This document shows, in pieces, positions 1-64,000 of a stretch of DNA of 64,000 bases (the stretch's first letter is position 1; every line of letters starts with the position of its first letter). The position numbers were made by a program, and so were the translations under genes. This DNA comes from an uncultured Erysipelotrichaceae bacterium (GTDB lineage Bacteria > Bacillota_I > Bacilli_A > RFN20 > CAG-826), in contig OMWW01000001.1 of NCBI GenBank assembly GCA_900314865.1, positions 127,457 through 191,456 of the forward strand. The letters are read 5' to 3'. The notes under the pieces are model-generated. The model was not told where the DNA came from, did not search any database, and worked only from the letters and a program-made list of their open reading frames with translations.

Positions 1-1
1 G

Positions 2-379
2 ATGGTCAATGTCATGGTGCTTTCAAAAAAAGAAATCAAAGCTCAACTCATTGATGAATGGAAAAACATCAAAAGATTATCCACTCATCCTTTATTAGGC
101 AAGGCCGCAACTCTATTACTCGATGGCCGTCCCCTTGTCGCCTCTAACAATATGGTGGTCCTAACTTATGAACTTCCAAAACTCGTTGAAAAAATAAACC
201 TTAAGGACGCGCAGGTTGAACTACAAACTGTCATTGATCAGATTTTTAAGAAAAAGATGTTTGTTTACGGAGTGAGTAGAAAAAGATCAATCGATCTTCA
301 ATCCTTATATATGAACCTTTTACAAATTGGCAAATTGCCAAAAGCGAAAGATGTGAATATTGAATTCATAGGAGAATAA
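2..379 (+). CDS. dnaX: DNA polymerase III gamma/tau subunit, C-terminal end (partial)
   Basis: The reading frame is open from the window edge, so only the last roughly 125 residues of the clamp-loader subunit are present. The P-loop ATPase and zinc-binding domains lie upstream of the window. The visible part is a small alpha/beta domain that fits the poorly conserved C-terminal domain of DnaX. The assignment rests mainly on position: this gene is followed four bases later by ebfC and then recR, the order seen in most Firmicutes. DnaX loads the beta clamp together with delta and the delta-prime subunit encoded by holB further along this operon. The methionine at base 2 is unlikely to be the true start. 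Confidence 0.8.
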   Translation: MVNVMVLSKKEIKAQLIDEWKNIKRLSTHPLLGKAATLLLDGRPLVASNNMVVLTYELPKLVEKINLKDAQVELQTVIDQIFKKKMFVYGVSRKRSIDLQSLYMNLLQIGKLPKAKDVNIEFIGE

Positions 380-383
380 AAAC

Positions 384-686
384 ATGAACATGCAACAAAT
401 GATGATTCAAGCCCAAAAAATGCAAAGAGAACTTCAAAAAGCAAGAGAGGCCTTGAACGCTAAAGAATTTAAAATCAGCAAAGCTGGTTTAGTGGAAATT
501 GTTGTCTTTGGTAGCAAAGAAATCAAATCAATCAACATTGAGCCAGACGGATTTGAAGCTGACAACAAAGAAATGGTGGAAGAATTAATCGTTTCTGGTT
601 TAAACGAACTCTTTGAACAAATCGATGAAGAAGCCGATGCGATTGAAGAAAAGATTACCGGTCGAGTTGGCGGTATTGGATTTTAA
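384..686 (+). CDS. ebfC: YbaB/EbfC family nucleoid-associated protein
   Basis: A 100-residue protein with the YbaB pattern: an N-terminal amphipathic helix rich in Gln, Met and Lys (MQQMMIQAQKMQRELQKA), a central beta sheet and an acidic C-terminal helix ending in GRVGGIGF. Members form tweezer-like dimers that bind DNA and often act with RecR. Length and start are normal for the family. It sits between dnaX and recR with gaps of only a few bases, so co-transcription and coupled translation are likely. Confidence 0.93.
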   Translation: MNMQQMMIQAQKMQRELQKAREALNAKEFKISKAGLVEIVVFGSKEIKSINIEPDGFEADNKEMVEELIVSGLNELFEQIDEEADAIEEKITGRVGGIGF

Positions 687-688
687 TC

Positions 689-1285
689 ATGGATAATCTT
701 AAGTCTTTAGACAATCTAATTGAGAACCTCTATAAATTACCAGGTGTTGGTAAAAAGAGTGCAGAACGTATGGCGTTTTCTCTTTTAGAATTCCCTCAAG
801 AAGACTTAGATGAAATTGCTAACGCTATAAGCGAACTCAAGAAGAAAATTCACTTCTGCCCAATATGCGGAATGATTACAGATATTGATGGCTGCTATAT
901 CTGTGATGATAAAAATAGAGAAGAAGACACCATTATGGTGGTTTGTTTCCCTAAAGATGTTTTATCAATTGAAAGAAGTGGTGCCTTCCATGGACAATAT
1001 CATGTTTTAAATGGAGAAATCTCCTTATCCAAAGGTATGGATGTTTCTTCTTTAAACATCGATTCTCTTCTTGATAGAGTGGAAAAAGGTAATTTCAAAG
1101 AAATTATTCTAGCTACCAATCCAACTGTGGATGGTGAAACCACTGCAGCCTATTTAAATAAACTCTTAGAAAAATATAACGTCAATGTAACGCGACTTGC
1201 CTATGGCCTTCAAATTGGTGGTAATCTCGACTATGTCGATCCACTTACTTTATCTAAAGCTCTTGAAGGCAGACACAAGATTTAA
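689..1285 (+). CDS. recR: Recombination mediator RecR
   Basis: A 198-residue protein of normal RecR length. It has the N-terminal helix-hairpin-helix (LYKLPGVGKKSAERMAF, about residues 14-30), a four-cysteine zinc finger (CPICGM then CYICDD, about residues 57-75) and a TOPRIM domain with the FPKDVLSIERSGAFHGQYHV segment. RecR works with RecO and RecF to load RecA on gapped single-stranded DNA. The start codon lies two bases after the ebfC stop, so it is part of the dnaX operon. Confidence 0.97.
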   Translation: MDNLKSLDNLIENLYKLPGVGKKSAERMAFSLLEFPQEDLDEIANAISELKKKIHFCPICGMITDIDGCYICDDKNREEDTIMVVCFPKDVLSIERSGAFHGQYHVLNGEISLSKGMDVSSLNIDSLLDRVEKGNFKEIILATNPTVDGETTAAYLNKLLEKYNVNVTRLAYGLQIGGNLDYVDPLTLSKALEGRHKI

Positions 1286-1296
1286 GGAGATACTTT

Positions 1297-1917
1297 ATGT
1301 TTATTACACTTGAAGGACCAGAAGGATCAGGAAAAACTACTGCTGTTGAAGCTGCTGTTAAAGCATTACAAGACAAAGGTTATCAAATTGTTAGAACAAG
1401 AGAACCAGGTGGAACTCCTATCTCCGAAGAAATCCGCAACGTTATTCTTGATAAGAAAAATACTGCTATGGATCCAAGAACTGAAGCACTCCTTTACGCA
1501 GCTAGTAGACGTCAACACTTAGTGGAAAAAGTTTGGCCTGCTCTTAAGGAAGGCAAAATTGTTATTTGTGATCGTTATTTAGACTCCTCTTTGGCCTATC
1601 AAGGAGGTGCTAGAGGTTTAGGAGTGGATAATGTTTTAAACATTAACCTCTTTGCAACTGAAAATACTTGGCCAGATTTAACTCTTCTTTTTGATATCAA
1701 ACCAGAAGAAGGCTTAAAAAGAATTGCCAGTAACTCATCTAGAGAAGTAAATAGATTAGATTTAGAGAAAATCGAATTCCATAATAAAGTTAGAGAAACA
1801 TTTCTCATGTTAGCAAAGCGTTATCCAGATAGATTTGTGATTATCGACGCTTCTAAGAGTAGAGAAGAAGTCGCGAAAGCGACACTTGACGCAATATTAA
1901 ATAGACTATGCAAATAG
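1297..1917 (+). CDS. tmk: Thymidylate kinase
   Basis: A 206-residue cytoplasmic dTMP kinase that makes dTDP for DNA synthesis. The P-loop GPEGSGKTTA is at residues 7-16, the DR(Y/H) motif appears as CDRYLDSSLAYQG near residue 91, and REPGGT is present near residue 36. A good ribosome binding site (AAGGAGA) precedes the ATG. Its end overlaps the start of holB by 10 bases, implying translational coupling. Confidence 0.97.
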   Translation: MFITLEGPEGSGKTTAVEAAVKALQDKGYQIVRTREPGGTPISEEIRNVILDKKNTAMDPRTEALLYAASRRQHLVEKVWPALKEGKIVICDRYLDSSLAYQGGARGLGVDNVLNINLFATENTWPDLTLLFDIKPEEGLKRIASNSSREVNRLDLEKIEFHNKVRETFLMLAKRYPDRFVIIDASKSREEVAKATLDAILNRLCK

Positions 1918-2900
1918 GGAAATACCTTAAAGAGAACCAACCAATTGTCTATCAGACCTTTTTAAATTCTTTACAGAGTCACACTCTTTCCCATGCCTAT
2001 TTAATTGTTGGAAACCCAGGAACTCCATTATTTGAAAGCGCTGAATATCTTGCTAAATCAATATTATGTGATGATCCTTCCCCACTCGCATGTGACAATT
2101 GCATTACTTGTTTAAGAATTGAAAGCGATAACTATCCTGATATCATCAAACTTGATGGTGCTAAAGGCACTATTAAAAAAGAAGATGTCTTAAATATCGA
2201 ATCTAGATTTGAAAAAACCGCCTTTGAGACTAAAGGGATTATGATTTATATCATTAATCTTGTTGAGAATATGACTATTGAAGCCGTAAACTCAATGCTC
2301 AAATTCCTTGAAGAACCTGATAGTGAAGTATACGCTTTCTTAACCACCAACAACGTTAATAATGTTCTTCCTACTATCGTCAGTAGATGTCAAACACTTA
2401 ACTTCAAAAGTGTTCCACGTAAAAGAGTGATTGAGGAATCACTTGAAATGATGATTGATCAAGAAGATGCAGAACTGCTCTCTTATTTCTATAATGACGC
2501 TGTACTTATTGATGAATTCATTAAAAATGAGGAAGAAAGTAGTAATTACTTTGAAGCTAAAAAAGCTTTAAAGGGATTAATTGATATTATGGAAGTTGGT
2601 AACTATAAGGATGTTATCTACTATTCCCAAAAAACAATTGTTCCAATGATAAAGACTAAAGAAGAATTAAGATTCTTTGTCGATTTATTATCAGAAGTAT
2701 ACGAAGATATACTCAACATCAAATCAAATCGTGAAATTAGTTTAAAGAGTTATGATACAATACTCACTAATCTCGTAGATAAACTTCCTCATATTGAAGA
2801 CTCACTTGTGGAAGTATTAAAAACTAGAAACATTGTTAACTTAAATGTCAACATTGGTCTACTTATCGACCACCTCATATACAAACTCGTAAAGGAGTAA
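1908..2900 (+). CDS. holB: DNA polymerase III delta-prime subunit
   Basis: A 330-residue clamp-loader subunit. The Walker A region is degenerate (VGNPGTPLFES, no GKT), as expected for delta-prime, which does not hydrolyse ATP. A zinc-binding cluster of four cysteines (CDDPSPLACDNCITC) follows near residues 54-68. The SRC motif appears as IVSRCQTLNF, which supplies the arginine finger to neighbouring DnaX subunits. It starts inside tmk, and ricT follows 4 bases after its stop. Confidence 0.92.
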   Translation: MQIGKYLKENQPIVYQTFLNSLQSHTLSHAYLIVGNPGTPLFESAEYLAKSILCDDPSPLACDNCITCLRIESDNYPDIIKLDGAKGTIKKEDVLNIESRFEKTAFETKGIMIYIINLVENMTIEAVNSMLKFLEEPDSEVYAFLTTNNVNNVLPTIVSRCQTLNFKSVPRKRVIEESLEMMIDQEDAELLSYFYNDAVLIDEFIKNEEESSNYFEAKKALKGLIDIMEVGNYKDVIYYSQKTIVPMIKTKEELRFFVDLLSEVYEDILNIKSNREISLKSYDTILTNLVDKLPHIEDSLVEVLKTRNIVNLNVNIGLLIDHLIYKLVKE

Positions 2901-2904
2901 ATTC

Positions 2905-3765
2905 ATGGAAGAAAATAACTTAGTAAATAAATATTCAAATTATGTTGGAGTGAGGTTCCATTATTCCACTCATGCATACTTTTTTGGCTATAAAGATTTA
3001 GATATTAAAAAGGGTGAAAAAGTAGTCGTAGAAACCACACATGGACCAGAGCTTGGAGAGGTATTTTTCGACCCAATTACTATTGAACAATATCATTCAG
3101 TTTTAGAGCTAAAACCGATTTTAAGAAAGGCCACTGATGTTGACCTCAAATTACACGAAATTAACTTAAAAGACGCAGATTTTGCCCTAGAAATATGCAA
3201 AAATGAGGTAAAAAAGTTAGGAATTGAAATGAATTTAATCTCCTGTGAATACACACTTGATAAGAGCAAAGTTATCTTCTCATATGTTGCTGATGAAAGA
3301 GTGGATTTCCGTGAACTATTAAAGGTCCTTGCAAGTCGACTTCATACCCGTATCGAACTACGTCAAATTGGTAGTAGAGATAAGGCCAAACTCGTTGGTG
3401 GTATAGGTATGTGTGGACTTCCGCTTTGTTGCGCCACTTTCCTTAATGAATTCGATGGCATTTCCATCAATAGAGCGAAGAACCAAATGCTCGCTATTAA
3501 CATTCCAAAACTTTCTGGTCACTGCGGTAAACTTCTTTGCTGTTTGAAATATGAAGATGAAGCCTATAGCGAACTTAAAAAAGATTTTCCACCAATTGGA
3601 TTCAAAGTGTTCATTGATAAAATTGAATATACAGTCACAACCATCAATGTTGTTTCCAAAATGGTGAAAATTGATAATGAGGAAGACACCAAATTCCTTT
3701 CTTTAGAAGAATTCAAGAAACAAACAGGGTTTAGACCAAGACCAAACAAAGATGAAAAGAATTAA
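2905..3765 (+). CDS. ricT: RicT (YaaT), PSP1-domain iron-sulfur protein
   Basis: A 286-residue PSP1 C-terminal domain protein. The diagnostic cysteine-rich segment GMCGLPLCC then HCGKLLCC is present about two thirds along. In Bacillus subtilis RicT forms the Y-complex with RicA and RicF, carries [4Fe-4S] clusters and helps RNase Y mature mRNAs, and it is encoded between holB and rsmI as here. The gene overlaps rsmI by 14 bases. Function is taken from the family. Confidence 0.93.
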   Translation: MEENNLVNKYSNYVGVRFHYSTHAYFFGYKDLDIKKGEKVVVETTHGPELGEVFFDPITIEQYHSVLELKPILRKATDVDLKLHEINLKDADFALEICKNEVKKLGIEMNLISCEYTLDKSKVIFSYVADERVDFRELLKVLASRLHTRIELRQIGSRDKAKLVGGIGMCGLPLCCATFLNEFDGISINRAKNQMLAINIPKLSGHCGKLLCCLKYEDEAYSELKKDFPPIGFKVFIDKIEYTVTTINVVSKMVKIDNEEDTKFLSLEEFKKQTGFRPRPNKDEKN

Positions 3766-4600
3766 ATCTTTTGATAAAAACTCTAAAATCTTATATCTCA
3801 TTGCAACTCCTATAGGAAATTTAGGAGAGTTTTCATCACGCGCCATTGAAGTGATTAATGGAATGGATTTAATTGCTGCAGAAGATACAAGAAACACTTT
3901 GGATTTATTACGTAAGTTTAATATCTCTAAACCTACCATCTCTTTAAGAGAACATAATGAAATAGAAGCTTCTCATAAACTTATTGAAGAAATTAATAAA
4001 GGCAAGAAAGTTGCCTACATGAGTGACGCTGGTTATCCAGGAATCTCTGATCCTGGTTATTTACTGTGTAAATTATGTGTCGAAAACGATATAGCGGTTT
4101 CAGTAGTCTCTGGTGGATGTGCTTTTATTAATGCTTTAACAAGCTCTTCAATTGATACAACTCATTTCTATTTCCATGGTTTCTTATCTAGTAAACCAGT
4201 TGAGGCTAAAAATGAATTAGAAGAACTTAAAGGCAAAAAAGAAACTCTTATTTTCTACGAAAGTCCTCATCGTATTGAGCAAACATTAAAACTACTTTTA
4301 GAAATACTAGGAGATCGCTTTATTTCACTTCAAAGAGAACTTACCAAAATTAACGAAGAAAAGCTTTATGGGAAAATTTCTGAAGTTTTATCCGTTGATA
4401 TGTCTTCTTTAAAAGGCGAAATGGTAATCATTGTCTCTGGTAATGACTCAAAAGAAGAATTTAGCGACACCGAAATAGTGGAAAAAGTTAACTTCTTTAT
4501 AAATAAAGGTATGAGCAAAAAAGATGCGATTGAAACCGTATCAGAAGTGTTTAAAATTCGTAAGAATCACATTAAAGAAATAATCAAATTAAAAATTTAG
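3752..4600 (+). CDS. rsmI: 16S rRNA 2'-O-ribose C1402 methyltransferase RsmI
   Basis: A 282-residue tetrapyrrole-methylase-fold enzyme. The signature LIATPIGNLGEFSSRA is at about residues 16-31, followed by AAEDTRNT, YMSDAGYPGISDPG and FYESPHRI, all hallmarks of RsmI. It uses SAM to methylate the ribose of C1402 in the decoding centre. It is the last gene of the dnaX-type operon; an intrinsic terminator follows the stop. Confidence 0.96.
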   Translation: MKRIKSFDKNSKILYLIATPIGNLGEFSSRAIEVINGMDLIAAEDTRNTLDLLRKFNISKPTISLREHNEIEASHKLIEEINKGKKVAYMSDAGYPGISDPGYLLCKLCVENDIAVSVVSGGCAFINALTSSSIDTTHFYFHGFLSSKPVEAKNELEELKGKKETLIFYESPHRIEQTLKLLLEILGDRFISLQRELTKINEEKLYGKISEVLSVDMSSLKGEMVIIVSGNDSKEEFSDTEIVEKVNFFINKGMSKKDAIETVSEVFKIRKNHIKEIIKLKI

Positions 4601-4616
4601 TTGAATTAATATCAAG

Positions 4617-4644
4617 TCTTTTCTTAAAATAGAAAAGATTTTTT
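4617..4644 (+). terminator. Intrinsic terminator after rsmI
   Basis: An 8-bp stem (TCTTTTCT with AGAAAAGA) with a 6-nt loop is followed by a run of T. It lies between rsmI and typA and separates the two transcription units. The stem is AT-rich, so termination may be partial. Confidence 0.7.
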
Positions 4645-4660
4645 ATTAGGAGGATTAAAG

Positions 4661-6496
4661 ATGGAAGTTAGAAATATTGCAATTATCGCTCACGTTGACC
4701 ATGGTAAAACAACTTTAGTCGACCAATTATTAAAATCTTCCTCCACATTCAGAAGTAACGAAGAATTATCAGACCGTGCGATGGACTCAAACGACATCGA
4801 ACGTGAAAGAGGAATCACAATTTTAGCTAAGACTACCTCTATTACCTATCATGATACAAAAATCAATATCTTAGACACTCCAGGTCACGCTGACTTTGGT
4901 GGTGAAGTTGAACGTATTATGAACATGGTGGATGGTTGTTTACTTTTAGTAGATGCTTTTGAAGGCACCATGCCTCAAACAAGATTTGTCTTAAAGAAAG
5001 CATTAGAAGCACACGTTAAACCAATCGTTGTGATCAATAAAATTGATAGAGCGAACATCGATGTTGAAAGAACGTTAGACGAAGTCCTTAATTTGTTTAT
5101 TGAATTAGGCGCTCCAGATGAATTCCTAGATTTCAAAACCGTTTATACAAGTGCATTAAAAGGAACCTCTTCATACTCAAGTGATCCAAAAGATCAAGTT
5201 GAAGGCATGGATGCAGTTTTACAAACTATTATTGATCAAATACCTGCTCCAAGTATGGACAAAGAAGGACCATTACAACTTCAAGTTGCCTTATTAGACT
5301 ATAATGATTTCGTTGGTCGTATTGGTATTGGCACTATTAAAAGAGGAACCATCAAAGTTAACGATAACGTGACAGTAAGCCGCTTAAATGGCTCAACTAC
5401 CAACTTTAGAGTTCTTAAACTTTTAGGTTTCCAAGGACTTAAAAGATTAGAAATTGAAGAAGCTCATGCGGGTGATATTGTCGCTGTTGCTGGTTTAGCG
5501 GATATTAATGTTGGAGAAACCATCTGTCAATTTGGGCATGTTGATCCTCTACCATTAATTAGACTAGATGAACCAACCTTACAAATGACTTTCGGTACTA
5601 ATTCTTCTCCATTAAGTGGAAGAGACGGAAAACTTCTCACTGCTCGTAAGATCGAAGAAAGATTGTTTAGAGAAACCCAAAAGGATGTCGCTTTAAGAGT
5701 AGAACGTATCATCAACACTGAAAGTTGGATTGTTTCTGGTAGAGGCGAATTACACCTTTCAATTTTAATTGAAAATATGAGAAGAGAAGGCTTCGAACTT
5801 GAAGTCAGTAAACCACAAGTTATCATAAAAGAAATCAATGGTGTGAAATCAGAACCATATGAAGATTTAATGATTGATGTTCCTAATGAATATGTTGGTG
5901 ACATCATGGTGACAATCGGAGAACGTGGTGGAGAACTTGTTAACATGGATCCAAAAGAGACAGTGACAATTCTTAATTATGTTATTCCTAGCCGTGGATT
6001 ACTTGGCTATATGACTAACTTTATGACATTAACCAAAGGTTATGGTATTCTCTCTCACACTTACAAAGAATATCGTCCATGTACCACAAGTAATATTGGT
6101 GAAAGAAACATTGGTGTTCTTGTTTCTGTAGAAGGTGGGCAAGCCACCCCATACGCAATTGAACATACTGAAGAAAGAGGAACAATGTTTATTGCTCCTG
6201 GAACTGAAGTTTATGAAGGTATGATTGTTGGTGAACACCGTTACGATTTCGATTTAGCAGTTAACGTTACCCAAAAGAAAAACCTAAGTAACGTTAGAAG
6301 TTCCACTAAAGACAATACAGTGGTTTTAAAAACGCCAAGAAAGTTATCCTTAGAAGCTTGTCTAGATTATATTAATTCTGATGAACTTGTAGAGATTACT
6401 CCAACTACATATAGAATGCGTAAAAAGATCTTAAACACTGCTGAAAGAAAGAAATATGAAGCACATGTAAAACGTGCCCAAGAAGTAGAAGAATAA
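4661..6496 (+). CDS. typA: Ribosome-associated GTPase TypA/BipA
   Basis: A 611-residue translational GTPase of normal length. The G1 motif AHVDHGKTT is at residues 10-18, RGITI is the switch I/G2 region, DTPGHADF is G3 and NKIDR is G4. Elongation-factor-like domains II, III and V follow, then the BipA-specific C-terminal domain. It binds ribosomes and supports large-subunit assembly under stress. The start is supported by AGGAGG about 10 bases upstream. It forms its own unit between two terminators. Confidence 0.97.
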   Translation: MEVRNIAIIAHVDHGKTTLVDQLLKSSSTFRSNEELSDRAMDSNDIERERGITILAKTTSITYHDTKINILDTPGHADFGGEVERIMNMVDGCLLLVDAFEGTMPQTRFVLKKALEAHVKPIVVINKIDRANIDVERTLDEVLNLFIELGAPDEFLDFKTVYTSALKGTSSYSSDPKDQVEGMDAVLQTIIDQIPAPSMDKEGPLQLQVALLDYNDFVGRIGIGTIKRGTIKVNDNVTVSRLNGSTTNFRVLKLLGFQGLKRLEIEEAHAGDIVAVAGLADINVGETICQFGHVDPLPLIRLDEPTLQMTFGTNSSPLSGRDGKLLTARKIEERLFRETQKDVALRVERIINTESWIVSGRGELHLSILIENMRREGFELEVSKPQVIIKEINGVKSEPYEDLMIDVPNEYVGDIMVTIGERGGELVNMDPKETVTILNYVIPSRGLLGYMTNFMTLTKGYGILSHTYKEYRPCTTSNIGERNIGVLVSVEGGQATPYAIEHTEERGTMFIAPGTEVYEGMIVGEHRYDFDLAVNVTQKKNLSNVRSSTKDNTVVLKTPRKLSLEACLDYINSDELVEITPTTYRMRKKILNTAERKKYEAHVKRAQEVEE

Positions 6497-6512
6497 GCTA
6501 ATTACGCGAAAG

Positions 6513-6543
6513 AAAAGCGATGGATTTGATTTCCATCGCTTTT
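6513..6543. terminator. Bidirectional intrinsic terminator between typA and the DUF2188 gene
   Basis: A perfect 12-bp stem (AAAAGCGATGGA with TCCATCGCTTTT) with a 7-nt loop. It has T-rich flanks in both directions and sits between convergent genes, so it can serve both. Confidence 0.9.
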
Positions 6544-6554
6544 ATTTGGCTTAA

Positions 6555-6935
6555 TTATCTCTTCTTTTGGATACGGCCTTTATTCGCACCTTTGGAGTTG
6601 TGAATTAAGACTGAACCATCTTGATTGGCGGCCATTTTCTTTGAGTATTCTAAGGCCTCTTTTTGAGTATCAAATAATTTGATTGCCTTTTGGCCTCCAG
6701 CAAATTTAACTTCCCATTTGCCATCATCTCTCTTAACGAGGTGATAAGTTCTGAAGTTAACTTCTTCTTTCTTTGCTGGTTTCTTGGCTGGAGCTGGCTT
6801 TTTAGCAGCAGGTTTCTTTGCAGGTGCTGGTTTCTTGGCTGGCGCAGATTTCTTTTCTGGAGCCGCCTTCTTATCAGGAACTGCTTTTTTTACTGCTGGT
6901 TTTTTTCCAGCTGGAGTTGCTTTTTTAACTGCCAT
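6555..6935 (-). CDS. DUF2188 protein with histone-H1-like Lys/Ala/Pro tail
   Basis: A 126-residue basic protein in two parts. Residues 1-55 are a low-complexity tail of repeated KKPA/AKKPAP units, like the tails of histone H1 and bacterial Hc1-type proteins. Residues 58-126 fit DUF2188: YHLVKRDDGKWEVKFAGGQKA, then FDTQKEALEYSKKMA and GSVLIHNSKG. The tail strongly suggests nucleic-acid binding, perhaps as a nucleoid protein, but this is inference. The start has a GGGGAA-type ribosome binding site about 10 bases upstream. The gene stands alone and converges on typA. Confidence 0.85.
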   Translation of the reverse strand: MAVKKATPAGKKPAVKKAVPDKKAAPEKKSAPAKKPAPAKKPAAKKPAPAKKPAKKEEVNFRTYHLVKRDDGKWEVKFAGGQKAIKLFDTQKEALEYSKKMAANQDGSVLIHNSKGANKGRIQKKR

Positions 6936-6999
6936 AATAATATTCCCCTCTAAAGTTTTTATATGATAATTATATTCATTTTTTCTATGAATGTAATAT

Positions 7000-8637
7000 C
7001 TAACCTATTTTCTTTTTCTTTTTGTGGATTATAGAAGCGAACAATAACGCTAATAAACCCACCCCAGCAATGCTAAATAAAATAATGCTGGTTGTTTCAA
7101 TATTACCCTTACAACCTCCACTTGAACTACCATTATCTGTAGGAGTGCTTGGAGGTGTAGGTGGGGTAACTGGTTCTTCTTCCTCTTCTTCAATAACTTT
7201 CACATTGAAAGAAGTTTGTACTGAAACATTTTTCTCAGCATATCTCACAGTTACTTTAATCTTATCCCCAGCGGTTAAGAATTTGGTTGGAGACAAGGTA
7301 ACTTTTTCAGTTACGTCTTGTGTGCTTTGATCGCTATAACAGGCGGACACTTTTAAGCCGGCTGTATTTAATTCTTCCCCAACATAATATGTTGTCTTGT
7401 TTGGCTTGCTTTCTATAACAAGAGATTCAAGAGTGGCTGGTTCATCAATTGGTACAGGTTCTTCAGTTACTGTTACTGTAAATGTATCGGTCTTAGTGAT
7501 ATCACCTTCGGTATAACTAATTGTAATAGTAATTGTGCCGGTGCTATTTAAAGTGGTTGGTGAAACAGTAACTTTATTAGTTACATATTCATCATCACCC
7601 TCTTCATAATGAGCGGTAACAATCATCCCTGTTAAGTTTAATTCATCGCCGACATAGTATTCGGTTCTACTAGGAAGTGTTGTGACTTCAATAGAAGAAA
7701 GAACTTTATCTTCTTGAACTGGTGGATCAACTGGATCATCGCCACTGGTTTCATAAGTAGTTAAATATTGACTGCTTTTAAATAACACGTTTACGTATTC
7801 AGGATGATCGATAAATGGGTTTCTATTCTTTTGAATAGTACTGACTCTATCGTTAACACCTTTTTCCCAGTCATCTGGTTTGTCTAAATTGTTCCAATAA
7901 GTGAAAAGTTTAATTGCGTAATTAGTTAACCCAAATTGTGAATTAGTGTTACCTGAGAAGATGGATGAACCTCCATCAAGAGTCCAGCCGGATACATCGT
8001 ATTTTAAAATCGCGTATAGTGAACTTCTTGCTAAATCACCTTTAACTTCGTCATTTGGTTCAAAAACGTATCCTGAATATCCCCAAGATGTATCAGCAGA
8101 ACCTGTTATTGAATAGTCGTTAGCGGAACTAAACGTTGGATTGCCTGTGACATATCCATAAGGTTTATTACCTCTTTTTCCATTAACCATCTTATCCGCA
8201 GGAACAACGATATAAGGATCTGAGCCTTGATTATCTTTTGAACCACCCCACCAGGATTTAGGAACGGAATGTTCACGATTATACCACTCGCCTTCAACAT
8301 TTCCACCAGAACCCTTATCTTGGTTAGCAGATGTGAACTTAGAAATATTTGAATAATAATCTTTTATATAACCGTCATCCTTCTTATAAGCAGTTAAATA
8401 TGTCGACCATAAAGCACTATAGCCTCCATCTTTTCCAGGACTAACGATTGTTTTTAAAGCAGACATTAAGTCGGAAGCGTTTCCATCTTTAAAAGCAGAT
8501 TCACATTCACTATAGTCTTTAATATCAATAGCGGCCTTAACCTCTATTTGTTTATTTCTATTAATGCTTAATGCAAAAGAAAATGAAGATATCGCCAAAA
8601 TAGACAATAAAGAAACGCCTAAAACTCTTTTTTTCAT
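7000..8637 (-). CDS. Secreted endonuclease I family nuclease with two Ig-like domains and C-terminal anchor
   Basis: A 545-residue exported protein. The start is taken at the ATG giving MKKRVLGVSLL; the frame also allows an upstream TTG. An N-terminal signal peptide is followed by an endonuclease I (NucM/Bsn-type) domain with the motif NREHSVPKSWWGG (about residue 117) and DPYIVVPADKMVNGKRGN. Two Big_3 Ig-like domains (about 312-390 and 405-485) carry the YYVGDELN pattern. After an acidic Pro-rich linker, the C-terminus has GGCKGNIETTS, one membrane helix and the tail HKKKKK, which looks like a surface-sorting tail. It probably degrades external DNA for nucleotides. Confidence 0.88.
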   Translation of the reverse strand: MKKRVLGVSLLSILAISSFSFALSINRNKQIEVKAAIDIKDYSECESAFKDGNASDLMSALKTIVSPGKDGGYSALWSTYLTAYKKDDGYIKDYYSNISKFTSANQDKGSGGNVEGEWYNREHSVPKSWWGGSKDNQGSDPYIVVPADKMVNGKRGNKPYGYVTGNPTFSSANDYSITGSADTSWGYSGYVFEPNDEVKGDLARSSLYAILKYDVSGWTLDGGSSIFSGNTNSQFGLTNYAIKLFTYWNNLDKPDDWEKGVNDRVSTIQKNRNPFIDHPEYVNVLFKSSQYLTTYETSGDDPVDPPVQEDKVLSSIEVTTLPSRTEYYVGDELNLTGMIVTAHYEEGDDEYVTNKVTVSPTTLNSTGTITITISYTEGDITKTDTFTVTVTEEPVPIDEPATLESLVIESKPNKTTYYVGEELNTAGLKVSACYSDQSTQDVTEKVTLSPTKFLTAGDKIKVTVRYAEKNVSVQTSFNVKVIEEEEEEPVTPPTPPSTPTDNGSSSGGCKGNIETTSIILFSIAGVGLLALLFASIIHKKKKKIG

Positions 8638-8683
8638 AATTTTTACCAACTTAACTTACACTCATTATATATTATGAAAATAA

Positions 8684-8706
8684 AAAGAGAAACAACGTTC
8701 CTCTTT
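8684..8706 (-). terminator. Intrinsic terminator after the PII-like gene
   Basis: Reading the minus strand, AAAGAG and AAC pair with GTT and CTCTTT across one mismatch, followed by TTATTTT. It lies just downstream of the last gene of the DUF1538/PII operon and upstream of the endonuclease gene. Confidence 0.6.
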
Positions 8707-8726
8707 CTACTAGCAATAATTAAGTT

Positions 8727-9050
8727 CTATTCAAGTTTCAAGCCAGAAATGTTATTTACTGGCAAGGAGAAAACGATACCCTGACCAGGAGTATCTAATC
8801 CACATGCTTTGTTGATGGATGAGATAACAGCGTCTCTAATATTTGCATTCACTAAAATGTATAACATTTCTTTTTGAGGAGTAATAACGACATTATATTT
8901 TTTAGCTATATCTTTAGTTCCGCTTCCACGAGCATGAATAATAGTGCCACCTCTAGCGCCAGCTTCTCTAGCTGCGTCCATAACTTGGTCGGAGTGACCT
9001 TCATTAACAATGACAACGATTACTTCATGATTATTATTTTTCTCTGCCAT
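8727..9050 (-). CDS. PII-like regulatory protein
   Basis: A 107-residue protein with the PII (GlnB/GlnK) fold. The clearest match is EAGARGGTIIHARGSGTKD, the PII C-terminal signature region, preceded by a beta strand (EVIVVIVNEGHSDQVMDAA). The usual T-loop tyrosine segment is absent, so uridylylation is unlikely. PII trimers bind ATP/ADP and effectors and regulate transporters and enzymes by contact. It is the third gene of an operon after a DUF1538 membrane protein and another PII-like protein, which are probably its partners. Confidence 0.85.
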   Translation of the reverse strand: MAEKNNNHEVIVVIVNEGHSDQVMDAAREAGARGGTIIHARGSGTKDIAKKYNVVITPQKEMLYILVNANIRDAVISSINKACGLDTPGQGIVFSLPVNNISGLKLE

Positions 9051-9054
9051 AAAA

Positions 9055-9492
9055 TTACCCCCTGACTGTTTGAGTCAAAAATTTATACATCTTAACACCC
9101 ACTAAAGCGGTAAGCGGAATAGTGTAGGCAATGCCTCTATTTCTTTTACTAGCTATAAAGTAGGCGTCTAATTCTCTTTTAATCTCTTTAACTGCTTCAC
9201 CACTGACAATGGAATAAACAATATCTTTCTTTGTATCTTCAATATCAAGAATTTCTCTAATTTTACTACTCGCTGTGCCTTCTCCCATTTGATAGAACTG
9301 GGCGCTACTATGATTCGTTCTTAAAATACGAATAACATTATCCCCTTGTCCACGTGGAACAATGATTGTGTACATTAAAAGTTTTTTGAGGTCTAAACGA
9401 TCTTCAAACTTAGATTCTTTGGCAACTTTTTTAGGCGCCTCAGAAGCATTCTTTTTTACTGTTTTAGTGGGTTTCTTTAACTTTTCTGCCAT
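9055..9492 (-). CDS. Divergent PII-like protein with basic N-terminal extension
   Basis: A 145-residue protein. Residues 1-35 are a Lys-rich extension (KKPTKTVKKNASEAPKKVAK). The rest resembles a PII-like ferredoxin fold: LLMYTIIVPRGQGDNVIRIL, then DIVYSIVSGEAVKEIKREL and GIAYTIPLTALVGVKMY. The PII signature is not conserved, so the call rests on fold-like pattern and on the neighbouring genuine PII-like gene, 4 bases downstream. It probably senses an effector for the DUF1538 protein encoded upstream. Confidence 0.65.
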   Translation of the reverse strand: MAEKLKKPTKTVKKNASEAPKKVAKESKFEDRLDLKKLLMYTIIVPRGQGDNVIRILRTNHSSAQFYQMGEGTASSKIREILDIEDTKKDIVYSIVSGEAVKEIKRELDAYFIASKRNRGIAYTIPLTALVGVKMYKFLTQTVRG

Positions 9493-9502
9493 AATTTACC
9501 CC

Positions 9503-11089
9503 TTAATTAAAGTGAATGATTTCGTTATTACGTTCATCATGAATTTGACTACGAATAACACGTAAGTAGTGTTGATTCTTGATTGTAGAAACAGTACCTA
9601 AAATTTGAATTGCGAGAATTGGAGTTAAGGCGACTAACGCCACAACGCCAAAAGCACGTTCATAAAATATGATTGATTCACTTTGACCAATTCTTACACT
9701 TAATAAACCGACAATAAGTGGGAAAACAAAAGAGACCGCCATCGGGCCACTTGCAGTGCCACCAGAGTCAAAGGCTATTGCAGTGTATAAATCTGGAACC
9801 GCAAACATCATTAAAAGTGATAGTAGATATCCTGGAATGATGTAATACATAATCGAGAAATCAAATAGTGTTCTAATTACTGATAAACAAATAGCGAGAC
9901 CAACACCTAAAGACAATGCGATTAAGACAGTTCTCTTTTTAAGTTCACCATCACTAATTTCTTCAATTTGAGTAGTAAGAACATGGACCGCAGGTTCACA
10001 TAAGATTGTGACACAACCAATACCAAAGGCAAGAAGAATGATAATCCAATCTTGAAGTCCAGCAATGAATGTACCCATCTTTAAACCGATTGGACTCATC
10101 GCTGAACCAACCGCAGTTAAGAATATGGTTAAACCTATGAAAGTAACAATCGCGCCAACTAATAAAGAAAGCACTTTCTTCAAAGATAATTTGATATAAA
10201 TTGCTTCATAAATAAAGAAGATGATTAAGATTGGGGCCAAAGCCATCACAACTTCAATAATAGAGCCCAAAGAAGCGTCATGAGGCAATAAAGAAGTGAG
10301 GATTTGGTTTGTAATGTAGTCCCATTTAACTTCTTGAAGTGGAAGATTTGCCAATTCTCCAACTTTATAAGCAGAGAATCCTCCAGGTTTCACTAAAATC
10401 ATGATAATCATCGTGATAATTGGACCAATGGAGGCTAAACCAACTAAACCAAAAGAACTATCTCTAGTTTTGTCTCCACCTCTAGTCATTGCAACACCAG
10501 CCCCAAGAGCTAAGATGAATGGCACTGTCGCACTTCCAGTAGTAATTCCACCTGCATCAAATATGAATGGGAGATATGGATGGTTGCTTGGATCTGCTTG
10601 AAGAACACAAATAAGCATGAAAACGATTAAATAAAAGGCTAAGAACCAAACATTTAACGATTTCTTTAAAACAATACGAATAATACCTAAAACAACGAAT
10701 AAACCCACTCCAACTGCAATAGATGCAATCAAAACAGTGGAGTTCATGTTTACTTGTTTAGACATGATGAGAATACTTGGCTCAGCACAAGTGATTAACG
10801 AACCAAGAAGAAACGCGAATACGATAACAATGAGGAGTTTCTTTTGTTTTGATAAAGAAGCACCCATATATCCGCCGATAGTGATTAAGCTACTTTGTGC
10901 ACCAATTTGGAACAAGGAAAGACCAACCATCATTGCAAAGCCACCAAAGCCCAATAAGATATATTCGGTATTTGATAAACCATTCATTCCACTCGCTTGA
11001 AGAATAAAGGATAATGCATAAATAATCGCCAATATTGGAATGATGGAGATCGCACTATTTAGAAATGACTTAATATACTTGTTCTTCAT
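9503..11089 (-). CDS. DUF1538 integral membrane protein, probable transporter
   Basis: A 528-residue polytopic membrane protein with roughly a dozen hydrophobic helices. It contains two copies of the DUF1538 module. The conserved loop appears near residue 177 as FDAGGITTGSATVPFILALG and near residue 438 as FDSGGTASGPMAVSFVFPL, and a CAEPSI/CEPAVH motif precedes each. Such an internal repeat is typical of secondary transporters, but no substrate is known. DUF1538 genes commonly sit beside PII genes, as here with two PII-like genes right downstream, implying control by direct PII binding. Confidence 0.88.
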   Translation of the reverse strand: MKNKYIKSFLNSAISIIPILAIIYALSFILQASGMNGLSNTEYILLGFGGFAMMVGLSLFQIGAQSSLITIGGYMGASLSKQKKLLIVIVFAFLLGSLITCAEPSILIMSKQVNMNSTVLIASIAVGVGLFVVLGIIRIVLKKSLNVWFLAFYLIVFMLICVLQADPSNHPYLPFIFDAGGITTGSATVPFILALGAGVAMTRGGDKTRDSSFGLVGLASIGPIITMIIMILVKPGGFSAYKVGELANLPLQEVKWDYITNQILTSLLPHDASLGSIIEVVMALAPILIIFFIYEAIYIKLSLKKVLSLLVGAIVTFIGLTIFLTAVGSAMSPIGLKMGTFIAGLQDWIIILLAFGIGCVTILCEPAVHVLTTQIEEISDGELKKRTVLIALSLGVGLAICLSVIRTLFDFSIMYYIIPGYLLSLLMMFAVPDLYTAIAFDSGGTASGPMAVSFVFPLIVGLLSVRIGQSESIIFYERAFGVVALVALTPILAIQILGTVSTIKNQHYLRVIRSQIHDERNNEIIHFN

Positions 11090-11181
11090 AGTATTTCAAT
11101 TATACTAATCTAATGTTTTTATTTGAACGAAAAATATTAATATTTTTGAAAACCAATAACGATAAATAGATAGAATAAATT

Positions 11182-11206
11182 AAACAAAAATACCCTTAAG
11201 GGTATT
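11182..11206 (-). terminator. Intrinsic terminator after the RluA-type gene
   Basis: On the minus strand the palindromic stem AATACCC-TTAA-GGGTATT is followed by TTTGTTT. It overlaps the stop codon of the pseudouridine synthase gene. Confidence 0.75.
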
Positions 11207-12128
11207 ATTTGTTAAAGTTTGGGAATAAAGTCTTAAATTCTTTTGGTGTGGGAGCCTTGAATTTCAATTCTTTACCAGTAAATGGATGAGTAAGAATTAA
11301 TTCATAAGCATGTAGACCAAGACGGTGGATTGGATTGGAAGGATTTCCATATTTATCATCACCGATAACGTGGTGTCCTAAATCACCCAAATGCACTCGG
11401 ATTTGGTTCTTTCTTCCAGAATCGATATGAACATCTAGGAGTGAATATTTATCGGTTTCCATCATGACTTTGTAATGAGTAATAGAGAACTGTCCATCTC
11501 CCTCTTTTTTTGAAGAATACATCATGTTTTGACTATTCTTCTTTAAATAAGATTTAATGGTGCTGTTCTTTTCTTTCAATATTCCTTCAACAATCGCATA
11601 GTAGCCTCTAGACTTAACTAGGTTATTCCAATCATCTTGGAGCGCTTGTTGAAGCTTTGGGTTTTTTGCCACCATAAGAACGCCAGATGTATCTTCATCA
11701 AGTCTATGGACAACATAGATGCGGTTGTGTTTATCTTTTTGTTGAACATAATCGGTTAACATGCGATAAGCAGTGGATCCTTTTTCTTTGTCGCTAGCGA
11801 TAGAAAGAAGACCGCTTGGTTTATTTATGACTATCATCTCTTCGTTTTCAAAGATGATAGGAAGATTACTACGTGTTTTCTTATGGATTGGGGTTTTAGA
11901 AATGATAACTGTGTCACCTTTGGTGAGTTTGAAGTTATATTGCGAAATAGGCGCTCCATCGACACTGACACGATGATTAGTGAGTAAAGACTTGATTGAA
12001 TTACGGGATTGTCCTTTCAAAGTTTCTAATAGAAATTCTAAAAGTTCAATATCCTTATTAACTGGATATTCCCTTAAGCCTGTATAGTCTTTTGACTTAT
12101 GTTCAAATCTCTTTTTATTTTTGTTCAT
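11205..12128 (-). CDS. RluA/RluD family pseudouridine synthase
   Basis: A 307-residue enzyme with an N-terminal S4 RNA-binding domain (about residues 28-75, RNSIKSLLTNHRVSVDG) and a catalytic domain. The hallmark HRLDEDTSGVLMVAKN near residue 143 includes the catalytic aspartate. GRKNQIRVHLGDLGHHVIGD is the second family motif. It converts uridine to pseudouridine in rRNA or tRNA; which site cannot be told from sequence alone. The start overlaps the end of the upstream ATP-grasp gene by 14 bases, so it belongs to that operon. Confidence 0.93.
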   Translation of the reverse strand: MNKNKKRFEHKSKDYTGLREYPVNKDIELLEFLLETLKGQSRNSIKSLLTNHRVSVDGAPISQYNFKLTKGDTVIISKTPIHKKTRSNLPIIFENEEMIVINKPSGLLSIASDKEKGSTAYRMLTDYVQQKDKHNRIYVVHRLDEDTSGVLMVAKNPKLQQALQDDWNNLVKSRGYYAIVEGILKEKNSTIKSYLKKNSQNMMYSSKKEGDGQFSITHYKVMMETDKYSLLDVHIDSGRKNQIRVHLGDLGHHVIGDDKYGNPSNPIHRLGLHAYELILTHPFTGKELKFKAPTPKEFKTLFPNFNK

Positions 12129-12999
12129 CTTTGATTTTTCTTTTCACCATTTCCATGAATAGTTTAGCAACATTTACATTGGTAATCTTCTCAAATTCTT
12201 CAAAGAAGGCATTAGAGTTTATTTCACATAACACTGGTTCACCATCTTCTCCAAATAGGAAATCTAAGCCAGCGTATTCAATATTGAACAAGTCTTTGAT
12301 TTTTGAAGAAGCTTCTAAAAACCTTTCGTCTAACTTGAATTCTTTACTTGTCGCTGTGGAACCAAAGTTACTTCTAAAGTCTTCGGTGTTATAACGTTCA
12401 AACGCTCCAACAACTTTTCCATCAATGATCAGCACTCGTACTGACTTACCAAAACTTGAAGAAATATATTCTTGGAATTGAAGTGGCTGACGACAGTATT
12501 CACTATACAAAGAAGCGAGTTCTGTTGCGTTATTTACTAGAAATACGCCTGTTCCTAGTGATCCATAAACCTTTTTCATCACAAGCGGAAAACCAAGTTC
12601 TTCACCTAATCCTTTTAAGAATCTTAAGTTCTCTTCTTTAAGAACAGGAGAATAAAAAAGTGGTCCGGCGATAGTCTTAGGCATTTTTATACCTTCATTA
12701 GCGCACATGATATTTGTGAGCATCTTATCGTCACACATTTTGATAAAGTCTGGTTTATTAAATAAGCGATAACCTGATCTTTCAAGTAATCTAGCCAAAT
12801 AAATATCTTTATCACAATAAATAATGAAATCACATTTTGGTATTTTGATTTGAATGTTGTTATCTTTGATAACCGCTAAAGAACCATCATTAATGAAATG
12901 AGACAAAGAAATACCGAGCTTATTTCCTTCCTCGGTAAATCTTTTTATCTTATAGGCATTATGCCCAATATCTTGGTTTGTGATAATAATTCCGTTCAT
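12115..12999 (-). CDS. RimK-like ATP-grasp ligase
   Basis: A 294-residue protein with the RimK-type ATP-grasp layout. An N-terminal Rossmann-like part is followed by the ATP-binding region GFPLVMKKVYGSLGTGVFLV (about residues 138-157), then LQFQEYISSSFGKSVRVLIIDGKVVGA and the metal-binding segment DFLFGEDGEPVLCEINSNAFF. These enzymes join a carboxylate to an amine through an acyl phosphate. RimK, LysX and MptN are relatives, and the substrate here is unknown. It lies one base from the GrpB-like gene and near a second ATP-grasp gene, so the three may make one small molecule or modify one protein. Confidence 0.87.
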   Translation of the reverse strand: MNGIIITNQDIGHNAYKIKRFTEEGNKLGISLSHFINDGSLAVIKDNNIQIKIPKCDFIIYCDKDIYLARLLERSGYRLFNKPDFIKMCDDKMLTNIMCANEGIKMPKTIAGPLFYSPVLKEENLRFLKGLGEELGFPLVMKKVYGSLGTGVFLVNNATELASLYSEYCRQPLQFQEYISSSFGKSVRVLIIDGKVVGAFERYNTEDFRSNFGSTATSKEFKLDERFLEASSKIKDLFNIEYAGLDFLFGEDGEPVLCEINSNAFFEEFEKITNVNVAKLFMEMVKRKIKDEQK

Positions 13000-13505
13000 T
13001 ATTCAAATTTAAAATTATCATCAATCAAAGAATTGATGTATGTTTGTTTAATCTTATTATATTGAGCAATATCCCCGTTATAGTGGATAAAGAGTTCTTC
13101 ACGATAGTTGTTATATTTTTGTACTCTATCATAGCTTTCTTTTAATAATGATTGGAAAGCATGACATCTATTAAAGAAAGTGCCTGCATATTGAACAACT
13201 CTAACAGTGATACCAACTTTTTCATATTTGTAGCGTTTTACTAACACCATGCATTCAACCGTGGAATATTCTTTAATTACTTTATATTCTTTGCTTGCTA
13301 AAAGCATTGAAACAGTGGAGATGTCTTTAAAATCATGAACCGAAAGTAAAATATCAACATTCCTAAAGGAACGGCAATTAGCAACTGAAGTTGCACCTAT
13401 ATGTTCAACATTAAATCTAAATTGAGGTAATAAGAAATGAAGATTATCGCGTTCAGCGACAAAGATCTTACTCCAAAGTTCAGGTTTATATTCTAAATAA
13501 GGCAT
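12999..13505 (-). CDS. GrpB/UPF0157 family nucleotidyltransferase-like protein
   Basis: A 168-residue protein with the family motif NVEHIGATSVANCRSFRNVDILLSV near residues 32-56. It corresponds to the canonical EHIGSTSVPGL..KPIIDI of GrpB proteins, which have a nucleotidyltransferase-like fold. The usual K-P before the aspartate is changed to F-R. No member has a firm function; family proteins often sit with ligases or kinases. It lies between two ATP-grasp genes with 1 to 3 bases between them, so the three are surely co-translated. Confidence 0.8.
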   Translation of the reverse strand: MPYLEYKPELWSKIFVAERDNLHFLLPQFRFNVEHIGATSVANCRSFRNVDILLSVHDFKDISTVSMLLASKEYKVIKEYSTVECMVLVKRYKYEKVGITVRVVQYAGTFFNRCHAFQSLLKESYDRVQKYNNYREELFIHYNGDIAQYNKIKQTYINSLIDDNFKFE

Positions 13506-13508
13506 TTA

Positions 13509-14792
13509 TCATGCTCCATCAATGTGAGTGTCACAAATGTTGTCTCCAGAATTACCTTCTTTATTAAACATTGAAGATCCAGATCTATTTTCACTTGGAA
13601 CATTCTTTCTGCTTACATATTCTTTAAATAATTCAACATCTTTAAGGTTTGTAAACTTTGCCATAAAGAATTTATCACCCATAACACCTGCAAGTACTTT
13701 TGGATATCTGCCATTACCACAGATGTTCTTTTCAAATGTTCTTAAAACTTCGTCATCTGAATAGAAATAGGTAGCGTTATCTCTTCTAGAGGCAGTTGCG
13801 CAATAGAATTTAGGTTCACAAATAGGGTGAGGATTAAAATCTGCAACAGTATTTGCGTAAAGTTGATACATGTTCACAGAATTGGCGTAGTTATGCATAT
13901 CAGGAGTGTATCCACCAGGTGTTCTTATATTAACCTCTAATCCAACGATATCTCCAACGTCTACAAATCCAGGAATTTTCTTATTTACCCTAAAGAATTC
14001 GATGTGGAAACATCTATTTTTAAGTTCAAAAGCTTTGACTGTGGCTCTTCCAATCTTTTCAAACGATTCTGGGATGAAAGGATTTGAATAATAAAACATT
14101 TCACTTCCTTCATGGAGGATGTCACTAATAGAAGGAGGACACTCTAAGGAAGCCATAAAAATGACTTCACTATTTATATCAGCGATACCGTCAAATGTAA
14201 CGATATCTCCAGAGACAAATCTTTCGCAAATATATTGACAATTTTCTTGTTTTTTCGCGAAAAAGTCATCTAATTCTTGCATATTTGATAATTTGAAGCT
14301 TTCTTCTGCACCAACACCAATATCAGGTTTTACAAAGAGAGGAAAACCGTTTTCTTCAGCGAATTTAACAAGGCTTTCTTTATCGCTAACCAAGATAAAT
14401 GGAGCAACTTTAACACCCGCTCTTTGGAATCTTTCTTTCATTAAACTCTTGCGTTGATAAGTATCGAGTTCATGTTCTCTTAAACCGGTATCAATAGAGA
14501 ATAGATCTCTTAATTTTGCATCTTTTCTTAACCAATACTCGTTATTACTTTCAAGGAAGTCGATGTGACCATATTTTCTTTCAAAATAACCTACTGCTTC
14601 TTTCTCCTCGTTGAAATTATCAAGGTTATTGCAGCGGTAATATTCATGTAAGGAATCTTTAAGTTCTTGTTTGAGCTCTACATAAGGTTGATCGCCTACG
14701 CCAAGGACTCTAAAGCCGACATTTCTTAACGCTCTAGCGAATTGCCAATATGTTTCTGGGAAGTTTGGTGATATAAGTACAAAATTTTTCAT
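13509..14792 (-). CDS. ATP-grasp enzyme (carbamoyl-phosphate-synthase-like class)
   Basis: A 427-residue protein. A pre-ATP-grasp domain (NFVLISPNFPETYWQFARAL) is followed by the central ATP-grasp: GFPLFVKPDIGVGAEESFKL (about residues 150-169), the hinge CQYICERFVSGDIVTFDGI, and the metal site HIEFFRV then GLEVNIRTPGGYTPDM. The arrangement resembles the peptide or amino-acid ligases related to BacD and carnosine synthase. It is first in an operon with a GrpB-like and a RimK-like gene, suggesting a short ligase pathway. The product cannot be named. Confidence 0.85.
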   Translation of the reverse strand: MKNFVLISPNFPETYWQFARALRNVGFRVLGVGDQPYVELKQELKDSLHEYYRCNNLDNFNEEKEAVGYFERKYGHIDFLESNNEYWLRKDAKLRDLFSIDTGLREHELDTYQRKSLMKERFQRAGVKVAPFILVSDKESLVKFAEENGFPLFVKPDIGVGAEESFKLSNMQELDDFFAKKQENCQYICERFVSGDIVTFDGIADINSEVIFMASLECPPSISDILHEGSEMFYYSNPFIPESFEKIGRATVKAFELKNRCFHIEFFRVNKKIPGFVDVGDIVGLEVNIRTPGGYTPDMHNYANSVNMYQLYANTVADFNPHPICEPKFYCATASRRDNATYFYSDDEVLRTFEKNICGNGRYPKVLAGVMGDKFFMAKFTNLKDVELFKEYVSRKNVPSENRSGSSMFNKEGNSGDNICDTHIDGA

Positions 14793-14831
14793 AACGCTTC
14801 TCTATTTCTTTCTAACTAAACATTATACAAA

Positions 14832-14859
14832 AAATATCCCCATTAAAGTAGGGATATTT
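14832..14859 (-). terminator. Intrinsic terminator after the membrane protein gene
   Basis: On the minus strand AAATATCCC pairs with GGGATATTT across a 10-nt loop and is followed by TTTTT. It ends the transcript of the membrane-protein gene on its right. Confidence 0.8.
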
Positions 14860-14879
14860 ATGTATTGTGGTTAATAATT

Positions 14880-15497
14880 CTACTCTTTTTCTGGAATTAA
14901 TTGGCTTGTTGCCACTAAGCCACCACATAATATTGTTAAAATGGCAACCACGATTGACTCAGCGCTTAATTCAATATTCATTGAGGTAAAATAGTTATCA
15001 ACGTATTCTTTTACTTCATTTGGATATTTAACATATCTTGGATCATTTTTCATTACGCTGTTATAAACTGCACTCTTTTCACTAGGAATGATAAGTAATT
15101 GAAACACCGCGCTTAATAAGAATAAAACACAAAGAATTAAGATAATCTTTTTCTTTAAGCTTTTATTTTTGATAACAAAAGAAATAATGCCTATAGCAAT
15201 AACGTCTAATAACAAGAACAAGAATCCTAAGAATCCCATAACGTTAAGGCCCAATGATTTCATGTTTCTAATTTCAATTGCCTCAAAGAACTCTTTTATA
15301 GAAACAGTTGTAGTTACTCCGGTAACACCATTTTTAATTTGCATAGTTTGAGCGCCCCAAATTATGTTCTTAATAGTGTACTGGTTCATTCCTCCAGCGC
15401 CTTTAAGTGAAATAACAAAAGACATGAAGAAAAGAACTAATCCAGCAAATAAACCGGTATAAAGTAAAACGTTTTTTGTTGTTGCACGAATTTTCAT
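14880..15497 (-). CDS. Hypothetical membrane protein, four predicted helices
   Basis: A 205-residue protein of unknown family. Hydrophobic helices are visible near residues 10-30, 82-105, 115-135 and 180-200. Between helices 1 and 2 lies a soluble loop of about 50 residues, and another of about 45 residues lies between helices 3 and 4, both probably outside. It is a single-gene unit with terminators on both sides. No function is proposed. Confidence 0.75.
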   Translation of the reverse strand: MKIRATTKNVLLYTGLFAGLVLFFMSFVISLKGAGGMNQYTIKNIIWGAQTMQIKNGVTGVTTTVSIKEFFEAIEIRNMKSLGLNVMGFLGFLFLLLDVIAIGIISFVIKNKSLKKKIILILCVLFLLSAVFQLLIIPSEKSAVYNSVMKNDPRYVKYPNEVKEYVDNYFTSMNIELSAESIVVAILTILCGGLVATSQLIPEKE

Positions 15498-15534
15498 AAC
15501 TCTGTTCTCCTGAGAATTATTATAATTCTTTCAA

Positions 15535-15562
15535 AATAAAAGCGGTACCAAAACGATACCGC
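15535..15562 (-). terminator. Intrinsic terminator after the large Ig-domain lipoprotein gene
   Basis: On the minus strand GCGGTA pairs with TACCGC around a 9-nt loop and is followed by TTTTATTTTG. It matches the end of the lipoprotein gene on its right. Confidence 0.8.
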
Positions 15563-15582
15563 CTAATGTAATTGAATAATAA

Positions 15583-18500
15583 TTATTTGGAGAATGTCCA
15601 AGTCGCGTTAATGCTTCCACTATAAGTGTATAGATTGAATGTTACGCTTCCATCTTCGTTAATGGTGCCTTTAGCAGTTGCTCCAATACTATCGGAAGCA
15701 AATGGACGATAAGATGCAAAACTGCTCATTCCATCCCCAACATCAGTTAATGTGATAGTGATTTCATTATCTTTAACTGTGTAGGAGAAATAACACTTTT
15801 TAATAGAGCTGTCGGAGCTACTAGCAGGATCTCTACTGAATTCTCCGCTTCCATCTTCATTAAATGTAAATGAGAAATATGTATCAACTCCACCAAGTTT
15901 CTTAGCAGGAGCGGTATATTTTCCATTTAAAGTCTTATCACTTGGAGTTGGATCCACTGGTGTTTTTTGAGAAACAACAATTGCGATTTGGAGGTCACCT
16001 TCAGGAGCAACGAATGAGATTTCAGTGCTTGTCATATCAAAGACGCCATCATCCGCTTGTTGCCAAACTGCTTGAGTAGCTTCATCTTCACCAATGAAGT
16101 ACCAATAATCAAATGAATAACCTTCTAATAATTCTGCTTTTAAAGTAATGGTGTCACCAGCTTCAAATTCGCTTGGTAATGTGGATTTTTCTAAATCAAC
16201 TCCTTCAACATCACAAACTTCCCAATTGTCATCAAGACCTACGTAAGAAATGCTGTATTTTTCTTCTACTGGATCTTCTCCGCCTTCAATAGCCTTAATA
16301 GTGACATTACTTTCTGGCATATTGAAGAAATAGGTAGTAACTCCAGTCATTGGATGTGTGTTTGAAGATACTTCAACTTCGTTATTATTTGCGTCAAGAA
16401 CTTTAACTTCATAATCAGTATTACCATTAACACTTAATGTAAATCTACATTGGGTGTCTTTAATGGCTTTCAAAGATGTAGGAGTAGTAACAGTAATGGT
16501 GACGTTTTCACTATTAACGACAGTGATTGAATATTCAACTTGTGATTTTGCGTTTACATTAATAATGTAACTTTCTTGAACTTCAACACCATTTTCTTCA
16601 TATTTAATAACGACTTCTTTTTCGCCTGTAGTAGTGGTGTTTGGACTAGAAATATATGTTGGTTCTACTTCTTTAGAACTACCATCAGAATAATGAGCGG
16701 TAACCACTCCATCAAAGGAGAAGATTTCTCCTTCTTCATATTCAGTCTTATAACCGCTTAAGGTAATTGAACTAAGTAGAACACTTGGAGCAGGTGTATC
16801 TGGTGAACAGATGATAACTAATTGAACATCATAATCTGGCATCACAAATGAGAATTCAGAACTCAAAGACATTCCTTCGTCTGGAAGTTGAGAGTTAACT
16901 GGGTCAGAATCTTCTTCGGCTGCGTAGGCTGCTGCAAATTTATATCCTTCAGAGGCTACGATTTTAACATTAACTGTTTCTCCAACTTTGACTTCAGATG
17001 GTAATGTGGAATTATCAACATCAACGTGAGCTAGTTCCGCTAAATCGTAATTATCATCTAAGCTAAAATAGCTAATTGAGTGGGTTTCTGTTGGGTCAAT
17101 AGGTGTACTGGACTTAAGATATCCTTCATAGAAAGCCTTAGAAATTCTAATTCTAAATTGGATATATCCTTGATAATTTGATGATGTTTGTTGATCCATA
17201 TTAGTGAATTGAATTTGATCATAAGAATCATCAGAACTATAAATCATTTGTCCTAGTCCTTTGCTACTTGATAAGTAGTTAAATTGATCCAAGTATTCAC
17301 ATTGTGCTTTATATAACGCACAAGCTTGTTCATAGGACATGTAGATTTTAAATGTACCTGTAGAGGAAGGCGCCACAAAGTAATATGGTGAAGTTCCAGA
17401 TTCATCAGCGTTATTTGCGTTAGCAGTGCCATCTTTAAAACCACTGACTTGGTTGGTATCACTAATACCATCAAGTTTTAAGAAACTTTCAAGATCATAA
17501 GTCTTGAGATAATCTTTAAGAGCACCGACAGTAGTAACTGTGGCTTTGGTTGAAGTGGTGTATACATATTTAACTTGGAAGATACCTTTTGGGAAAAGAA
17601 CGCTATATTCTTGTCCATATTTATCTTTGTCAGTAGGAGCGTAGAATCTCATGATGACTGAATATTTCTTGATGAGGTTATCTTCCTCCTCTTTCTTAAC
17701 ATATTCAGTGTTACTGACTTTGGTAAAACCGTTATCTAAGAGTTTGGCTCCATATTCTTCGGTTAAATCACCAGAATCATAGTCAACAACCGCTGCACAA
17801 TTAGTGCCACTAGAAACTTGTTTTCCTAACTCATAAGAATAAGAAAGGTTATCAACAAATGGTGGGACCACTCCATTGAAGTAGCCTTTTATAAAGGCTT
17901 CATCAGTGTCACTCCACTTAGTTGGAGCAACATAGACATAATCTGGATTGGCAACATAGTTTTCAATTGCTTCGTTATGTGTTGATCCGATATTAGTAAT
18001 ATTAATTTCAACTTTAGCGTCAACTTCTTTGAATGTTTCATCTAAAGAACCTTCTTCTTCAGCTTGATAGAAGACAGTGAAGATAGATGTCACTTTGATT
18101 GAAGAAAGATCGCTAGCAACTTCTACTTTGAAGTTTTCTGGATTTTCAGCGTTAGAAGCATATAAACCAATACCTAAAGAAGCGATAACCGCCATAGAGT
18201 GGATGCTTTCACTAATAAAGGTATTGTCATGTTCTGTATCTAATTTAAAATCTGCGTCATCAAAAAGATTGGCGACAGCAGCTTCATATAGAATTCCTAA
18301 ATCTAAATCAGGTCTAGTGGAATAGAATGTACCAGGATTGATTGCGCTTCCGTTTTTAAGAAGTGAGAAATCAACAACACCTTGGTCTTTTTGTCTAATA
18401 TAACCATAGTAGAAATATTGGTCTGAATCTTCAAAGATTGCGTCACCATTAATGCTATAGAAGTTATATGTAACAAAGTTCTCACCAGTATCAAGTAATG

Positions 18501-19197
18501 TGGTTGAGATATTTGCAGTGTAGTTTTGATGTGATTCAATGCCGTCTTCTAAGAATTCATCGAATTCTTCTAAAGAGAGTTTGACATCAACAGGTTCTTC
18601 TTTTTTGACTTCAATCTCAAAAGAAGCAGTCTCTCCTTCATATGTTACAGTGATTGCTTTTTTGCCTTCAGTAGACATATCAGGAGAAGAAAGAGTGTAT
18701 CCTGCAACAACTTCAGAAGAGTTATCAGAATAATGAGCAGTGACTTCTAATCCTGTAGAATCAAAAGATTCACCAACTTTATATTCTTGTTTAGTAGGAA
18801 GTTTGGAGATAGAAATACTTACTAAAGTAACAACAACTGGTTCCTCACTAACAGTAATTGAGAAGGTCGCTGTTTGATTTCCTGAAGAAATTGTAACTAC
18901 TTTATTACCAGCAGTAGACATATCAGGATTACTGTGTTGATAATCTGTAATTTCTTTATTTGATCCATCAGAGTAGTGGCCTTTTACCACTAAGCCTGTT
19001 AAATCAAGTTCTTCGCCAATGGTGTATTGTGTCTTTGGTAAGGCAGTGATTTCAATACTCACTAATGTAGCATCTTGTGGTTCAACAGGTCCTGGTTGAG
19101 GATTGTTGTTACCGCTATCACCAGAGTTATTGTTTCCGCACGCTGAAAGAAGTAGCGATAAAGCGGCTAGTGATACAAGTAGTGTCTTCTTTTTCAT
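15583..19197 (-). CDS. Very large surface lipoprotein with Big_3 Ig-like domains
   Basis: A 1,204-residue exported lipoprotein. The signal peptide ends in a perfect lipobox, LSAC, with the lipidated cysteine at residue 20. Three Big_3 domains are readable: about 44-118, 122-200 and 809-890, each with the pattern LPKTQYTIGEELDLTGLVV, then HYSDGS and NPDMSTAG. Two copies of another module beginning SISYFSLDD/SISYVGLDD and carrying STLPSE..GE lie near 704 and 980. The C-terminal domain (about 1084-1204, NGKYTAP..FTFNEDGSGEF) resembles the end of the neighbouring Ig-domain protein. Probably adhesion or glycan binding at the surface; no catalytic motif is seen. Confidence 0.88.
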   Translation of the reverse strand: MKKKTLLVSLAALSLLLSACGNNNSGDSGNNNPQPGPVEPQDATLVSIEITALPKTQYTIGEELDLTGLVVKGHYSDGSNKEITDYQHSNPDMSTAGNKVVTISSGNQTATFSITVSEEPVVVTLVSISISKLPTKQEYKVGESFDSTGLEVTAHYSDNSSEVVAGYTLSSPDMSTEGKKAITVTYEGETASFEIEVKKEEPVDVKLSLEEFDEFLEDGIESHQNYTANISTTLLDTGENFVTYNFYSINGDAIFEDSDQYFYYGYIRQKDQGVVDFSLLKNGSAINPGTFYSTRPDLDLGILYEAAVANLFDDADFKLDTEHDNTFISESIHSMAVIASLGIGLYASNAENPENFKVEVASDLSSIKVTSIFTVFYQAEEEGSLDETFKEVDAKVEINITNIGSTHNEAIENYVANPDYVYVAPTKWSDTDEAFIKGYFNGVVPPFVDNLSYSYELGKQVSSGTNCAAVVDYDSGDLTEEYGAKLLDNGFTKVSNTEYVKKEEEDNLIKKYSVIMRFYAPTDKDKYGQEYSVLFPKGIFQVKYVYTTSTKATVTTVGALKDYLKTYDLESFLKLDGISDTNQVSGFKDGTANANNADESGTSPYYFVAPSSTGTFKIYMSYEQACALYKAQCEYLDQFNYLSSSKGLGQMIYSSDDSYDQIQFTNMDQQTSSNYQGYIQFRIRISKAFYEGYLKSSTPIDPTETHSISYFSLDDNYDLAELAHVDVDNSTLPSEVKVGETVNVKIVASEGYKFAAAYAAEEDSDPVNSQLPDEGMSLSSEFSFVMPDYDVQLVIICSPDTPAPSVLLSSITLSGYKTEYEEGEIFSFDGVVTAHYSDGSSKEVEPTYISSPNTTTTGEKEVVIKYEENGVEVQESYIINVNAKSQVEYSITVVNSENVTITVTTPTSLKAIKDTQCRFTLSVNGNTDYEVKVLDANNNEVEVSSNTHPMTGVTTYFFNMPESNVTIKAIEGGEDPVEEKYSISYVGLDDNWEVCDVEGVDLEKSTLPSEFEAGDTITLKAELLEGYSFDYWYFIGEDEATQAVWQQADDGVFDMTSTEISFVAPEGDLQIAIVVSQKTPVDPTPSDKTLNGKYTAPAKKLGGVDTYFSFTFNEDGSGEFSRDPASSSDSSIKKCYFSYTVKDNEITITLTDVGDGMSSFASYRPFASDSIGATAKGTINEDGSVTFNLYTYSGSINATWTFSK

Positions 19198-19222
19198 ATA
19201 AGACTACCTCCTTTGTGTTAAT

Positions 19223-19235
19223 CAGATATTATCTG
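19223..19235. promoter_or_regulatory. Small palindrome upstream of the large lipoprotein gene
   Basis: CAGATA-T-TATCTG is a perfect 13-nt palindrome about 26 bases before the start codon. It is near the likely promoter or in the 5' leader. It could bind a repressor, but no partner is known. Confidence 0.3.
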
Positions 19236-19287
19236 TTTCATATGTATATTAACAAATGAAACATTAGTAAAACTTAAATGGATAAAG

Positions 19288-21018
19288 CTATTCAACTGTC
19301 AGAGTAAATGTTGTTGCATTAGCATTTTGAGAATAAACGCCAGCACTAATAGACCACAATCTGATTGAAATCGAATTGCTGTTTTGAGCTATAGAACCTG
19401 TATCGTTTATCCATTCTTCTACTGCGAGTTTAGCATTCACAATTCTCCATCCACTATTGTAGCCTGTGATGTTGGAGGAAGTTGTATTTTCATCTAATGT
19501 AATTGTGACATTTCTGCTAGAAGAACTTGAATCGTAAGTAAAATCAATGATGTATCTTCTTGTTCCAAAACTATTTATATAAACGTATTGACCTGTTCCA
19601 TTAGAATTAAATTCAAGAGAATAGGTAACATTATTTGCTGTAACTCTGTAGTTTCCACTAATTGGTAAGAAATCAGATGGCTCTGGTCCAGAAGAAGTAA
19701 TAGAAATTGTGTAGGATGTTTGTTTATTGACTCCACCTTCAGTGTAGTTAACAGTAATTGTTTGAGATTCTGCTGCAGCACTGGAATCAAAACCACTGAA
19801 TTGTGCGCCAGAAACTTCTAATTCTCTACCGTTGGTATAAGTAGCAACGACTGTTGGTTCTACGAATGTATCACCAACATTGTATTCAGTTTTAGGAGAG
19901 TCTACAGAAATAGAATCTAAAACGAGTATTGCATCATAATAAAGTGTCATTCCAAAATCTTCAGAAGGCATTGAGAAAGATGTTCCGCTTGCGACTGGAA
20001 GACTTTCGATTTGTTCCCAAATAGCTTCACAACTTGTATCTGGATATAAAGTATTGAAGGTATAACCTGAGATGCTTGGAGCGTTAAATGTAACGACATC
20101 GTTTGGGGAAGCATATTTTGTCAAACCTGAGTCATCAAAAGATATAGACGAGCCGTCATATACATCTTTTGCAAAATAAGAAATATAGATAGATTGTGTT
20201 GTAGGTCTAACTTTAACGGTGTAAGAAGTTGATTTACCTTCATATGAAACGCCGATTGTTTGTGATTCAGTTGTTGAAGAAGAATCAAAACCAGTAAAGA
20301 TAGCGCCACTTACAACTTCGCTTGTGCTATCACTATAGTGAGCTGTAACTTCTGGTTCAACGAATGTATCACCAACGGCGTACATGACTTTTTTAGTATC
20401 TGTTACGTTGATAGAAGTTAATGTCTTTTCACCTGGTGTAGGATCTGAACATGAATAGTTGATAGTGATTGAAGAGATATAAGCATATTTTCCACTATAT
20501 GGAGTAATAGAAATATTTTTGGCACCATCTAATTCAACTGAAGCGCTAGTTACTTCACCTGCATCAATTAATTTTTGTGATGTTAATTCTGTTTCAGAAG
20601 TATTTGAATAATTAACATAAAATTCGTTATAAACAGTGTTGCTCAAAGTAAATTGAACGCCAGTGATGTTTTTAAATCCAGAAACTCCTGAGGAATTGGA
20701 TTCAATTGAGAAAGTAACATAGTGGCTATTTGTTGTTAATCGTGCAATGTTTGATCCTATATTAATTGGATCTCCATTAATAGTGGCGCGAACTCTGATT
20801 CCGCTTTGTTCTAATGGAGTGGATAAAACAACACTTCCACTTGAAATAGATCCGCTTTCAACTGTGGAATTTTTATTAAAGGTTACGGAAAGGCTATCGG
20901 TTGAATGGCCTTTGATAGCAATCACATTATTCATATTGGAAAACACCATTACACCACCTAATACTAGTGCAGTTGTAGCAGCGCTAATTCCAATAAATTT
21001 CTTTGTTCTAGTCAACAT
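19288..21018 (-). CDS. Secreted protein with two Big_3 Ig-like domains
   Basis: A 576-residue protein with an N-terminal signal peptide or anchor (FIGISAATTALVLGGVMVF) and no lipobox. An N-terminal beta-rich domain (about 40-190) is followed by Big_3 domain 1 (about 196-270, MYAVGDTFVEPEVTAHYSD), a YISYFAKDVYDG module (about 276-360), Big_3 domain 2 (about 364-440) and a C-terminal domain (about 446-576, SGNYRVTANNVTYSLEFN). Order and modules match the C-terminal half of the adjacent large lipoprotein, so the two are probably paralogues. The start has a strong AGGAGG site, beside an unusual 16-bp palindrome. Confidence 0.85.
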   Translation of the reverse strand: MLTRTKKFIGISAATTALVLGGVMVFSNMNNVIAIKGHSTDSLSVTFNKNSTVESGSISSGSVVLSTPLEQSGIRVRATINGDPINIGSNIARLTTNSHYVTFSIESNSSGVSGFKNITGVQFTLSNTVYNEFYVNYSNTSETELTSQKLIDAGEVTSASVELDGAKNISITPYSGKYAYISSITINYSCSDPTPGEKTLTSINVTDTKKVMYAVGDTFVEPEVTAHYSDSTSEVVSGAIFTGFDSSSTTESQTIGVSYEGKSTSYTVKVRPTTQSIYISYFAKDVYDGSSISFDDSGLTKYASPNDVVTFNAPSISGYTFNTLYPDTSCEAIWEQIESLPVASGTSFSMPSEDFGMTLYYDAILVLDSISVDSPKTEYNVGDTFVEPTVVATYTNGRELEVSGAQFSGFDSSAAAESQTITVNYTEGGVNKQTSYTISITSSGPEPSDFLPISGNYRVTANNVTYSLEFNSNGTGQYVYINSFGTRRYIIDFTYDSSSSSRNVTITLDENTTSSNITGYNSGWRIVNAKLAVEEWINDTGSIAQNSNSISIRLWSISAGVYSQNANATTFTLTVE

Positions 21019-21034
21019 AATTTTTTTCCTCCTT

Positions 21035-21070
21035 GTGTACGCGCGTACACATAAATCCGCGAAAAGCGGA
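21035..21070. promoter_or_regulatory. 16-bp GC-rich palindrome and hairpin in the leader of the Ig-domain gene
   Basis: GTGTACGCGCGTACAC (21035-21050) is a perfect 16-bp palindrome touching the ribosome binding site of the minus-strand gene. Next to it is the hairpin TCCGC-GAAAA-GCGGA (21056-21070). A TTGACA on the minus strand (21114-21119) may be the -35 box, which would place both structures in the 5' leader. As RNA, the first could mask the ribosome binding site; as DNA, it could be an operator. Confidence 0.5.
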
Positions 21071-21198
21071 CTTTTTATGTTTTGTGTATAACCTTACTCT
21101 TATATTTGAAATGTGTCAAACATTTAAGTTTTATTTATATATTTATTAATTAATTAATATAAATCTTGAATTTATGCGTGTGTATGTGTATATTTTTC

Positions 21199-21216
21199 AT
21201 TGACAATATAGTCAAT
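21199..21216. promoter_or_regulatory. Probable TetR operator
   Basis: ATTGAC-AATATA-GTCAAT is a perfect 6+6 inverted repeat of 18 bp that ends 8 bases before the ATG of the TetR gene. TetR-family regulators usually bind such sites in their own promoter. It overlaps a TTGACA -35-like sequence. Confidence 0.6.
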
Positions 21217-21223
21217 TAAAGAT

Positions 21224-21826
21224 ATGCCAAAGAGTAAAGAACAATTTGAACAAATCAGAAAAGAACGCGAAAAGACCATCTTAAAAAGCGCTCTCAATTT
21301 GTTTGTCATGAAAGGATATGACGCAGTTAATTTAGATGAAGTTACTAAAGACGCTAACTGTAGTCATGGACTCTTATATCATTACTTCAAGGATAAAGAA
21401 GCTTTATATCAAGGTGTCATAGAACAAATCGTTTATCCAAGTTGTAAAGAAATGATTAGCAACGTCAACTTTGATCAAAAAGCGAAGTTTGTGATTCATG
21501 ATTTGTTAGACACTGTACTCAAGGTATTAAAATCCCCAAACGAAGAAAAAATAAAAGAATTATATCTTCTTCTTAACATTCACCTTCAAAAGAGTTTGAA
21601 AGTAGTGAAGAAGAATGAAGAAGGACATACATTCATCTTCTCCACTATGGAAAATCTTATTCAAAGAGGAAAAGATGAAGGTGACTTCAATGATTTCACA
21701 ACAATAGAGTTGACCATCTCTGTGTTGAGTCTTATTAAAGGAATAGCCTTCAACCGTATCCATATCGGTTATAAGAAATTTGTGTGTCCACATAGTGAAG
21801 TAATAATGGAAATGTTACTCAAGTAA
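21224..21826 (+). CDS. TetR/AcrR family transcriptional regulator
   Basis: A 200-residue regulator. The N-terminal helix-turn-helix is clear: ILKSALNLFVMKGYDAVNLD, then EVTKDANCSHGLLYHYFKDKEALY (about residues 18-65). The rest is the all-helical ligand and dimer domain. No ribosome binding site precedes the ATG, so the message may be leaderless. An ABC exporter operon starts 13 bases after the stop, so this protein most likely represses its own operon until an exported drug or metabolite binds it. Confidence 0.92.
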   Translation: MPKSKEQFEQIRKEREKTILKSALNLFVMKGYDAVNLDEVTKDANCSHGLLYHYFKDKEALYQGVIEQIVYPSCKEMISNVNFDQKAKFVIHDLLDTVLKVLKSPNEEKIKELYLLLNIHLQKSLKVVKKNEEGHTFIFSTMENLIQRGKDEGDFNDFTTIELTISVLSLIKGIAFNRIHIGYKKFVCPHSEVIMEMLLK

Positions 21827-21839
21827 GGCAGGTGATGTC

Positions 21840-23672
21840 ATGTTAAGAAAAATAAAACTAATATTGAAAAGTGTTAGAGGTTATAAGAAATATGCGCTTA
21901 TAACTCCTTTATTCATGATTGGTGAAGCAGCAATGGAATGTGCAATGCCATTCATCATGGGTTTATTTGTTGACCAAATTAAATTATTAAATACTTCAGA
22001 AGACTTCTTCCATGATGCTAGTGGAAATATCCCGGTCTTCTATTTAGCGTTAATCCTTCTAGGAATGGCTGTCATCTCTTTACTATGTGGTATTTTTGGA
22101 GGAATCTATGCTTCAAAAGCCTCAGTAGGAGTCGCCGCTAACTTAAGAAGTGATTTATATAAGAAGCTTACAAACTTCTCTTTTGAAAATATTGATAAAT
22201 TCTCCTCTTCTAGCTTAGTTACTAGAATGACCACCGACATCAATAATGTTCAAAATGCATTCCAAATGATGATTCGTATTGTCATTAGAGCTCCATTAAT
22301 GCTTATTTTCTCTGCTGTTATGACTTTCGTTGGTGGAGGATTAATGGGATTCATCTTTGTTGGCTTGATCCCAATCGTTTCATTTGGCCTCTTCTTAATC
22401 ATTAAACATGCGATGAGAATCTTTATTTCTATCTTCAAACGATACGACAAACTCAATGAATCGGTTCAAGAAAACGTCTCTGGTATTAGAGTTGTTAAAT
22501 CTTATGTCCGTGAAGACTTTGAGAAGGATAAATTTGCGAAGGCATCTGATGCGATTACAACCGACTTTGTGAAGGCTGAAAAGATTGTTGCTTTAAATAA
22601 CCCATTACTTAACACCGCAATCCATCTTTCTAATATCCTTATTATTGGTTTAGGATGCTTATTAATTTATAAAACTGGTAACTTTGAAACCAAGGTTGAT
22701 CCTACTACCGGTTCTATCGTTGGTGACTGGGTTGGAGGACAATTAACTTTAGGTCAATTAAGCGCTCTTATCACCTATGGTATTCAAATCTTAATGTCAC
22801 TCATGATGATCTCCATGATTATGGTCATGTTAGCTATGTCATTAGAGTCAATCAAACGTATTTCTGAAGTCCTTGAAGAAGAACCAACAATCCATAATCC
22901 AGAAGTGGCGTTATCTACTGTCAGTAATGGGGATGTTGAATTTAGAAATGTGAACTTCAAATATAAGCAAAATGCTGAAAAAAATACGTTAAATAACATC
23001 AATATTAACATCAAAAGTGGTCAATTTGTTGGAATTTTGGGTTCTACAGGTTCTGGCAAAACTTCTGTCGTAAATCTCATTTCTCGTCTATATGATGTCA
23101 AAGAAGGAGAGGTCATTGTAGCGGACCATAACGTCAAAGAATATGACCTCAAAACTTTAAGGGATAATGTCGCTGTTGTTCTTCAAAAGAATTTCCTTTT
23201 CTCAGGTACAATTGAGTCTAATTTAAAGTGGGGAAATCCTGATGCAACTGAAGAAGAAATGTTAAGAGCGTGTGAGATTGCTCAGGCTCTAGAAATTGTT
23301 AACGCAAAACCTGAAGGATTACGTTCAAAAGTTGAACAAGGAGGCGCTAATTTCTCTGGTGGGCAAAAACAACGTCTTTGTATCGCTCGCGCCATCTTAA
23401 AACAACCAAAAATTATGATCCTTGATGACTCTACTAGTGCGGTTGATACCAAAACTGATAGATTAATCAGACGTGGGTTAAAAAATGACCTTCCAGAAAT
23501 GACCAAAATTGTCATTGCTCAACGTATTAGTTCAATTGAAGACGCCGATCAAATCATCATTATGGATAATGGTCATATTGATGCTATTGGAACACACGAT
23601 GAACTTCTTAAGAACAATCATATTTATCAAGAAGTCTACTATACACAAAACAAAGTAGGAGGTGATAAATAA
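21840..23672 (+). CDS. ABC exporter half-transporter A (degenerate catalytic site)
   Basis: A 610-residue fused permease and ATPase of the type I exporter class. Six membrane helices (about residues 15-330) are followed by an ATPase domain with Walker A GSTGSGKTS (about 400), signature FSGGQKQR (about 504) and Walker B ILDDSTSAVD (about 527). The normal catalytic glutamate after Walker B is aspartate, as in the degenerate half of heterodimeric exporters such as TM287/288 and BmrC. Its stop overlaps the start of the second half-transporter. Confidence 0.95.
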   Translation: MLRKIKLILKSVRGYKKYALITPLFMIGEAAMECAMPFIMGLFVDQIKLLNTSEDFFHDASGNIPVFYLALILLGMAVISLLCGIFGGIYASKASVGVAANLRSDLYKKLTNFSFENIDKFSSSSLVTRMTTDINNVQNAFQMMIRIVIRAPLMLIFSAVMTFVGGGLMGFIFVGLIPIVSFGLFLIIKHAMRIFISIFKRYDKLNESVQENVSGIRVVKSYVREDFEKDKFAKASDAITTDFVKAEKIVALNNPLLNTAIHLSNILIIGLGCLLIYKTGNFETKVDPTTGSIVGDWVGGQLTLGQLSALITYGIQILMSLMMISMIMVMLAMSLESIKRISEVLEEEPTIHNPEVALSTVSNGDVEFRNVNFKYKQNAEKNTLNNININIKSGQFVGILGSTGSGKTSVVNLISRLYDVKEGEVIVADHNVKEYDLKTLRDNVAVVLQKNFLFSGTIESNLKWGNPDATEEEMLRACEIAQALEIVNAKPEGLRSKVEQGGANFSGGQKQRLCIARAILKQPKIMILDDSTSAVDTKTDRLIRRGLKNDLPEMTKIVIAQRISSIEDADQIIIMDNGHIDAIGTHDELLKNNHIYQEVYYTQNKVGGDK

Positions 23673-25642
23673 TGCCACCAGTTCGTATGAGAGAAAGAGG
23701 AAGAGCGAAAAAAGGTACCATGAAACGCCTTTTAAAACAACTCTTCAAACTATATCCTTTCCACCTTATCATCTCTTTAATTTGTTTAATCTTTAATGTT
23801 TTTGGAAATTTGTCTTCTTCCGTCTTTGTGTCTTTATCTACAAATGCTTTAACTGAAGCTGGTTTCCAACACAAAAATCCATTTAGTGATGTTTATGAAA
23901 TCTCATCTACCTTTGGATTTACTATTTATAGTAATGTTTCATATTTATTAATTATTCTTGGATCAATTTATCTTGTTGGTATTCTTGCTAGCTGGACATG
24001 GAATAGAACCATGGCCATAGTGACTCAAAGATTTATGAATGAATTTAGAAAATCTATGTTTAGTCATATGGAAGACTTACCTATTAAATATTTTGATACT
24101 CATCAACATGGTGCAATCATGTCGCTTTACACTAACGACATCGACACCATTAGACAATTTATTTCTCAAGCTTTACCTAGTTTGATTCAAACTGGTTTAG
24201 TCTCAATCTTTGTCTTTATCATCATGCTTATGACATCTGTTTGGATGACATTAGTAGTGGTGGTTGGCTTCTTCATTATGCTTGGAGTGGTTAAAGGCTT
24301 AGGTGGTAAATCCTCTAAATACTTCATCAAGCAGCAAGCTGCTTTGGCGAATGTTGAAGGTAATATTGAAGAAAGCATTAAAGGTCTTAAAGTTATTAAA
24401 GTCTTTACTCACGAAGAAAGAAGCGGTGAAGAGTTCGATAAACTTAATGAAGAGCTTAGAGAATATGCGACTACCGCGAATATTCACGCAAACGTCATGA
24501 TGCCTGTTATGGGTAACATAGGTAACTTCCTATACATTTTATGCGGTATCATGGGCGCATTAATCTATGTCTTAGGTTGGAAAAACTTATCATTTACAGG
24601 ATATGTTCCTTTAAAAGGAGATCCTGCTCGATTTGCGGGAGTCATCGCTCTCTTCTTAATGATGAGTAGAATGTTCGCTAATAACGTTAACCAATTCTCA
24701 CAACAAATGATTTTTATTGTTATGGGTATGGCGGGTGCTTCTCGTTGTTTGGACTTAATTGATGAAAAACCAGAAACCGATGAAGGCTATGTTTACTTAT
24801 GTAACATCAAATATCATGAAGATGGTACATTTGAAGAAAGTGAAGAACATACTCGTGATTATGCTTGGAAATATCGTCACAAAGACGGACAACTTGAATA
24901 TCGTGAACTTAAAGGTGATATTGTCTTAGACAAAGTCGATTTCTCTTATGATGGTAAACGACTTGTCTTAGAAGATGTATCGATTTATGCTCACCCAGGG
25001 CAAAAGATAGCGTTTGTAGGTGCTACAGGCGCAGGTAAAACAACTATTACTAACCTAATTAATCGTTTCTATGATATTGCGGATGGAAAGATTCGTTATG
25101 ATGGAATCAACATCAACAAAATCAAAAAAGCGGATTTAAGAAAATCCCTTGGTATGGTTCTTCAAGATACTAACTTATTTACTGGAACAGTAATGGAAAA
25201 TATTCGTTATGGTAGATTAGACGCCACCGATGAAGAATGTATGGAAGCGGCAAAGATCGCTAATGCTCATGACTTCATCACCCGTTTACCACAAGGATAT
25301 AACACTGTCCTTTCTGGAGATGGTAGTAACCTCTCTCAAGGACAAAGACAATTGTTATCCATTGCTAGAGCGGCAGTTGCAGATGCTCCAGTAATGATTC
25401 TTGATGAAGCGACTTCCTCAATTGATACTCGTACTGAAAAATTAGTGCAAATTGGTACTGATCAATTAATGGAAGGAAGAACCGTCTTTGTTATCGCACA
25501 TAGATTATCCACCGTTCAAAATAGTAACGCTATTATGGTATTAGATCATGGTCATATTATTGAACGTGGAAACCATGAAGATTTGATTGCTCAAAAAGGT
25601 ACGTATTATAACCTTTATACTGGAGCGTTCGAATTAGAGTAA
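23672..25642 (+). CDS. ABC exporter half-transporter B (catalytic)
   Basis: A 656-residue fused permease and ATPase. The ATPase motifs are Walker A GATGAGKTT (about 450), signature LSQGQRQLL (about 554) and canonical ILDEATSSID (about 575). The pair therefore has one consensus and one degenerate site. An insert of about 60 residues before the ATPase (after SRCLDLIDEKPETDEG) lengthens it. GGAGG lies about 10 bases before the ATG, and the first base overlaps the previous stop. With the TetR gene this looks like a drug or peptide efflux operon. Confidence 0.95.
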   Translation: MPPVRMRERGRAKKGTMKRLLKQLFKLYPFHLIISLICLIFNVFGNLSSSVFVSLSTNALTEAGFQHKNPFSDVYEISSTFGFTIYSNVSYLLIILGSIYLVGILASWTWNRTMAIVTQRFMNEFRKSMFSHMEDLPIKYFDTHQHGAIMSLYTNDIDTIRQFISQALPSLIQTGLVSIFVFIIMLMTSVWMTLVVVVGFFIMLGVVKGLGGKSSKYFIKQQAALANVEGNIEESIKGLKVIKVFTHEERSGEEFDKLNEELREYATTANIHANVMMPVMGNIGNFLYILCGIMGALIYVLGWKNLSFTGYVPLKGDPARFAGVIALFLMMSRMFANNVNQFSQQMIFIVMGMAGASRCLDLIDEKPETDEGYVYLCNIKYHEDGTFEESEEHTRDYAWKYRHKDGQLEYRELKGDIVLDKVDFSYDGKRLVLEDVSIYAHPGQKIAFVGATGAGKTTITNLINRFYDIADGKIRYDGININKIKKADLRKSLGMVLQDTNLFTGTVMENIRYGRLDATDEECMEAAKIANAHDFITRLPQGYNTVLSGDGSNLSQGQRQLLSIARAAVADAPVMILDEATSSIDTRTEKLVQIGTDQLMEGRTVFVIAHRLSTVQNSNAIMVLDHGHIIERGNHEDLIAQKGTYYNLYTGAFELE

Positions 25643-25647
25643 AAAAC

Positions 25648-25685
25648 AAAAAGAAGCAAGTTCTGTTGAGTTCTTGCTTCTTTTT
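25648..25685 (+). terminator. Intrinsic terminator of the ABC exporter operon
   Basis: A stem of GAAGCAAG with CTTGCTTC around a 12-nt loop, with an A run before and TTTTT after. Confidence 0.9.
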
Positions 25686-25721
25686 CCATAAGGGCTATTA
25701 TATGTGTTTTCCCAAAAGATG

Positions 25722-25727
25722 TATAAT
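25722..25727 (+). promoter_or_regulatory. Promoter -10 box of the zinc-ribbon membrane protein gene
   Basis: A perfect TATAAT lies 25 bases before the ATG, between the exporter terminator and the gene. The -35 box is weak. Confidence 0.5.
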
Positions 25728-25751
25728 ATTAGAAGTGTAAGAGGAATTTTT

Positions 25752-26255
25752 ATGGCGTTAATTGAATGTCCTGAATGTCATCAACAAGTTTCAGATGTCG
25801 CTGAGGTTTGCCCTCACTGTGGTTATCCAATCAAAAATCACGTCAAAGTGAAACAAGAAGTCGTGGATGATCATAAAAAGATATATACCGATCCAAGAGA
25901 TCCAAATAATAGAACTGAACGAGATAGAATTGAAAGGTCAATTCATCGATTTGGTAGAATTAGAGCCATTTTCTTGGGTGTCGCTATTCCTTGTTTGTGT
26001 GTAGGTATTGTCTTATTTATTGTTGGTATTGTTTTAATCACAACTAGTAAAACTCCAGTTCAATATTACAATTACTATTCTGACTACTATTACTACGTGT
26101 CTAACACGAATACTTTCCGTTTAGTGGCAGGAATTGAACTACTTGTATTTGGTATTGTTCTTCTTATTGCCTCGGTTGTTTTATTCATTGTGAGATCTGC
26201 AGTATTTGGATCCAAAATTAGAGATAGAAGAAGACAGCTTGATAGATTACAGTAA
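25752..26255 (+). CDS. Zinc-ribbon membrane protein
   Basis: A 167-residue protein. The start is set at the ATG after GAGG (25741), giving MALIECPECHQQ; the frame also extends upstream to 25704. Residues 6-23 form a zinc ribbon, CPEC then CPHCG. A charged linker follows, then two hydrophobic helices (about residues 75-100 and 125-150) separated by a Tyr-rich loop (YYNYYSDYYYY). The C-terminus is basic. Such proteins have no known single role. It converges on gpsA. Confidence 0.8.
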   Translation: MALIECPECHQQVSDVAEVCPHCGYPIKNHVKVKQEVVDDHKKIYTDPRDPNNRTERDRIERSIHRFGRIRAIFLGVAIPCLCVGIVLFIVGIVLITTSKTPVQYYNYYSDYYYYVSNTNTFRLVAGIELLVFGIVLLIASVVLFIVRSAVFGSKIRDRRRQLDRLQ

Positions 26256-26262
26256 AAAAAAG

Positions 26263-26288
26263 AAGCGGGTTCCAATTAGAACTCGCTT
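26263..26288. terminator. Bidirectional terminator between the zinc-ribbon gene and gpsA
   Basis: AAGCGGGTTC pairs with GAACTCGCTT with one wobble and a 6-nt loop. It has A-rich and T-rich flanks, serves both convergent genes, and includes the gpsA stop codon. Confidence 0.8.
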
Positions 26289-27268
26289 GTTTTATCTCTA
26301 GAGAAGAGAAGAGGTATCGCCATATTAACTGGGATATCTTCTTTTACTATTCCGTAAACTACATCAATGATTGGTAGTTCAACATTATATTTCTTTTCTA
26401 ATTCTTTAGCGGCTTCTAAAGCGTTAATACCTTCAACAACCATTCCCACTTTTTCCAAAGTATCTTTCAAACTATAACCTTGTCCTAAAAGAACACCAGC
26501 GTTATGGTTTCTACTATTAGTGCTAGTGGCAGTAACAACGATATCGCCAATACCACTTAAGCCAAAGAATGTCTTTTCTTCACACCCCATCGCTACACCC
26601 ATGCGGGTGATTTCCGCTAAACCACGAGTGATAATTGCCGCTTTTGCGTTATCTCCATAACCCAAACCTTCAGACATACCAGAGGCTAAAGCGATGATAT
26701 TTTTTAACGCTCCTGAAAGTTCAACGCCTTTGATATCTGTATTTGTGTACACTCTTAAGACATCATTACTGATTTCTTTTTGAACTAGTTTTGCAATTTC
26801 CTTGTTTTTACAGCTTGAAACAATTAAAGTTGGTAATCCTTTTGCAACTTCTTCAGCGTGAGTTGGCCCACTTAAGGCCACAACATTAAATTCTTTTCCC
26901 AAAACATCTTCTAAGATTTCACTCATTGTAAAAAGTGTATCTTTTTCAATACCCTTTGCCACAGTGATAATGATTTGATTCTTATTTAAATAAGGTTTAA
27001 CAATTTCTGCAGTTTCTCTAATATATGGAGAAGGTGTAGCGAAAATAACAAAGTCTTGGTTTAAACAAGCTTCTTTGATATCAATCACAAATGTTATCTT
27101 TTCGGTAATATAAGATCCTGGAAGATTTAAGTGTGTATGAGTTTCTTTTAATCTAATAGAGTCGACTTCAAATTTACTCCAGAGAGTAACTTTATGTCCC
27201 ATGTTAGCGAGCATATTCGCTAAAGCAGTACCCCATGTACCACTTCCAAGTATTCCAATTTTCTTCAT
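26276..27268 (-). CDS. gpsA: NAD(P)-dependent glycerol-3-phosphate dehydrogenase
   Basis: A 330-residue enzyme that reduces dihydroxyacetone phosphate to sn-glycerol 3-phosphate for phospholipid synthesis. The start is set at the ATG giving MKKIGILGSGTWGTALA, the nucleotide-binding GxGxxG motif. A longer frame starts only at a TTG 17 codons upstream and adds nothing conserved. The family motifs AKGIE, LSGPTHAEEVAKG, the catalytic lysine in GALKNIIALASGM, and RNHNAG are present. No strong ribosome binding site is seen at this start. Confidence 0.95.
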   Translation of the reverse strand: MKKIGILGSGTWGTALANMLANMGHKVTLWSKFEVDSIRLKETHTHLNLPGSYITEKITFVIDIKEACLNQDFVIFATPSPYIRETAEIVKPYLNKNQIIITVAKGIEKDTLFTMSEILEDVLGKEFNVVALSGPTHAEEVAKGLPTLIVSSCKNKEIAKLVQKEISNDVLRVYTNTDIKGVELSGALKNIIALASGMSEGLGYGDNAKAAIITRGLAEITRMGVAMGCEEKTFFGLSGIGDIVVTATSTNSRNHNAGVLLGQGYSLKDTLEKVGMVVEGINALEAAKELEKKYNVELPIIDVVYGIVKEDIPVNMAIPLLFSRDKTSEF

Positions 27269-27421
27269 GCAATTATTATCGCATGTGAAAGAAATAGATA
27301 AAACGAAAAAATATTTCAAAATTTTTTTGTTCAGTCAAAATATAAATATTTTGTATCGTCATTGTCACCTAACATTCAAAAGTTTTTACCAAAAAATTCG
27401 CATTACGCCCCTTATATATTT

Positions 27422-27580
27422 GTGAGGGGTAAACATTACTTCCTCGGTGAAAGACAACCGAAAGTCTAGGCTATTAGAACGTCAAAACTGATAGCTAGGT
27501 TCATTTTATCCAGGTTTTCTTCCCTCGTCTTAAAGTTTTGACATAGCTAAAAGACATAGGTGGGAAAGGAGGCCATTGTT
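27422..27580 (+). ncRNA. Structured 5' leader of the small hydrophobic peptide gene
   Basis: This non-coding stretch shows several paired segments. GAGG/CCTC with GTAA/TTAC lies near 27424-27445, and CGGT/ACCG is at 27445-27460. CTAGGCTATTAG pairs with CTGATAGCTAG (27466-27498). GTCAAAACT (27481-27489) pairs with AGTTTTGAC (27533-27541); this overlaps the previous stem, so the two are alternatives or a pseudoknot. It ends in the strong ribosome binding site AAAGGAGG. It resembles long leaders of type I toxin mRNAs. I could not match it to a known riboswitch. Confidence 0.5.
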
Positions 27581-27658
27581 ATGGAGGAATTTCTTAAATT
27601 TCTCATGATCTTGTTAATCATTGTAGAAATAAAAAAAGCCCTTAACCGAAGAGGTTAG
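27581..27658 (+). CDS. 25-residue hydrophobic peptide, probable type I toxin
   Basis: A 25-codon ORF with AAAGGAGG 8 to 15 bases before its ATG. The peptide starts MEEFLKF, continues with the hydrophobic run LMILLIIV, and ends with the basic tail EIKKALNRRG. That is the layout of small membrane toxins such as Fst and TxpA. A partial second copy near 31.36 kb differs in this frame at four positions, all of them synonymous third-codon changes. This is strong evidence that the frame is translated and selected. A short antisense RNA appears to be made across its 3' end. No homologue could be searched, so toxicity is inferred. Confidence 0.65.
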   Translation: MEEFLKFLMILLIIVEIKKALNRRG

Positions 27659-27670
27659 GGGACAAACCCT
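27631..27670 (-). ncRNA. Short antisense RNA overlapping the 3' end of the peptide gene
   Basis: On the minus strand a TTGACA (27700-27705) and TATTCT (27677-27682) are separated by 17 bases, giving a predicted start near 27670. About 10 bases on is an intrinsic terminator: CCCTAACC, loop TCTTC, GGTTAAGGG, then seven T. The RNA would be about 40 nt and complementary to the last codons and stop of the peptide mRNA. This convergent layout resembles RNA II of the par/Fst system. Confidence 0.55.
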
Positions 27671-27725
27671 ATAATAAGAATAACCTGGAACCCTCAGGGT
27701 GTCAAGATAGACTCCTAACTATTAG

Positions 27726-27755
27726 TTAACACTAATGTATTAATAAGTGTATAAT
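27726..27755 (+). promoter_or_regulatory. Promoter of mntP
   Basis: TTAACA (27726-27731) and TATAAT (27750-27755) are separated by 18 bases. The ATG of mntP lies only 8 bases after the -10 box, so the transcript would be leaderless. Confidence 0.6.
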
Positions 27756-27763
27756 AATTAAAC

Positions 27764-28411
27764 ATGAATTCAGGATTTACAATCGCGGTTCTTTCTCAAA
27801 TATTGTTGTTTGGAATTGCTTTAGCAATGGACGCTTTCGCTGTCAGTGTTACTGATTCTTTAATATATCGTGATATTGACAAAAAGAAAGGACTATTCAT
27901 TGCCTCAACTTTCGGTTTGATGCAAGGAATCATGCCACTCATTGGTTTCTATTTGATAGAACTTATCTATTTCATTGTTGGAGAAACTAGTGGAGCTAGA
28001 GCGGTTCATATTCTTGAATTAACCATTACTTGGACATCGTTTGGTTTACTACTATTCATCGGTGGAAAGATGCTACTTGGAGGCATCATTGAAACAAGAA
28101 AAGATGAAGAAAACAAAGAATATAAATCCTTCTCCGTCAAAGAAGTGTTAATTATGGGTGTTGCAACTGCGATTGATGCGCTTGCTGTAGGGGTTACGCT
28201 CCATTCTGGTTATTCTGATAACGTCACCATTTGGTTACATGTTGCAATCATAATTGTTGTCACATTCATCATCTGTATCATCGGTGTATTACTTGGAAGT
28301 AACATCGCTAAACTATTTAAGGGAAAATACGAACTCACCATGGTGATAGGCGGAATTATTCTCTTGTTACTCGCTGTGTGGGTAGTGGTGTCCCATTACT
28401 GCAACATATAA
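27764..28411 (+). CDS. mntP: MntP-family manganese efflux pump
   Basis: A 215-residue membrane protein with six helices in two repeats. The family motif appears twice, as IALAMDAFAVSVTD (about residues 18-31) and ATAIDALAVGVTL, with the membrane aspartates needed for metal transport. MntP exports Mn2+ to prevent its toxicity. In many bacteria mntP is controlled by a yybP-ykoY riboswitch, but the region just upstream is a promoter and the small antisense locus, and I see no such switch. No ribosome binding site is seen, in keeping with a leaderless message. Confidence 0.88.
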   Translation: MNSGFTIAVLSQILLFGIALAMDAFAVSVTDSLIYRDIDKKKGLFIASTFGLMQGIMPLIGFYLIELIYFIVGETSGARAVHILELTITWTSFGLLLFIGGKMLLGGIIETRKDEENKEYKSFSVKEVLIMGVATAIDALAVGVTLHSGYSDNVTIWLHVAIIIVVTFIICIIGVLLGSNIAKLFKGKYELTMVIGGIILLLLAVWVVVSHYCNI

Positions 28412-28432
28412 AATTCTAATTAAAAACAAGAG

Positions 28433-28463
28433 TCACAACATTAGTAAGGTTGTGATTTTTTTA
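28433..28463 (+). terminator. Intrinsic terminator after mntP
   Basis: TCACAAC pairs with GTTGTGA around a 9-nt loop, followed by seven T. Confidence 0.85.
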
Positions 28464-28539
28464 TAACAAAAGTTGATTTACACTTCAAAAAAATACTATA
28501 TTTTATATACCAAAACTTATGAAAGGAAGGTGTTGCACT

Positions 28540-31296
28540 ATGAAACATAAGTTTATAAAAGCATTGTTTGTTGGTTTTCTTGCCGTTGGCTTAGCCACTA
28601 GCTGTGGTTCAAACGGACAAGGTGGAGGAGACACCCCAGTTGTTCCTACCAAAACCGTAGCAAGTATTGATGTTACAACTTTGCCAAAAACTGAATACAT
28701 CGTTGGTGAAGCATTAGATTTAACTGGTATGGTGGTTACTGCTACTTATTCCGATCAATCTAAAGAAGCAGTTACAGGTTACAATCATAGTAATCCAGAT
28801 ATGTCTACTACTGGTGAAAAAGAAGTAACCATTACTTATGAAGGTAAGACCGCTACATTTACCATTAATGTATCTGAAACTCCTAAATCTGAATGGACAG
28901 AAGAAGAAGCAAAAATCATGTCCGATAATCTTCACGGATTTGTGCTTCCATTCTATAAAGGAGAGACTTCTGTTTTGTTAAACGAAGGATTAGTGGTTAT
29001 TAGAGGTGGTGAAGTTAAAGAAGGCGACTTAAGCGCATATATGGGAAAATTCCCATCTGGATTTGCGTTTGAAGACGTTTCTGCTTCTTATAGTCTTGCT
29101 GCCGGAACCATCTTTACTGGTGAAGCTACACTTAACACTGAAGCTGGCACAAGATACCTTCGTGTTGTCTTGTACGCTTTCGACGAAAGTGGTAATCCAA
29201 GTAAGACCGGAACATTCTATTGTTCTGCTAGAGATCCATATCAATATGAATTCCCATCAGCATTCGCATTAGAGTATGTTTCTAATTTGTTCTTCTCAGA
29301 AGAAGTAATTCCAGAATTTGAAGCTAATTATTATGAAGCTAGTGTAAGTGATGGAGCGGTTTATTGCTACACCACAAACACTTCTGCTGCAAGTGATTAC
29401 TCTACTTTATTAACTATCGCTGGTTGGCATTTGCACGAAGAAAAGACCAAAGGTCATTTTGGTGCATACTCACCAAGTTACCAATATCAAGTCTTCTATG
29501 ACTACAATTCAAGTTATGGTAGTTTAGATATCTATCTACAACCTTTATATGAATTCCCAACTTTAGCGTTATCTAACTTCTTCACTAAATATGAAGGAAC
29601 TGAATTTGATGTATTACCAATTGAAGGTAGTTACTACATGTTCAAAGAAGGTGACCTCAACGAAGATGCCTTCGAAGCAGGTTATTTTGAATTCGTTGTT
29701 GCCTATGTCTTTGTTGGTGAAGTTCTCGCTAGTGATTACGAAGGCTATTTAGACAATGTTGCTAAAGCTGGTTATGAAGTAGTCACTGATGAATCTGGTT
29801 ATTCAACCATCTATATTCCTGTTGAAGGGCTTGGAATTGGCAAATATCAAGTTGCCTATAATAGCGATAATCAAGCCATGACATATGCCGTCTATTTAAA
29901 ACTTGATCCATTCCCAGAAAGTGATTGGCCAAGTGATGAAATCGAAGCTATCATTGGTGAAACCACTGACAAATTACCAGAATACACTGGTGAAAATAGT
30001 GGATTCCAAGTAGTCTCTGATTACTATGGCTCAATGGTTATTGTTAATGTTGCTCAAGGTACAGAAACTGAAAGTGCTGATGCATATAACAAAATGTTAA
30101 CAGACGCTGGCTGGACTGAATATGACACAGCCTTTGGAAGTGTTAGATACCTCTCTCCTAATAAAGAGATTGTTGCTGATGCATTCTATGGTACAGCAGG
30201 TTCGTTCTCTATCGAATTCTTCAGCGCTGTTTTCCCAACCGAAGAAATTGAAACATATTTAAAGGCCAATGGCTCTAATGATAAATTCCCAGCCATGGAA
30301 GGTGTCTATGGTGTTGAAGTTGAATTAGATACAAAATATGGTGTTGTTAGTATTTCCACTAGTGGAAAAGATCAAACCAAAGAAGCCGAAACAATCGTTA
30401 GCGATTACGCTACATTATTATTAGAAAACGGTTATACCTTGGGTGAAGGCGACTATTCTGGAGATCCATATTACGTTACTTCTGATGGCAAGATTGGTGT
30501 TTGCCCATATGTTAATTATGGAAACATTTATATTGAGATATATCGTATTGATGGTCAAGATATGGTTCCACCTTCAGAAGAACCAGTTGATGACAAATGG
30601 CCAAGCGAAGATATCGCTACTGCGATGGCGGTATTAGAGACAGAATTTGTTCTTCCTGCCTTCTCGGGAGACTATGAATCCGTCAGTGTTGATACTTATG
30701 GAGAAAAAGTGTGGGTTGATATCGCTCTTCTTGCTTCTGCAACTCAAGACGATGTCAAAGCTGCTTTTGAAACATACAAAGAACAATTAAAGTCTGCTGA
30801 TCCAAAATTCTTTGATGATGGCAATTGCACAATCGAATATGACGAAGAAGATTCAACATTACCAGCCAAAATGACTGTCACTAATGGTGAAATCCAAATC
30901 CTCGTTAAACCTGTTTATGGTTATGGTGTTCTTTCTTTAGAAATTACCAAGGCTGAAGAAGTTCAACCAGTTACTCCAACAGGTGGATTCCCAAGTGATG
31001 AAATCAAAGAAGTATTCCCAGATTTAGTTTTCCCAACTATTAATGATGAAAACGTTAGTTTTGAAATAACCAATACATATAATTACGATTATTATCACAT
31101 GATCGAATTCACTGCCACATTCGCTAGTGAAGATGATTGCACTGCTGCACTTAACACATATAAACAAGCATTGCTTGATATGGGTTATACAGAAGATACC
31201 TACGGTGATTACATTACCGAAGATGGCAAAGTTGCGTTTTTTATCGAGAAAGACGGAAACAAACTTTCATTCTCCATCTACGATTACTCCATGTAA
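28540..31296 (+). CDS. Surface lipoprotein with one Ig-like domain and about seven internal repeats
   Basis: A 918-residue lipoprotein. The start is set at the second ATG, because the first (28519) lies in the ribosome binding site AAAGGAAGG. The signal peptide ends at ATSC with the lipidated cysteine at residue 22. A Big_3 domain (about 45-117, TEYIVGEALDLTGMVV) is followed by about seven repeats of 100-130 residues. These begin near 118, 238, 341, 463, 566, 687 and 816, often with a (W/F)P(S/T)(D/E)EI pattern and each with a beta-rich Tyr/Glu-rich body. The repeats match no family I know. A surface binding role is likely. Confidence 0.83.
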   Translation: MKHKFIKALFVGFLAVGLATSCGSNGQGGGDTPVVPTKTVASIDVTTLPKTEYIVGEALDLTGMVVTATYSDQSKEAVTGYNHSNPDMSTTGEKEVTITYEGKTATFTINVSETPKSEWTEEEAKIMSDNLHGFVLPFYKGETSVLLNEGLVVIRGGEVKEGDLSAYMGKFPSGFAFEDVSASYSLAAGTIFTGEATLNTEAGTRYLRVVLYAFDESGNPSKTGTFYCSARDPYQYEFPSAFALEYVSNLFFSEEVIPEFEANYYEASVSDGAVYCYTTNTSAASDYSTLLTIAGWHLHEEKTKGHFGAYSPSYQYQVFYDYNSSYGSLDIYLQPLYEFPTLALSNFFTKYEGTEFDVLPIEGSYYMFKEGDLNEDAFEAGYFEFVVAYVFVGEVLASDYEGYLDNVAKAGYEVVTDESGYSTIYIPVEGLGIGKYQVAYNSDNQAMTYAVYLKLDPFPESDWPSDEIEAIIGETTDKLPEYTGENSGFQVVSDYYGSMVIVNVAQGTETESADAYNKMLTDAGWTEYDTAFGSVRYLSPNKEIVADAFYGTAGSFSIEFFSAVFPTEEIETYLKANGSNDKFPAMEGVYGVEVELDTKYGVVSISTSGKDQTKEAETIVSDYATLLLENGYTLGEGDYSGDPYYVTSDGKIGVCPYVNYGNIYIEIYRIDGQDMVPPSEEPVDDKWPSEDIATAMAVLETEFVLPAFSGDYESVSVDTYGEKVWVDIALLASATQDDVKAAFETYKEQLKSADPKFFDDGNCTIEYDEEDSTLPAKMTVTNGEIQILVKPVYGYGVLSLEITKAEEVQPVTPTGGFPSDEIKEVFPDLVFPTINDENVSFEITNTYNYDYYHMIEFTATFASEDDCTAALNTYKQALLDMGYTEDTYGDYITEDGKVAFFIEKDGNKLSFSIYDYSM

Positions 31297-31317
31297 TCAA
31301 TCACACAAACAAAAAAG

Positions 31318-31347
31318 AGTTAGAGGCTTCGGCTTCTAACTTTTTTT
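31318..31347 (+). terminator. Intrinsic terminator with UUCG tetraloop after the repeat lipoprotein gene
   Basis: AGTTAGAGGC pairs with GCTTCTAACT around a TTCG loop, with one wobble pair, followed by seven T. Confidence 0.9.
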
Positions 31348-31354
31348 ATTCAAC

Positions 31355-31417
31355 AAATTTCTCATGATCTTGTTGATTATTGTAGAAATTAAAAAAGCCC
31401 TTAACCGCAGAGGTTAG
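31355..31417 (+). pseudogene. 5'-truncated second copy of the small hydrophobic peptide gene
   Basis: From AAATTTCTCATG onward this stretch matches the peptide gene at 27596-27658. The start codon, ribosome binding site and first residues are lost: homology stops right after the lipoprotein terminator. The remaining frame encodes the same residues, with four synonymous differences only. An internal ATG (31364) has no ribosome binding site. Confidence 0.65.
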
Positions 31418-31428
31418 GGGCCAACCCT
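31390..31428 (-). ncRNA. Second copy of the antisense RNA, with intact promoter
   Basis: On the minus strand TTGACA (31457-31462) and TATTCT (31435-31440) are 16 bases apart. The terminator is CCCTAACC, loop TCTGC, GGTTAAGGG, then six T. It matches the antisense RNA near 27,650 closely. With its toxin frame broken, this copy may act as an orphan antitoxin. The -35 box is also part of a GGGTGT/ACACCC hairpin (31454-31470). Confidence 0.5.
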
Positions 31429-31471
31429 ATAATAAGAATAACCTGGAGCCTCGGGGTGTCAATAACACCCA

Positions 31472-33028
31472 CTAGTATCTCTTGGTAAATCTATTTATTT
31501 GTTTATAGACATTTTTAAGTCTTGGGAACATTTGAAGATAGACTTTACGATATAAATCTTCATATTGTTCACTGGCCTCTTTATTAGGCATAAAAGTAGT
31601 GGTCTTATGACACATATGTGACATAGCCTCTTCGACATTGTTATATTCTTTTAACGCTACAAAGACAGAAACCGCAGCGCCTAAAGAAGTGGTTTCAAAT
31701 GTTTGCACTCTACTGACTGGAAGATTAAAGATATCCGCGGTGATTTGACAAATCGCATCACTTTGGCTACCGCCTCCAGAAATACGAAGCTCTTTTATTT
31801 TGTGTCCTTGACTCTTTTCAATACCTTCAAGGCCTTCTCTTAAGGCATAAGCAATACCTTCAATAATCGCTCTATACATGTGCTCGCGGGTGTGAATATC
31901 ACTAAAACCGATGATACCACCTTTCGCTAACGGCCTTCTTAAACCTGGTCCCCAATATGGTTGGAGGACTAAACCATCACTTCCTGGCGGAATTTCACTA
32001 AGTTTTTCGTTTAATATTTCTTCAATAGCGAGACTTTGAATCTTGCTTTCATCAATGAGTTCAGAAGCAAAGTTTTTAGAGAACCATGAAAGCATCCAAT
32101 AACCACGATAGATTTGTACTTCCATGTTGTACCAATTTGGTACCGCGGCAGGATAAGCTGGTAGGAATGGTTCTGGTTCATGATATTTTTTATTTGAGAC
32201 TTCGATAGTGGAAGCAGTGCCATAACTAATCGCACCGATTTCATTGGATAACGCTCCTAAACCAAGCGTTTCACAAGCCTTGTCACTACCAGACGCAAAT
32301 AGAGGAATATGTGTAGGAAGTCCAGTCTTTTGACAAATCTCTTCACTAATTTCTCCAATCTTTTCTCCCGGTTGCTTTAATTCAAAAAGCATCTTAGATG
32401 GAATTCCAAATATCACACCTTTAAGGGCGCCTTCTTTATACCATTTACCTTTTTTGAAATTCATTGGGTAGTGACCAGTGAGGTTAGCGGCACTATCTTT
32501 TAATTCGTTTGTTAATTTATAAGTTAAGTAAGTGGAGATGTTGACATATTTATGTGTTTTAGCCCACACATCTGGTTCATTTTCTTTAATCCAATGCGCC
32601 ATAGTGCGGCTACGATTGAGTTTGATGGTTTCACCCATACCAACTAGTTTGAATAGCAAGGAATATAAAGTAGGTATTTTTTCACTGCCTTTAGCGAGTC
32701 TTTGATCTAACCAGAGAATAGAATCTCTAACTGGTTTAAGGTCTTTGTCTAATTGAACAGAGGTATCTCTGAACGTCGCAATAGTGGAACCCTTAATTCT
32801 ATCTAATTTGTCTTTGTTATTTTTTGCTAATTCAGTCAAGCATTTAACCAAGTGTTCATAGTAAAAATCTGGGTTTTGTTCAGCGTATCCCTTTTCTTTA
32901 GAAAAGTATGGTGGTTCGTATTTTCTTTTAACAATGGCTTCAATTTCACCTTGTTTATTGATTAAAGCAGTTCTTAAAGATTGTGTTCCAAAATCGATTG
33001 TTAGAACGAGGGGGTTGTTGTTACTCAT
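31472..33028 (-). CDS. FGGY-family carbohydrate kinase (xylulokinase-like)
   Basis: A 518-residue sugar kinase of the FGGY fold. The N-terminal phosphate-1 motif TIDFGTQSLRTAL is at about residues 9-21, and GSDKACETLGLGALSNEIGAIS is in the centre. The C-terminal FGGY signature region IEGIAYALREGLEGIEKSQG, then ISGGGSQSDAICQITADI, contains the adenosine motif. It phosphorylates a pentulose or related sugar or polyol; xylulose is a guess. There is no sugar transporter or isomerase next to it. It ends close to the second antisense RNA locus. Confidence 0.88.
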   Translation of the reverse strand: MSNNNPLVLTIDFGTQSLRTALINKQGEIEAIVKRKYEPPYFSKEKGYAEQNPDFYYEHLVKCLTELAKNNKDKLDRIKGSTIATFRDTSVQLDKDLKPVRDSILWLDQRLAKGSEKIPTLYSLLFKLVGMGETIKLNRSRTMAHWIKENEPDVWAKTHKYVNISTYLTYKLTNELKDSAANLTGHYPMNFKKGKWYKEGALKGVIFGIPSKMLFELKQPGEKIGEISEEICQKTGLPTHIPLFASGSDKACETLGLGALSNEIGAISYGTASTIEVSNKKYHEPEPFLPAYPAAVPNWYNMEVQIYRGYWMLSWFSKNFASELIDESKIQSLAIEEILNEKLSEIPPGSDGLVLQPYWGPGLRRPLAKGGIIGFSDIHTREHMYRAIIEGIAYALREGLEGIEKSQGHKIKELRISGGGSQSDAICQITADIFNLPVSRVQTFETTSLGAAVSVFVALKEYNNVEEAMSHMCHKTTTFMPNKEASEQYEDLYRKVYLQMFPRLKNVYKQINRFTKRY

Positions 33029-33125
33029 ATTTTGTCACCTATTAATTCACTTACTATTTTACATTCAACTATTCATTTTGTATCAATTTATTCGTTTTCT
33101 ATACTCATTACGTGTGTGAGTGTGA

Positions 33126-33168
33126 TATAATTATGCACGCTGGTGAGTACGATACGTAGGTACTTACC
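33126..33168 (+). promoter_or_regulatory. Promoter and leader hairpin of ppdK
   Basis: An extended -10 (TGATATAAT, core 33126-33131) is followed by a hairpin where GGTGAGTAC (33142-33150) pairs with GTACTTACC (33160-33168), with one wobble pair. The ribosome binding site GGAGG follows about 12 bases later. The hairpin would lie at the 5' end of the mRNA and may stabilise it or regulate translation. Confidence 0.5.
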
Positions 33169-33190
33169 AAACGCCTTATAGGAGGAAAAT

Positions 33191-35836
33191 ATGGCTGAAA
33201 AGAAATATGTTTATGCCTTTGAGGAAGCTTACGGATTAGGTAAGGAACTCTTAGGTGGTAAAGGTGCCGGCTTAGCAGAAATGACACACATTGGTGTCCC
33301 AGTCCCAGAAGGATTCACCATTTCTACTGAAGCTTGTACACTCTACTATGAAAGTGGCAAAAAAATCCCAGAATTTGTCAAAGAACAAATTTTTGCGGCT
33401 ATCAACGCTGTTGAAAAGAAAACCGGAAAAACTTTCGGCGGCGATCATAACCCACTTTTAGTCTCAGTCCGTTCTGGCGCTCGTGTTAGTATGCCAGGTA
33501 TGATGGACACAATCTTAAACTTAGGTTTAAATGACAAAACTGCTGCCGCTCTCGCTAGAGAAACAGGCAACGAAAGATTCGCTATGGATAGCTTCCGTAG
33601 ATTCATCCTTATGTTCACCAACATCGCCAAAGGTCATCCAAGAACCGAAATGGACAAGATGCTTGATGATTTAAAAAAATCAAAAGGATATAAACTCGAT
33701 ACAGAAGTTACAACCGAAGAATTAAAAGTCTTAGTAGCGAAATACAAAGAATACTACAAGAAAACATTTGGTGAAGAATTCCCATCTGATCCACGTGAAC
33801 AATTATTAGAAGCTGTTGCAGCGGTCTTTAGAAGCTGGGATAACCCACGTGCTAACATCTACCGTATGCAATACTCCATCCCATATTCTTGGGGAACTGC
33901 AGTTAACGTTCAATCCATGGCCTTCGGTAACAAGGGTGAAACCTCTGGTACTGGTGTTGCCTTCTCCAGAAACGCTGCTACAGGTGAAAAAGAAATCTCT
34001 GCTGAATACTTACCAAACGCTCAAGGTGAAGACGTTGTTGCAGGCATCAGAACTCCATTACACATCGACGAATTAAAAAGACGTATGCCAGATGTTTACG
34101 ATCAATTCGTCAAAACTATTAAGAACATGGAACTCCATTATCGCGATATGCAAGATATGGAATTCACCGTTGAAGAAGGTAAATTATACTTCTTACAAAC
34201 CCGTTCCGGTAAAAGAACCCCAGCCGCAGCCTTAAAGATGGCCTGTGACATGGTTGATGAAGGTTTAATTACCAAAGAAGAAGCTGTCTTAAGAATTGAT
34301 CCAGTTTCCTTCGATAAATTATTATTACCAAACTTTGATAAAGACGATTTAGCGGCTGCTCAAAAGAGATTAATCGCTAAAGGTAACCCAGCAGGCCCAG
34401 GCGCTGGTACAGGTGCTATTGCCTTCACCGCTGAAGAAGCAGAACAAAGACATGCAGCTGGAGAGAAAGTCGTCTTAGTCCGTGCTGAAACTTCCCCAGA
34501 AGATTTAGCAGGTATGATTGCTTGTGAAGGTATTCTCACAATGCGTGGTGGTATGACCTCTCACGCCGCAGTCGTTGCTCGTGGTATGGGTAAATGCTGT
34601 ATCACAGGTTGTGCCGCTGCTTTAATCGATGAAGAAAAGAGAACCTTAACAATTGACGGTAAAGTCTACACTGATAAAGACGTCTTATCATTAGATGGTT
34701 CTACAGGTAGTGTCTATTCCGGCGATATTAAGAAAGTCGCACCAGATTTATCAAGTGGTAACTTCGGTAGATTAATGAGCTGGGTTGATGAAGCTCGTGA
34801 ATTAAAAGTCAGAACAAACGCTGACACCCCACGTGATGCTCACCAAGCCAAACTCTTTGGCGCTCAAGGTATTGGCTTATGCCGTACAGAACATATGTTC
34901 TTCGATAAAGACAAGATCTTCTCCTTCAGAAAGATGATTCTTGCTGATAATAAAGAAGATAGAGTTGCCGCTTTAGCGGAAATCGAACCATTACAACAAA
35001 AAGACTTTGAAGGCTTATTTGAAGAAATGGGCGAACTCAACGTTAACGTTCGTTTACTCGATCCACCTCTACATGAATTCTTACCACAAGAAGAAGATAA
35101 GATTGCCGAATTAGCAAAAGCTACTGGTAAAACTGTCGCTTATATTCATAAGAGAATCGAAGAATTACATGAATTCAACCCAATGATGGGTCATAGAGGC
35201 TGCCGTTTAGACGTCTCCTATCCAGAAATTGGTGAAATGCAAACCCGCGCTATTATTAAAGCCGCTATCGCTGTTAATAAGAGAAAAGGTTTACATATCG
35301 AACCAGAAATCATGATCCCATTAACCTTAGACCTTAAGGAATTCAAATTCGTCAAAGCAATCGTTGTTAAGACCGCTGACGAAGTCATTAAGGAAGCTGG
35401 CGTTAACATGAAATACCATGTTGGTACCATGATTGAAATTCCACGTGCTGCTTTATTAAGTGATGAAATCGCTAAAGAAGCCGAATTCTTCTCCTTCGGT
35501 ACAAACGACTTAACCCAATTAACCTTTGGTTTCAGCCGTGACGATGCTTCTAAATTCTTACCAGACTACTACTCCAACAAGATCTTTGAAGAAGATCCAT
35601 TCAAGACTCTTGACCAAGTTGGTGTTGGTAGACTCATCAAACTTTCTGTCAAAGAAGGTAGAGCAACTAGACCAGACTTACACGTCGGTGTCTGTGGTGA
35701 AACTGGTGGTGAACCAAACTCCATCCAATTCTACCATGATGCAGGATTAGACTATGTCTCCTGTTCACCATTCCGTGTTCCAGTTGCAAGATTAGCCGCT
35801 GCTCAAGCTGCTATTAGAAGCCCAAGAAAGAAATAA
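33191..35836 (+). CDS. ppdK: Pyruvate, phosphate dikinase
   Basis: An 881-residue enzyme that interconverts pyruvate, ATP and phosphate with PEP, AMP and PPi. It is near the usual length of about 875. The N-terminal nucleotide-binding domain starts with FEEAYGLGKELLGGKGAGLA. The phosphohistidine domain has the motif GGMTSHAAVVARGMGK with the catalytic His near residue 458. The C-terminal PEP/pyruvate barrel includes FSFGTNDLTQLTFGFSRDDA and GVCGETGG. In anaerobic Firmicutes it often works in glycolysis with PPi. Codon use is strongly biased (CCA for Pro, GGT for Gly), as in highly expressed genes. Confidence 0.98.
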   Translation: MAEKKYVYAFEEAYGLGKELLGGKGAGLAEMTHIGVPVPEGFTISTEACTLYYESGKKIPEFVKEQIFAAINAVEKKTGKTFGGDHNPLLVSVRSGARVSMPGMMDTILNLGLNDKTAAALARETGNERFAMDSFRRFILMFTNIAKGHPRTEMDKMLDDLKKSKGYKLDTEVTTEELKVLVAKYKEYYKKTFGEEFPSDPREQLLEAVAAVFRSWDNPRANIYRMQYSIPYSWGTAVNVQSMAFGNKGETSGTGVAFSRNAATGEKEISAEYLPNAQGEDVVAGIRTPLHIDELKRRMPDVYDQFVKTIKNMELHYRDMQDMEFTVEEGKLYFLQTRSGKRTPAAALKMACDMVDEGLITKEEAVLRIDPVSFDKLLLPNFDKDDLAAAQKRLIAKGNPAGPGAGTGAIAFTAEEAEQRHAAGEKVVLVRAETSPEDLAGMIACEGILTMRGGMTSHAAVVARGMGKCCITGCAAALIDEEKRTLTIDGKVYTDKDVLSLDGSTGSVYSGDIKKVAPDLSSGNFGRLMSWVDEARELKVRTNADTPRDAHQAKLFGAQGIGLCRTEHMFFDKDKIFSFRKMILADNKEDRVAALAEIEPLQQKDFEGLFEEMGELNVNVRLLDPPLHEFLPQEEDKIAELAKATGKTVAYIHKRIEELHEFNPMMGHRGCRLDVSYPEIGEMQTRAIIKAAIAVNKRKGLHIEPEIMIPLTLDLKEFKFVKAIVVKTADEVIKEAGVNMKYHVGTMIEIPRAALLSDEIAKEAEFFSFGTNDLTQLTFGFSRDDASKFLPDYYSNKIFEEDPFKTLDQVGVGRLIKLSVKEGRATRPDLHVGVCGETGGEPNSIQFYHDAGLDYVSCSPFRVPVARLAAAQAAIRSPRKK

Positions 35837-35860
35837 TCTTTCAGCCTAAACATATATTGA

Positions 35861-35885
35861 GCGATCACTTCGGTGGTCGCTTTTT
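35861..35885 (+). terminator. Intrinsic terminator with UUCG tetraloop after ppdK
   Basis: GCGATCAC pairs with GTGGTCGC around a TTCG loop with one wobble pair, followed by five T. Confidence 0.92.
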
Positions 35886-35935
35886 ATATGCATTATGATA
35901 AAATATATTTATTAATCACTTAGTGGGGTTTAAAT

Positions 35936-36541
35936 ATGAACGACAAAAAGAAAATTACAATTATTGGTATTACTGGAGTAGCCATGCTCATTGCCGCGAT
36001 TGCCACTCCTTTGATGTTGAAGAATAGCGGTGGTTTTAGATTAAGAGCGGAACCAGATCCACACACTGTTGAAATTACTTCTTTGGATTCTTACAAGGAA
36101 GGAGATTTTGATGAAGGCGGTGGTTCTTATTCTTTTGATTTCTCTGGTGATTTTGAAGGAACTGATGGAGAAACATATACTGTTAACTCTTATGAAGGGC
36201 AGTCCTATATTAGTGTTTATGACAAAGAGAACATTTCATTCACTACAGAAGGATGCTTATTTGAGATTAAGTCTGCTAACTCGGAATATGGAAAGATTTA
36301 TGTATTAATTCATAGCGAATACGCTCAACTTGACGTAACAGAATCAAGAGTGGACTATTATGTCGATGAAATAAAACCGTCCAATTATAAACATTATGAT
36401 TTCTCCTTCGATTCATATGAATCAGACAATGTTCCTGATTATAATGTTTACTCTGCAGAAATCGAAATTTCTGAAGGTGGAAATGACGGCAAAAAGTTAT
36501 TATTTACACAAATCAAACTTGTATTTACTTGTTTGGCCTAA
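35936..36541 (+). CDS. Hypothetical exported protein
   Basis: A 201-residue protein with one N-terminal hydrophobic helix (about residues 8-27, IIGITGVAMLIAAIATPLML) after a Lys-rich start, acting as a signal or anchor. The remainder is acidic and rich in Ser, Tyr and Glu, with a beta-strand pattern, and has no recognised domain. It is monocistronic between two terminators. No function is proposed. Confidence 0.75.
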   Translation: MNDKKKITIIGITGVAMLIAAIATPLMLKNSGGFRLRAEPDPHTVEITSLDSYKEGDFDEGGGSYSFDFSGDFEGTDGETYTVNSYEGQSYISVYDKENISFTTEGCLFEIKSANSEYGKIYVLIHSEYAQLDVTESRVDYYVDEIKPSNYKHYDFSFDSYESDNVPDYNVYSAEIEISEGGNDGKKLLFTQIKLVFTCLA

Positions 36542-36550
36542 GATAAAAAT

Positions 36551-36577
36551 AACCTCCCAACATTGAGTTAGGAGGTT
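36551..36577. terminator. Bidirectional terminator
   Basis: AACCTCC pairs with GGAGGTT, with further AAC/GTT pairing inside, and is followed by TTTC on the plus strand. It sits between convergent genes. Confidence 0.85.
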
Positions 36578-36596
36578 TTTCTTTATGCTTTAAATA

Positions 36597-38018
36597 TTAT
36601 GCTTGTTCTTGATCCCTATGATATAAGACAAAGATTGGGAACATGAATATATATGCGAGATAATGGTTTGTCTCCACAAACGAATATAGTAAGAACAAGA
36701 GAACACCTAAATATATGGTTATCGTTAAGTCGCGTTCTTTTTTAAATGCTTTATAAGCAGCGTAACTGACGTAACCAATTAACACTAAGTAGGCAATTAA
36801 GAAGATGATTCCCCCTTCAGCGAGGTTATTTAAATAACCCGAATGCGTGGAAATCACATCTTCACCATGAGACATAATATTCATTGGTCTTACTAACATA
36901 TTAAGAATTCCAAAGCCTCTTCCCCAAATCCAGTTACCACCTTCAAGTAAGGAATAGGTATTATCCCAAATATATTCACGATACTTAAGAGTCTTTCCTT
37001 CTCCTAAGAAACTATCGATTATTTCATAAACTTTACCAAATACTTTGCCCTTTGTAAGATAAGGCAAACCAATGACCACTAAAGCGATTAACAAAACAGA
37101 ACCCACACAAATAAGAGTAATCGTGTTTCTCTTCTTATGATCTTTGAAGGTTACAATTAATCGGTAAACAAGATAAATAAGAATCATTAAGACGGATAAA
37201 AGTAAACCAGTCTTATTGAATGTGAAGATTAAGTTGATAAAGAAGAAGGCAGTTAATAGATAATGCCACCAGTATTTGTGATAGGCGTGATTAATGAATG
37301 TAAAGAGAATACAAAGCATATAAGTCATGCCTAAAGGATTACGATGTGAGAAGAATGATGTTACTGTGTATACGCTAACGTCATTTTCTTGAGGAATTCC
37401 TTTTAATTTTCCAATAAGGAATTCGCTTATAAACGATACATATTTATGTGATTCAGTCGCATAGGAGTAAATCGCTAAAAAGATGCCAATACCAAAGACA
37501 ATATAACCTAAATATTCAATGAACTTAAGGTTCTTTATTCTCTTAGAGAATACAAAGAACATACAGTATATGAATAATAATGTTCCCATTAACTCAAAAA
37601 TGAAGAACATTTTATGTGTTAAAGAAATAGACACTACAAGTGGATAGGCTTTTCCAATTTCTCCAGGAGGAGTAAATTCATCAATCTTACTTCTCACCAC
37701 AACACTTAAATAGTTAGATCTACTAGCCGCTAAAATAACAATCGTATTAATCAGCATCAAAGTTAAGAAAGCAAAAAGAATATAGATGTTGAACTTAACT
37801 TTTCTAACTACAAGTTCTAGATATAAATATCCTATAAGGCTTCCAAGCATCACTAGTCCAATAAGAATGACTAGCCACATTGGAGCAGGTAAGTTTGATG
37901 GGTTTAATTCACCCATATAAGTTTGACTAAAACCGATAAAAAACGCGAAAGAACCCGCCCCAATTAATAGAAGAAGGTCACTCCAACGTAGCTCTAAAGA
38001 CTGAATAAATTTCTTCAT
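36597..38018 (-). CDS. O-antigen ligase/polymerase-like membrane protein (Wzy/WaaL fold)
   Basis: A 473-residue protein with about ten to twelve membrane helices. A large extracellular loop before the last helices contains LKYREYIWDNTYSLLEGGNWIWGRGFG and the motif ISTHSGYLNNLAEGGI, typical of the O-antigen ligase (Wzy_C) family. In Gram-positives such proteins polymerise or attach surface glycans. The start is set at an ATG; a TTG two codons upstream touches the stop of the preceding lipoprotein gene. No glycosyltransferases are adjacent, so its substrate is unknown. Confidence 0.85.
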   Translation of the reverse strand: MKKFIQSLELRWSDLLLLIGAGSFAFFIGFSQTYMGELNPSNLPAPMWLVILIGLVMLGSLIGYLYLELVVRKVKFNIYILFAFLTLMLINTIVILAASRSNYLSVVVRSKIDEFTPPGEIGKAYPLVVSISLTHKMFFIFELMGTLLFIYCMFFVFSKRIKNLKFIEYLGYIVFGIGIFLAIYSYATESHKYVSFISEFLIGKLKGIPQENDVSVYTVTSFFSHRNPLGMTYMLCILFTFINHAYHKYWWHYLLTAFFFINLIFTFNKTGLLLSVLMILIYLVYRLIVTFKDHKKRNTITLICVGSVLLIALVVIGLPYLTKGKVFGKVYEIIDSFLGEGKTLKYREYIWDNTYSLLEGGNWIWGRGFGILNMLVRPMNIMSHGEDVISTHSGYLNNLAEGGIIFLIAYLVLIGYVSYAAYKAFKKERDLTITIYLGVLLFLLYSFVETNHYLAYIFMFPIFVLYHRDQEQA

Positions 38019-38024
38019 AAACAA

Positions 38025-38771
38025 TTATTCTTCAAATGTGAACGCAATCTTATGGACATACATTCTATTCTCCGCGAAAGCAGAGATAGATAATTCGTTT
38101 CCGTTGATTTCAAAGGTTTTGCTTTCAATTGCAGGTGCTTCTGTAATCATCCAATTCTCATCATATGTACAACCTGGCATTTCCCAAGTTTCTCCATTGA
38201 CCACCAATTTACCTAAATCTTCGTCAATAGCATCTGCAGTATACACAATCATTGATTTGCCTGTAGTCCAATGATCTTCATAACATTTGTAATATGGTTG
38301 AGCGGTAATTGTGACTTCAGTAATTTTATGATCAAAGGTGAGATTAAGGAAACCATCATTCTTACGACTTGCAAGTTCTAAAGTCTTTAAGTCTGGCAAT
38401 TCTACACCTTCAAATTCAATAACCTTTAAACCTGTGTATCCTTTTTCTTTTTCAGGTACTTCAATCTTTGTGATAGTGATATCTTCAAATGAAGAAGCAT
38501 AGTTTTCTAAGACAACAGATATGTGTTTATCTTCGATAGAATTATTAGAATATTCTTTAGTGGTGCCTTCAAATGGGAATTCATTAAAATCAAACTCTAC
38601 ATCAAAAGTAGTAGGCTCTTCAGGTTCGATTGGGTCTTCCCCTGGGTCTACCGGATCATCTCCACTTGGTCCAATAGGTTCACTAGGAGTGGTTCCACCT
38701 TGGTTATTACTTCCACAGGAAACAAAGAGCAAACCGCATAACATTAATGATGATAATACAAAGCGTTTCAT
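38025..38771 (-). CDS. Hypothetical lipoprotein
   Basis: A 248-residue lipoprotein. The signal peptide ends at FVSC with the cysteine at residue 19, a looser lipobox than consensus. A Pro/Gly/Asp/Glu-rich linker (about residues 24-55) follows. The beta-rich domain after it has aromatic residues but no recognised family; it could be a carbohydrate-binding jelly roll. It is upstream of and nearly abuts the O-antigen-ligase-like gene, so the two may act on one surface glycan. Confidence 0.78.
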   Translation of the reverse strand: MKRFVLSSLMLCGLLFVSCGSNNQGGTTPSEPIGPSGDDPVDPGEDPIEPEEPTTFDVEFDFNEFPFEGTTKEYSNNSIEDKHISVVLENYASSFEDITITKIEVPEKEKGYTGLKVIEFEGVELPDLKTLELASRKNDGFLNLTFDHKITEVTITAQPYYKCYEDHWTTGKSMIVYTADAIDEDLGKLVVNGETWEMPGCTYDENWMITEAPAIESKTFEINGNELSISAFAENRMYVHKIAFTFEE

Positions 38772-38842
38772 TTACTTTAACCTCAACTATTGATTATATC
38801 ATTTTTCGTTATGAATAGAAAAACCATTATCTTTTCAATATA

Positions 38843-40189
38843 ATGGAGAAGATGAAAAACATTATTAAAGGCAAATGCGTTGATATATCTAGTGAAGGTA
38901 AAGGTGTCATCAAGACAGTGTATGGGGTTATTTTTGTTGACGCTTTACTTTTAGGAGAAGAAGCAGAAATAGAAGTGACCTACGCTAGAAAAGGGGTCGC
39001 ATATGGTAAAATCGTGAAGCTCTTATCTAAATCTCCTGATAGAATTCAACCACTCTGTCCTGTGAGTACAGCTTGTGGAGGTTGTACCTTTCAAAATGCG
39101 ACATATGAATATGAATTAAGATATAAAAAACATAAGGTAGAAGAAGACTTAAAAAGAATTGGTCATTTTGAAAACATCAAAGTCAATAATGTCATCAAAA
39201 TGGATGAACCAAGTCACTATCGAAACAAGATTCAAGTTCCATTTGGAAAAGAAAATAAGCGGGTTGTGTATGGTTTTTATAAAGCAAACACCCATAAAAT
39301 CATTCCTATTAAAGAATGTAACATTGAAGATAAAGACGCCGCTCCAATCTTAATAGATATTGCTCTACTTATGGAAAAATATCGTATCGATCCATATAAC
39401 GAAGATTATCGTTCTGGCATCATTCGCCATGTCCTATTAAGAACAAGCAGATCCACTAAAGAAGTAATGGTGGTTCTTGTGAGCAACGTTGAAACTTTCC
39501 CAGGAAGAAATAACTTTATTAAAGAATTAACATCGCTTCATAAAGAGATAAGCACAATCATTTTTAACGTGAATAAAAGAGATACGAATGTCATCTTGGG
39601 TGAAAGTGAAAAAGTACTATATGGAAAAGGATTTATCACTGATGAGATATTAGGGTTAAGATTCAATATCTCCAGCAAGAGTTTCTTTCAAGTAAATCCT
39701 ATCCAAGTTGAAAAGCTTTATGGTGAAGCACTTAGGCTCGCTAATATTGGTAAAGATGATGTTGTTTTAGATGCTTATGCGGGAGTGTGTACGATAGGAC
39801 TACTTGCTGCTCCACACGCAAAGAATGTTATCTCTGTTGAAGTAGTCAAAAGCGCTGTCATTAACGGCAGGAATAACGCGAAACTCAACAATATCAATAA
39901 TATTGAAATCATCGAAGATGACTGTACTGAATATATAAATAACAAGCTTCCAAAAGTTGATGTTGTTATTATGGATCCACCAAGAAAAGGAAGCACGCCA
40001 GAATTCTTAAATGCAGTAAAAAGAATTAAACCAAAACGCATTGTTTATATTTCTTGTGAACCATCCACTCTATCAAGAGATTTAGAAATGCTTAAAGATA
40101 CATATGATATTGAAACTATTCAACCAGTAGACATGTTCCCGAGAAGTTTTCACGTGGAAACAATCGTTGGCTTGATTTTAAAGAACTAA
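38843..40189 (+). CDS. 23S rRNA (uracil-C5) methyltransferase, RumA/RlmD type
   Basis: A 448-residue enzyme. A TRAM RNA-binding domain (about residues 5-58) is followed by an iron-sulfur motif with Cys72, Cys78 and Cys81 (CPVSTACGGC) and a likely fourth cysteine near 155 (KECNIED). The SAM-binding motif is VVLDAYAGVCTIGL. DPPRKG and the catalytic YISCEPSTLSRD close the domain. It makes m5U in 23S rRNA. A -10-like TATAAT overlaps the ATG at 38843, so the start may instead be the ATG at 38852 or the message may be leaderless. It is the last clearly chromosomal gene before the accessory region. Confidence 0.93.
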   Translation: MEKMKNIIKGKCVDISSEGKGVIKTVYGVIFVDALLLGEEAEIEVTYARKGVAYGKIVKLLSKSPDRIQPLCPVSTACGGCTFQNATYEYELRYKKHKVEEDLKRIGHFENIKVNNVIKMDEPSHYRNKIQVPFGKENKRVVYGFYKANTHKIIPIKECNIEDKDAAPILIDIALLMEKYRIDPYNEDYRSGIIRHVLLRTSRSTKEVMVVLVSNVETFPGRNNFIKELTSLHKEISTIIFNVNKRDTNVILGESEKVLYGKGFITDEILGLRFNISSKSFFQVNPIQVEKLYGEALRLANIGKDDVVLDAYAGVCTIGLLAAPHAKNVISVEVVKSAVINGRNNAKLNNINNIEIIEDDCTEYINNKLPKVDVVIMDPPRKGSTPEFLNAVKRIKPKRIVYISCEPSTLSRDLEMLKDTYDIETIQPVDMFPRSFHVETIVGLILKN

Positions 40190-40255
40190 AACTTATTAAT
40201 TTTTAATAAAAAACCATATTTTTTAATAAAGACATGACCCATGAATAGCACTTTT

Positions 40256-40279
40256 ACTTAATACATTTTTGTATTAAGT
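40256..40279. repeat. Inverted repeat before the accessory region
   Basis: ACTTAATAC-ATTTTT-GTATTAAGT is a perfect 9-bp inverted repeat in the 210-bp gap between the methyltransferase and the first XRE gene. A second small one, AGATA-GCCTA-TATCT, is at about 40290-40304. They may be operators for the XRE proteins or a weak terminator. Confidence 0.5.
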
Positions 40280-40332
40280 AATTATACCAAGAGATAGCCT
40301 ATATCTAGGGTTGTAAGTGATAACATGTCTTT

Positions 40333-40354
40333 TTGAACCGCTGGTACATAACAC
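40333..40354. repeat. Copy 1 of a repeated element starting TTGAACCGCTGGTACATAAC
   Basis: This 22-nt sequence occurs again at 40972-40993 and, with one change in 21 nt, at 50137-50157. Each copy is 46 to 67 bases upstream of a start codon. Here it also forms an inverted repeat, GCTGGTAC with GTACTAGC. Confidence 0.75.
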
Positions 40355-40399
40355 GTACTAGCTTTTTTGTTGGAGAATAATGCTGCGAGGTGAATGTTG

Positions 40400-40636
40400 A
40401 TGGAAACAAAAATTTTGAATGCGACCATCATAGCGGGAAACGTTCACCGATTAAGACTGGCAGCTAATTTGACGCAATCAGAATTAGCAAAAAAACTCAA
40501 TGTATCAACATCCAGTGTTAATGCTTGGGAAAAAGAGAAAACATATCCGTCTTTGATTAATGTACTCTCTCTATGCAACTACTTTGATGTTAAGGTAGAC
40601 GACTTAATTGGTGTTCCTTCTATGATAAAACGATAG
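40400..40636 (+). CDS. XRE-family helix-turn-helix regulator
   Basis: A 78-residue DNA-binding protein made of one helix-turn-helix domain: NVHRLRLAANLTQSELAKKL, then NVSTSSVNAWEKEKTYPSL. The start is taken at 40400, 9 bases after AGG; the ATG two codons upstream is less well placed. It is one of two small XRE genes in front of the AAA+/helicase operon and is a likely regulator of it. Confidence 0.85.
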   Translation: METKILNATIIAGNVHRLRLAANLTQSELAKKLNVSTSSVNAWEKEKTYPSLINVLSLCNYFDVKVDDLIGVPSMIKR

Positions 40637-40653
40637 TAAGTATGCTATAATTT

Positions 40654-40659
40654 GCCTGT
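40654..40659 (+). promoter_or_regulatory. Extended -10 promoter of the second XRE gene
   Basis: TGCTATAAT lies in the 74-bp gap between the two XRE genes, about 50 bases before the second start codon. Coordinates mark the TATAAT core. Confidence 0.5.
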
Positions 40660-40710
40660 TAGTTATGTAGACGCCTCAGAGTGAATCCGTCATTAGGAGG
40701 ACAAAAAAAC

Positions 40711-40941
40711 ATGACTAACAATTTAAAGAGCACAACACTTAACATCAAAAACTTCGGTTTGAATCTTTACAGAATCAGAACTGAACAAGGAAAATCCAGA
40801 CAGTGGCTAGCCGACGAACTCGGTTATGAAACCCAAAGGATTATCTATGATTATGAGAATGGTATCAAGTTTCCAAAACTAGAAAACGCTCTCAAAATCG
40901 CGATGGCACTTGGTGTTGATCTCGATAGCATGTTCCGTTAG
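40711..40941 (+). CDS. XRE-family helix-turn-helix regulator
   Basis: A 76-residue protein. The start is set at the ATG 10 bases after GGAGG. The helix-turn-helix covers about residues 12-65: NLYRIRTEQGKSRQWLADEL, then YETQRIIYDYENGIKFPKL. It is a divergent member next to another XRE gene. A copy of the 22-nt repeat follows its stop and precedes the next operon. Confidence 0.85.
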   Translation: MTNNLKSTTLNIKNFGLNLYRIRTEQGKSRQWLADELGYETQRIIYDYENGIKFPKLENALKIAMALGVDLDSMFR

Positions 40942-40971
40942 GGATGTGCTATTTTTTTATCTTTTTACGAA

Positions 40972-40993
40972 TTGAACCGCTGGTACATAACAC
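40972..40993. repeat. Copy 2 of the TTGAACCGCTGGTACATAAC element
   Basis: It is identical over 22 nt to the copy at 40333. It also shares upstream bases (GAA) with the copy at 50137. It lies 67 bases before the first gene of the AAA+/helicase operon. Confidence 0.75.
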
Positions 40994-41020
40994 CCATATA
41001 TTTCCTTAATTTAATATGTT

Positions 41021-41042
41021 GGTGTCAACGGTGAAAGACACC
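41021..41042 (+). promoter_or_regulatory. Leader hairpin of the AAA+/helicase operon
   Basis: GGTGTC pairs with GACACC, or alternatively CGGTG with CACCG around AAAGA. It lies directly before the ribosome binding site AAGGAGA of the first gene. Confidence 0.4.
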
Positions 41043-41060
41043 GAAAAGGAGATAAGAAAA

Positions 41061-41495
41061 ATGACAAAGAAATACTTCGCAGTTACAGTTAAGTTCGGAC
41101 ACGTCGGACAACACAAATGCATTATTAAAACAGTTCCAATCGAAGCCGAATCCGGCAAAGACGCAGCCTACCAAGCAAGATGGATGCCAAGAGTTAAACA
41201 TCATGATAAACATGCAATTATCAGCGTTAAAGAAATCGATCTTGAAGCCTATCTTCTTCTAATGATTGATAAGAGTTTCGATCCTTACTTCCAATGCAAA
41301 AACATTCAAGAGCAAAGGAATGTATGCGAAGGAATTGAAGAAGATGTTCAGTACATGGAAACTGATGAAATTGACTACGAATTACGCGAAAAAACTCGCA
41401 AAAATAAAGTTAATTTCAAAAATAAAAAGAATAAGCTCATCAAAAACGACTACCAATACATGATGAGAAATTACGAATTATCAATGAGCTATTAA
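41061..41495 (+). CDS. Hypothetical protein, first gene of the AAA+/helicase operon
   Basis: A 144-residue protein of unknown family. The start is set at the ATG with AAGGAGA about 10 bases upstream. The N-terminal half (YFAVTVKFGHVGQHKCIIKTVPIEA, then SGKDAAYQARWMPRVKHH) looks like a small alpha/beta domain. The C-terminal part is highly charged and Lys/Asn-rich. The stop is 14 bases before the AAA+ gene. Its place suggests a partner of the ATPase or helicase. Confidence 0.75.
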   Translation: MTKKYFAVTVKFGHVGQHKCIIKTVPIEAESGKDAAYQARWMPRVKHHDKHAIISVKEIDLEAYLLLMIDKSFDPYFQCKNIQEQRNVCEGIEEDVQYMETDEIDYELREKTRKNKVNFKNKKNKLIKNDYQYMMRNYELSMSY

Positions 41496-41509
41496 GGAGG
41501 AAAATCACA

Positions 41510-43054
41510 ATGGCAAAGTTTGAAGAAGAATTAGAATTATTACTTAAATGTAAAACACCAATTATCGAAGTTGTCACCTATGAATGGCAAAGACTCCAAA
41601 GCACAGTCAATGTCATTTCAGGTAGTAATTTAACCAAATGGAAAAGATGGAATAGAAGTGTCGGCATCGTCGATAGTGATGGCAATGTTGAACCAATCTT
41701 AGATCCAATCCAATTGTTAAAGAAGTTCAAAGAAGATAAAGAGAGTTGCTATTTGATTTTAGAAAACTTCAATTTCTATTTAACAAATACAGATGTTGTG
41801 AATCTTCTCTTTGAAATCGCAAAGATGAAAAGAACTTCTCATAAAACATTAATTATTGAGAGCAGCGAGAATTGTCTTCCTAATGCTCTTTCAAAAGAAA
41901 TCCCTGTTCTCAATATGCCTCTTCCTAATAAGACATTTATTAAGAAGATTGCAGAAAGCGTTGTTATTAACTCTAACCTTAAGAGCGATGAGTATGAACT
42001 TACCGATGAACTCTTGAATAGTGTTTTAGGATTAACAACCACTGAAATCAATCTAGCTTTCCTTAAAGCAGTACAAAAATTTGGGTGTTTAGACGATTCG
42101 GTTATTCCATATCTCATTTCCGAAAAGGAAAGTGTCATTAAGAGAGATGGATTACTTGAATATTATCATCCAGAAAACGGATTTGACGGAGTAGGTGGAT
42201 TAAAGAATCTTAAAAACTGGTTACGTTTAAGAGGCGACGCTTTCTCGCAAAAGGCAATAGACTTTGGCATTGATACTCCAAAAGGAGTTATGCTCCTCGG
42301 TTTACCTGGTTGTGGCAAATCTTTAACTGCAAAATGTATTGCACGTGCATGGAATTATCCACTTCTTAGATTTGATCTTGGCAAAGTATTTGGTGGGGTA
42401 GTTGGACAGTCAGAAGCCAATATGAGAAAAGCTCTAGATGTTGCTACTACAATCGCACCATGTGTACTTTGGATTGATGAAATTGAAAAAGGTTTATCTG
42501 GTTTAAGCAGCTCAGATAGAACTGATGGAGGTACAGCCTCTCGTGTATTTGGAAGCTTATTAACTTGGATGCAGGAAAAGAAAGAGCCTGTCTTCGTGGT
42601 TGCTACAGCAAACAATATTGAACAACTTCCTCCTGAATTATTAAGAAAAGGACGTTTTGACGAAATCTTCTTTGTTGACCTCCCTTCTAAAGAAGAAAGA
42701 AAGGAAATCTTCAAAATTCACATCCAAGGTAAGAACAGAGACATCACTAAATTTGATTTGGACCAATTAGCAGACAAAACTAATGGCCTTACAGGTGCTG
42801 AAATTGGCTCTCTTGTGAGTGACGCGCTATTTAATGCATTTTCTAAAGGAAGTGACTTAAATACATGTGATATAATTGATGAAAGAGCAAAACTTACACC
42901 TTTATCAACAATTATGGCTGAAAAGATCACATCTCTTCGCCTTTGGGCTAAGAACAGAGCACGTATTGCTGGTGATGAATTTGTTGAGAAAATTGAAGGT
43001 GAGGATTCTGTAGTTAGATTAAAAACAGAATGTTATAACCCGTTGTTAGGATAG
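41510..43054 (+). CDS. Ycf46-like AAA+ ATPase
   Basis: A 514-residue ATPase with the Ycf46 layout. The N-terminal half is a degenerate AAA-like domain beginning LLLKCKTPIIEVVTYEWQRL. The active C-terminal AAA+ domain has Walker A GLPGCGKSLTAK (about residues 263-274), Walker B CVLWIDEIEKG (about 317) and sensor 1 VVATANN, then ELLRKGRFDEIF with the arginine finger. Ycf46 is a chloroplast/cyanobacterial protein of unclear role. The family also occurs in mobile elements with Ycf35/DUF1257 and DUF2997 genes, both of which seem present in this operon. Confidence 0.88.
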   Translation: MAKFEEELELLLKCKTPIIEVVTYEWQRLQSTVNVISGSNLTKWKRWNRSVGIVDSDGNVEPILDPIQLLKKFKEDKESCYLILENFNFYLTNTDVVNLLFEIAKMKRTSHKTLIIESSENCLPNALSKEIPVLNMPLPNKTFIKKIAESVVINSNLKSDEYELTDELLNSVLGLTTTEINLAFLKAVQKFGCLDDSVIPYLISEKESVIKRDGLLEYYHPENGFDGVGGLKNLKNWLRLRGDAFSQKAIDFGIDTPKGVMLLGLPGCGKSLTAKCIARAWNYPLLRFDLGKVFGGVVGQSEANMRKALDVATTIAPCVLWIDEIEKGLSGLSSSDRTDGGTASRVFGSLLTWMQEKKEPVFVVATANNIEQLPPELLRKGRFDEIFFVDLPSKEERKEIFKIHIQGKNRDITKFDLDQLADKTNGLTGAEIGSLVSDALFNAFSKGSDLNTCDIIDERAKLTPLSTIMAEKITSLRLWAKNRARIAGDEFVEKIEGEDSVVRLKTECYNPLLG

Positions 43055-43067
43055 GAGGACGATTCAA

Positions 43068-46016
43068 TTGGCAAAAGAATTTGTAAAAAAAGAATTTGTT
43101 CCACACTTTGATGATGATAAGTCCTCAGCCCTTTGTTACGAAGCCGTTTATGGTGAAAGTGGTGTTAAGAACAAAGGAAGAATATCTTCTAACTATAGAC
43201 CGTTCATCAATTATTTAAGATTGGCTCAAAAAGCTGCAAATCTTAAAAGAAGCATTGAGGCTCAATATGATGTTATTGATAGAAATAACGACTATAGATT
43301 ATCAACTTGGTTGACTATCAAAGTTTTAACCAAGAAGCTAAACGGAAATCCTATCGTTTATAACGATATAACATATGAAACACTTGAGAATAGTGGTGTT
43401 ACTCTAGAACCAATCGAAGTCACAAAGATTACTGTAGATGGCAAGGAAATGCCGTTTCATAAGATTGATGATTTCTATGTTGTGGAAGGCGTAACAACTT
43501 CTAGAATCGTTGTTAATGACGATCCTACACTTGCTCTCAACAATGATGTTTATTGTCCACAGCATGTTTTATACAACGGCAATATCTATGAAGTTAGAAA
43601 AAACAAAGCATCCATTAATGAAACAAATGGCGATATTTGTGAAGATGCTCAATTTCCATTTATTAAGTTCCATTTAGAAAAAGACGACAACGATCAGAAA
43701 GAAGACGAAGTCACATTAGAACTTATTGAAGACCCATCTTTAGAACTATCTATTTATGATGTTTTCTTTGGTGAAGATGCTGCCGAGGTTTATTTTACAG
43801 ATTACAAAGTTGATAAATGCAGAATCGTTTATAAAAACAAAGAAAGTGGACGACTTGTTATTAAACTTAATGACAAAGTTAAGAGTGTTCAACCACACGG
43901 TGTCGTCCATTTAGCAACAAATACTGTTCAGCTTTCAAGACAAAGAAATGCCATTGAAACAATCGTAACCAGACCAAGCGAAAGTCAAAAAACATTATTA
44001 GATCTCTGCGATCTTTATAGATTTAAGCCACAATTAGCCCCATTCAATTTTAGACAAAAAGCTCTTGATTATGTTGTTTTAACGGACTCAACAAGAGATG
44101 GAACTATGTCTCAGAGAACATTTGTGCAAAAGGCAATGCAGACACCAGATTTCATGATTCTTCAAGGACCTCCAGGATCCGGTAAAACCACAGCTATTCT
44201 TGAATTGATATATCAACTTATCAAGGAAGGCAAAAAAGTATTGCTTTGCGCATCTACACACGTTGCTATTGATAACGTTTTAGAAAAGATAATTACACAT
44301 AAAGATTCGGATAAACTTTTATCTATGATAAACCCAGTAAGAGTTGGTGATGAAAGTAACGTTTATTCAGAGTGCGTTAAACCATTTATTTATTCAAATA
44401 TAATGAAGAATGTTCCTGAAGATTATCAGGATATTGTTACTGACAGCTTCAATCTAGTGTGTGGAACTACCATTGGTGTTCTTTCATTCCCTCCTATTTT
44501 TAATAAAGTTGAAGATGCAAAAGGCACATCAATCGAAGCGTTGTTTGATTACATGATTCTTGATGAAGCTTCTAAAACAACATTTAGCGAATTCCTTGTT
44601 CCTGCAGTTTTATCAAAGAGGTGGATTATTGTTGGCGACGTTAAACAATTAGCACCTTACGTTGAAAAGAATGACTTAGTACCAAGTCTTCTTGAGTGCG
44701 AACCTTTAAGTAATAGGGAGGATAGAATTGCTCTCAACTTATTGAGGTTACTAAAAAATGAAAAGAAACGTGCCACATTAAAGAATCATGCGTATATTCT
44801 TCCTACATCTTCAATCACATATTTGGACAAAAGACTAGGAAAAGATGAAAACATTATTGCAGTGACGAACGAAGCGTTAGAAAACCTATTTGCTATTTCA
44901 ACAGACGATTTTAATAAAAACACATTAGTTCTTTCTTCACTGTCCGCTTATAACAATGTTTTATTAATAGATTCAGAACTTATTGACGAAACTATTCCAT
45001 ATCTTAACAAAGACATCACGGTTCTTGATTTTGATAACAATATTTCAAGATCGAACATGTTTGAAAAATATCAGGTTTTGAGATTTAGGGGTAACTTTAA
45101 AGACGGTTATTCTAAAGAATACAATGATTATTCTAGAAAGCTTGAGGACGAGTTACTTTGGAGATTAATTCGCTTATATGAGCTCAAATCAGACCAAGGA
45201 TCATCTGTTAAATATAAAAAGTTTATCGATGAGACTAGAGCGTTGTTAAGCGATGAAGATAAGAAAAAATTCGATGAAACAGTTGACCTATTAAGCAATA
45301 TTGCAATTCCTTCAATTATTATGATGCTCCAAGAAGGCATTAAAAAAGGCAGCGAATTCCAAAACAGATTAACTGCAGGTTTAACTGAAGAAGAAAAAGT
45401 TAATAGATTTGTTAGATTAGAATATCAACACAGAATGCACCCGGACATTTCAAAGGTTTCCAGAGAAAACATTTATAACGGGGAAGCGTTGAAAGACTGT
45501 TCGTTATGGCAATCAAAGATTGATTACATTAATTCTAAGAGCAGATTTGAATTAAGACATGTAGAAAGTCCTATTGTCGATAATCATAACAGAAACGAAA
45601 ACGAAGCTTCAGCAATCCTTGAAGAACTCAAATCATTTATAGAGCACGCCAAAAAGCATCCAAAAGCCGATGGCAGCAAATACGAAATCGCAATTTTAAC
45701 TTTCTACAACACACAAGTTGCTTATATTAGAAAGCTGTTACAAAGCTACTTTAATACTGGAAACAAATTCAATTTCACAATGGACAATGTTCACGTTGCT
45801 CTTAATACGGTTGATAAGTTCCAAGGCCAAGAAGCCGATATTGTTTATTTATCAATGGTACAAAACAATCGTGTCGGATTCTTGGATAGTATTAGCAGAG
45901 TTAATGTTGCCATAACTAGAGCTAAGGAAAAAATAATCATATTTGGCGATAAAGAATTCTTCCAAAAACAAGATCACTCTGAATTATTAAATAAATTATT
46001 TAAGGAGGCTAAATAA
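43068..46016 (+). CDS. SF1 helicase of the UPF1/DNA2-like class
   Basis: A 982-residue helicase with a TTG start supported by AGGAGG. The N-terminal 330 residues have no recognised domain. The two RecA-like domains carry motif I QGPPGSGKTTAIL (about 365), the motif II-like ILDEAS (about 497), the motif III segment GDVKQLAP, QHRMHPDIS (about 787), VDKFQGQEADIVYLS (about 915) and motif VI RVNVAITRAKEK (about 945). Homologues unwind RNA or DNA and occur in several defence systems. About 200 residues inserted between motifs III and IV are unusual. It follows the AAA+ gene by 13 bases. Confidence 0.92.
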   Translation: MAKEFVKKEFVPHFDDDKSSALCYEAVYGESGVKNKGRISSNYRPFINYLRLAQKAANLKRSIEAQYDVIDRNNDYRLSTWLTIKVLTKKLNGNPIVYNDITYETLENSGVTLEPIEVTKITVDGKEMPFHKIDDFYVVEGVTTSRIVVNDDPTLALNNDVYCPQHVLYNGNIYEVRKNKASINETNGDICEDAQFPFIKFHLEKDDNDQKEDEVTLELIEDPSLELSIYDVFFGEDAAEVYFTDYKVDKCRIVYKNKESGRLVIKLNDKVKSVQPHGVVHLATNTVQLSRQRNAIETIVTRPSESQKTLLDLCDLYRFKPQLAPFNFRQKALDYVVLTDSTRDGTMSQRTFVQKAMQTPDFMILQGPPGSGKTTAILELIYQLIKEGKKVLLCASTHVAIDNVLEKIITHKDSDKLLSMINPVRVGDESNVYSECVKPFIYSNIMKNVPEDYQDIVTDSFNLVCGTTIGVLSFPPIFNKVEDAKGTSIEALFDYMILDEASKTTFSEFLVPAVLSKRWIIVGDVKQLAPYVEKNDLVPSLLECEPLSNREDRIALNLLRLLKNEKKRATLKNHAYILPTSSITYLDKRLGKDENIIAVTNEALENLFAISTDDFNKNTLVLSSLSAYNNVLLIDSELIDETIPYLNKDITVLDFDNNISRSNMFEKYQVLRFRGNFKDGYSKEYNDYSRKLEDELLWRLIRLYELKSDQGSSVKYKKFIDETRALLSDEDKKKFDETVDLLSNIAIPSIIMMLQEGIKKGSEFQNRLTAGLTEEEKVNRFVRLEYQHRMHPDISKVSRENIYNGEALKDCSLWQSKIDYINSKSRFELRHVESPIVDNHNRNENEASAILEELKSFIEHAKKHPKADGSKYEIAILTFYNTQVAYIRKLLQSYFNTGNKFNFTMDNVHVALNTVDKFQGQEADIVYLSMVQNNRVGFLDSISRVNVAITRAKEKIIIFGDKEFFQKQDHSELLNKLFKEAK

Positions 46017-46018
46017 AG

Positions 46019-47524
46019 ATGGGAATTAGAATTAACAAACAAGTTAGTATTCAAAGCATTGAAAGCAGATTTGAACTAACTTTCAAAAGAGAAAGGGTAG
46101 ATATAGCAAAACTACTCAAATATTTAAAACAAGGTCATAGTATTGATTCCGCTTTTAACTACAGCAAATCCATTGCCTCCTCAATTAGAAAAATGCTTGT
46201 TGATGAAAGATTGATTGATACTCAAGATGTTGTTACCCCTGCTGGTGAAGAATTCATTAACTATCCATTCAAAGTTGAAACCGAAAGAGGTATCTATAAT
46301 CTCTACCTAGCGACTGTGCAATTCGGTTTAGAAAAAGTAATGTTTGTCATCAGAATGGAAAGAAAGTTATCAAACGATGAAAGAACACAAGAAAGTGCAA
46401 ATCTTGGTGAAATTTATGTGGCTAACGAATTCTCTTTAGGTCAAAACGAAGTGGGTGTTATGGAGAAAGTCGATAACAGATCCAAGTCTTTCTGCATGGC
46501 TATGCCTAATGAATCAGTGGTGTTTGACATTGTTAATGGCACTTATGAGACTTCATTTGGGACATTTAAAATGGGTGAGCCTATTCTCCACATCGCAAAG
46601 AAATATGCAACAAAGGTAATTGAAGAAAACGTTTCTTATTTCGAATACAATTCAAAGAAAAATTCTGTTGTCATTAAGAGTTTAGATGACTTTAAAGAAG
46701 AAGATTTGGTCAATGGCGTTGCTTCAAAATTAACTGTCTCTGATGTTGAATTGGTCAATGTTCCGTTTGAAATCAATACAGTTACTGTTGCTAAGCAATA
46801 TGCGTATTTCTATCTTTATACAAAACTTGAAGACGGAAATTATTATACCTTAGATGAAATGAATGAAGTCTTCCAAAATGAAGTGCTTTCTAAAAATGTT
46901 ATTGATGAATCTATCAAAGATAGCTTATTAGATTTTAGCTTTTCAATGGACGGCTTTGAAAAGAATCTCTCTGCTGAAAAATATAACAAACTTTCTTATC
47001 GCTTAAAGGTTATGAAAACCCTTCTCAACATTGAAGCAATTAAGGATTCTCAGGGATTCTCTTCAGCTAAGAATTACGCAGACGTCCTCAAACTATTAAA
47101 AGAAAAAGTATCACCAGCTGAAGTAGATTCTTTATATATGGTGATGGGTTATGCATTTGCTAGAAACAAAAAGAACAATATGGTCGATTGCGTTAAGAAC
47201 TTCAAACAACAATATAACAACATTGTTATTGTTAATAAGAGTGGTGAAGGCAAAGTTAACGAAGATCAATCGATTAAAGATGATATTTCTGCACTGGGAG
47301 TACATACCATTAACAAATCAAGTATTGATACACTATTCCATGACAGGTACCTAATCTTCGAATTGAAAGATAAAACTTACAAGACATTCTTAGTTACTTG
47401 TGAAATTGGCTCTTTATTCAACATGGAGACAAATGAAACAAAGGGAACGTTGTTTGAAATTCCAAATACAGAAGTCGTTAAAAACGGCAAGAGCCTAATC
47501 AATATGATTAAGGAGGATAGATAG
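46019..47524 (+). CDS. Unknown protein with an HDRY motif near the C-terminus
   Basis: A 501-residue protein. An N-terminal winged-helix-like segment (ERVDIAKLLKYLKQGHS, then VDERLIDTQDVVTPAGEEF) is followed by a long central region of unknown fold. Near residue 440 is LFHDRYLIFELKDKTYKTFLVTCEIGS. A His-Asp-Arg-Tyr at this kind of position recurs in degenerate phospholipase D-like domains of defence proteins, but no complete HKD motif is present. It starts 2 bases after the helicase stop and has its own AGGAGG. A helper or effector of the helicase is plausible. Confidence 0.72.
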   Translation: MGIRINKQVSIQSIESRFELTFKRERVDIAKLLKYLKQGHSIDSAFNYSKSIASSIRKMLVDERLIDTQDVVTPAGEEFINYPFKVETERGIYNLYLATVQFGLEKVMFVIRMERKLSNDERTQESANLGEIYVANEFSLGQNEVGVMEKVDNRSKSFCMAMPNESVVFDIVNGTYETSFGTFKMGEPILHIAKKYATKVIEENVSYFEYNSKKNSVVIKSLDDFKEEDLVNGVASKLTVSDVELVNVPFEINTVTVAKQYAYFYLYTKLEDGNYYTLDEMNEVFQNEVLSKNVIDESIKDSLLDFSFSMDGFEKNLSAEKYNKLSYRLKVMKTLLNIEAIKDSQGFSSAKNYADVLKLLKEKVSPAEVDSLYMVMGYAFARNKKNNMVDCVKNFKQQYNNIVIVNKSGEGKVNEDQSIKDDISALGVHTINKSSIDTLFHDRYLIFELKDKTYKTFLVTCEIGSLFNMETNETKGTLFEIPNTEVVKNGKSLINMIKEDR

Positions 47525-47526
47525 TT

Positions 47527-48873
47527 ATGTTAAAAACAAAAACATTTAATTATCGAGATAGAGTATTAGATTTTGGCTTTGTCGAGTTAGAGCCAAAAGC
47601 ATCTAACACCAACGTTGAAGCAATAATCAATAGCGTTAAAGAAAGCCTAATTGTTGTAGATACAAAAGGCCTGCTTATGCTCGATTTCTTAAAACGTGCG
47701 GAAATATTCCTTAATCAAAATGATAAAGTTCTCGTAGGATTAACTAGCGATAAAATCATTGCTGAACTTAAGAAAAACGGAGTTTCTAATGGATTCTTCA
47801 GATCTACAGATGAGCAATTTGAAACCGGTATCGTTATCGTTGATAAGAAAGATGCATTTTTGGCTCTTGATGTTGACCACATTTATAGTGTGCCACCAAG
47901 ATATATTCCAGAAATATTCAATTATGTTAATCATGTGATTTGGTCTAAGGCCAACTATGAACAATGTCAAGGAAGCCTAAAAAAGGTTGATGATGCAAGA
48001 TTAAGCGTTGTTATTCCTTCCTTCTTGAAGGACCTAGATTTTGAAACCAAAACGATAAAGTTGGCAACCGAGTCAGCAAACAAAGATGGAGAATGTCTTA
48101 TCTTAGTTAAAGAAAAAGATGTTCAAAGAAAGGCTAAGGTTGCTCCATTTGAAATAAAAGGTTTAGGTCTAGCTGATGATGTTTTATGTGTCAATGCGTT
48201 TGGGGATAACTACTATCCACTTAGTATTGGAGATAATTCAATTTACACAGCCGAATCTTTTGAAAGCGAGACTGTTGGTTCCTTATTTGGTAAGAACATT
48301 TGGTATAAAGGCAAAATCTACAAAGTCGAAGAAAAAGAAAGCATTAATGGCACAGTGAATGTTCCTCTTGATGAAGTTGATTCCTTTGAACCAGATTTTG
48401 ATAGTAGTGAAAAAACATTCAACGGCATTACATTAAGCCTGACTGTTTCAATTGATGTGAAACCTTTAAAGCTTGATGGAAGCTACGCTTTGTCTAACAA
48501 ATATAAAACAATCCAAAGGGTTGAAAACGAATTAAAAGAAAGCATCGCAAAATTAGAAAAGATGGATCTTGATAAAAAACTTCTTAAACAACTTGAAAGC
48601 ATTAAAACTGAAAGATTGCTATCTGAAAAAGTTAAGATGTTTAATGCTTTTGTTGCCAGCAAAGAGTTTGGAGTTGATGCGTTAAATAATAAAAAATCTC
48701 CTGTTTCCATCATTAATGTTAATGAAGATGAATTAAATGTGCCAAACGAGTTAATTGGCAAGCTTTATACCAAACAAAGTAAGAATTACTTAGCCACTAC
48801 AAAAGAGCGCATTGCTGACGCTAAAAAGTGGTTAAAAGAAAACAAGATGGAAGCCGTCTTGATTGAGGCATAA
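47527..48873 (+). CDS. Unknown protein of the AAA+/helicase operon
   Basis: A 448-residue protein that I cannot place in a family. The N-terminal 150 residues look like an alternating alpha/beta domain (ESLIVVDTKGLLMLDFLKRA, then GIVIVDKKDAFLALDVDHIY and NYVNHVIWSKANYE), somewhat like a phospholipase D-type or receiver-like fold. The C-terminal third contains a helical, probably coiled-coil segment (about residues 325-390). It starts 2 bases after the previous stop with GGAGG upstream, and its last base overlaps the next start. Confidence 0.7.
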   Translation: MLKTKTFNYRDRVLDFGFVELEPKASNTNVEAIINSVKESLIVVDTKGLLMLDFLKRAEIFLNQNDKVLVGLTSDKIIAELKKNGVSNGFFRSTDEQFETGIVIVDKKDAFLALDVDHIYSVPPRYIPEIFNYVNHVIWSKANYEQCQGSLKKVDDARLSVVIPSFLKDLDFETKTIKLATESANKDGECLILVKEKDVQRKAKVAPFEIKGLGLADDVLCVNAFGDNYYPLSIGDNSIYTAESFESETVGSLFGKNIWYKGKIYKVEEKESINGTVNVPLDEVDSFEPDFDSSEKTFNGITLSLTVSIDVKPLKLDGSYALSNKYKTIQRVENELKESIAKLEKMDLDKKLLKQLESIKTERLLSEKVKMFNAFVASKEFGVDALNNKKSPVSIINVNEDELNVPNELIGKLYTKQSKNYLATTKERIADAKKWLKENKMEAVLIEA

Positions 48874-49070
48874 TGGACAAGAAGATTAACGTATTGATTA
48901 AAAAGGACAAAACCCTATACGTAGAGACTGAAGACTTCAAAGGAGAAGCCTGCGTTTCTGCTGTTAAAGAGTTGTTTAAAACTTTCCTTGAAATAGACAA
49001 TTTGGAATTAACTTCTGACTATTATGATGGCGAGGTTGGTATCGATAGTGGTGTGGAGGTCAAGCTATGA
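48873..49070 (+). CDS. DUF2997-like small protein
   Basis: A 65-residue protein with the DUF2997 pattern: a short strand pair (INVLIKKDKTLYVETEDFKG), then EACVSAVKELFKTFLEI with the conserved Cys. The family is short and of unknown function. It is often encoded beside DUF1257 (Ycf35-like) and Ycf46-like genes, as here. Both ends overlap neighbouring genes by 1 and 4 bases, so translation is coupled. Confidence 0.75.
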   Translation: MDKKINVLIKKDKTLYVETEDFKGEACVSAVKELFKTFLEIDNLELTSDYYDGEVGIDSGVEVKL

Positions 49071-49600
49071 GTTCTACAGTCAATATGGATATGGCCTTAA
49101 TATCCGCATCAAATATCATTCCGCAAGATCAATTAAGAAGAGTTTTTGAAGAATGTGTTAAAGAACTTGGTGGAGTTATTCAAAACAACAATTTGTTTTT
49201 AGGCAAAGAGAATTTAGGTAAGTTAACTATTAATAATAGAATTGTCTTATCTTTTTCAAGCGACTATGAAACTTCCAAACGTGCCGAAGTTAGAAAACTC
49301 TTAAGAGACACATTTACCAGAAGAGCGGCTATTGCGCACGAGAATTATCTCTATGAACTTAAAAAAGAAAAAGAAAGACTCGAACAACAAAGTCGAGTTG
49401 AAGCTGAATTATTAAATTCATTAAAGGAAGTAGAAACTAAAATTGAAAAGAGTGAAATTGGCTTTGAAAGACAAAACCAAAGCGAATGTGATGCTCTTAA
49501 AGGCGAAATCATTGATGCCGCTGTGGCTCAAGGCTATGAGGTAGTTGAAGCTGAAACATCACAAGGTATTCAATTACAATTTATTAGAAGAGATTATTAA
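49067..49600 (+). CDS. DUF1257/Ycf35-like protein
   Basis: A 177-residue protein. The clearest resemblance to Ycf35/DUF1257 is the C-terminus, AVAQGYEVVEAETSQGIQLQ, and the N-terminal DQLRRVFEECVKELG. The middle (about residues 95-135) is a charged coiled coil. The identification also leans on the DUF2997 gene before it and the Ycf46-like gene earlier in the operon. The start overlaps the DUF2997 stop (ATGA), and the end overlaps the radical-SAM start. Confidence 0.6.
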   Translation: MSSTVNMDMALISASNIIPQDQLRRVFEECVKELGGVIQNNNLFLGKENLGKLTINNRIVLSFSSDYETSKRAEVRKLLRDTFTRRAAIAHENYLYELKKEKERLEQQSRVEAELLNSLKEVETKIEKSEIGFERQNQSECDALKGEIIDAAVAQGYEVVEAETSQGIQLQFIRRDY

Positions 49601-50148
49601 TGCTAAGAATATATAAAATTGCTCATGATAGCAAAATCTATGGGCCAGGCAACCGCGATGTTGTTTGGTTTAAAGGGTGCTCATTACATTGTAAAAACTG
49701 CATAAATCCAGAACTATGGTCCACCGAAGGTGCAGAGTTGTTTTCTGTTGATGAAGCTGTTAATCAATTAAAATCAAAACATTTAACGCTGTTGGGTGGA
49801 GAGCCGCTTCAACAAGAAGATATCCTTCCGTTTATTAAGGCTGTTAAGCGAAAAAGAATAGGTGTGATACTTTTTACCGGATATGAGCAATCCGAATTAT
49901 TTGGAGATGCAAAACAAGCTGCAGATCTGTGTGATGTTGTTATATACGGCAGGTATATCGACAAGTTGAAAGATGACTCTTTATATTTAAGAGGCTCGCT
50001 TAATCAATCAATTGTGTTTAATACCAAGAAATATAAGCCTAAAGAATTTGAAAAGCCGAATTCATATGAAGTAAATATCACAAATGATCTCGAACTTCAT
50101 GGAAGAACAAAAGAATTAATTAATGATTTATTAGAATTGAACCGCTAG
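49600..50148 (+). CDS. Small radical-SAM (NrdG-like) 4Fe-4S protein
   Basis: A 182-residue protein resembling the activating component of anaerobic ribonucleotide reductase. The cluster motif CxxxCxxC is at Cys27, Cys31 and Cys34 (GCSLHCKNC), preceded by GPGNRDVVWFKG. LLGGEPLQQEDI is the GGE motif that binds SAM, and ILFTGYEQSEL follows. No NrdD-type reductase is in the window, so its target is more likely another operon protein. It is last in the operon and starts by a 1-base overlap. Its final codons and stop are formed by the repeated element at 50137. Confidence 0.88.
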   Translation: MLRIYKIAHDSKIYGPGNRDVVWFKGCSLHCKNCINPELWSTEGAELFSVDEAVNQLKSKHLTLLGGEPLQQEDILPFIKAVKRKRIGVILFTGYEQSELFGDAKQAADLCDVVIYGRYIDKLKDDSLYLRGSLNQSIVFNTKKYKPKEFEKPNSYEVNITNDLELHGRTKELINDLLELNR

Positions 50149-50157
50149 TACATAACA
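50137..50157. repeat. Copy 3 of the TTGAACCGCT(A/G)GTACATAAC element
   Basis: It matches copies 1 and 2 with one change in 21 nt. It covers the last codons and stop of the radical-SAM gene and lies 61 bases before the next start codon. Confidence 0.75.
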
Positions 50158-50218
50158 GGTTCTTTTCTTTTTGTGTGAAACTGTAGACACAAATCAAGGA
50201 GAACCAAAACTAACAATT

Positions 50219-50845
50219 ATGAAAAAGACAACTAAAAGCGCAACAACAATGATGTGGGTTGAGTACTGGGTAGAGCACGTTAATCCATCACAAGATATGT
50301 TTGAAATCTGGGCTGATGAACTCCCAAACGGCAAATGGAAGTGTGAAATCGAACTGCCTTTAATCAATCAAACAGTTAAATCAATATCAACAACTCAAGT
50401 TAATGCAATGAAAAATGCATCTGATAAAGCCGCAAAACTCATTAATGTATACATGAGGGAGCATCCTGAATTAAAAATTAGGAACATGTTTAAAGGTCAA
50501 GAGTGGATCTTCACCGAAGATGAAAATGGAAGGTTTAAATGCGCTGGCCGCAGTCCAAGAATGAGAGCCAGAGAAGGGAAGCAACTTCAATTCATTATGA
50601 CCGAATCTTCTAAAGCGATGGAAAAAGCCATCTTACGAATTAAAAAAGTTAATGGCTCTGTTAAAAATCTATTCGTCCAAGCCATTGATAAATCATTCTT
50701 CAAAGAAAACGATTCGATTGAAGACATGCAAAGAAAGATTAGAAACAAAATGCTTGGCGACAGTAGTGATTGGTATATTTCTTGGATAAGCACTTCAATC
50801 GTCGAAAACTGTGTCGTTGCTGTTGGATACATTTGGGAGGATTAG
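50219..50845 (+). CDS. Hypothetical protein
   Basis: A 208-residue protein of unknown family, starting MKKTTKSATTMMWVEYW. The nearest good ribosome binding site (AAGGAGA near 50196) is 16 or more bases from this ATG, so the start is not certain; a TTG at 50171 is the other option. The N-terminal half is Trp-rich and beta-like (WVEHVNPSQDMFEIWADELP), and the C-terminal half is helical and basic. It is followed 3 bases later by a small acidic gene. Confidence 0.7.
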   Translation: MKKTTKSATTMMWVEYWVEHVNPSQDMFEIWADELPNGKWKCEIELPLINQTVKSISTTQVNAMKNASDKAAKLINVYMREHPELKIRNMFKGQEWIFTEDENGRFKCAGRSPRMRAREGKQLQFIMTESSKAMEKAILRIKKVNGSVKNLFVQAIDKSFFKENDSIEDMQRKIRNKMLGDSSDWYISWISTSIVENCVVAVGYIWED

Positions 50846-50848
50846 TTA

Positions 50849-50992
50849 ATGGGACCAAAATGGTGCATGAATTATGATTCCGGTGATTACGAGTGGATTG
50901 ATGAAAACGGCTATAGTTGGGACCAAGGCGAGTATGTCTACAACTATGATCGTAGTGCATTCGATGACGATGATGACGATGATGACTGGTAA
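50849..50992 (+). CDS. Small acidic Trp/Tyr-rich protein (47 residues)
   Basis: A 47-codon ORF starting MGPKWCMNYDSGDYEWID. It has GGGAGG 8 to 13 bases before the ATG, within the end of the preceding gene. The C-terminus is a run of eight Asp followed by Trp and stop. Five Trp and six Tyr in 47 residues and a strong negative charge suggest a DNA-mimic or a partner of the basic protein encoded just before. It is too short for usual gene finding. Confidence 0.6.
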   Translation: MGPKWCMNYDSGDYEWIDENGYSWDQGEYVYNYDRSAFDDDDDDDDW

Positions 50993-51006
50993 TTGAAAAT
51001 AAAGTA

Positions 51007-51053
51007 AAAGACCTGCAGAACTGCCTTATTTGGTAGTAAAACAGGTCTTTTTT
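51007..51053 (+). terminator. Intrinsic terminator after the acidic small gene
   Basis: AAAGACCTG pairs with CAGGTCTTT around a longer loop that has its own weak pairing, followed by TTT. It also lies between convergent genes. Confidence 0.8.
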
Positions 51054-51058
51054 ATGTC

Positions 51059-52795
51059 TTAGACCAAGACAACTTTATAATGTAGGTGCTCATCTCTAAA
51101 CCTTCTTTCTAATGTCACGTCTCCTTCTAAAAGTGGTGTGTGTTCAACTAAACTTGCTCTCTTTTCTTTGATGTAGTGGTAGTTGGCTTTTTCGTTATTT
51201 GGAAGGACAAATACAAGCTCGTGTCTATTAACAACGATAATGGCTTGCAGACATGTGTTAACGATTGGTTTAGTGAGCGTTTCTGCTGTGAGTCTTTGTC
51301 CGCCTATGTTCTTGCTCATATCCAATAGGCGGAGTTTAGATAATTCAGCTTCTCTAGCTTTACATTCTAGTTCGCTAATTTTCATATCTAGTTCACGGTA
51401 ATCGATGATGCGTTCCTTATATTGCTTTTCTAAGACAATCTTTTCGATTTCATCCATCGTGTTTTGTTTCTTTGTAATGACATCACTGATTTCGTCTTCT
51501 AGTGATTCTTTTTGCCTTTTAAGGTCATCAATCTGTTCTTGGATGTTGCCGGCCTCAGTATGTAAGGCGATATTGTTCATTAATTTGGTTAGTGCCTTGC
51601 CTTTATCAAAGTAAACTCTATTGATAACTTCGGTGGTGGCTTTAAGAACAATGTCTTCACTGATTGGCTTTGCTCCGCATTTGTCTTCTGCATAATTGAG
51701 AACATAGCCATTACATTGGAACATAATTCTCGGTGTTGGATATCCTTGTGTCCAATGCCTTCTTTTAAAGGTATCGCCACATTTAAGGCAGACAAGCATA
51801 CCACTTAATGGGTATTGTGATGCATATTTACGTGAATCTGGATTAGCCCCTCTAAACTTTTCTCTATTACGAGCATAAATTAATTGGGCTTTCTCCCAGA
51901 TCTCTCTAGAAACAATAGGTTCATGGTTGTTTTTGATATAAACCTGTTCTTCAATACCCTCGTTTCTTACCCTTTTATGGTTTAGGAAATCGATGGTAAC
52001 ACTTTTTTGAAGTAATAAGTCACCACAATACTTTTCGTTTGTGATAATGCCTTCAATGGTGGAGTTATACCATTTAGTTCCTTTTCTTCTAGTGAGATAG
52101 CCTTTGCTTTGCATGATTCTTCCAATCTCATTAGTGCCGACATCTTGCACATAGAGTTCAAATATCTCTTTAACTATCGCGGCTTCTTCAGGAATTATGA
52201 TTAAGTTCTTTTCGTTATTAGGGTCTCTTCGATATCCAAGAAGATTTGAGCTAACCATAGGCACGCCTTCTTTCTTCTTTTTATTAAAGGTCCATTTAAC
52301 GTTATCTGAAATGTGGCGTGATTCTTCCTGCGCCATAATAGCAGAGATGGTGAATAGCATTTCGCTAGATGGGTCCAATGTAGATATGTGCTCATTATCA
52401 AAGTAGATTTCAACACCTATGGCTTTAAGTTCCCTAGCGATATTAATAGATGTTTGGATGTTACGAGCGAATCTTGATATCGATTTAGTGACAATCTTAT
52501 CTATTTTGCCTGCTTTAGCATCTCTAATCATTCGTTGGAACTCTAGTCTTCCTTCTTCAGAAGTACCAGAAATGCCTTCATCAGCGTAGATATCCACTAA
52601 AATGACATTAGGATCATTGGCTAATCTTTGCCTCCACTCATCGACTTGGTTATCAAAACTGTTAAGTTGTTCGTCTTTGTCACTTGAAACACGACAATAG
52701 GCGGCAACTCTTTTTTGATTTGGAAGAAGCTTTGAACCATCTAATAAGAACTTAGGTTTTGGTGTAGGGGCAATAACTTGTATTTCTCTCTCCAT
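51059..52795 (-). CDS. Large serine recombinase (site-specific integrase)
   Basis: A 578-residue recombinase. The start is set at the ATG with TAGGAGG just upstream. The resolvase domain begins VAAYCRVSSDKDEQ with the catalytic serine at 37 or 38, and KSISRFARN supplies catalytic arginine. A recombinase domain (GVPMVSSNLLGYRRDPN) follows, then a zinc ribbon (MLVCLKCGDTFKRRHW through CNGYVLNYAEDKCGA, about residues 330-375) and a coiled coil (about 405-490). Such enzymes integrate and excise mobile elements at att sites. It marks this region as an integrative element. Confidence 0.95.
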   Translation of the reverse strand: MEREIQVIAPTPKPKFLLDGSKLLPNQKRVAAYCRVSSDKDEQLNSFDNQVDEWRQRLANDPNVILVDIYADEGISGTSEEGRLEFQRMIRDAKAGKIDKIVTKSISRFARNIQTSINIARELKAIGVEIYFDNEHISTLDPSSEMLFTISAIMAQEESRHISDNVKWTFNKKKKEGVPMVSSNLLGYRRDPNNEKNLIIIPEEAAIVKEIFELYVQDVGTNEIGRIMQSKGYLTRRKGTKWYNSTIEGIITNEKYCGDLLLQKSVTIDFLNHKRVRNEGIEEQVYIKNNHEPIVSREIWEKAQLIYARNREKFRGANPDSRKYASQYPLSGMLVCLKCGDTFKRRHWTQGYPTPRIMFQCNGYVLNYAEDKCGAKPISEDIVLKATTEVINRVYFDKGKALTKLMNNIALHTEAGNIQEQIDDLKRQKESLEDEISDVITKKQNTMDEIEKIVLEKQYKERIIDYRELDMKISELECKAREAELSKLRLLDMSKNIGGQRLTAETLTKPIVNTCLQAIIVVNRHELVFVLPNNEKANYHYIKEKRASLVEHTPLLEGDVTLERRFRDEHLHYKVVLV

Positions 52796-52805
52796 AATTA
52801 TCCTC

Positions 52806-52913
52806 CTACACATATACATCACTCTTTAGAGTGATAATAGCAACGAATACATCGACTGTTTCAACGTTATTGATACACACGAGAAACATAGGTTTTTTAT
52901 TATTTTTTAACAT
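52806..52913 (-). CDS. 35-residue ORF coupled to the serine recombinase
   Basis: A 35-codon ORF starting MLKNNKKPMFLVCINNVE. It has GGAGG exactly 10 bases before the ATG, and its stop TAG is part of the recombinase ribosome binding site (TAGGAGG). Placement and spacing strongly suggest coupled translation. The peptide has a basic start and a beta-like hydrophobic middle (FLVCIN, VDVFVAIITL). Its role is unknown; it may be a small control protein for the recombinase. Confidence 0.6.
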   Translation of the reverse strand: MLKNNKKPMFLVCINNVETVDVFVAIITLKSDVYV

Positions 52914-53492
52914 AAAGAAAATTCCTCCGGTTAAAGAGGAATAGAAGCAAAGACATGGAAATGAATCGGCCTTTGCCGTTGTTTGCATAATCATAATAAT
53001 TCATAGATCAGGTTGCTAGATAGAGACTCAAGTCCTAATTATAAAAACGGATTTTTCCGATAATTTCTGCTTACGCGCGTAAAGGAAATTTTTAATAATA
53101 AGTCAAATAAGTCAACGGCATTTGCGCGTGATAGGGGGGTCAATTTGACCTCTTTTTCTCCATAAGGTGAGGTCAATGATGTCATTTCTGAACTTTTTCT
53201 CAAATAAATTCAAAGTGATACCCCAAAACCGCAACAAAAATGTGTGTTGTTATGAAGGGCGGATAAAAAACTTACGAAATATGGTTAACGAAATAGCCGT
53301 TAAGTGACCTTATAGCGTATGGAGGAGAGGTCGGAGACGTCAAATCTGAACTTTTTCTAAAAATTACTCAAAGAGTAAATAAGAAAATGTGCGCAAAACG
53401 TCACCCATTCCGCCATTAACTATTGAGAGGCAATGCTGGTCCTCGATAAATAAGCAGCAAATATTAAGAAAGGATAGTACCAAAGTCAAAGC
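52914..53492. promoter_or_regulatory. Non-coding control region, candidate origin or att region
   Basis: No convincing gene lies in these 579 bases. They hold a TTCCTC/GAGGAA hairpin (52921-52942), the palindrome TTACGCGCGTAA (53071-53082), the palindrome GGTCAA-T-TTGACC (53138-53150) and a direct repeat. The repeat copies begin near 53168 and 53327, each with GAGGTC, then a GTCA, then TCTGAACTTTTTCT. The density of repeats between a recombinase and a primase gene fits an origin of replication with iterons, or a recombinase site. Confidence 0.5.
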
Positions 53493-53729
53493 ATGAAACT
53501 GATGAGAATGTATCTTGTTAAAAGAAGACAAGAGCTAGACATGTCTATGAACGAGACGTCACGTGTAGTAGATATGGATTTTCATCATTATCGCAGAATA
53601 GAACAAGGCAACATTGATCAGGTTGGCTTTCTTCTCTTTTGTAGAATCGCCCATGCTCTCGGTTTTGGTCTAGATGAGATTCTTGAACAGGAACTCATAT
53701 ATCAACAAGAAAGAAAGGAATGGAATTAG
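53493..53729 (+). CDS. Short XRE-like helix-turn-helix protein
   Basis: A 78-residue protein with one helix-turn-helix: LVKRRQELDMSMNETSRVVD, then MDFHHYRRIEQGNIDQV and FCRIAHALGFGLDEILEQE. A ribosome binding site (AAAGGA) is about 18 bases from the ATG at 53493; an ATG three codons later is an option. It lies upstream of the primase and may regulate it and the control region. Confidence 0.72.
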   Translation: MKLMRMYLVKRRQELDMSMNETSRVVDMDFHHYRRIEQGNIDQVGFLLFCRIAHALGFGLDEILEQELIYQQERKEWN

Positions 53730-53822
53730 CGATGAATCCGTTGTTTGCAAATTATATAGGAATAGATGTTCAAACTAGTTTTATGCCTTTCTCTTGTTTT
53801 GAATTAATAGGAGGATGCATAA

Positions 53823-56033
53823 ATGCATATTTTCAAATCAAACGTATTAGGTTTGGCTTCAAATACCCGCTATCCTCATGAATTCATAATCGATGACAAA
53901 ACAGGCAAAGAAGAACTAAAAGATATATTCAATAAGGATTATGTCTGCGCTAGGTATAAGGACAATAAACGCTCAGGCGATAACTACATCGTTTCTGATT
54001 GTTTAGCGTTAGATTGCGATAATGACCACAGCGATAATCCCGATAGTTGGATAACTCCTGAAGACGTTATCAGAACATTTGAAGGTGTCTTTATGGTCTT
54101 CCACATGTCTAGAAATCACATGAAGGAGAAGGACGGCAAAGCCGCTAGACCTAAATTCCATGTCTTTATGGCAATGGACGAAATCAAAGAAGAAAGTAAA
54201 TACGCAGAACTCAAACGAAGGGTTAATTATCACTTTCCTTACTTTGATAAAAACGCTGAAGACTCAGCAAGGTTCTTTTTTGGAACCGAACAACCTGAGG
54301 TGATGATATCTCGTGGTAACGAGACCATTAATCACTTCTTAGATTCATATGACGCGTTTGCTAATATGGATGATCACAGCCAGATCATTCCGTGCGGTCA
54401 AAGAAACTCAATGCTCTCTAAATATGCTGCCGCCATCTTGAAAAGATATGGTGACACTGATGAGGCTAGAGAACTCTTTAACGAAAAGAACGATAAGTGT
54501 TGTGAAGAACCGTTAGAAGACGAGGAATTGAATTCCATTTGGAGGAGTGCCTTATCTTTCTATAAAAACAAGATATTAACTAATCCAAATTATGTGCCAC
54601 CAGACAAATATGACGATGGTGAATCCTACGTTCCCACTGATATGTCTGATATCGGCCAAGCCAAAGAGGTGGTCAAACATTATGGCAATATCATCTCTTA
54701 CAACACCGCAATGAAGTTTCTTGTTTATCGAGATAACAGGTGGATTGAAAGCGAAGAACTCGCGCTAGAAATCATCCATCGTTTCACTGATAAGCAAATA
54801 CTCCAAGCCATGAAACTCTTTAGAGAAGCAGTTAAAACCGGTGATAAAACCAAAATTGATAATGCTAAAGGCTATCTAAAGTTTGCCACCAGTAGAAGAA
54901 ACTCTAACTACATAACTGCAACTCTAAAACAAATGACTCCATACATTGATAGAGATACAGATTGTTTTGATAGAGATCCATTCTTATTATCAACTCCTGA
55001 TGGTGTCTATGATTTAAGAAAAGGACCAATTAACCCAAAGCCACATGATCCTGAGGATTATATGACCAAAATGACTACATGCTCTCCTTCTTATGAGGGA
55101 AGAAAGCTATGGGAAGACACTTTGGATAAGATATTCTCAGGTGATAAAGACCTCATCAAATATGTCCAACAATGCTGTGGATTAGCCGCAATTGGTGGGG
55201 TTTATGTCGAGATGATGATCATTGCTCATGGCGATGGTGGCAACGGCAAATCAACATTCTGGAATACAATCTTAAAAGTTTTCGGTGATTATGGCGGCAC
55301 GCTTAGTAGCGATAATCTATTCATCAATAGTGGTAAATCATCGAGATTTGCTAAAGCCTTCCTAAAAGGAAAGAGACTAATTGTTTCTAGTGAATCTGAA
55401 TTAGGAGCAAGGCTTAATGATGGTATGGTTAAGCAGCTATGCTCCACGGATAGAATTAAAGGTGAAAAGAAGTTCAAAGATGAATTTGATTTTGTCCCAT
55501 CTCACACATTAGTTCTATACACGAATCACTTGCCAAAAGTATCTGCTGGAGATGATGGGTTATGGCGAAGAGTGGTTATTATTCCATTTAACAATAAGTT
55601 CACTGGTAAAAACGACACTAAGAACTTCTCGGATGTTCTATTCGAGCAGTGTAGAGAATATATCCTCTATTGGGTCATGGAAGGCGCGAAAATTGTCTAT
55701 GACAATAAATTCCACATCGATGAGCCAAAAGTCGTCTCAGAAGCCAAAAAACAATATAAAAACGACAATGACTGGCTTCAACAGTTCATCAGTGAATGTT
55801 GTAAGAGAGAACCAACCGCTAAAGTAGGTGCTGGAGAGCTTTATGAAAAGTATCGAACCTACGCATGGAAGAGAAATGAATATGCTCGACCAAGTACTGA
55901 CTTTAAGAAAGCAATGGAAGCTGCTGGATTCATAAGCACTCATCCGCACAACAAAACTTACTATCATGGCATTAGATTACTCACTAGTGCAGAGAACGAC
56001 TTTGCTGTTCCTGAGGATGACTTTCTAAATTAA
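53823..56033 (+). CDS. PrimPol/D5-type primase-helicase of a mobile element
   Basis: A 736-residue replication protein. The N-terminal part resembles an archaeo-eukaryotic primase/polymerase: catalytic-type ALDCDND (about residues 60-66) followed by a basic RPKFHVFMAMDE segment. The C-terminal half is the phage/plasmid primase P4 family helicase. It has Walker A HGDGGNGKSTF (about 468), VSSESELGARLNDGMVKQL, and LVLYTNHLPKVSAGDDGLWRRV. A C-terminal D5-type winged helix (about 640-720) is likely. GGAGG lies 8 to 13 bases before the ATG. It would start element replication, probably at repeats upstream. Confidence 0.92.
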   Translation: MHIFKSNVLGLASNTRYPHEFIIDDKTGKEELKDIFNKDYVCARYKDNKRSGDNYIVSDCLALDCDNDHSDNPDSWITPEDVIRTFEGVFMVFHMSRNHMKEKDGKAARPKFHVFMAMDEIKEESKYAELKRRVNYHFPYFDKNAEDSARFFFGTEQPEVMISRGNETINHFLDSYDAFANMDDHSQIIPCGQRNSMLSKYAAAILKRYGDTDEARELFNEKNDKCCEEPLEDEELNSIWRSALSFYKNKILTNPNYVPPDKYDDGESYVPTDMSDIGQAKEVVKHYGNIISYNTAMKFLVYRDNRWIESEELALEIIHRFTDKQILQAMKLFREAVKTGDKTKIDNAKGYLKFATSRRNSNYITATLKQMTPYIDRDTDCFDRDPFLLSTPDGVYDLRKGPINPKPHDPEDYMTKMTTCSPSYEGRKLWEDTLDKIFSGDKDLIKYVQQCCGLAAIGGVYVEMMIIAHGDGGNGKSTFWNTILKVFGDYGGTLSSDNLFINSGKSSRFAKAFLKGKRLIVSSESELGARLNDGMVKQLCSTDRIKGEKKFKDEFDFVPSHTLVLYTNHLPKVSAGDDGLWRRVVIIPFNNKFTGKNDTKNFSDVLFEQCREYILYWVMEGAKIVYDNKFHIDEPKVVSEAKKQYKNDNDWLQQFISECCKREPTAKVGAGELYEKYRTYAWKRNEYARPSTDFKKAMEAAGFISTHPHNKTYYHGIRLLTSAENDFAVPEDDFLN

Positions 56034-56448
56034 TGGGGTTAGGGGCTGTTAGGTTTCTATCCACTAATCGTATAAGGAAATAACTATTTAATTGTCCTTA
56101 TTACAACAGTGGTAGTAAGAGACCTAACGTGACCTAACCTTTTAATGTCTATCCCCCCGGTCTTGGAAATCGACTATCTTATATAGTGCCGTCGGCCCCA
56201 CGTCAGAAATGTGCGGGGCAGAATTTTCCAAAAATTAGGTTTTTCTTGGATGTAAAATGGGAGGGGCGGTCAGTATCTCTACAACTATATAGATGGACAT
56301 CGGCCTGGGGTTTCACACAAAAAAATCGCGAAATCAAGAGGGTAATAGAAAAATGCAATAAAATAATAATAAATTATTAATGTTTGAATATTGGTAATAT
56401 ACGAAAAATATTACTTAAATATTGCTTGAAATGTGATAGTCTGTTTAT
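56034..56448. other. Non-coding stretch with GC-rich hairpin and repeats
   Basis: No gene is supported in these 415 bases. Visible structures are tandem GACCTAAC-GT-GACCTAAC (about 56130-56148), a GC-rich hairpin of GCCCCAC with GTGCGGGGC (about 56193-56218), a CCAAAAA/TTTTTCTTGG hairpin just after, and the inverted repeat GTAATAT-ACGAAAA-ATATTAC (56394-56414). The patch near 56150-56300 is more GC-rich than its surroundings. It could be an element end, an origin or a structured RNA. Confidence 0.4.
56394..56414. promoter_or_regulatory. Inverted repeat before the GHKL operon
   Basis: GTAATAT-ACGAAAA-ATATTAC, a perfect 7-bp inverted repeat, ends 34 bases before the first start codon of the operon. 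It sits at the expected -35 position and is a likely operator. No regulator is adjacent. Confidence 0.45.
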
Positions 56449-56676
56449 ATGGAAAAGGCAACCAAACATAAGAACTTTAAGAGAATAGCTGAGGCGAGAA
56501 CTGAGAAGGTATTAGATATGCTTGATTTGATAGGCAATCTTTCTAATACCTCTTTTTATGAATATGACGAAAAAGAAGTTAAAGCTATTTTTGATGCTAT
56601 TCAAAAATCGGTTGATGAAAACAAGAAGAAGTTTAGTAAAAAGAATAAAAAAACAACAAGGAGGTTTACGCTCTAA
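56449..56676 (+). CDS. Small conserved-type protein at the head of the GHKL operon
   Basis: A 75-residue basic protein: MEKATKHKNFKRIAEARTEK, VLDMLDLIGNLSNTSFYEYD, an amphipathic helix (EKEVKAIFDAIQKSVDENKK) and a Lys-rich end. I recall similar short proteins in Firmicutes mobile elements, but no function. No ribosome binding site is seen and the -10-like sequence is near, so the message may be leaderless. It overlaps the next start by one base. Confidence 0.7.
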   Translation: MEKATKHKNFKRIAEARTEKVLDMLDLIGNLSNTSFYEYDEKEVKAIFDAIQKSVDENKKKFSKKNKKTTRRFTL

Positions 56677-58676
56677 TGGACAGAATTTGGAACTTTCCTG
56701 CAGCCAATCATGGAACCAGTTTTGGTTATTCCGGAGATGGTTCAGATCAATTTAGTAATTATCCTTTAAACAATTTAGCGCGTGAAATTATTCAAAACTC
56801 ACTAGACGCTAGAAAGGGAGATGCGCCAGTAGTTGTTGAATTTCATCAATTTATTGGACCGGCCGATGAATTTCCTGGTTTGGATTCATTTGTTGACTAT
56901 CTAATGAGATTGAGAAATCAAAAACTTAGATCGAAAAATGCAGATCCGAAAGAAGTAAAATTTGTCGAAAACTTAATGGCATCAATTGCTGCGGCTAACA
57001 GAACAAACAAAATCAGATGGCTAAGAATATCAGACTTTAATACAACTGGTCTTTGGGGTTCTTCCACACCAGCAAACAAAGATACTGCATGGTTTGCATT
57101 CATTAATGGTGCTGGTAAAAACCAAAAAGGAGAAAAATCTGGCGGTTCAAGAGGACAAGGCAAAAGCGCGATTTTTGTTAATTCATCCATTAAAACGATG
57201 TTCGTGTCTACATTTGCATACAACGAAGACGCTGACGCAGAGGAAAAAGCGAACACAGGTGTTTCAAAACTGTTGTCTTTGCTTTTAGACGAAGAAGATC
57301 CGTATAATCCAGACTACACTCAAGGTGTTGGCTATTGTGTTGAAGATAATGCCACGGCAAAAAAATATAACTCTCCAACAGCTGGTTTGTTAGAAATAGA
57401 CCCTGAATTTTCAAGAGAAGAAATGGGTTATGGGACAGATATTTATCTTCCGTTCTTTAGCGGCGAAGATTACTGGGATGATACTGTTGAAGTTGAAACC
57501 ATTATTTCCTTTTTGCCAGCAATTATTAATGGCGATTTAAGAGTAGTTATTTCCTATGATAATACAACCGTTAAACATGAAATTAATTCAGCAAATATAA
57601 CTCCTTACTTATCTGGCAAAGGATGGGGCAAAAAAGAAGGAAAAGCAATTTATAACGTTTTAACTTCTACTAACACAAAGAAAATCCCATATACAGAAAA
57701 ACCTGGTTTTGAAATGACCCTATGGTTGTTGCAAGACAATATGGACGGTATTAATAATGTCTATGAGTATAGACTTCCAACTATGATGAAAATTAGGAAG
57801 GAAGCTAAAGATTCGACTGTCGGATATACAGGAGTTTTATTTGTAGAGGGCGAAGAAATCTGCAAAAGATTAAGAAGTGTTGAAGATGCAACACATTCCA
57901 ATTGGTACATAGGCAAATACAAAGAAAGCGGATACGAGAAGAAACAAATTGAAGAAGCTTTGAATATCCTCGATAACTTTATTAGTACTGAATGTCAAAG
58001 ATTTGGTACTACTGGTACTGAAGAATCAATTTATTTCGACATTAAAGGCTGGGATACCGAAGAGGAATCTCTAGATATGTCTGTTGAAGAAAAGAAAGAA
58101 ATTGGTCTTCCGACAGATGATATTGTTTTTGACATGAAAAACGATGATGTTAAGAATCCAAGAAGAAAACGCCTCAAAAAGAAGGGCAATGTAATTGATG
58201 ATAACGGCTCTGCTGAAGCTAATGTTATGGATATCGGTACAACTGGAGAGGGAGAAGAAGAATATAGCCATCCAGATGGGCACAACAAAGGCACTGGAGG
58301 CGAAATCCACGAAGGCGACAGAGTTGATAATTACGACCCAGATAAAGGTGAAACATTAGTTATTGCAAGAAGAAGAATAGCAACCGTTAACGCAAGAATG
58401 CCGTCTATTTGTCCTGAAGACGGTTTGTTTGATTTGGTATTTAAACCAGAAAAAACCGGAACAGATGCTCATGTAGAAATCTTAAAAGCTGGTGTCGATG
58501 GAGAAAACGAAACCACAAAAATCATTTCTGCAATAATGGACGACAAAGTGCTCAAAATTGAGAAGAATAAAATTATTTTAGACAAAATCGTTAAAAACAC
58601 TGAATATAGAATTCATCTCAAACTAGATGAAACTTCAAATTATATTTGGGAGGTAAATATCGATGCCGAAGATTAA
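56676..58676 (+). CDS. GHKL-type ATPase (MORC/MutL-like), defence candidate
   Basis: A 666-residue protein. The N-terminal ATPase has the N-box NLAREIIQNSLDAR with Glu37, Asn41 and Asp44, the G1 region WLRISDFNTTGL (about 110-121) and the G2 lid GGSRGQGKSAIF (about 150-161). These fit GHKL ATPases (gyrase B, Hsp90, MutL, MORC). The middle (about 200-440) may be a transducer domain, and an acidic linker (about 490-560) leads to a beta-rich end (about 560-666). MORC-like ATPases occur in bacterial restriction-like operons; here a Dam methylase and a helicase are in the same operon. The stop overlaps the next gene by 14 bases. Confidence 0.85.
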   Translation: MDRIWNFPAANHGTSFGYSGDGSDQFSNYPLNNLAREIIQNSLDARKGDAPVVVEFHQFIGPADEFPGLDSFVDYLMRLRNQKLRSKNADPKEVKFVENLMASIAAANRTNKIRWLRISDFNTTGLWGSSTPANKDTAWFAFINGAGKNQKGEKSGGSRGQGKSAIFVNSSIKTMFVSTFAYNEDADAEEKANTGVSKLLSLLLDEEDPYNPDYTQGVGYCVEDNATAKKYNSPTAGLLEIDPEFSREEMGYGTDIYLPFFSGEDYWDDTVEVETIISFLPAIINGDLRVVISYDNTTVKHEINSANITPYLSGKGWGKKEGKAIYNVLTSTNTKKIPYTEKPGFEMTLWLLQDNMDGINNVYEYRLPTMMKIRKEAKDSTVGYTGVLFVEGEEICKRLRSVEDATHSNWYIGKYKESGYEKKQIEEALNILDNFISTECQRFGTTGTEESIYFDIKGWDTEEESLDMSVEEKKEIGLPTDDIVFDMKNDDVKNPRRKRLKKKGNVIDDNGSAEANVMDIGTTGEGEEEYSHPDGHNKGTGGEIHEGDRVDNYDPDKGETLVIARRRIATVNARMPSICPEDGLFDLVFKPEKTGTDAHVEILKAGVDGENETTKIISAIMDDKVLKIEKNKIILDKIVKNTEYRIHLKLDETSNYIWEVNIDAED

Positions 58677-59553
58677 AAGATTTAAAACGTATCCATTTCC
58701 GTTTTTAGCTGAGTATACAAAAGATTATAAGAAAACTAAATTCATTTTAAATCTTCACTATACAAGCGAAAGAGGTACAGTTAAATTTCAAGCTGACTAT
58801 TCAATTAATAATGATGAACTAATTGAATCGATTAAAGACGGAACAATTGAAGTTGCTGTAAAAATCGTTTGCAGGCGAATGGGTTTTAGTAAGACATATG
58901 AGATATCTAAAGACCATAACTCCATTGAGGTCGCCTATGATTCAATGCAATTTGAAGGCGATGTAGAAGTTAAAGCGTTCCTTGTTGCTAAATACGATTT
59001 TACTTTAGAAAACTCAGATTTGTCAGATTCGTGGATTAACGAAAGACCAACTGTTCAAGCTGATAATGTTATTGGTGAATCCAACGAGAGAGTTGTAACT
59101 ATCACCCACATAAAATCAGGCAGCAGTAAATCCATCTTTAAATTTACATATGACTTGAAGAAAGACGACGATGCTCCATATAGTGTTGATTTAACAGAAA
59201 GTGATTGCATTGTTTTTAAGCTTTCAAGAAAAACATATAGACAATTCGAAGCCATTCGCCATAAAGGAAGAGAATTTATTTATACTCTGTATGTTATTCC
59301 AACAATTGCAGATATTTTACGCCAAATGATTAATGAAAAAGTTCCTGAAGGTGAAGAAGTGGAACCAAATGAGTTTAATATAAAACACGCTAATAAACGT
59401 TGGTATATTGTTTTATCTGAAAATTATGAAAGGGCTTTTAATGGAGCAGATCCAACTGAAGGCACTAAACATCCTTTAGAGGCCGCTCAAACAATTATTG
59501 ATAGATATGCAGTCGGGAATATGCTTACAACCGCAAAGAGGGCAAAGTTATAA
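58663..59553 (+). CDS. Unknown protein of the GHKL-methylase operon
   Basis: A 296-residue protein, predicted beta-rich in its first 130 residues (FILNLHYTSERGTVKFQADY, then IEVAVKIVCRRMGF and VEVKAFLVAKYDF), with a helical end (TIADILRQMINEKVPEGEEV). No family is recognised. The start overlaps the GHKL gene and has GGAGGT 9 or more bases upstream. It is likely to form a complex with the GHKL protein, whose C-terminus is also beta-rich. Confidence 0.75.
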   Translation: MPKIKRFKTYPFPFLAEYTKDYKKTKFILNLHYTSERGTVKFQADYSINNDELIESIKDGTIEVAVKIVCRRMGFSKTYEISKDHNSIEVAYDSMQFEGDVEVKAFLVAKYDFTLENSDLSDSWINERPTVQADNVIGESNERVVTITHIKSGSSKSIFKFTYDLKKDDDAPYSVDLTESDCIVFKLSRKTYRQFEAIRHKGREFIYTLYVIPTIADILRQMINEKVPEGEEVEPNEFNIKHANKRWYIVLSENYERAFNGADPTEGTKHPLEAAQTIIDRYAVGNMLTTAKRAKL

Positions 59554-59554
59554 T

Positions 59555-60295
59555 ATGAAAAATTTACGTTATTTTACCGATGATGCCATAACAATGTTTA
59601 AGGCAAATAAAGAGGATTTTTGTGCAAAAATGCGCGAATTCCCAAATAGCACAGATTGGTTGAAATCGTTTTATGGCGATGAACCAACCGTTCCTTCAAA
59701 ATATAGTTTTGATTTTGAATTCAAGCCTTTTGATAAAAAATCATCAACTAGAGACTTTGATAATGCAGTCGCACTTTACGAATTATTTGAAGAAAACAAT
59801 ATTGGCCCAGCAACAATCTACAATGAAAAATTTTTAACTGGATTTATTTTCACATTTGGCTATGAATATTTTATGAATGTTATGGGGGCAGACCAGGTTA
59901 CTCACGTTTTTGCAACTTTGTTCTTTGATGACGGCACCCATCGTGCTGTTGCTAGAAATGTTGTTGGACAGTTGTATAGATATGTTGAAATGACAGTCGA
60001 CGATACATTGGTGGATAGATATGAAATAACGAGATACGTATTTCAAAACCCCGCATTATTTAGAATCAAATACAACACCTCGGTTGATGGAGAAAATACA
60101 ACCAGAGCCATTTTTAAGGCATTTAGAGAATGGACTGAAGAAACGCATAAATCTCCAACAACACCTATGGTAGAGAAGCTTAAAGTACATTTATCTGTTT
60201 TAGCTAACATTAGCGAGACTGATTTAATGGACGAAAGAGCTTTAATTAATTATTTGAAAGAATTTATTAAGAAAGTGGATCATAAATTGGCGTAA
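59555..60295 (+). CDS. Unknown protein of the GHKL-methylase operon (possibly DUF6339-like)
   Basis: A 246-residue protein. The start is set at the ATG one base after the previous stop, giving MKNLRYFTDDAITMFKANKE; an earlier in-frame start would overlap the previous gene. The opening (RYFTDDAI...) and overall length recall DUF6339, found in defence neighbourhoods, but the match is from memory and weak. A mixed region (FDNAVALYELFEENNIGPAT) is followed by helices. The last base of its stop is the first base of the methylase ATG. Confidence 0.7.
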   Translation: MKNLRYFTDDAITMFKANKEDFCAKMREFPNSTDWLKSFYGDEPTVPSKYSFDFEFKPFDKKSSTRDFDNAVALYELFEENNIGPATIYNEKFLTGFIFTFGYEYFMNVMGADQVTHVFATLFFDDGTHRAVARNVVGQLYRYVEMTVDDTLVDRYEITRYVFQNPALFRIKYNTSVDGENTTRAIFKAFREWTEETHKSPTTPMVEKLKVHLSVLANISETDLMDERALINYLKEFIKKVDHKLA

Positions 60296-61596
60296 TGAAA
60301 CCTTTTGTTAAGTGGGCTGGTGGAAAAAAACAAATTCTCCCGTTGATATTAGAAAAGATTAATGGGTGTATTTCGTCTACCAATAAAAAGGATTATGTGT
60401 TTATCGAACCTTTCGTTGGTGGTGGAGTCGTTTTTATTACACTTAAAAATAGCAGAACAATTATTAATGATTTAAACAAAGAACTAATTACTGCATATCG
60501 CGTTATAAGAAACAACCCACAAGAATTAATGAAAAGGCTTGATGTGATGTTTTATGAATTTTCCCTAAGAGGCGAAGAATATTACAAAATAATTAGAAGT
60601 GAAGACAAAGAAGAAGGCTATCCTTCATTCGACGATTTACACATAGCTTCAAGAATGATTTTTTTGAATAAAACTTGTTTTAATGGTTTGTATAGGGTTA
60701 ATTCAGAAGGATATTTTAATACTCCGATGGGAAGAAATAAAACCAAAAGTTTTTATGATAAAAAGAATATTGAACAACTATCTAGATTTCTAAAATCAAT
60801 TCCAGAAGAAAACATAATGAATGGCTCTTATAAACTAGCAATGAGAAGAGCCGGTATTGGTGACATCGTTTATGTGGATCCTCCGTATGACTACACAGAA
60901 AACGATGGGTTTACTAAATATCAAAAAGAAGGATTTACGTTAGAAGATTTAATTGAATTAAAGGAAGAATGCGATAAAGCTTTAGATTCTGAAGCGTTTG
61001 TAATCATTTCCAATAATGACACAAAAGCAGTAAGAGAAGCCTTTAAAAATGACTCTAAACACAATTATTCTTTCTATTATATAGAAAAGCTTGATACAAA
61101 AAGATTAATTAACTGCAAAGGCAACCTTCGTAATACTGGGAAAGAAATATTAATCGTTGGTGTTCCTTGTTCTTTTCCGCAAGTCAAAGATGTTACTAAA
61201 TTACTTGAATATGTTCGTATAAAAAATGAAAAAGATCTCAAAAACGAAGAATATCTTTTAAATCGATTTGGAGTTACGAAACTACGTGTTACTCAAATAT
61301 TATCCACTCTTCAGTATTTTGATGTAATCGACAATAACTTTGGATTCACAAGCAAAGGTAAAGAACTTAGAAAATGCTCTAAAAAAACACTTAATAGAGA
61401 AATGAAAAACGTGATCTTAGAAAAGCCTATCTTTAAAGAAGTTTATGACAATGATTCAAAAGACACATCTAACAAAATGGACAACTCTCAAATAACTGAG
61501 ATTATTAAAAGAAACAGCACTAATATTAAAGATGGGATTGCTATTAAAAGAGCAAAGTTTGTGAGAGAAATAGTGGATTGGTGTTTGGCAAATTAA
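60295..61596 (+). CDS. Dam-class DNA adenine methyltransferase with C-terminal extension
   Basis: A 433-residue N6-adenine methyltransferase of the D12/alpha class. Motifs are FVKWAGGKKQILP (residues 4-16), IEPFVGGGVVF (SAM binding, about 41-51), NDLNKEL and the catalytic DPPYDYTE (about 197-204). Typical Dam/M.DpnII enzymes are 270-285 residues. Here residues 295-433 add a winged-helix-like part (LNRFGVTKLRVTQILSTLQY), perhaps for target recognition. The related Dam and DpnII enzymes recognise GATC, but the target here cannot be told. Its place in a GHKL/helicase operon suggests self-DNA marking. Confidence 0.92.
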   Translation: MKPFVKWAGGKKQILPLILEKINGCISSTNKKDYVFIEPFVGGGVVFITLKNSRTIINDLNKELITAYRVIRNNPQELMKRLDVMFYEFSLRGEEYYKIIRSEDKEEGYPSFDDLHIASRMIFLNKTCFNGLYRVNSEGYFNTPMGRNKTKSFYDKKNIEQLSRFLKSIPEENIMNGSYKLAMRRAGIGDIVYVDPPYDYTENDGFTKYQKEGFTLEDLIELKEECDKALDSEAFVIISNNDTKAVREAFKNDSKHNYSFYYIEKLDTKRLINCKGNLRNTGKEILIVGVPCSFPQVKDVTKLLEYVRIKNEKDLKNEEYLLNRFGVTKLRVTQILSTLQYFDVIDNNFGFTSKGKELRKCSKKTLNREMKNVILEKPIFKEVYDNDSKDTSNKMDNSQITEIIKRNSTNIKDGIAIKRAKFVREIVDWCLAN

Positions 61597-61597
61597 T

Positions 61598-64000
61598 ATG
61601 GAAAAAGCAAAAGAACTGATTAACCAAATATACCTTGACGTCAAGAAGCGCTACCCAGAATTCGAGTATAGGAAATACGATACTTCTGACACAGTTTATT
61701 TTGGGCAGACTTCTAGACAATTTCCTGGCAAGAACGGGAATGGGTTTAAGTTCTATAAAGAATATAATCGATACAAAGTCGGCGTTAAAAGCAATTTAAA
61801 AACCGGTAAGCTTGACGATCACGTGTTTCTTTTGCCTGAACAATTTGAACAAGCTAGAGCGTGTATTTTCGCCCTATATGAAATACCTTTAACAACAACA
61901 TCTACAATACAAAGTTCAATAAAAGAATTTGAAAGAGCATTAATTGATAACGGAATAAGGTTGGAACCAAAACCAAGTGCAAAAGGCACAACAACAAGGT
62001 TTTTATCAGAGTATGATTCTAGTTTTGCTCCTGTCATTGTTTCTTCTGATGAAATGGGCAATAAACCAATTATTAGAATTAAAAAATACGCTCCACTCAG
62101 TTCAGACAAAAACAAAGAAGAAAATGGATATTTTGAATATGATTTATTTAAAAGCAAGAACTCTAGATTCATAAATCCTATTGAAAAGATTCATATTTTG
62201 TTAATGACAGTTGAGTTATATAACAACGTTTCGAAATCTCCTGTTTTGAATGTCATAAAAGACATTGCTCTTGGTTATAACCTAAAAGTGATTGATTTAT
62301 ATGGTGAGAATTTCGAATTCAAAATCATCTTATCTAAAGGCTTTGAGTTAGTTGCTCTTAAATCTAAAGGCAAAATGATTATTAGAGCAAAGAACAGAAT
62401 AACTGGTGAAATAAGCGATTTTGATTTTAGTGAAGATGGTGCTTTTGAGGCTTTTGGGTTTTTATTTAAATATCAACCAAAAGTCGCACCGATTAAAACA
62501 AAAGAATTCAAAATCTCTTTAAAAAACAAACACATTAAGTTAAAGACAGAAGAAAGCTCATATCTGGAGTGCGATTCCAATGGAGAAATAATATGGCTAT
62601 CTAGTGATGATTCGATCGTTGAAATCAATAACGGAGTTTTACATGCTCTCAAATCAGGAACCGCAACAATAACCGCAAAAAACGGAACTGCTTTTGACAC
62701 ATGCGTGGTTGATGTTGAAGAAGCTGTTGTCTTGCCTCCGCTTTCTGCTAAAGCTCAATATTTTGTTGAGCAAGTAGCCGAAATAAAATCCGAATCCACA
62801 GCAGACGATTTTGAATTACTATTTGAACAATATGATGAATTAGAAGACGACGATTGCAACGACAGTAGAGTTGCTGAAGCATATGAATTGTTAAAAGCAC
62901 TAAGCAGTGAAGAAGATGCTGTTCCTCAATCTGTTAGATTTGTTTATGCTTCAAAATCATTTTTGAAGGAAGTCGAAAGTCTTGAATCGGAATATTTAGA
63001 ATATCTTGAAGGCATTAAAAAATCTTTTAACACATTAAAAAGTAATGAACTTGCTAATTATTTAATTTCAAAAAGGTTGGTTTACATTGACGGATATTTA
63101 AAGATAAGAGTAAAAAACGGAGATAAACACAGGATTATTTTCTGCTTTGGGAATAAGCTCGGAAAGAACCCAAAAGATATCTATGTTTTTGATTACAATA
63201 GAACACACGATTTTTCTAATATAAGAAATCTTCATCCAGAAGAACAACAATATTCTCTTTGGGCGTTAGATAAACCAAAAATAGTAGTCCCTCCTCTTAC
63301 CAAGAAGCAGGAAGCAATTTCACTTTCTGTTGATAAACCTTTGATTTGTACTGGATGTGCTGGTAGCGGAAAAACCCTTATAAGTGTCTATATGTACATC
63401 CATCTTTTAGACAAAGATTTCAATGGCATAGAAAATGTCAGACACGACCAGCTTGTTTATGTTACTTATAACGAAAACGCTAGAGATAATGCTGCAAACC
63501 AGATTAAAGAAATTGTCGATTCTGCGAACTGCAAAACCATTTTCGAATTCTTTTACGATATAGCTAAACCTGATTTAGAAGGCTTAACTTATGCCGATGA
63601 GAACAATTTTGTCTCGTGGTGGAAAAGCGAAATCACAAACCACTTGTTAAAAATAAAAATGAACAGTCTTTCCAAATCAAACCCAATTAAGTATGTTTAT
63701 ACATTCTTCAGAGGTTTATATAAGGGAAGTATGTTTAGGTGGGAGCTTACTCATGATGATAAGTGTTTAACGAGAGAGCAAATGATTAATCTTTTAAACA
63801 AAGAGCCAATTGAAGAAGAACGTGTGAATCTTATTTATGATATCTGTGAGCTATATCAACAGTATTTAGACAACAATAAGATGTATGATGATAACGATTT
63901 GGCTCGATTTGCAGCAAAGAGATTAAGCAAGGGCATAGCTAAAAAGTTCAACCATATAATTATTGATGAAGTACAAGATTTAACAGAAGTCCAGCTAGAT
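61598..64000 (+). CDS. UvrD-like SF1 helicase with embedded Ig-like (Big_2) domain, partial
   Basis: The frame is open from the ATG, one base after the methylase stop, to the window edge (801 codons), so the C-terminus is missing. The N-terminal 290 residues are unknown. Residues about 300-375 look like a Big_2 Ig-like domain: IIWLSSDDSIVEINNGVLHA, then LKSGTATITAKNGTAFDTCV. After about 200 helical residues comes a UvrD/Rep ATPase with Walker A CTGCAGSGKTL (about 584) and Walker B IIIDEVQDLTE (about 788). Helicases of this class drive DNA unwinding in repair and restriction. An Ig-like fold, normally extracellular, in a cytoplasmic helicase is very unusual. Confidence 0.85.
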   Translation, partial: MEKAKELINQIYLDVKKRYPEFEYRKYDTSDTVYFGQTSRQFPGKNGNGFKFYKEYNRYKVGVKSNLKTGKLDDHVFLLPEQFEQARACIFALYEIPLTTTSTIQSSIKEFERALIDNGIRLEPKPSAKGTTTRFLSEYDSSFAPVIVSSDEMGNKPIIRIKKYAPLSSDKNKEENGYFEYDLFKSKNSRFINPIEKIHILLMTVELYNNVSKSPVLNVIKDIALGYNLKVIDLYGENFEFKIILSKGFELVALKSKGKMIIRAKNRITGEISDFDFSEDGAFEAFGFLFKYQPKVAPIKTKEFKISLKNKHIKLKTEESSYLECDSNGEIIWLSSDDSIVEINNGVLHALKSGTATITAKNGTAFDTCVVDVEEAVVLPPLSAKAQYFVEQVAEIKSESTADDFELLFEQYDELEDDDCNDSRVAEAYELLKALSSEEDAVPQSVRFVYASKSFLKEVESLESEYLEYLEGIKKSFNTLKSNELANYLISKRLVYIDGYLKIRVKNGDKHRIIFCFGNKLGKNPKDIYVFDYNRTHDFSNIRNLHPEEQQYSLWALDKPKIVVPPLTKKQEAISLSVDKPLICTGCAGSGKTLISVYMYIHLLDKDFNGIENVRHDQLVYVTYNENARDNAANQIKEIVDSANCKTIFEFFYDIAKPDLEGLTYADENNFVSWWKSEITNHLLKIKMNSLSKSNPIKYVYTFFRGLYKGSMFRWELTHDDKCLTREQMINLLNKEPIEEERVNLIYDICELYQQYLDNNKMYDDNDLARFAAKRLSKGIAKKFNHIIIDEVQDLTEVQLD

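What the first reader, a model, noticed from the sequence alone, without database searches (positions are those of the whole stretch)
56449..64000. GHKL ATPase - unknown - unknown - Dam methylase - Ig-containing helicase operon
Six genes overlap or abut by single bases. A MORC/MutL-like ATPase with an adenine methylase and a UvrD-like helicase suggests a methylation-linked DNA defence system, but no nuclease domain is obvious. The nuclease may hide in the two unknown proteins, the GHKL C-terminus, or genes past the window end. I do not recognise this composition as a named system.
Basis: partly seen in the sequence, partly recalled or inferred. Interest (0 to 1): 0.85.

Follow-up and report, generated by a model that had tools for sequence, protein, structure and literature searches.

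The report
Methylase-linked MORC-type ATPase defence operon
In this bacterium a known but untested anti-phage cassette (a MORC/MutL-like ATPase with two partner proteins) is joined to a GATC-type DNA methylase and, unusually, to a helicase pair, with no DNA-cutting enzyme in sight, so 'restriction without a nuclease' becomes directly testable.

Summary
The operon is real: seven co-directional genes from 56449 to 65556 (the helicase runs past the window). The core, small protein S + GHKL ATPase A + B + C, matches PADLOC candidate PDC-M33 (A 7e-102, B 2e-32, C 3e-19), and A has the diagnostic ExxxH motif of paraMORC2 ATPases, predicted in 2008 to work with restriction-modification genes. A-B-C recurs in about 110 loci. 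DNA methylases are 11-fold enriched beside it (55/368 near genes against 3/194 far; 45/87 loci). The fifth gene, M, is a DpnM-like (GATC-type) methylase fused to a winged-helix-like domain. The closest relative, L209, holds S-A-B-C-M alone. The Ig-domain UvrD-type helicase and the coiled-coil gene after it (H-CC) form a separate module that met the cassette at least twice. Models of B and C and residue conservation in A, B and C show no nuclease. Best reading: a restriction-modification-like defence operon in which M marks host DNA and the paraMORC complex, here helped by H-CC, acts on unmarked DNA. Whether it cuts is open. New variant of a known, apparently untested kind.

The parts
56449..56676 (+). 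S: small basic protein, 75 aa, first gene of the cassette
   Evidence: Homologues of about 70-100 aa upstream of A in roughly half of the loci; 66% identical to its counterpart in L209. No accepted Pfam or PADLOC match.
56676..58676 (+). A: GHKL ATPase of the paraMORC2 / PDC-M33A family, 666 aa
   Evidence: PDC-M33A 7.4e-102; E37..QN..D44, D120..T.G125, G157..G.GK163, R366...M370, E403...H407 conserved in 81 sequences.
58663..59553 (+). B: PDC-M33B, 296 aa; predicted Ig/Fn3-like beta sandwich plus C-terminal helices
   Evidence: PDC-M33B 1.7e-32; AlphaFold2 pLDDT 86.7; best structural matches are Fn3/Ig-like sandwiches, Z about 8.
59555..60295 (+). C: PDC-M33C / DUF6339 (PF19866), 246 aa; predicted almost all-helical
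   Evidence: DUF6339 4.7e-12; PDC-M33C 2.5e-19; AlphaFold2 pLDDT 93.3; no convincing PDB or viral structure match.
60295..61596 (+). M: DpnM/Dam-type N6-adenine DNA methylase (residues 1-288) fused to a DUF7226 winged-helix-like domain (about 348-431), 433 aa
   Evidence: MethyltransfD12 1.9e-48, DUF7226 5.7e-6 (just under Pfam's cut-off); best PDB sequence match DpnM (2dpm) 9.5e-49, with the NGL.R.N...FN.P.GR segment shared with DpnM and Dam; only D12 methylase found in the genome.
61598..64000 (+). H: UvrD-type SF1 helicase with an internal Ig-like domain; continues past the window to 65140 (1180 aa in all), followed by the coiled-coil gene CC at 65143-65556
   Evidence: UvrD-helicase 2.5e-19, motifs GCAGSGKT and DEVQ; residues about 299-398 match Big_2-like stretches of other proteins. 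Full gene L002:6055-9597, CC L002:9600-10013.

Best explanation
A restriction-modification-like anti-phage operon, probably carried by a mobile element, built from two modules. Module 1 (S-A-B-C-M): M methylates adenine, most likely at GATC, in host DNA, and its fused winged-helix-like domain may help find sites; the paraMORC2 ATPase A, with sandwich protein B, helical protein C and small protein S, forms an ATP-driven DNA-engaging complex that acts on DNA lacking the mark. Module 2 (H-CC): a UvrD-type helicase with an Ig-like domain and its coiled-coil partner, recruited to unwind or strip the engaged DNA. Shown here: gene content, families, recurrence of A-B-C, association with methylases, the five-gene unit in relatives, H-CC as a separate recurring module. 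Inferred: defence function, GATC target, ATP-driven DNA engagement, complex formation, the role of H-CC. Unknown: whether the DNA is cut (by an unrecognised or unlinked nuclease) or blocked without cutting.
For: A, B, C hit the defence-candidate models PDC-M33A/B/C. A carries the GHKL motifs, has the paraMORC2 ExxxH motif in 81 of 81 sequences and the MORC-proper S5 motif in none (definitions from PMC2292703). Methylases: 55 of 368 genes within three genes of the cassette against 3 of 194 six or more genes away, odds ratio 11, p = 5e-8, 45 of 87 loci; a survey of 98 neighbours found 14 C5, 10 D12 and several N6/N4 methylases plus MutH, Vsr, HNH, FokI, GmrSD and PD-(D/E)XK nucleases. S-A-B-C-M with a methylase of the same length class (433-453 aa) occurs in the window and in L050, L051, L052, L053, L073, L209, L210, L212; in L209 it stands alone. 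A of the window groups with these D12-methylase loci (support 96, long branch). H-CC sits beside A-B-C again in L146, in the other order and in another part of the A tree, and H-like helicases followed by a short, mostly coiled-coil-looking ORF occur without the cassette in L174, L175, L177, L178. A serine recombinase (51059-52822) and a D5-type primase (53823-56033) lie directly upstream. No full MutL was found in the window genome, so A does not look like mismatch repair.
Against: No experiment. No nuclease was identified, which a classical R-M system would need. The GHKL assignment of A is by motif; profile comparison with MutL was weak (probability 5.8%) and Pfam HATPase_c_3 reached only 0.025 in 2 of 20 members. 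The target of M is inferred from DpnM similarity. GATC is under-represented in genus relatives in which the A search found no match too, so it gives no support. The H-CC link rests on two loci.
Confidence: 0.7

Rival explanations
1. Nuclease-free restriction: the paraMORC complex clamps, loops or compacts unmethylated foreign DNA and blocks its replication or transcription without cutting, in the manner of BREX-like exclusion or of eukaryotic MORC DNA compaction (both comparisons from general knowledge).
For: The closest relative L209 is a bare S-A-B-C-M operon flanked by genes on the other strand. No nuclease fold in the B and C models, no invariant acidic cluster in A's C-terminus, B or C. 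B in both the window and L209 lacks the near-invariant E and R of the family.
Against: Many relatives carry nucleases next to the cassette, suggesting cleavage there; a novel nuclease site cannot be excluded; an unlinked nuclease may serve.
Confidence: 0.3
2. Conventional cleavage with a hidden or separate nuclease: A-B-C is an ATP-driven communication engine as Iyer et al. proposed, and a novel active site in A, B, C or H, or a nuclease elsewhere in the genome, makes the cut.
For: Z1-type relatives L063-L066 have related A (hhalign 99.2%) and C (93.4%) genes with a Z1 helicase and, in L063 where it was tested, a DUF4420 PD-(D/E)XK nuclease. R-M nucleases are frequent neighbours. CglI/NgoAVII need NTP hydrolysis by a separate ATPase subunit (PMC4267653).
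Against: No such gene in the window operon or in the bare L209 operon; models and conservation show no site in A, B or C.
Confidence: 0.4
3. Two unrelated neighbours: S-A-B-C-M is one defence unit and H-CC an independent helicase pair that merely landed downstream in a defence island.
For: H-CC-like pairs occur without the cassette, and S-A-B-C-M occurs without H-CC in eight loci.
Against: One-base spacing M/H and two-base spacing H/CC; independent H-CC next to A-B-C in L146.
Confidence: 0.25
4. An epigenetic or maintenance function of the mobile element (methylation-guided regulation or stability) rather than phage defence.
For: M is the only Dam-type methylase found in the genome and the operon sits next to a recombinase and primase.
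Against: The family's consistent company is restriction genes and it is catalogued as a defence candidate.
Confidence: 0.05

Closest known systems
PDC-M33 (phage defence candidate, PADLOC-DB 2.0.0)
   Same: A, B and C match M33A, M33B and M33C over nearly full length, in consecutive genes.
   Different: PDC-M33 is a catalogue entry for which no paper was found; S, M, H and CC matched no PDC-M33 model.
paraMORC2 GHKL ATPases (Iyer, Abhiman and Aravind 2008, PMC2292703)
   Same: GHKL motifs, invariant ExxxH after the ATPase region, Gram-positive range, neighbourhoods with DNA methylases, Vsr and other nucleases.
   Different: The paper's helicases are superfamily II; here the helicase is a superfamily I UvrD type with an Ig-like domain. 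The Dam-DUF7226 fusion and the bare five-gene form are not described in the text read (figures are not held).
MZA (MutL, Z1, DUF, AIPR) and Z1-MORC-DUF4420 operons
   Same: Use of a GHKL ATPase; in L063-L066 the A and C genes are related to ours by profile.
   Different: No Z1 helicase, AIPR or DUF4420 match in the window operon; A matched no Mza model.
CglI / NgoAVII / BceSIV NTP-dependent R-M systems
   Same: Methylase plus an ATPase that must hydrolyse NTP (PMC4267653).
   Different: Their ATPase is an SF2 helicase with a Z1 domain and their nuclease is a PLD enzyme; neither is present here.
Gabija (GajB)
   Same: H scores against GajB UvrD-type helicases (best 5.7e-15).
   Different: No GajA match; the GajB match is limited to helicase regions.

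Membership tests
PDC-M33 | Adjacent genes matching M33A, M33B and M33C models | tested here: met
   7.4e-102, 1.7e-32, 2.5e-19, consecutive genes
PDC-M33 | PADLOC system rule (required genes, spacing) | not testable with these tools
   Only the HMM library is available, not the rule files
paraMORC2 | N-terminal GHKL ATP-binding motifs | tested here: met
   N-box, D..T.G, G..G.GK conserved in 81 sequences
paraMORC2 | Strongly conserved ExxxH in the C-terminal part of the S5 domain | tested here: met
   E403...H407 in 81 of 81; that this lies in an S5 domain was not modelled
paraMORC2 | S5 fold following the GHKL domain | not tested
MORC proper | GhXhhpXXRhl motif in S5 domain | tested here: not met
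   0 of 81 sequences match the pattern
MutL | Match to TIGR00585 / MutL profile | tested here: not met
   No match in the window genome; hhalign probability 5.8%
Type II restriction-modification system | DNA methyltransferase | tested here: met
   M, TIGR00571 7e-65, above cut-off
Type II restriction-modification system | Linked restriction endonuclease | tested here: inconclusive
   None found by Pfam, PADLOC or models of B and C; a novel or unlinked one is not excluded
MZA | Z1 helicase and AIPR protein with the GHKL ATPase | tested here: not met
   No Z1 or AIPR match in the operon
Gabija | GajA OLD-family nuclease with GajB helicase | tested here: not met
   Only GajB-like helicase hits; no GajA hit
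BREX / DISARM / Druantia | BrxC-PglX-PglZ, or DrmA-DrmB, or DruE core genes | tested here: not met
   No PADLOC match to these cores for S, A, B, C, M and H; for CC only weak coiled-coil hits to many families were seen

The most novel reading that the evidence does not exclude
S-A-B-C-M is a complete nuclease-free, methylation-guided defence system in which a bacterial MORC-type ATPase complex silences unmethylated foreign DNA by clamping or compacting it, a prokaryotic counterpart of eukaryotic MORC silencing, with H-CC as a helicase add-on.
Probability: 0.2. Interest if true: 0.85.

Novelty: new variant of a known kind. Interest (0 to 1): 0.5.

Why it matters
Prokaryotic MORC-type ATPases were predicted in 2008 to drive restriction systems, yet no paper found in the library searched here tests the paraMORC2 branch. 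A minimal five-gene form with a GATC-type methylase and no recognisable nuclease allows a clean test of whether these ATPases restrict DNA by cutting or by holding it, which bears on how eukaryotic MORC proteins arose.

Tried and rejected
Hidden nuclease in B or C: profile searches of PDB sequences gave nothing for B and only chance-looking hits for C; structure searches gave Ig/Fn3-like sandwiches for B and no convincing match for C. Nuclease in X, the big protein beside many cassettes: only sigma-70 region 4 and RNAP alpha-CTD-like domains were found. GATC avoidance as a trace of restriction: 163 against 292 expected around the window, but 189 against 421 in six genus relatives in which the A search found no match, so it is a genus trait. 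Housekeeping Dam: set aside, since M is the only D12 methylase found in the genome and is embedded in the operon. Locating the mobile element's ends by empty sites in relatives: Fic/EF-G on the right is conserved, but the flank order varies and no clean empty site was found. A scan of genome contigs with the single window A found nothing; an alignment was needed. A 302-aa gene near L209, L214 and L174 was considered as a missing exonuclease (guessed from its N-terminus only); it is in 7 of 57 family genomes, not in the window genome, and has no Pfam match. Literature: no paper on DUF6339 or PDC-M33 in the library.

Full report
What is there. Six ORFs lie head to tail on the plus strand from 56449; successive neighbours overlap by 1 base (S/A) and 14 bases (A/B), are 1 base apart (B/C), overlap by 1 base (C/M) and are 1 base apart (M/H). 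The window is G000:C2:127457-191456; reading on shows that the sixth gene, H, ends at window-equivalent 65140 (1180 aa), and that a seventh gene, a 137-aa coiled coil (CC), starts two bases later and ends at 65556; a gap of about 550 bases then precedes the next ORF. Names used below: S (75 aa), A (GHKL ATPase), B, C, M (methylase), H (helicase), CC.

What the proteins are. A, B and C match the PADLOC-DB phage-defence-candidate models PDC-M33A (7.4e-102), PDC-M33B (1.7e-32) and PDC-M33C (2.5e-19). C is also Pfam DUF6339 (4.7e-12). M is a D12-class N6-adenine methylase (1.9e-48) with a DUF7226 C-terminal domain (5.7e-6, just under Pfam's cut-off); its nearest solved relative is DpnM, then E. 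coli Dam, both GATC enzymes, and the segment NGLYRVN...YFNTPMGR lines up with theirs. That M methylates GATC is therefore likely but not shown. H has a UvrD-type SF1 helicase core from about residue 568 on (2.5e-19) and a sub-threshold Ig-like stretch near residues 299-398, which also matches stretches of other proteins in related genomes. Nothing was recognised in H residues 1-290.

A is a GHKL ATPase of the paraMORC2 kind. Pfam does not recognise it well (HATPase_c_3 at 0.025 in 2 of 20 relatives), and a profile comparison with MutL aligned only the N-box. But in 81 non-redundant relatives the N-box (E37..QN..D44), D120..T.G125 and G157..G.GK163 are essentially invariant, as are R366...M370 and E403...H407. 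Iyer et al. [quoted passage not shown] All 81 have ExxxH in that region; none has the motif that defines MORC proper. Geobacillus thermodenitrificans, one of the species in that paper's alignment, carries the cassette.

Recurrence. A class-wide scan found A in 30 of 395 genomes; a named-genome scan gave 187 places, of which 80 were kept; plasmids and a few viral contigs add more. In 117 loci, A-B-C stand in that order nearly everywhere, with S found upstream in roughly half of them. A of Z1-helicase operons (L063-L066; in L063 tested Z1 and a DUF4420 PD-(D/E)XK protein) is related by profile (99.2%), C is too (93.4%), and B doubtfully (43.9%). So the ATPase with its B and C partners looks like an engine that is combined with separate nucleases, methylases and helicases.

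Restriction link. Among genes of 150 aa or more within three genes of the cassette, 55 of 368 are DNA methylases, against 3 of 194 at six or more genes away (odds ratio 11, p = 5e-8); 45 of 87 non-redundant loci have one. The loci were filtered for near-copies of A, but not corrected for deeper relatedness, and the methylase models were built from neighbours of the cassette, which favours the near group somewhat. An independent Pfam survey of 98 neighbours agrees: 14 C5 and 10 D12 methylases, and nucleases of MutH, Vsr, HNH, FokI, GmrSD and PD-(D/E)XK type; AlwI-type enzymes are annotated on two plasmids. A further large protein, X (sigma-70-region-4-like helix-turn-helix), stands beside the cassette in 29 of 91 loci.

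The window's own sub-type. S-A-B-C-M with a methylase of the same length class (433-453 aa) is found in L050, L051, L052, L053, L073, L210 and L212, most with an X gene upstream, and in L209, the nearest relative (66, 38, 33, 34 and 48% identity for S, A, B, C, M). In L209 the genes on both sides are on the other strand, and no X, H or CC was found: five genes appear to be enough. In L048 and L099 a cassette sits near a Dam-type methylase plus a protein matching a type II restriction enzyme model, in L048 of the DUF6996-DUF6997-DUF7226 kind; the window's M carries the DUF7226 type of domain but not the rest. A direct BLAST of the two C-termini is not significant, so this link rests on the Pfam model. 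The tree puts the window's A with these D12-methylase loci (support 96, but on a long branch).

H and CC. H-like helicases followed by a short ORF, mostly coiled-coil-looking by eye, occur without the cassette in L174, L175, L177 and L178. One independent locus, L146, has H and a 211-aa partner directly upstream of A-B-C, in a different part of the A tree. H-CC thus looks like a separate module that has met the cassette at least twice. This favours cooperation but is thin evidence.

Is there a nuclease? B was modelled at pLDDT 86.7: residues about 14-150 resemble Ig/Fn3-like sandwiches (Z about 8, which the tool warns may be a common arrangement), followed by helices. C was modelled at 93.3 and is almost all helical, without a convincing match. 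Conservation shows no acidic cluster: B keeps P13, S157, P213 and W247, and the near-invariant E and R of the family are missing in both the window and L209; C keeps N70, D149, D223 and, in most relatives, a W; A's C-terminal 200 residues keep only D455, G458, G521 and a few others at about 85%. This lowers, but does not exclude, a hidden nuclease. H residues 1-560 could not be modelled.

How it most likely works. Shown: the parts, their families, their recurrence and company. From established knowledge: GHKL-S5 ATPases use ATP to rearrange complexes on DNA, and Iyer et al. proposed DNA looping between recognition and cleavage sites. Inferred: M marks host GATC sites; the A-B-C(-S) complex engages unmarked DNA, perhaps placed by the winged-helix-like domain of M; H-CC unwinds or clears the engaged DNA. 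Whether cleavage follows is the open point.

Novelty. The core is catalogued and its ATPase family was predicted in 2008 to act in R-M systems; no experimental study of it was found in the library, which lacks most subscription journals. New here are the five-gene form with a Dam-winged-helix fusion and no visible nuclease, the H-CC add-on, and the quantified methylase link. Rated as a new variant of a known kind.

Noticed in passing
window 41016-50845: A further tight same-strand gene run: 159 aa, AAA+ ATPase (514 aa), SF1 helicase (982 aa, AAA_11/AAA_12), two unknown proteins (501 and 448 aa), 177 aa, a small radical-SAM/4Fe-4S activase-like protein (182 aa) and 224 aa. It may be another defence or nucleic-acid-related operon next door.
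   Followed up: partly
window 51059-52822 (-) and 53823-56033 (+): Large serine recombinase and D5-type primase/helicase directly upstream of the operon, suggesting an integrated mobile element; its ends were not found.
   Followed up: partly
L053:10558-13077, L045:5910-8720 and 27 others: A large uncharacterised protein family X (mostly about 470-1190 aa) with a sigma-70-region-4-like helix-turn-helix recurs beside the A-B-C cassette in 29 of 91 loci, before S, between S and A, or after C.
   Followed up: partly
L174:8474-12807, L175:6620-12357, L177:295-3628, L178:162-3298: UvrD-type helicases related to H are each followed by a short ORF that looks mostly coiled-coil, without the paraMORC cassette: a two-gene helicase module of its own.
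   Followed up: partly
L048:6656-7951, window 60295-61596: Pfam's DUF7226 matches both the C-terminus of a type II restriction enzyme (DUF6996-DUF6997-DUF7226) and the C-terminus of the window's methylase, as if a nuclease part had been lost and the DNA-binding part kept on the methylase; direct BLAST between the two is not significant.
   Followed up: partly
genome G000 and its genus: No full MutL in the window genome or in nine genus relatives searched (weak partial GHKL hits only), so this genus may lack MutL-dependent mismatch repair.
   Followed up: no
window plus 11.5 kb, and L179-L184: GATC is depleted to about half of expectation in this region and in genus relatives where A was not found.
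   Followed up: partly
L052:8473-10428 (G217, 0.67 Mb contig): A is interrupted by one TGA; either a broken gene or a TGA-as-tryptophan organism.
   Followed up: no
L002:11231-12422 (window-equivalent 66774-67965): A DUF4417 protein followed by a protein with a weak PBECR1 (phage-type nuclease-like) match, just downstream of the operon.
   Followed up: no
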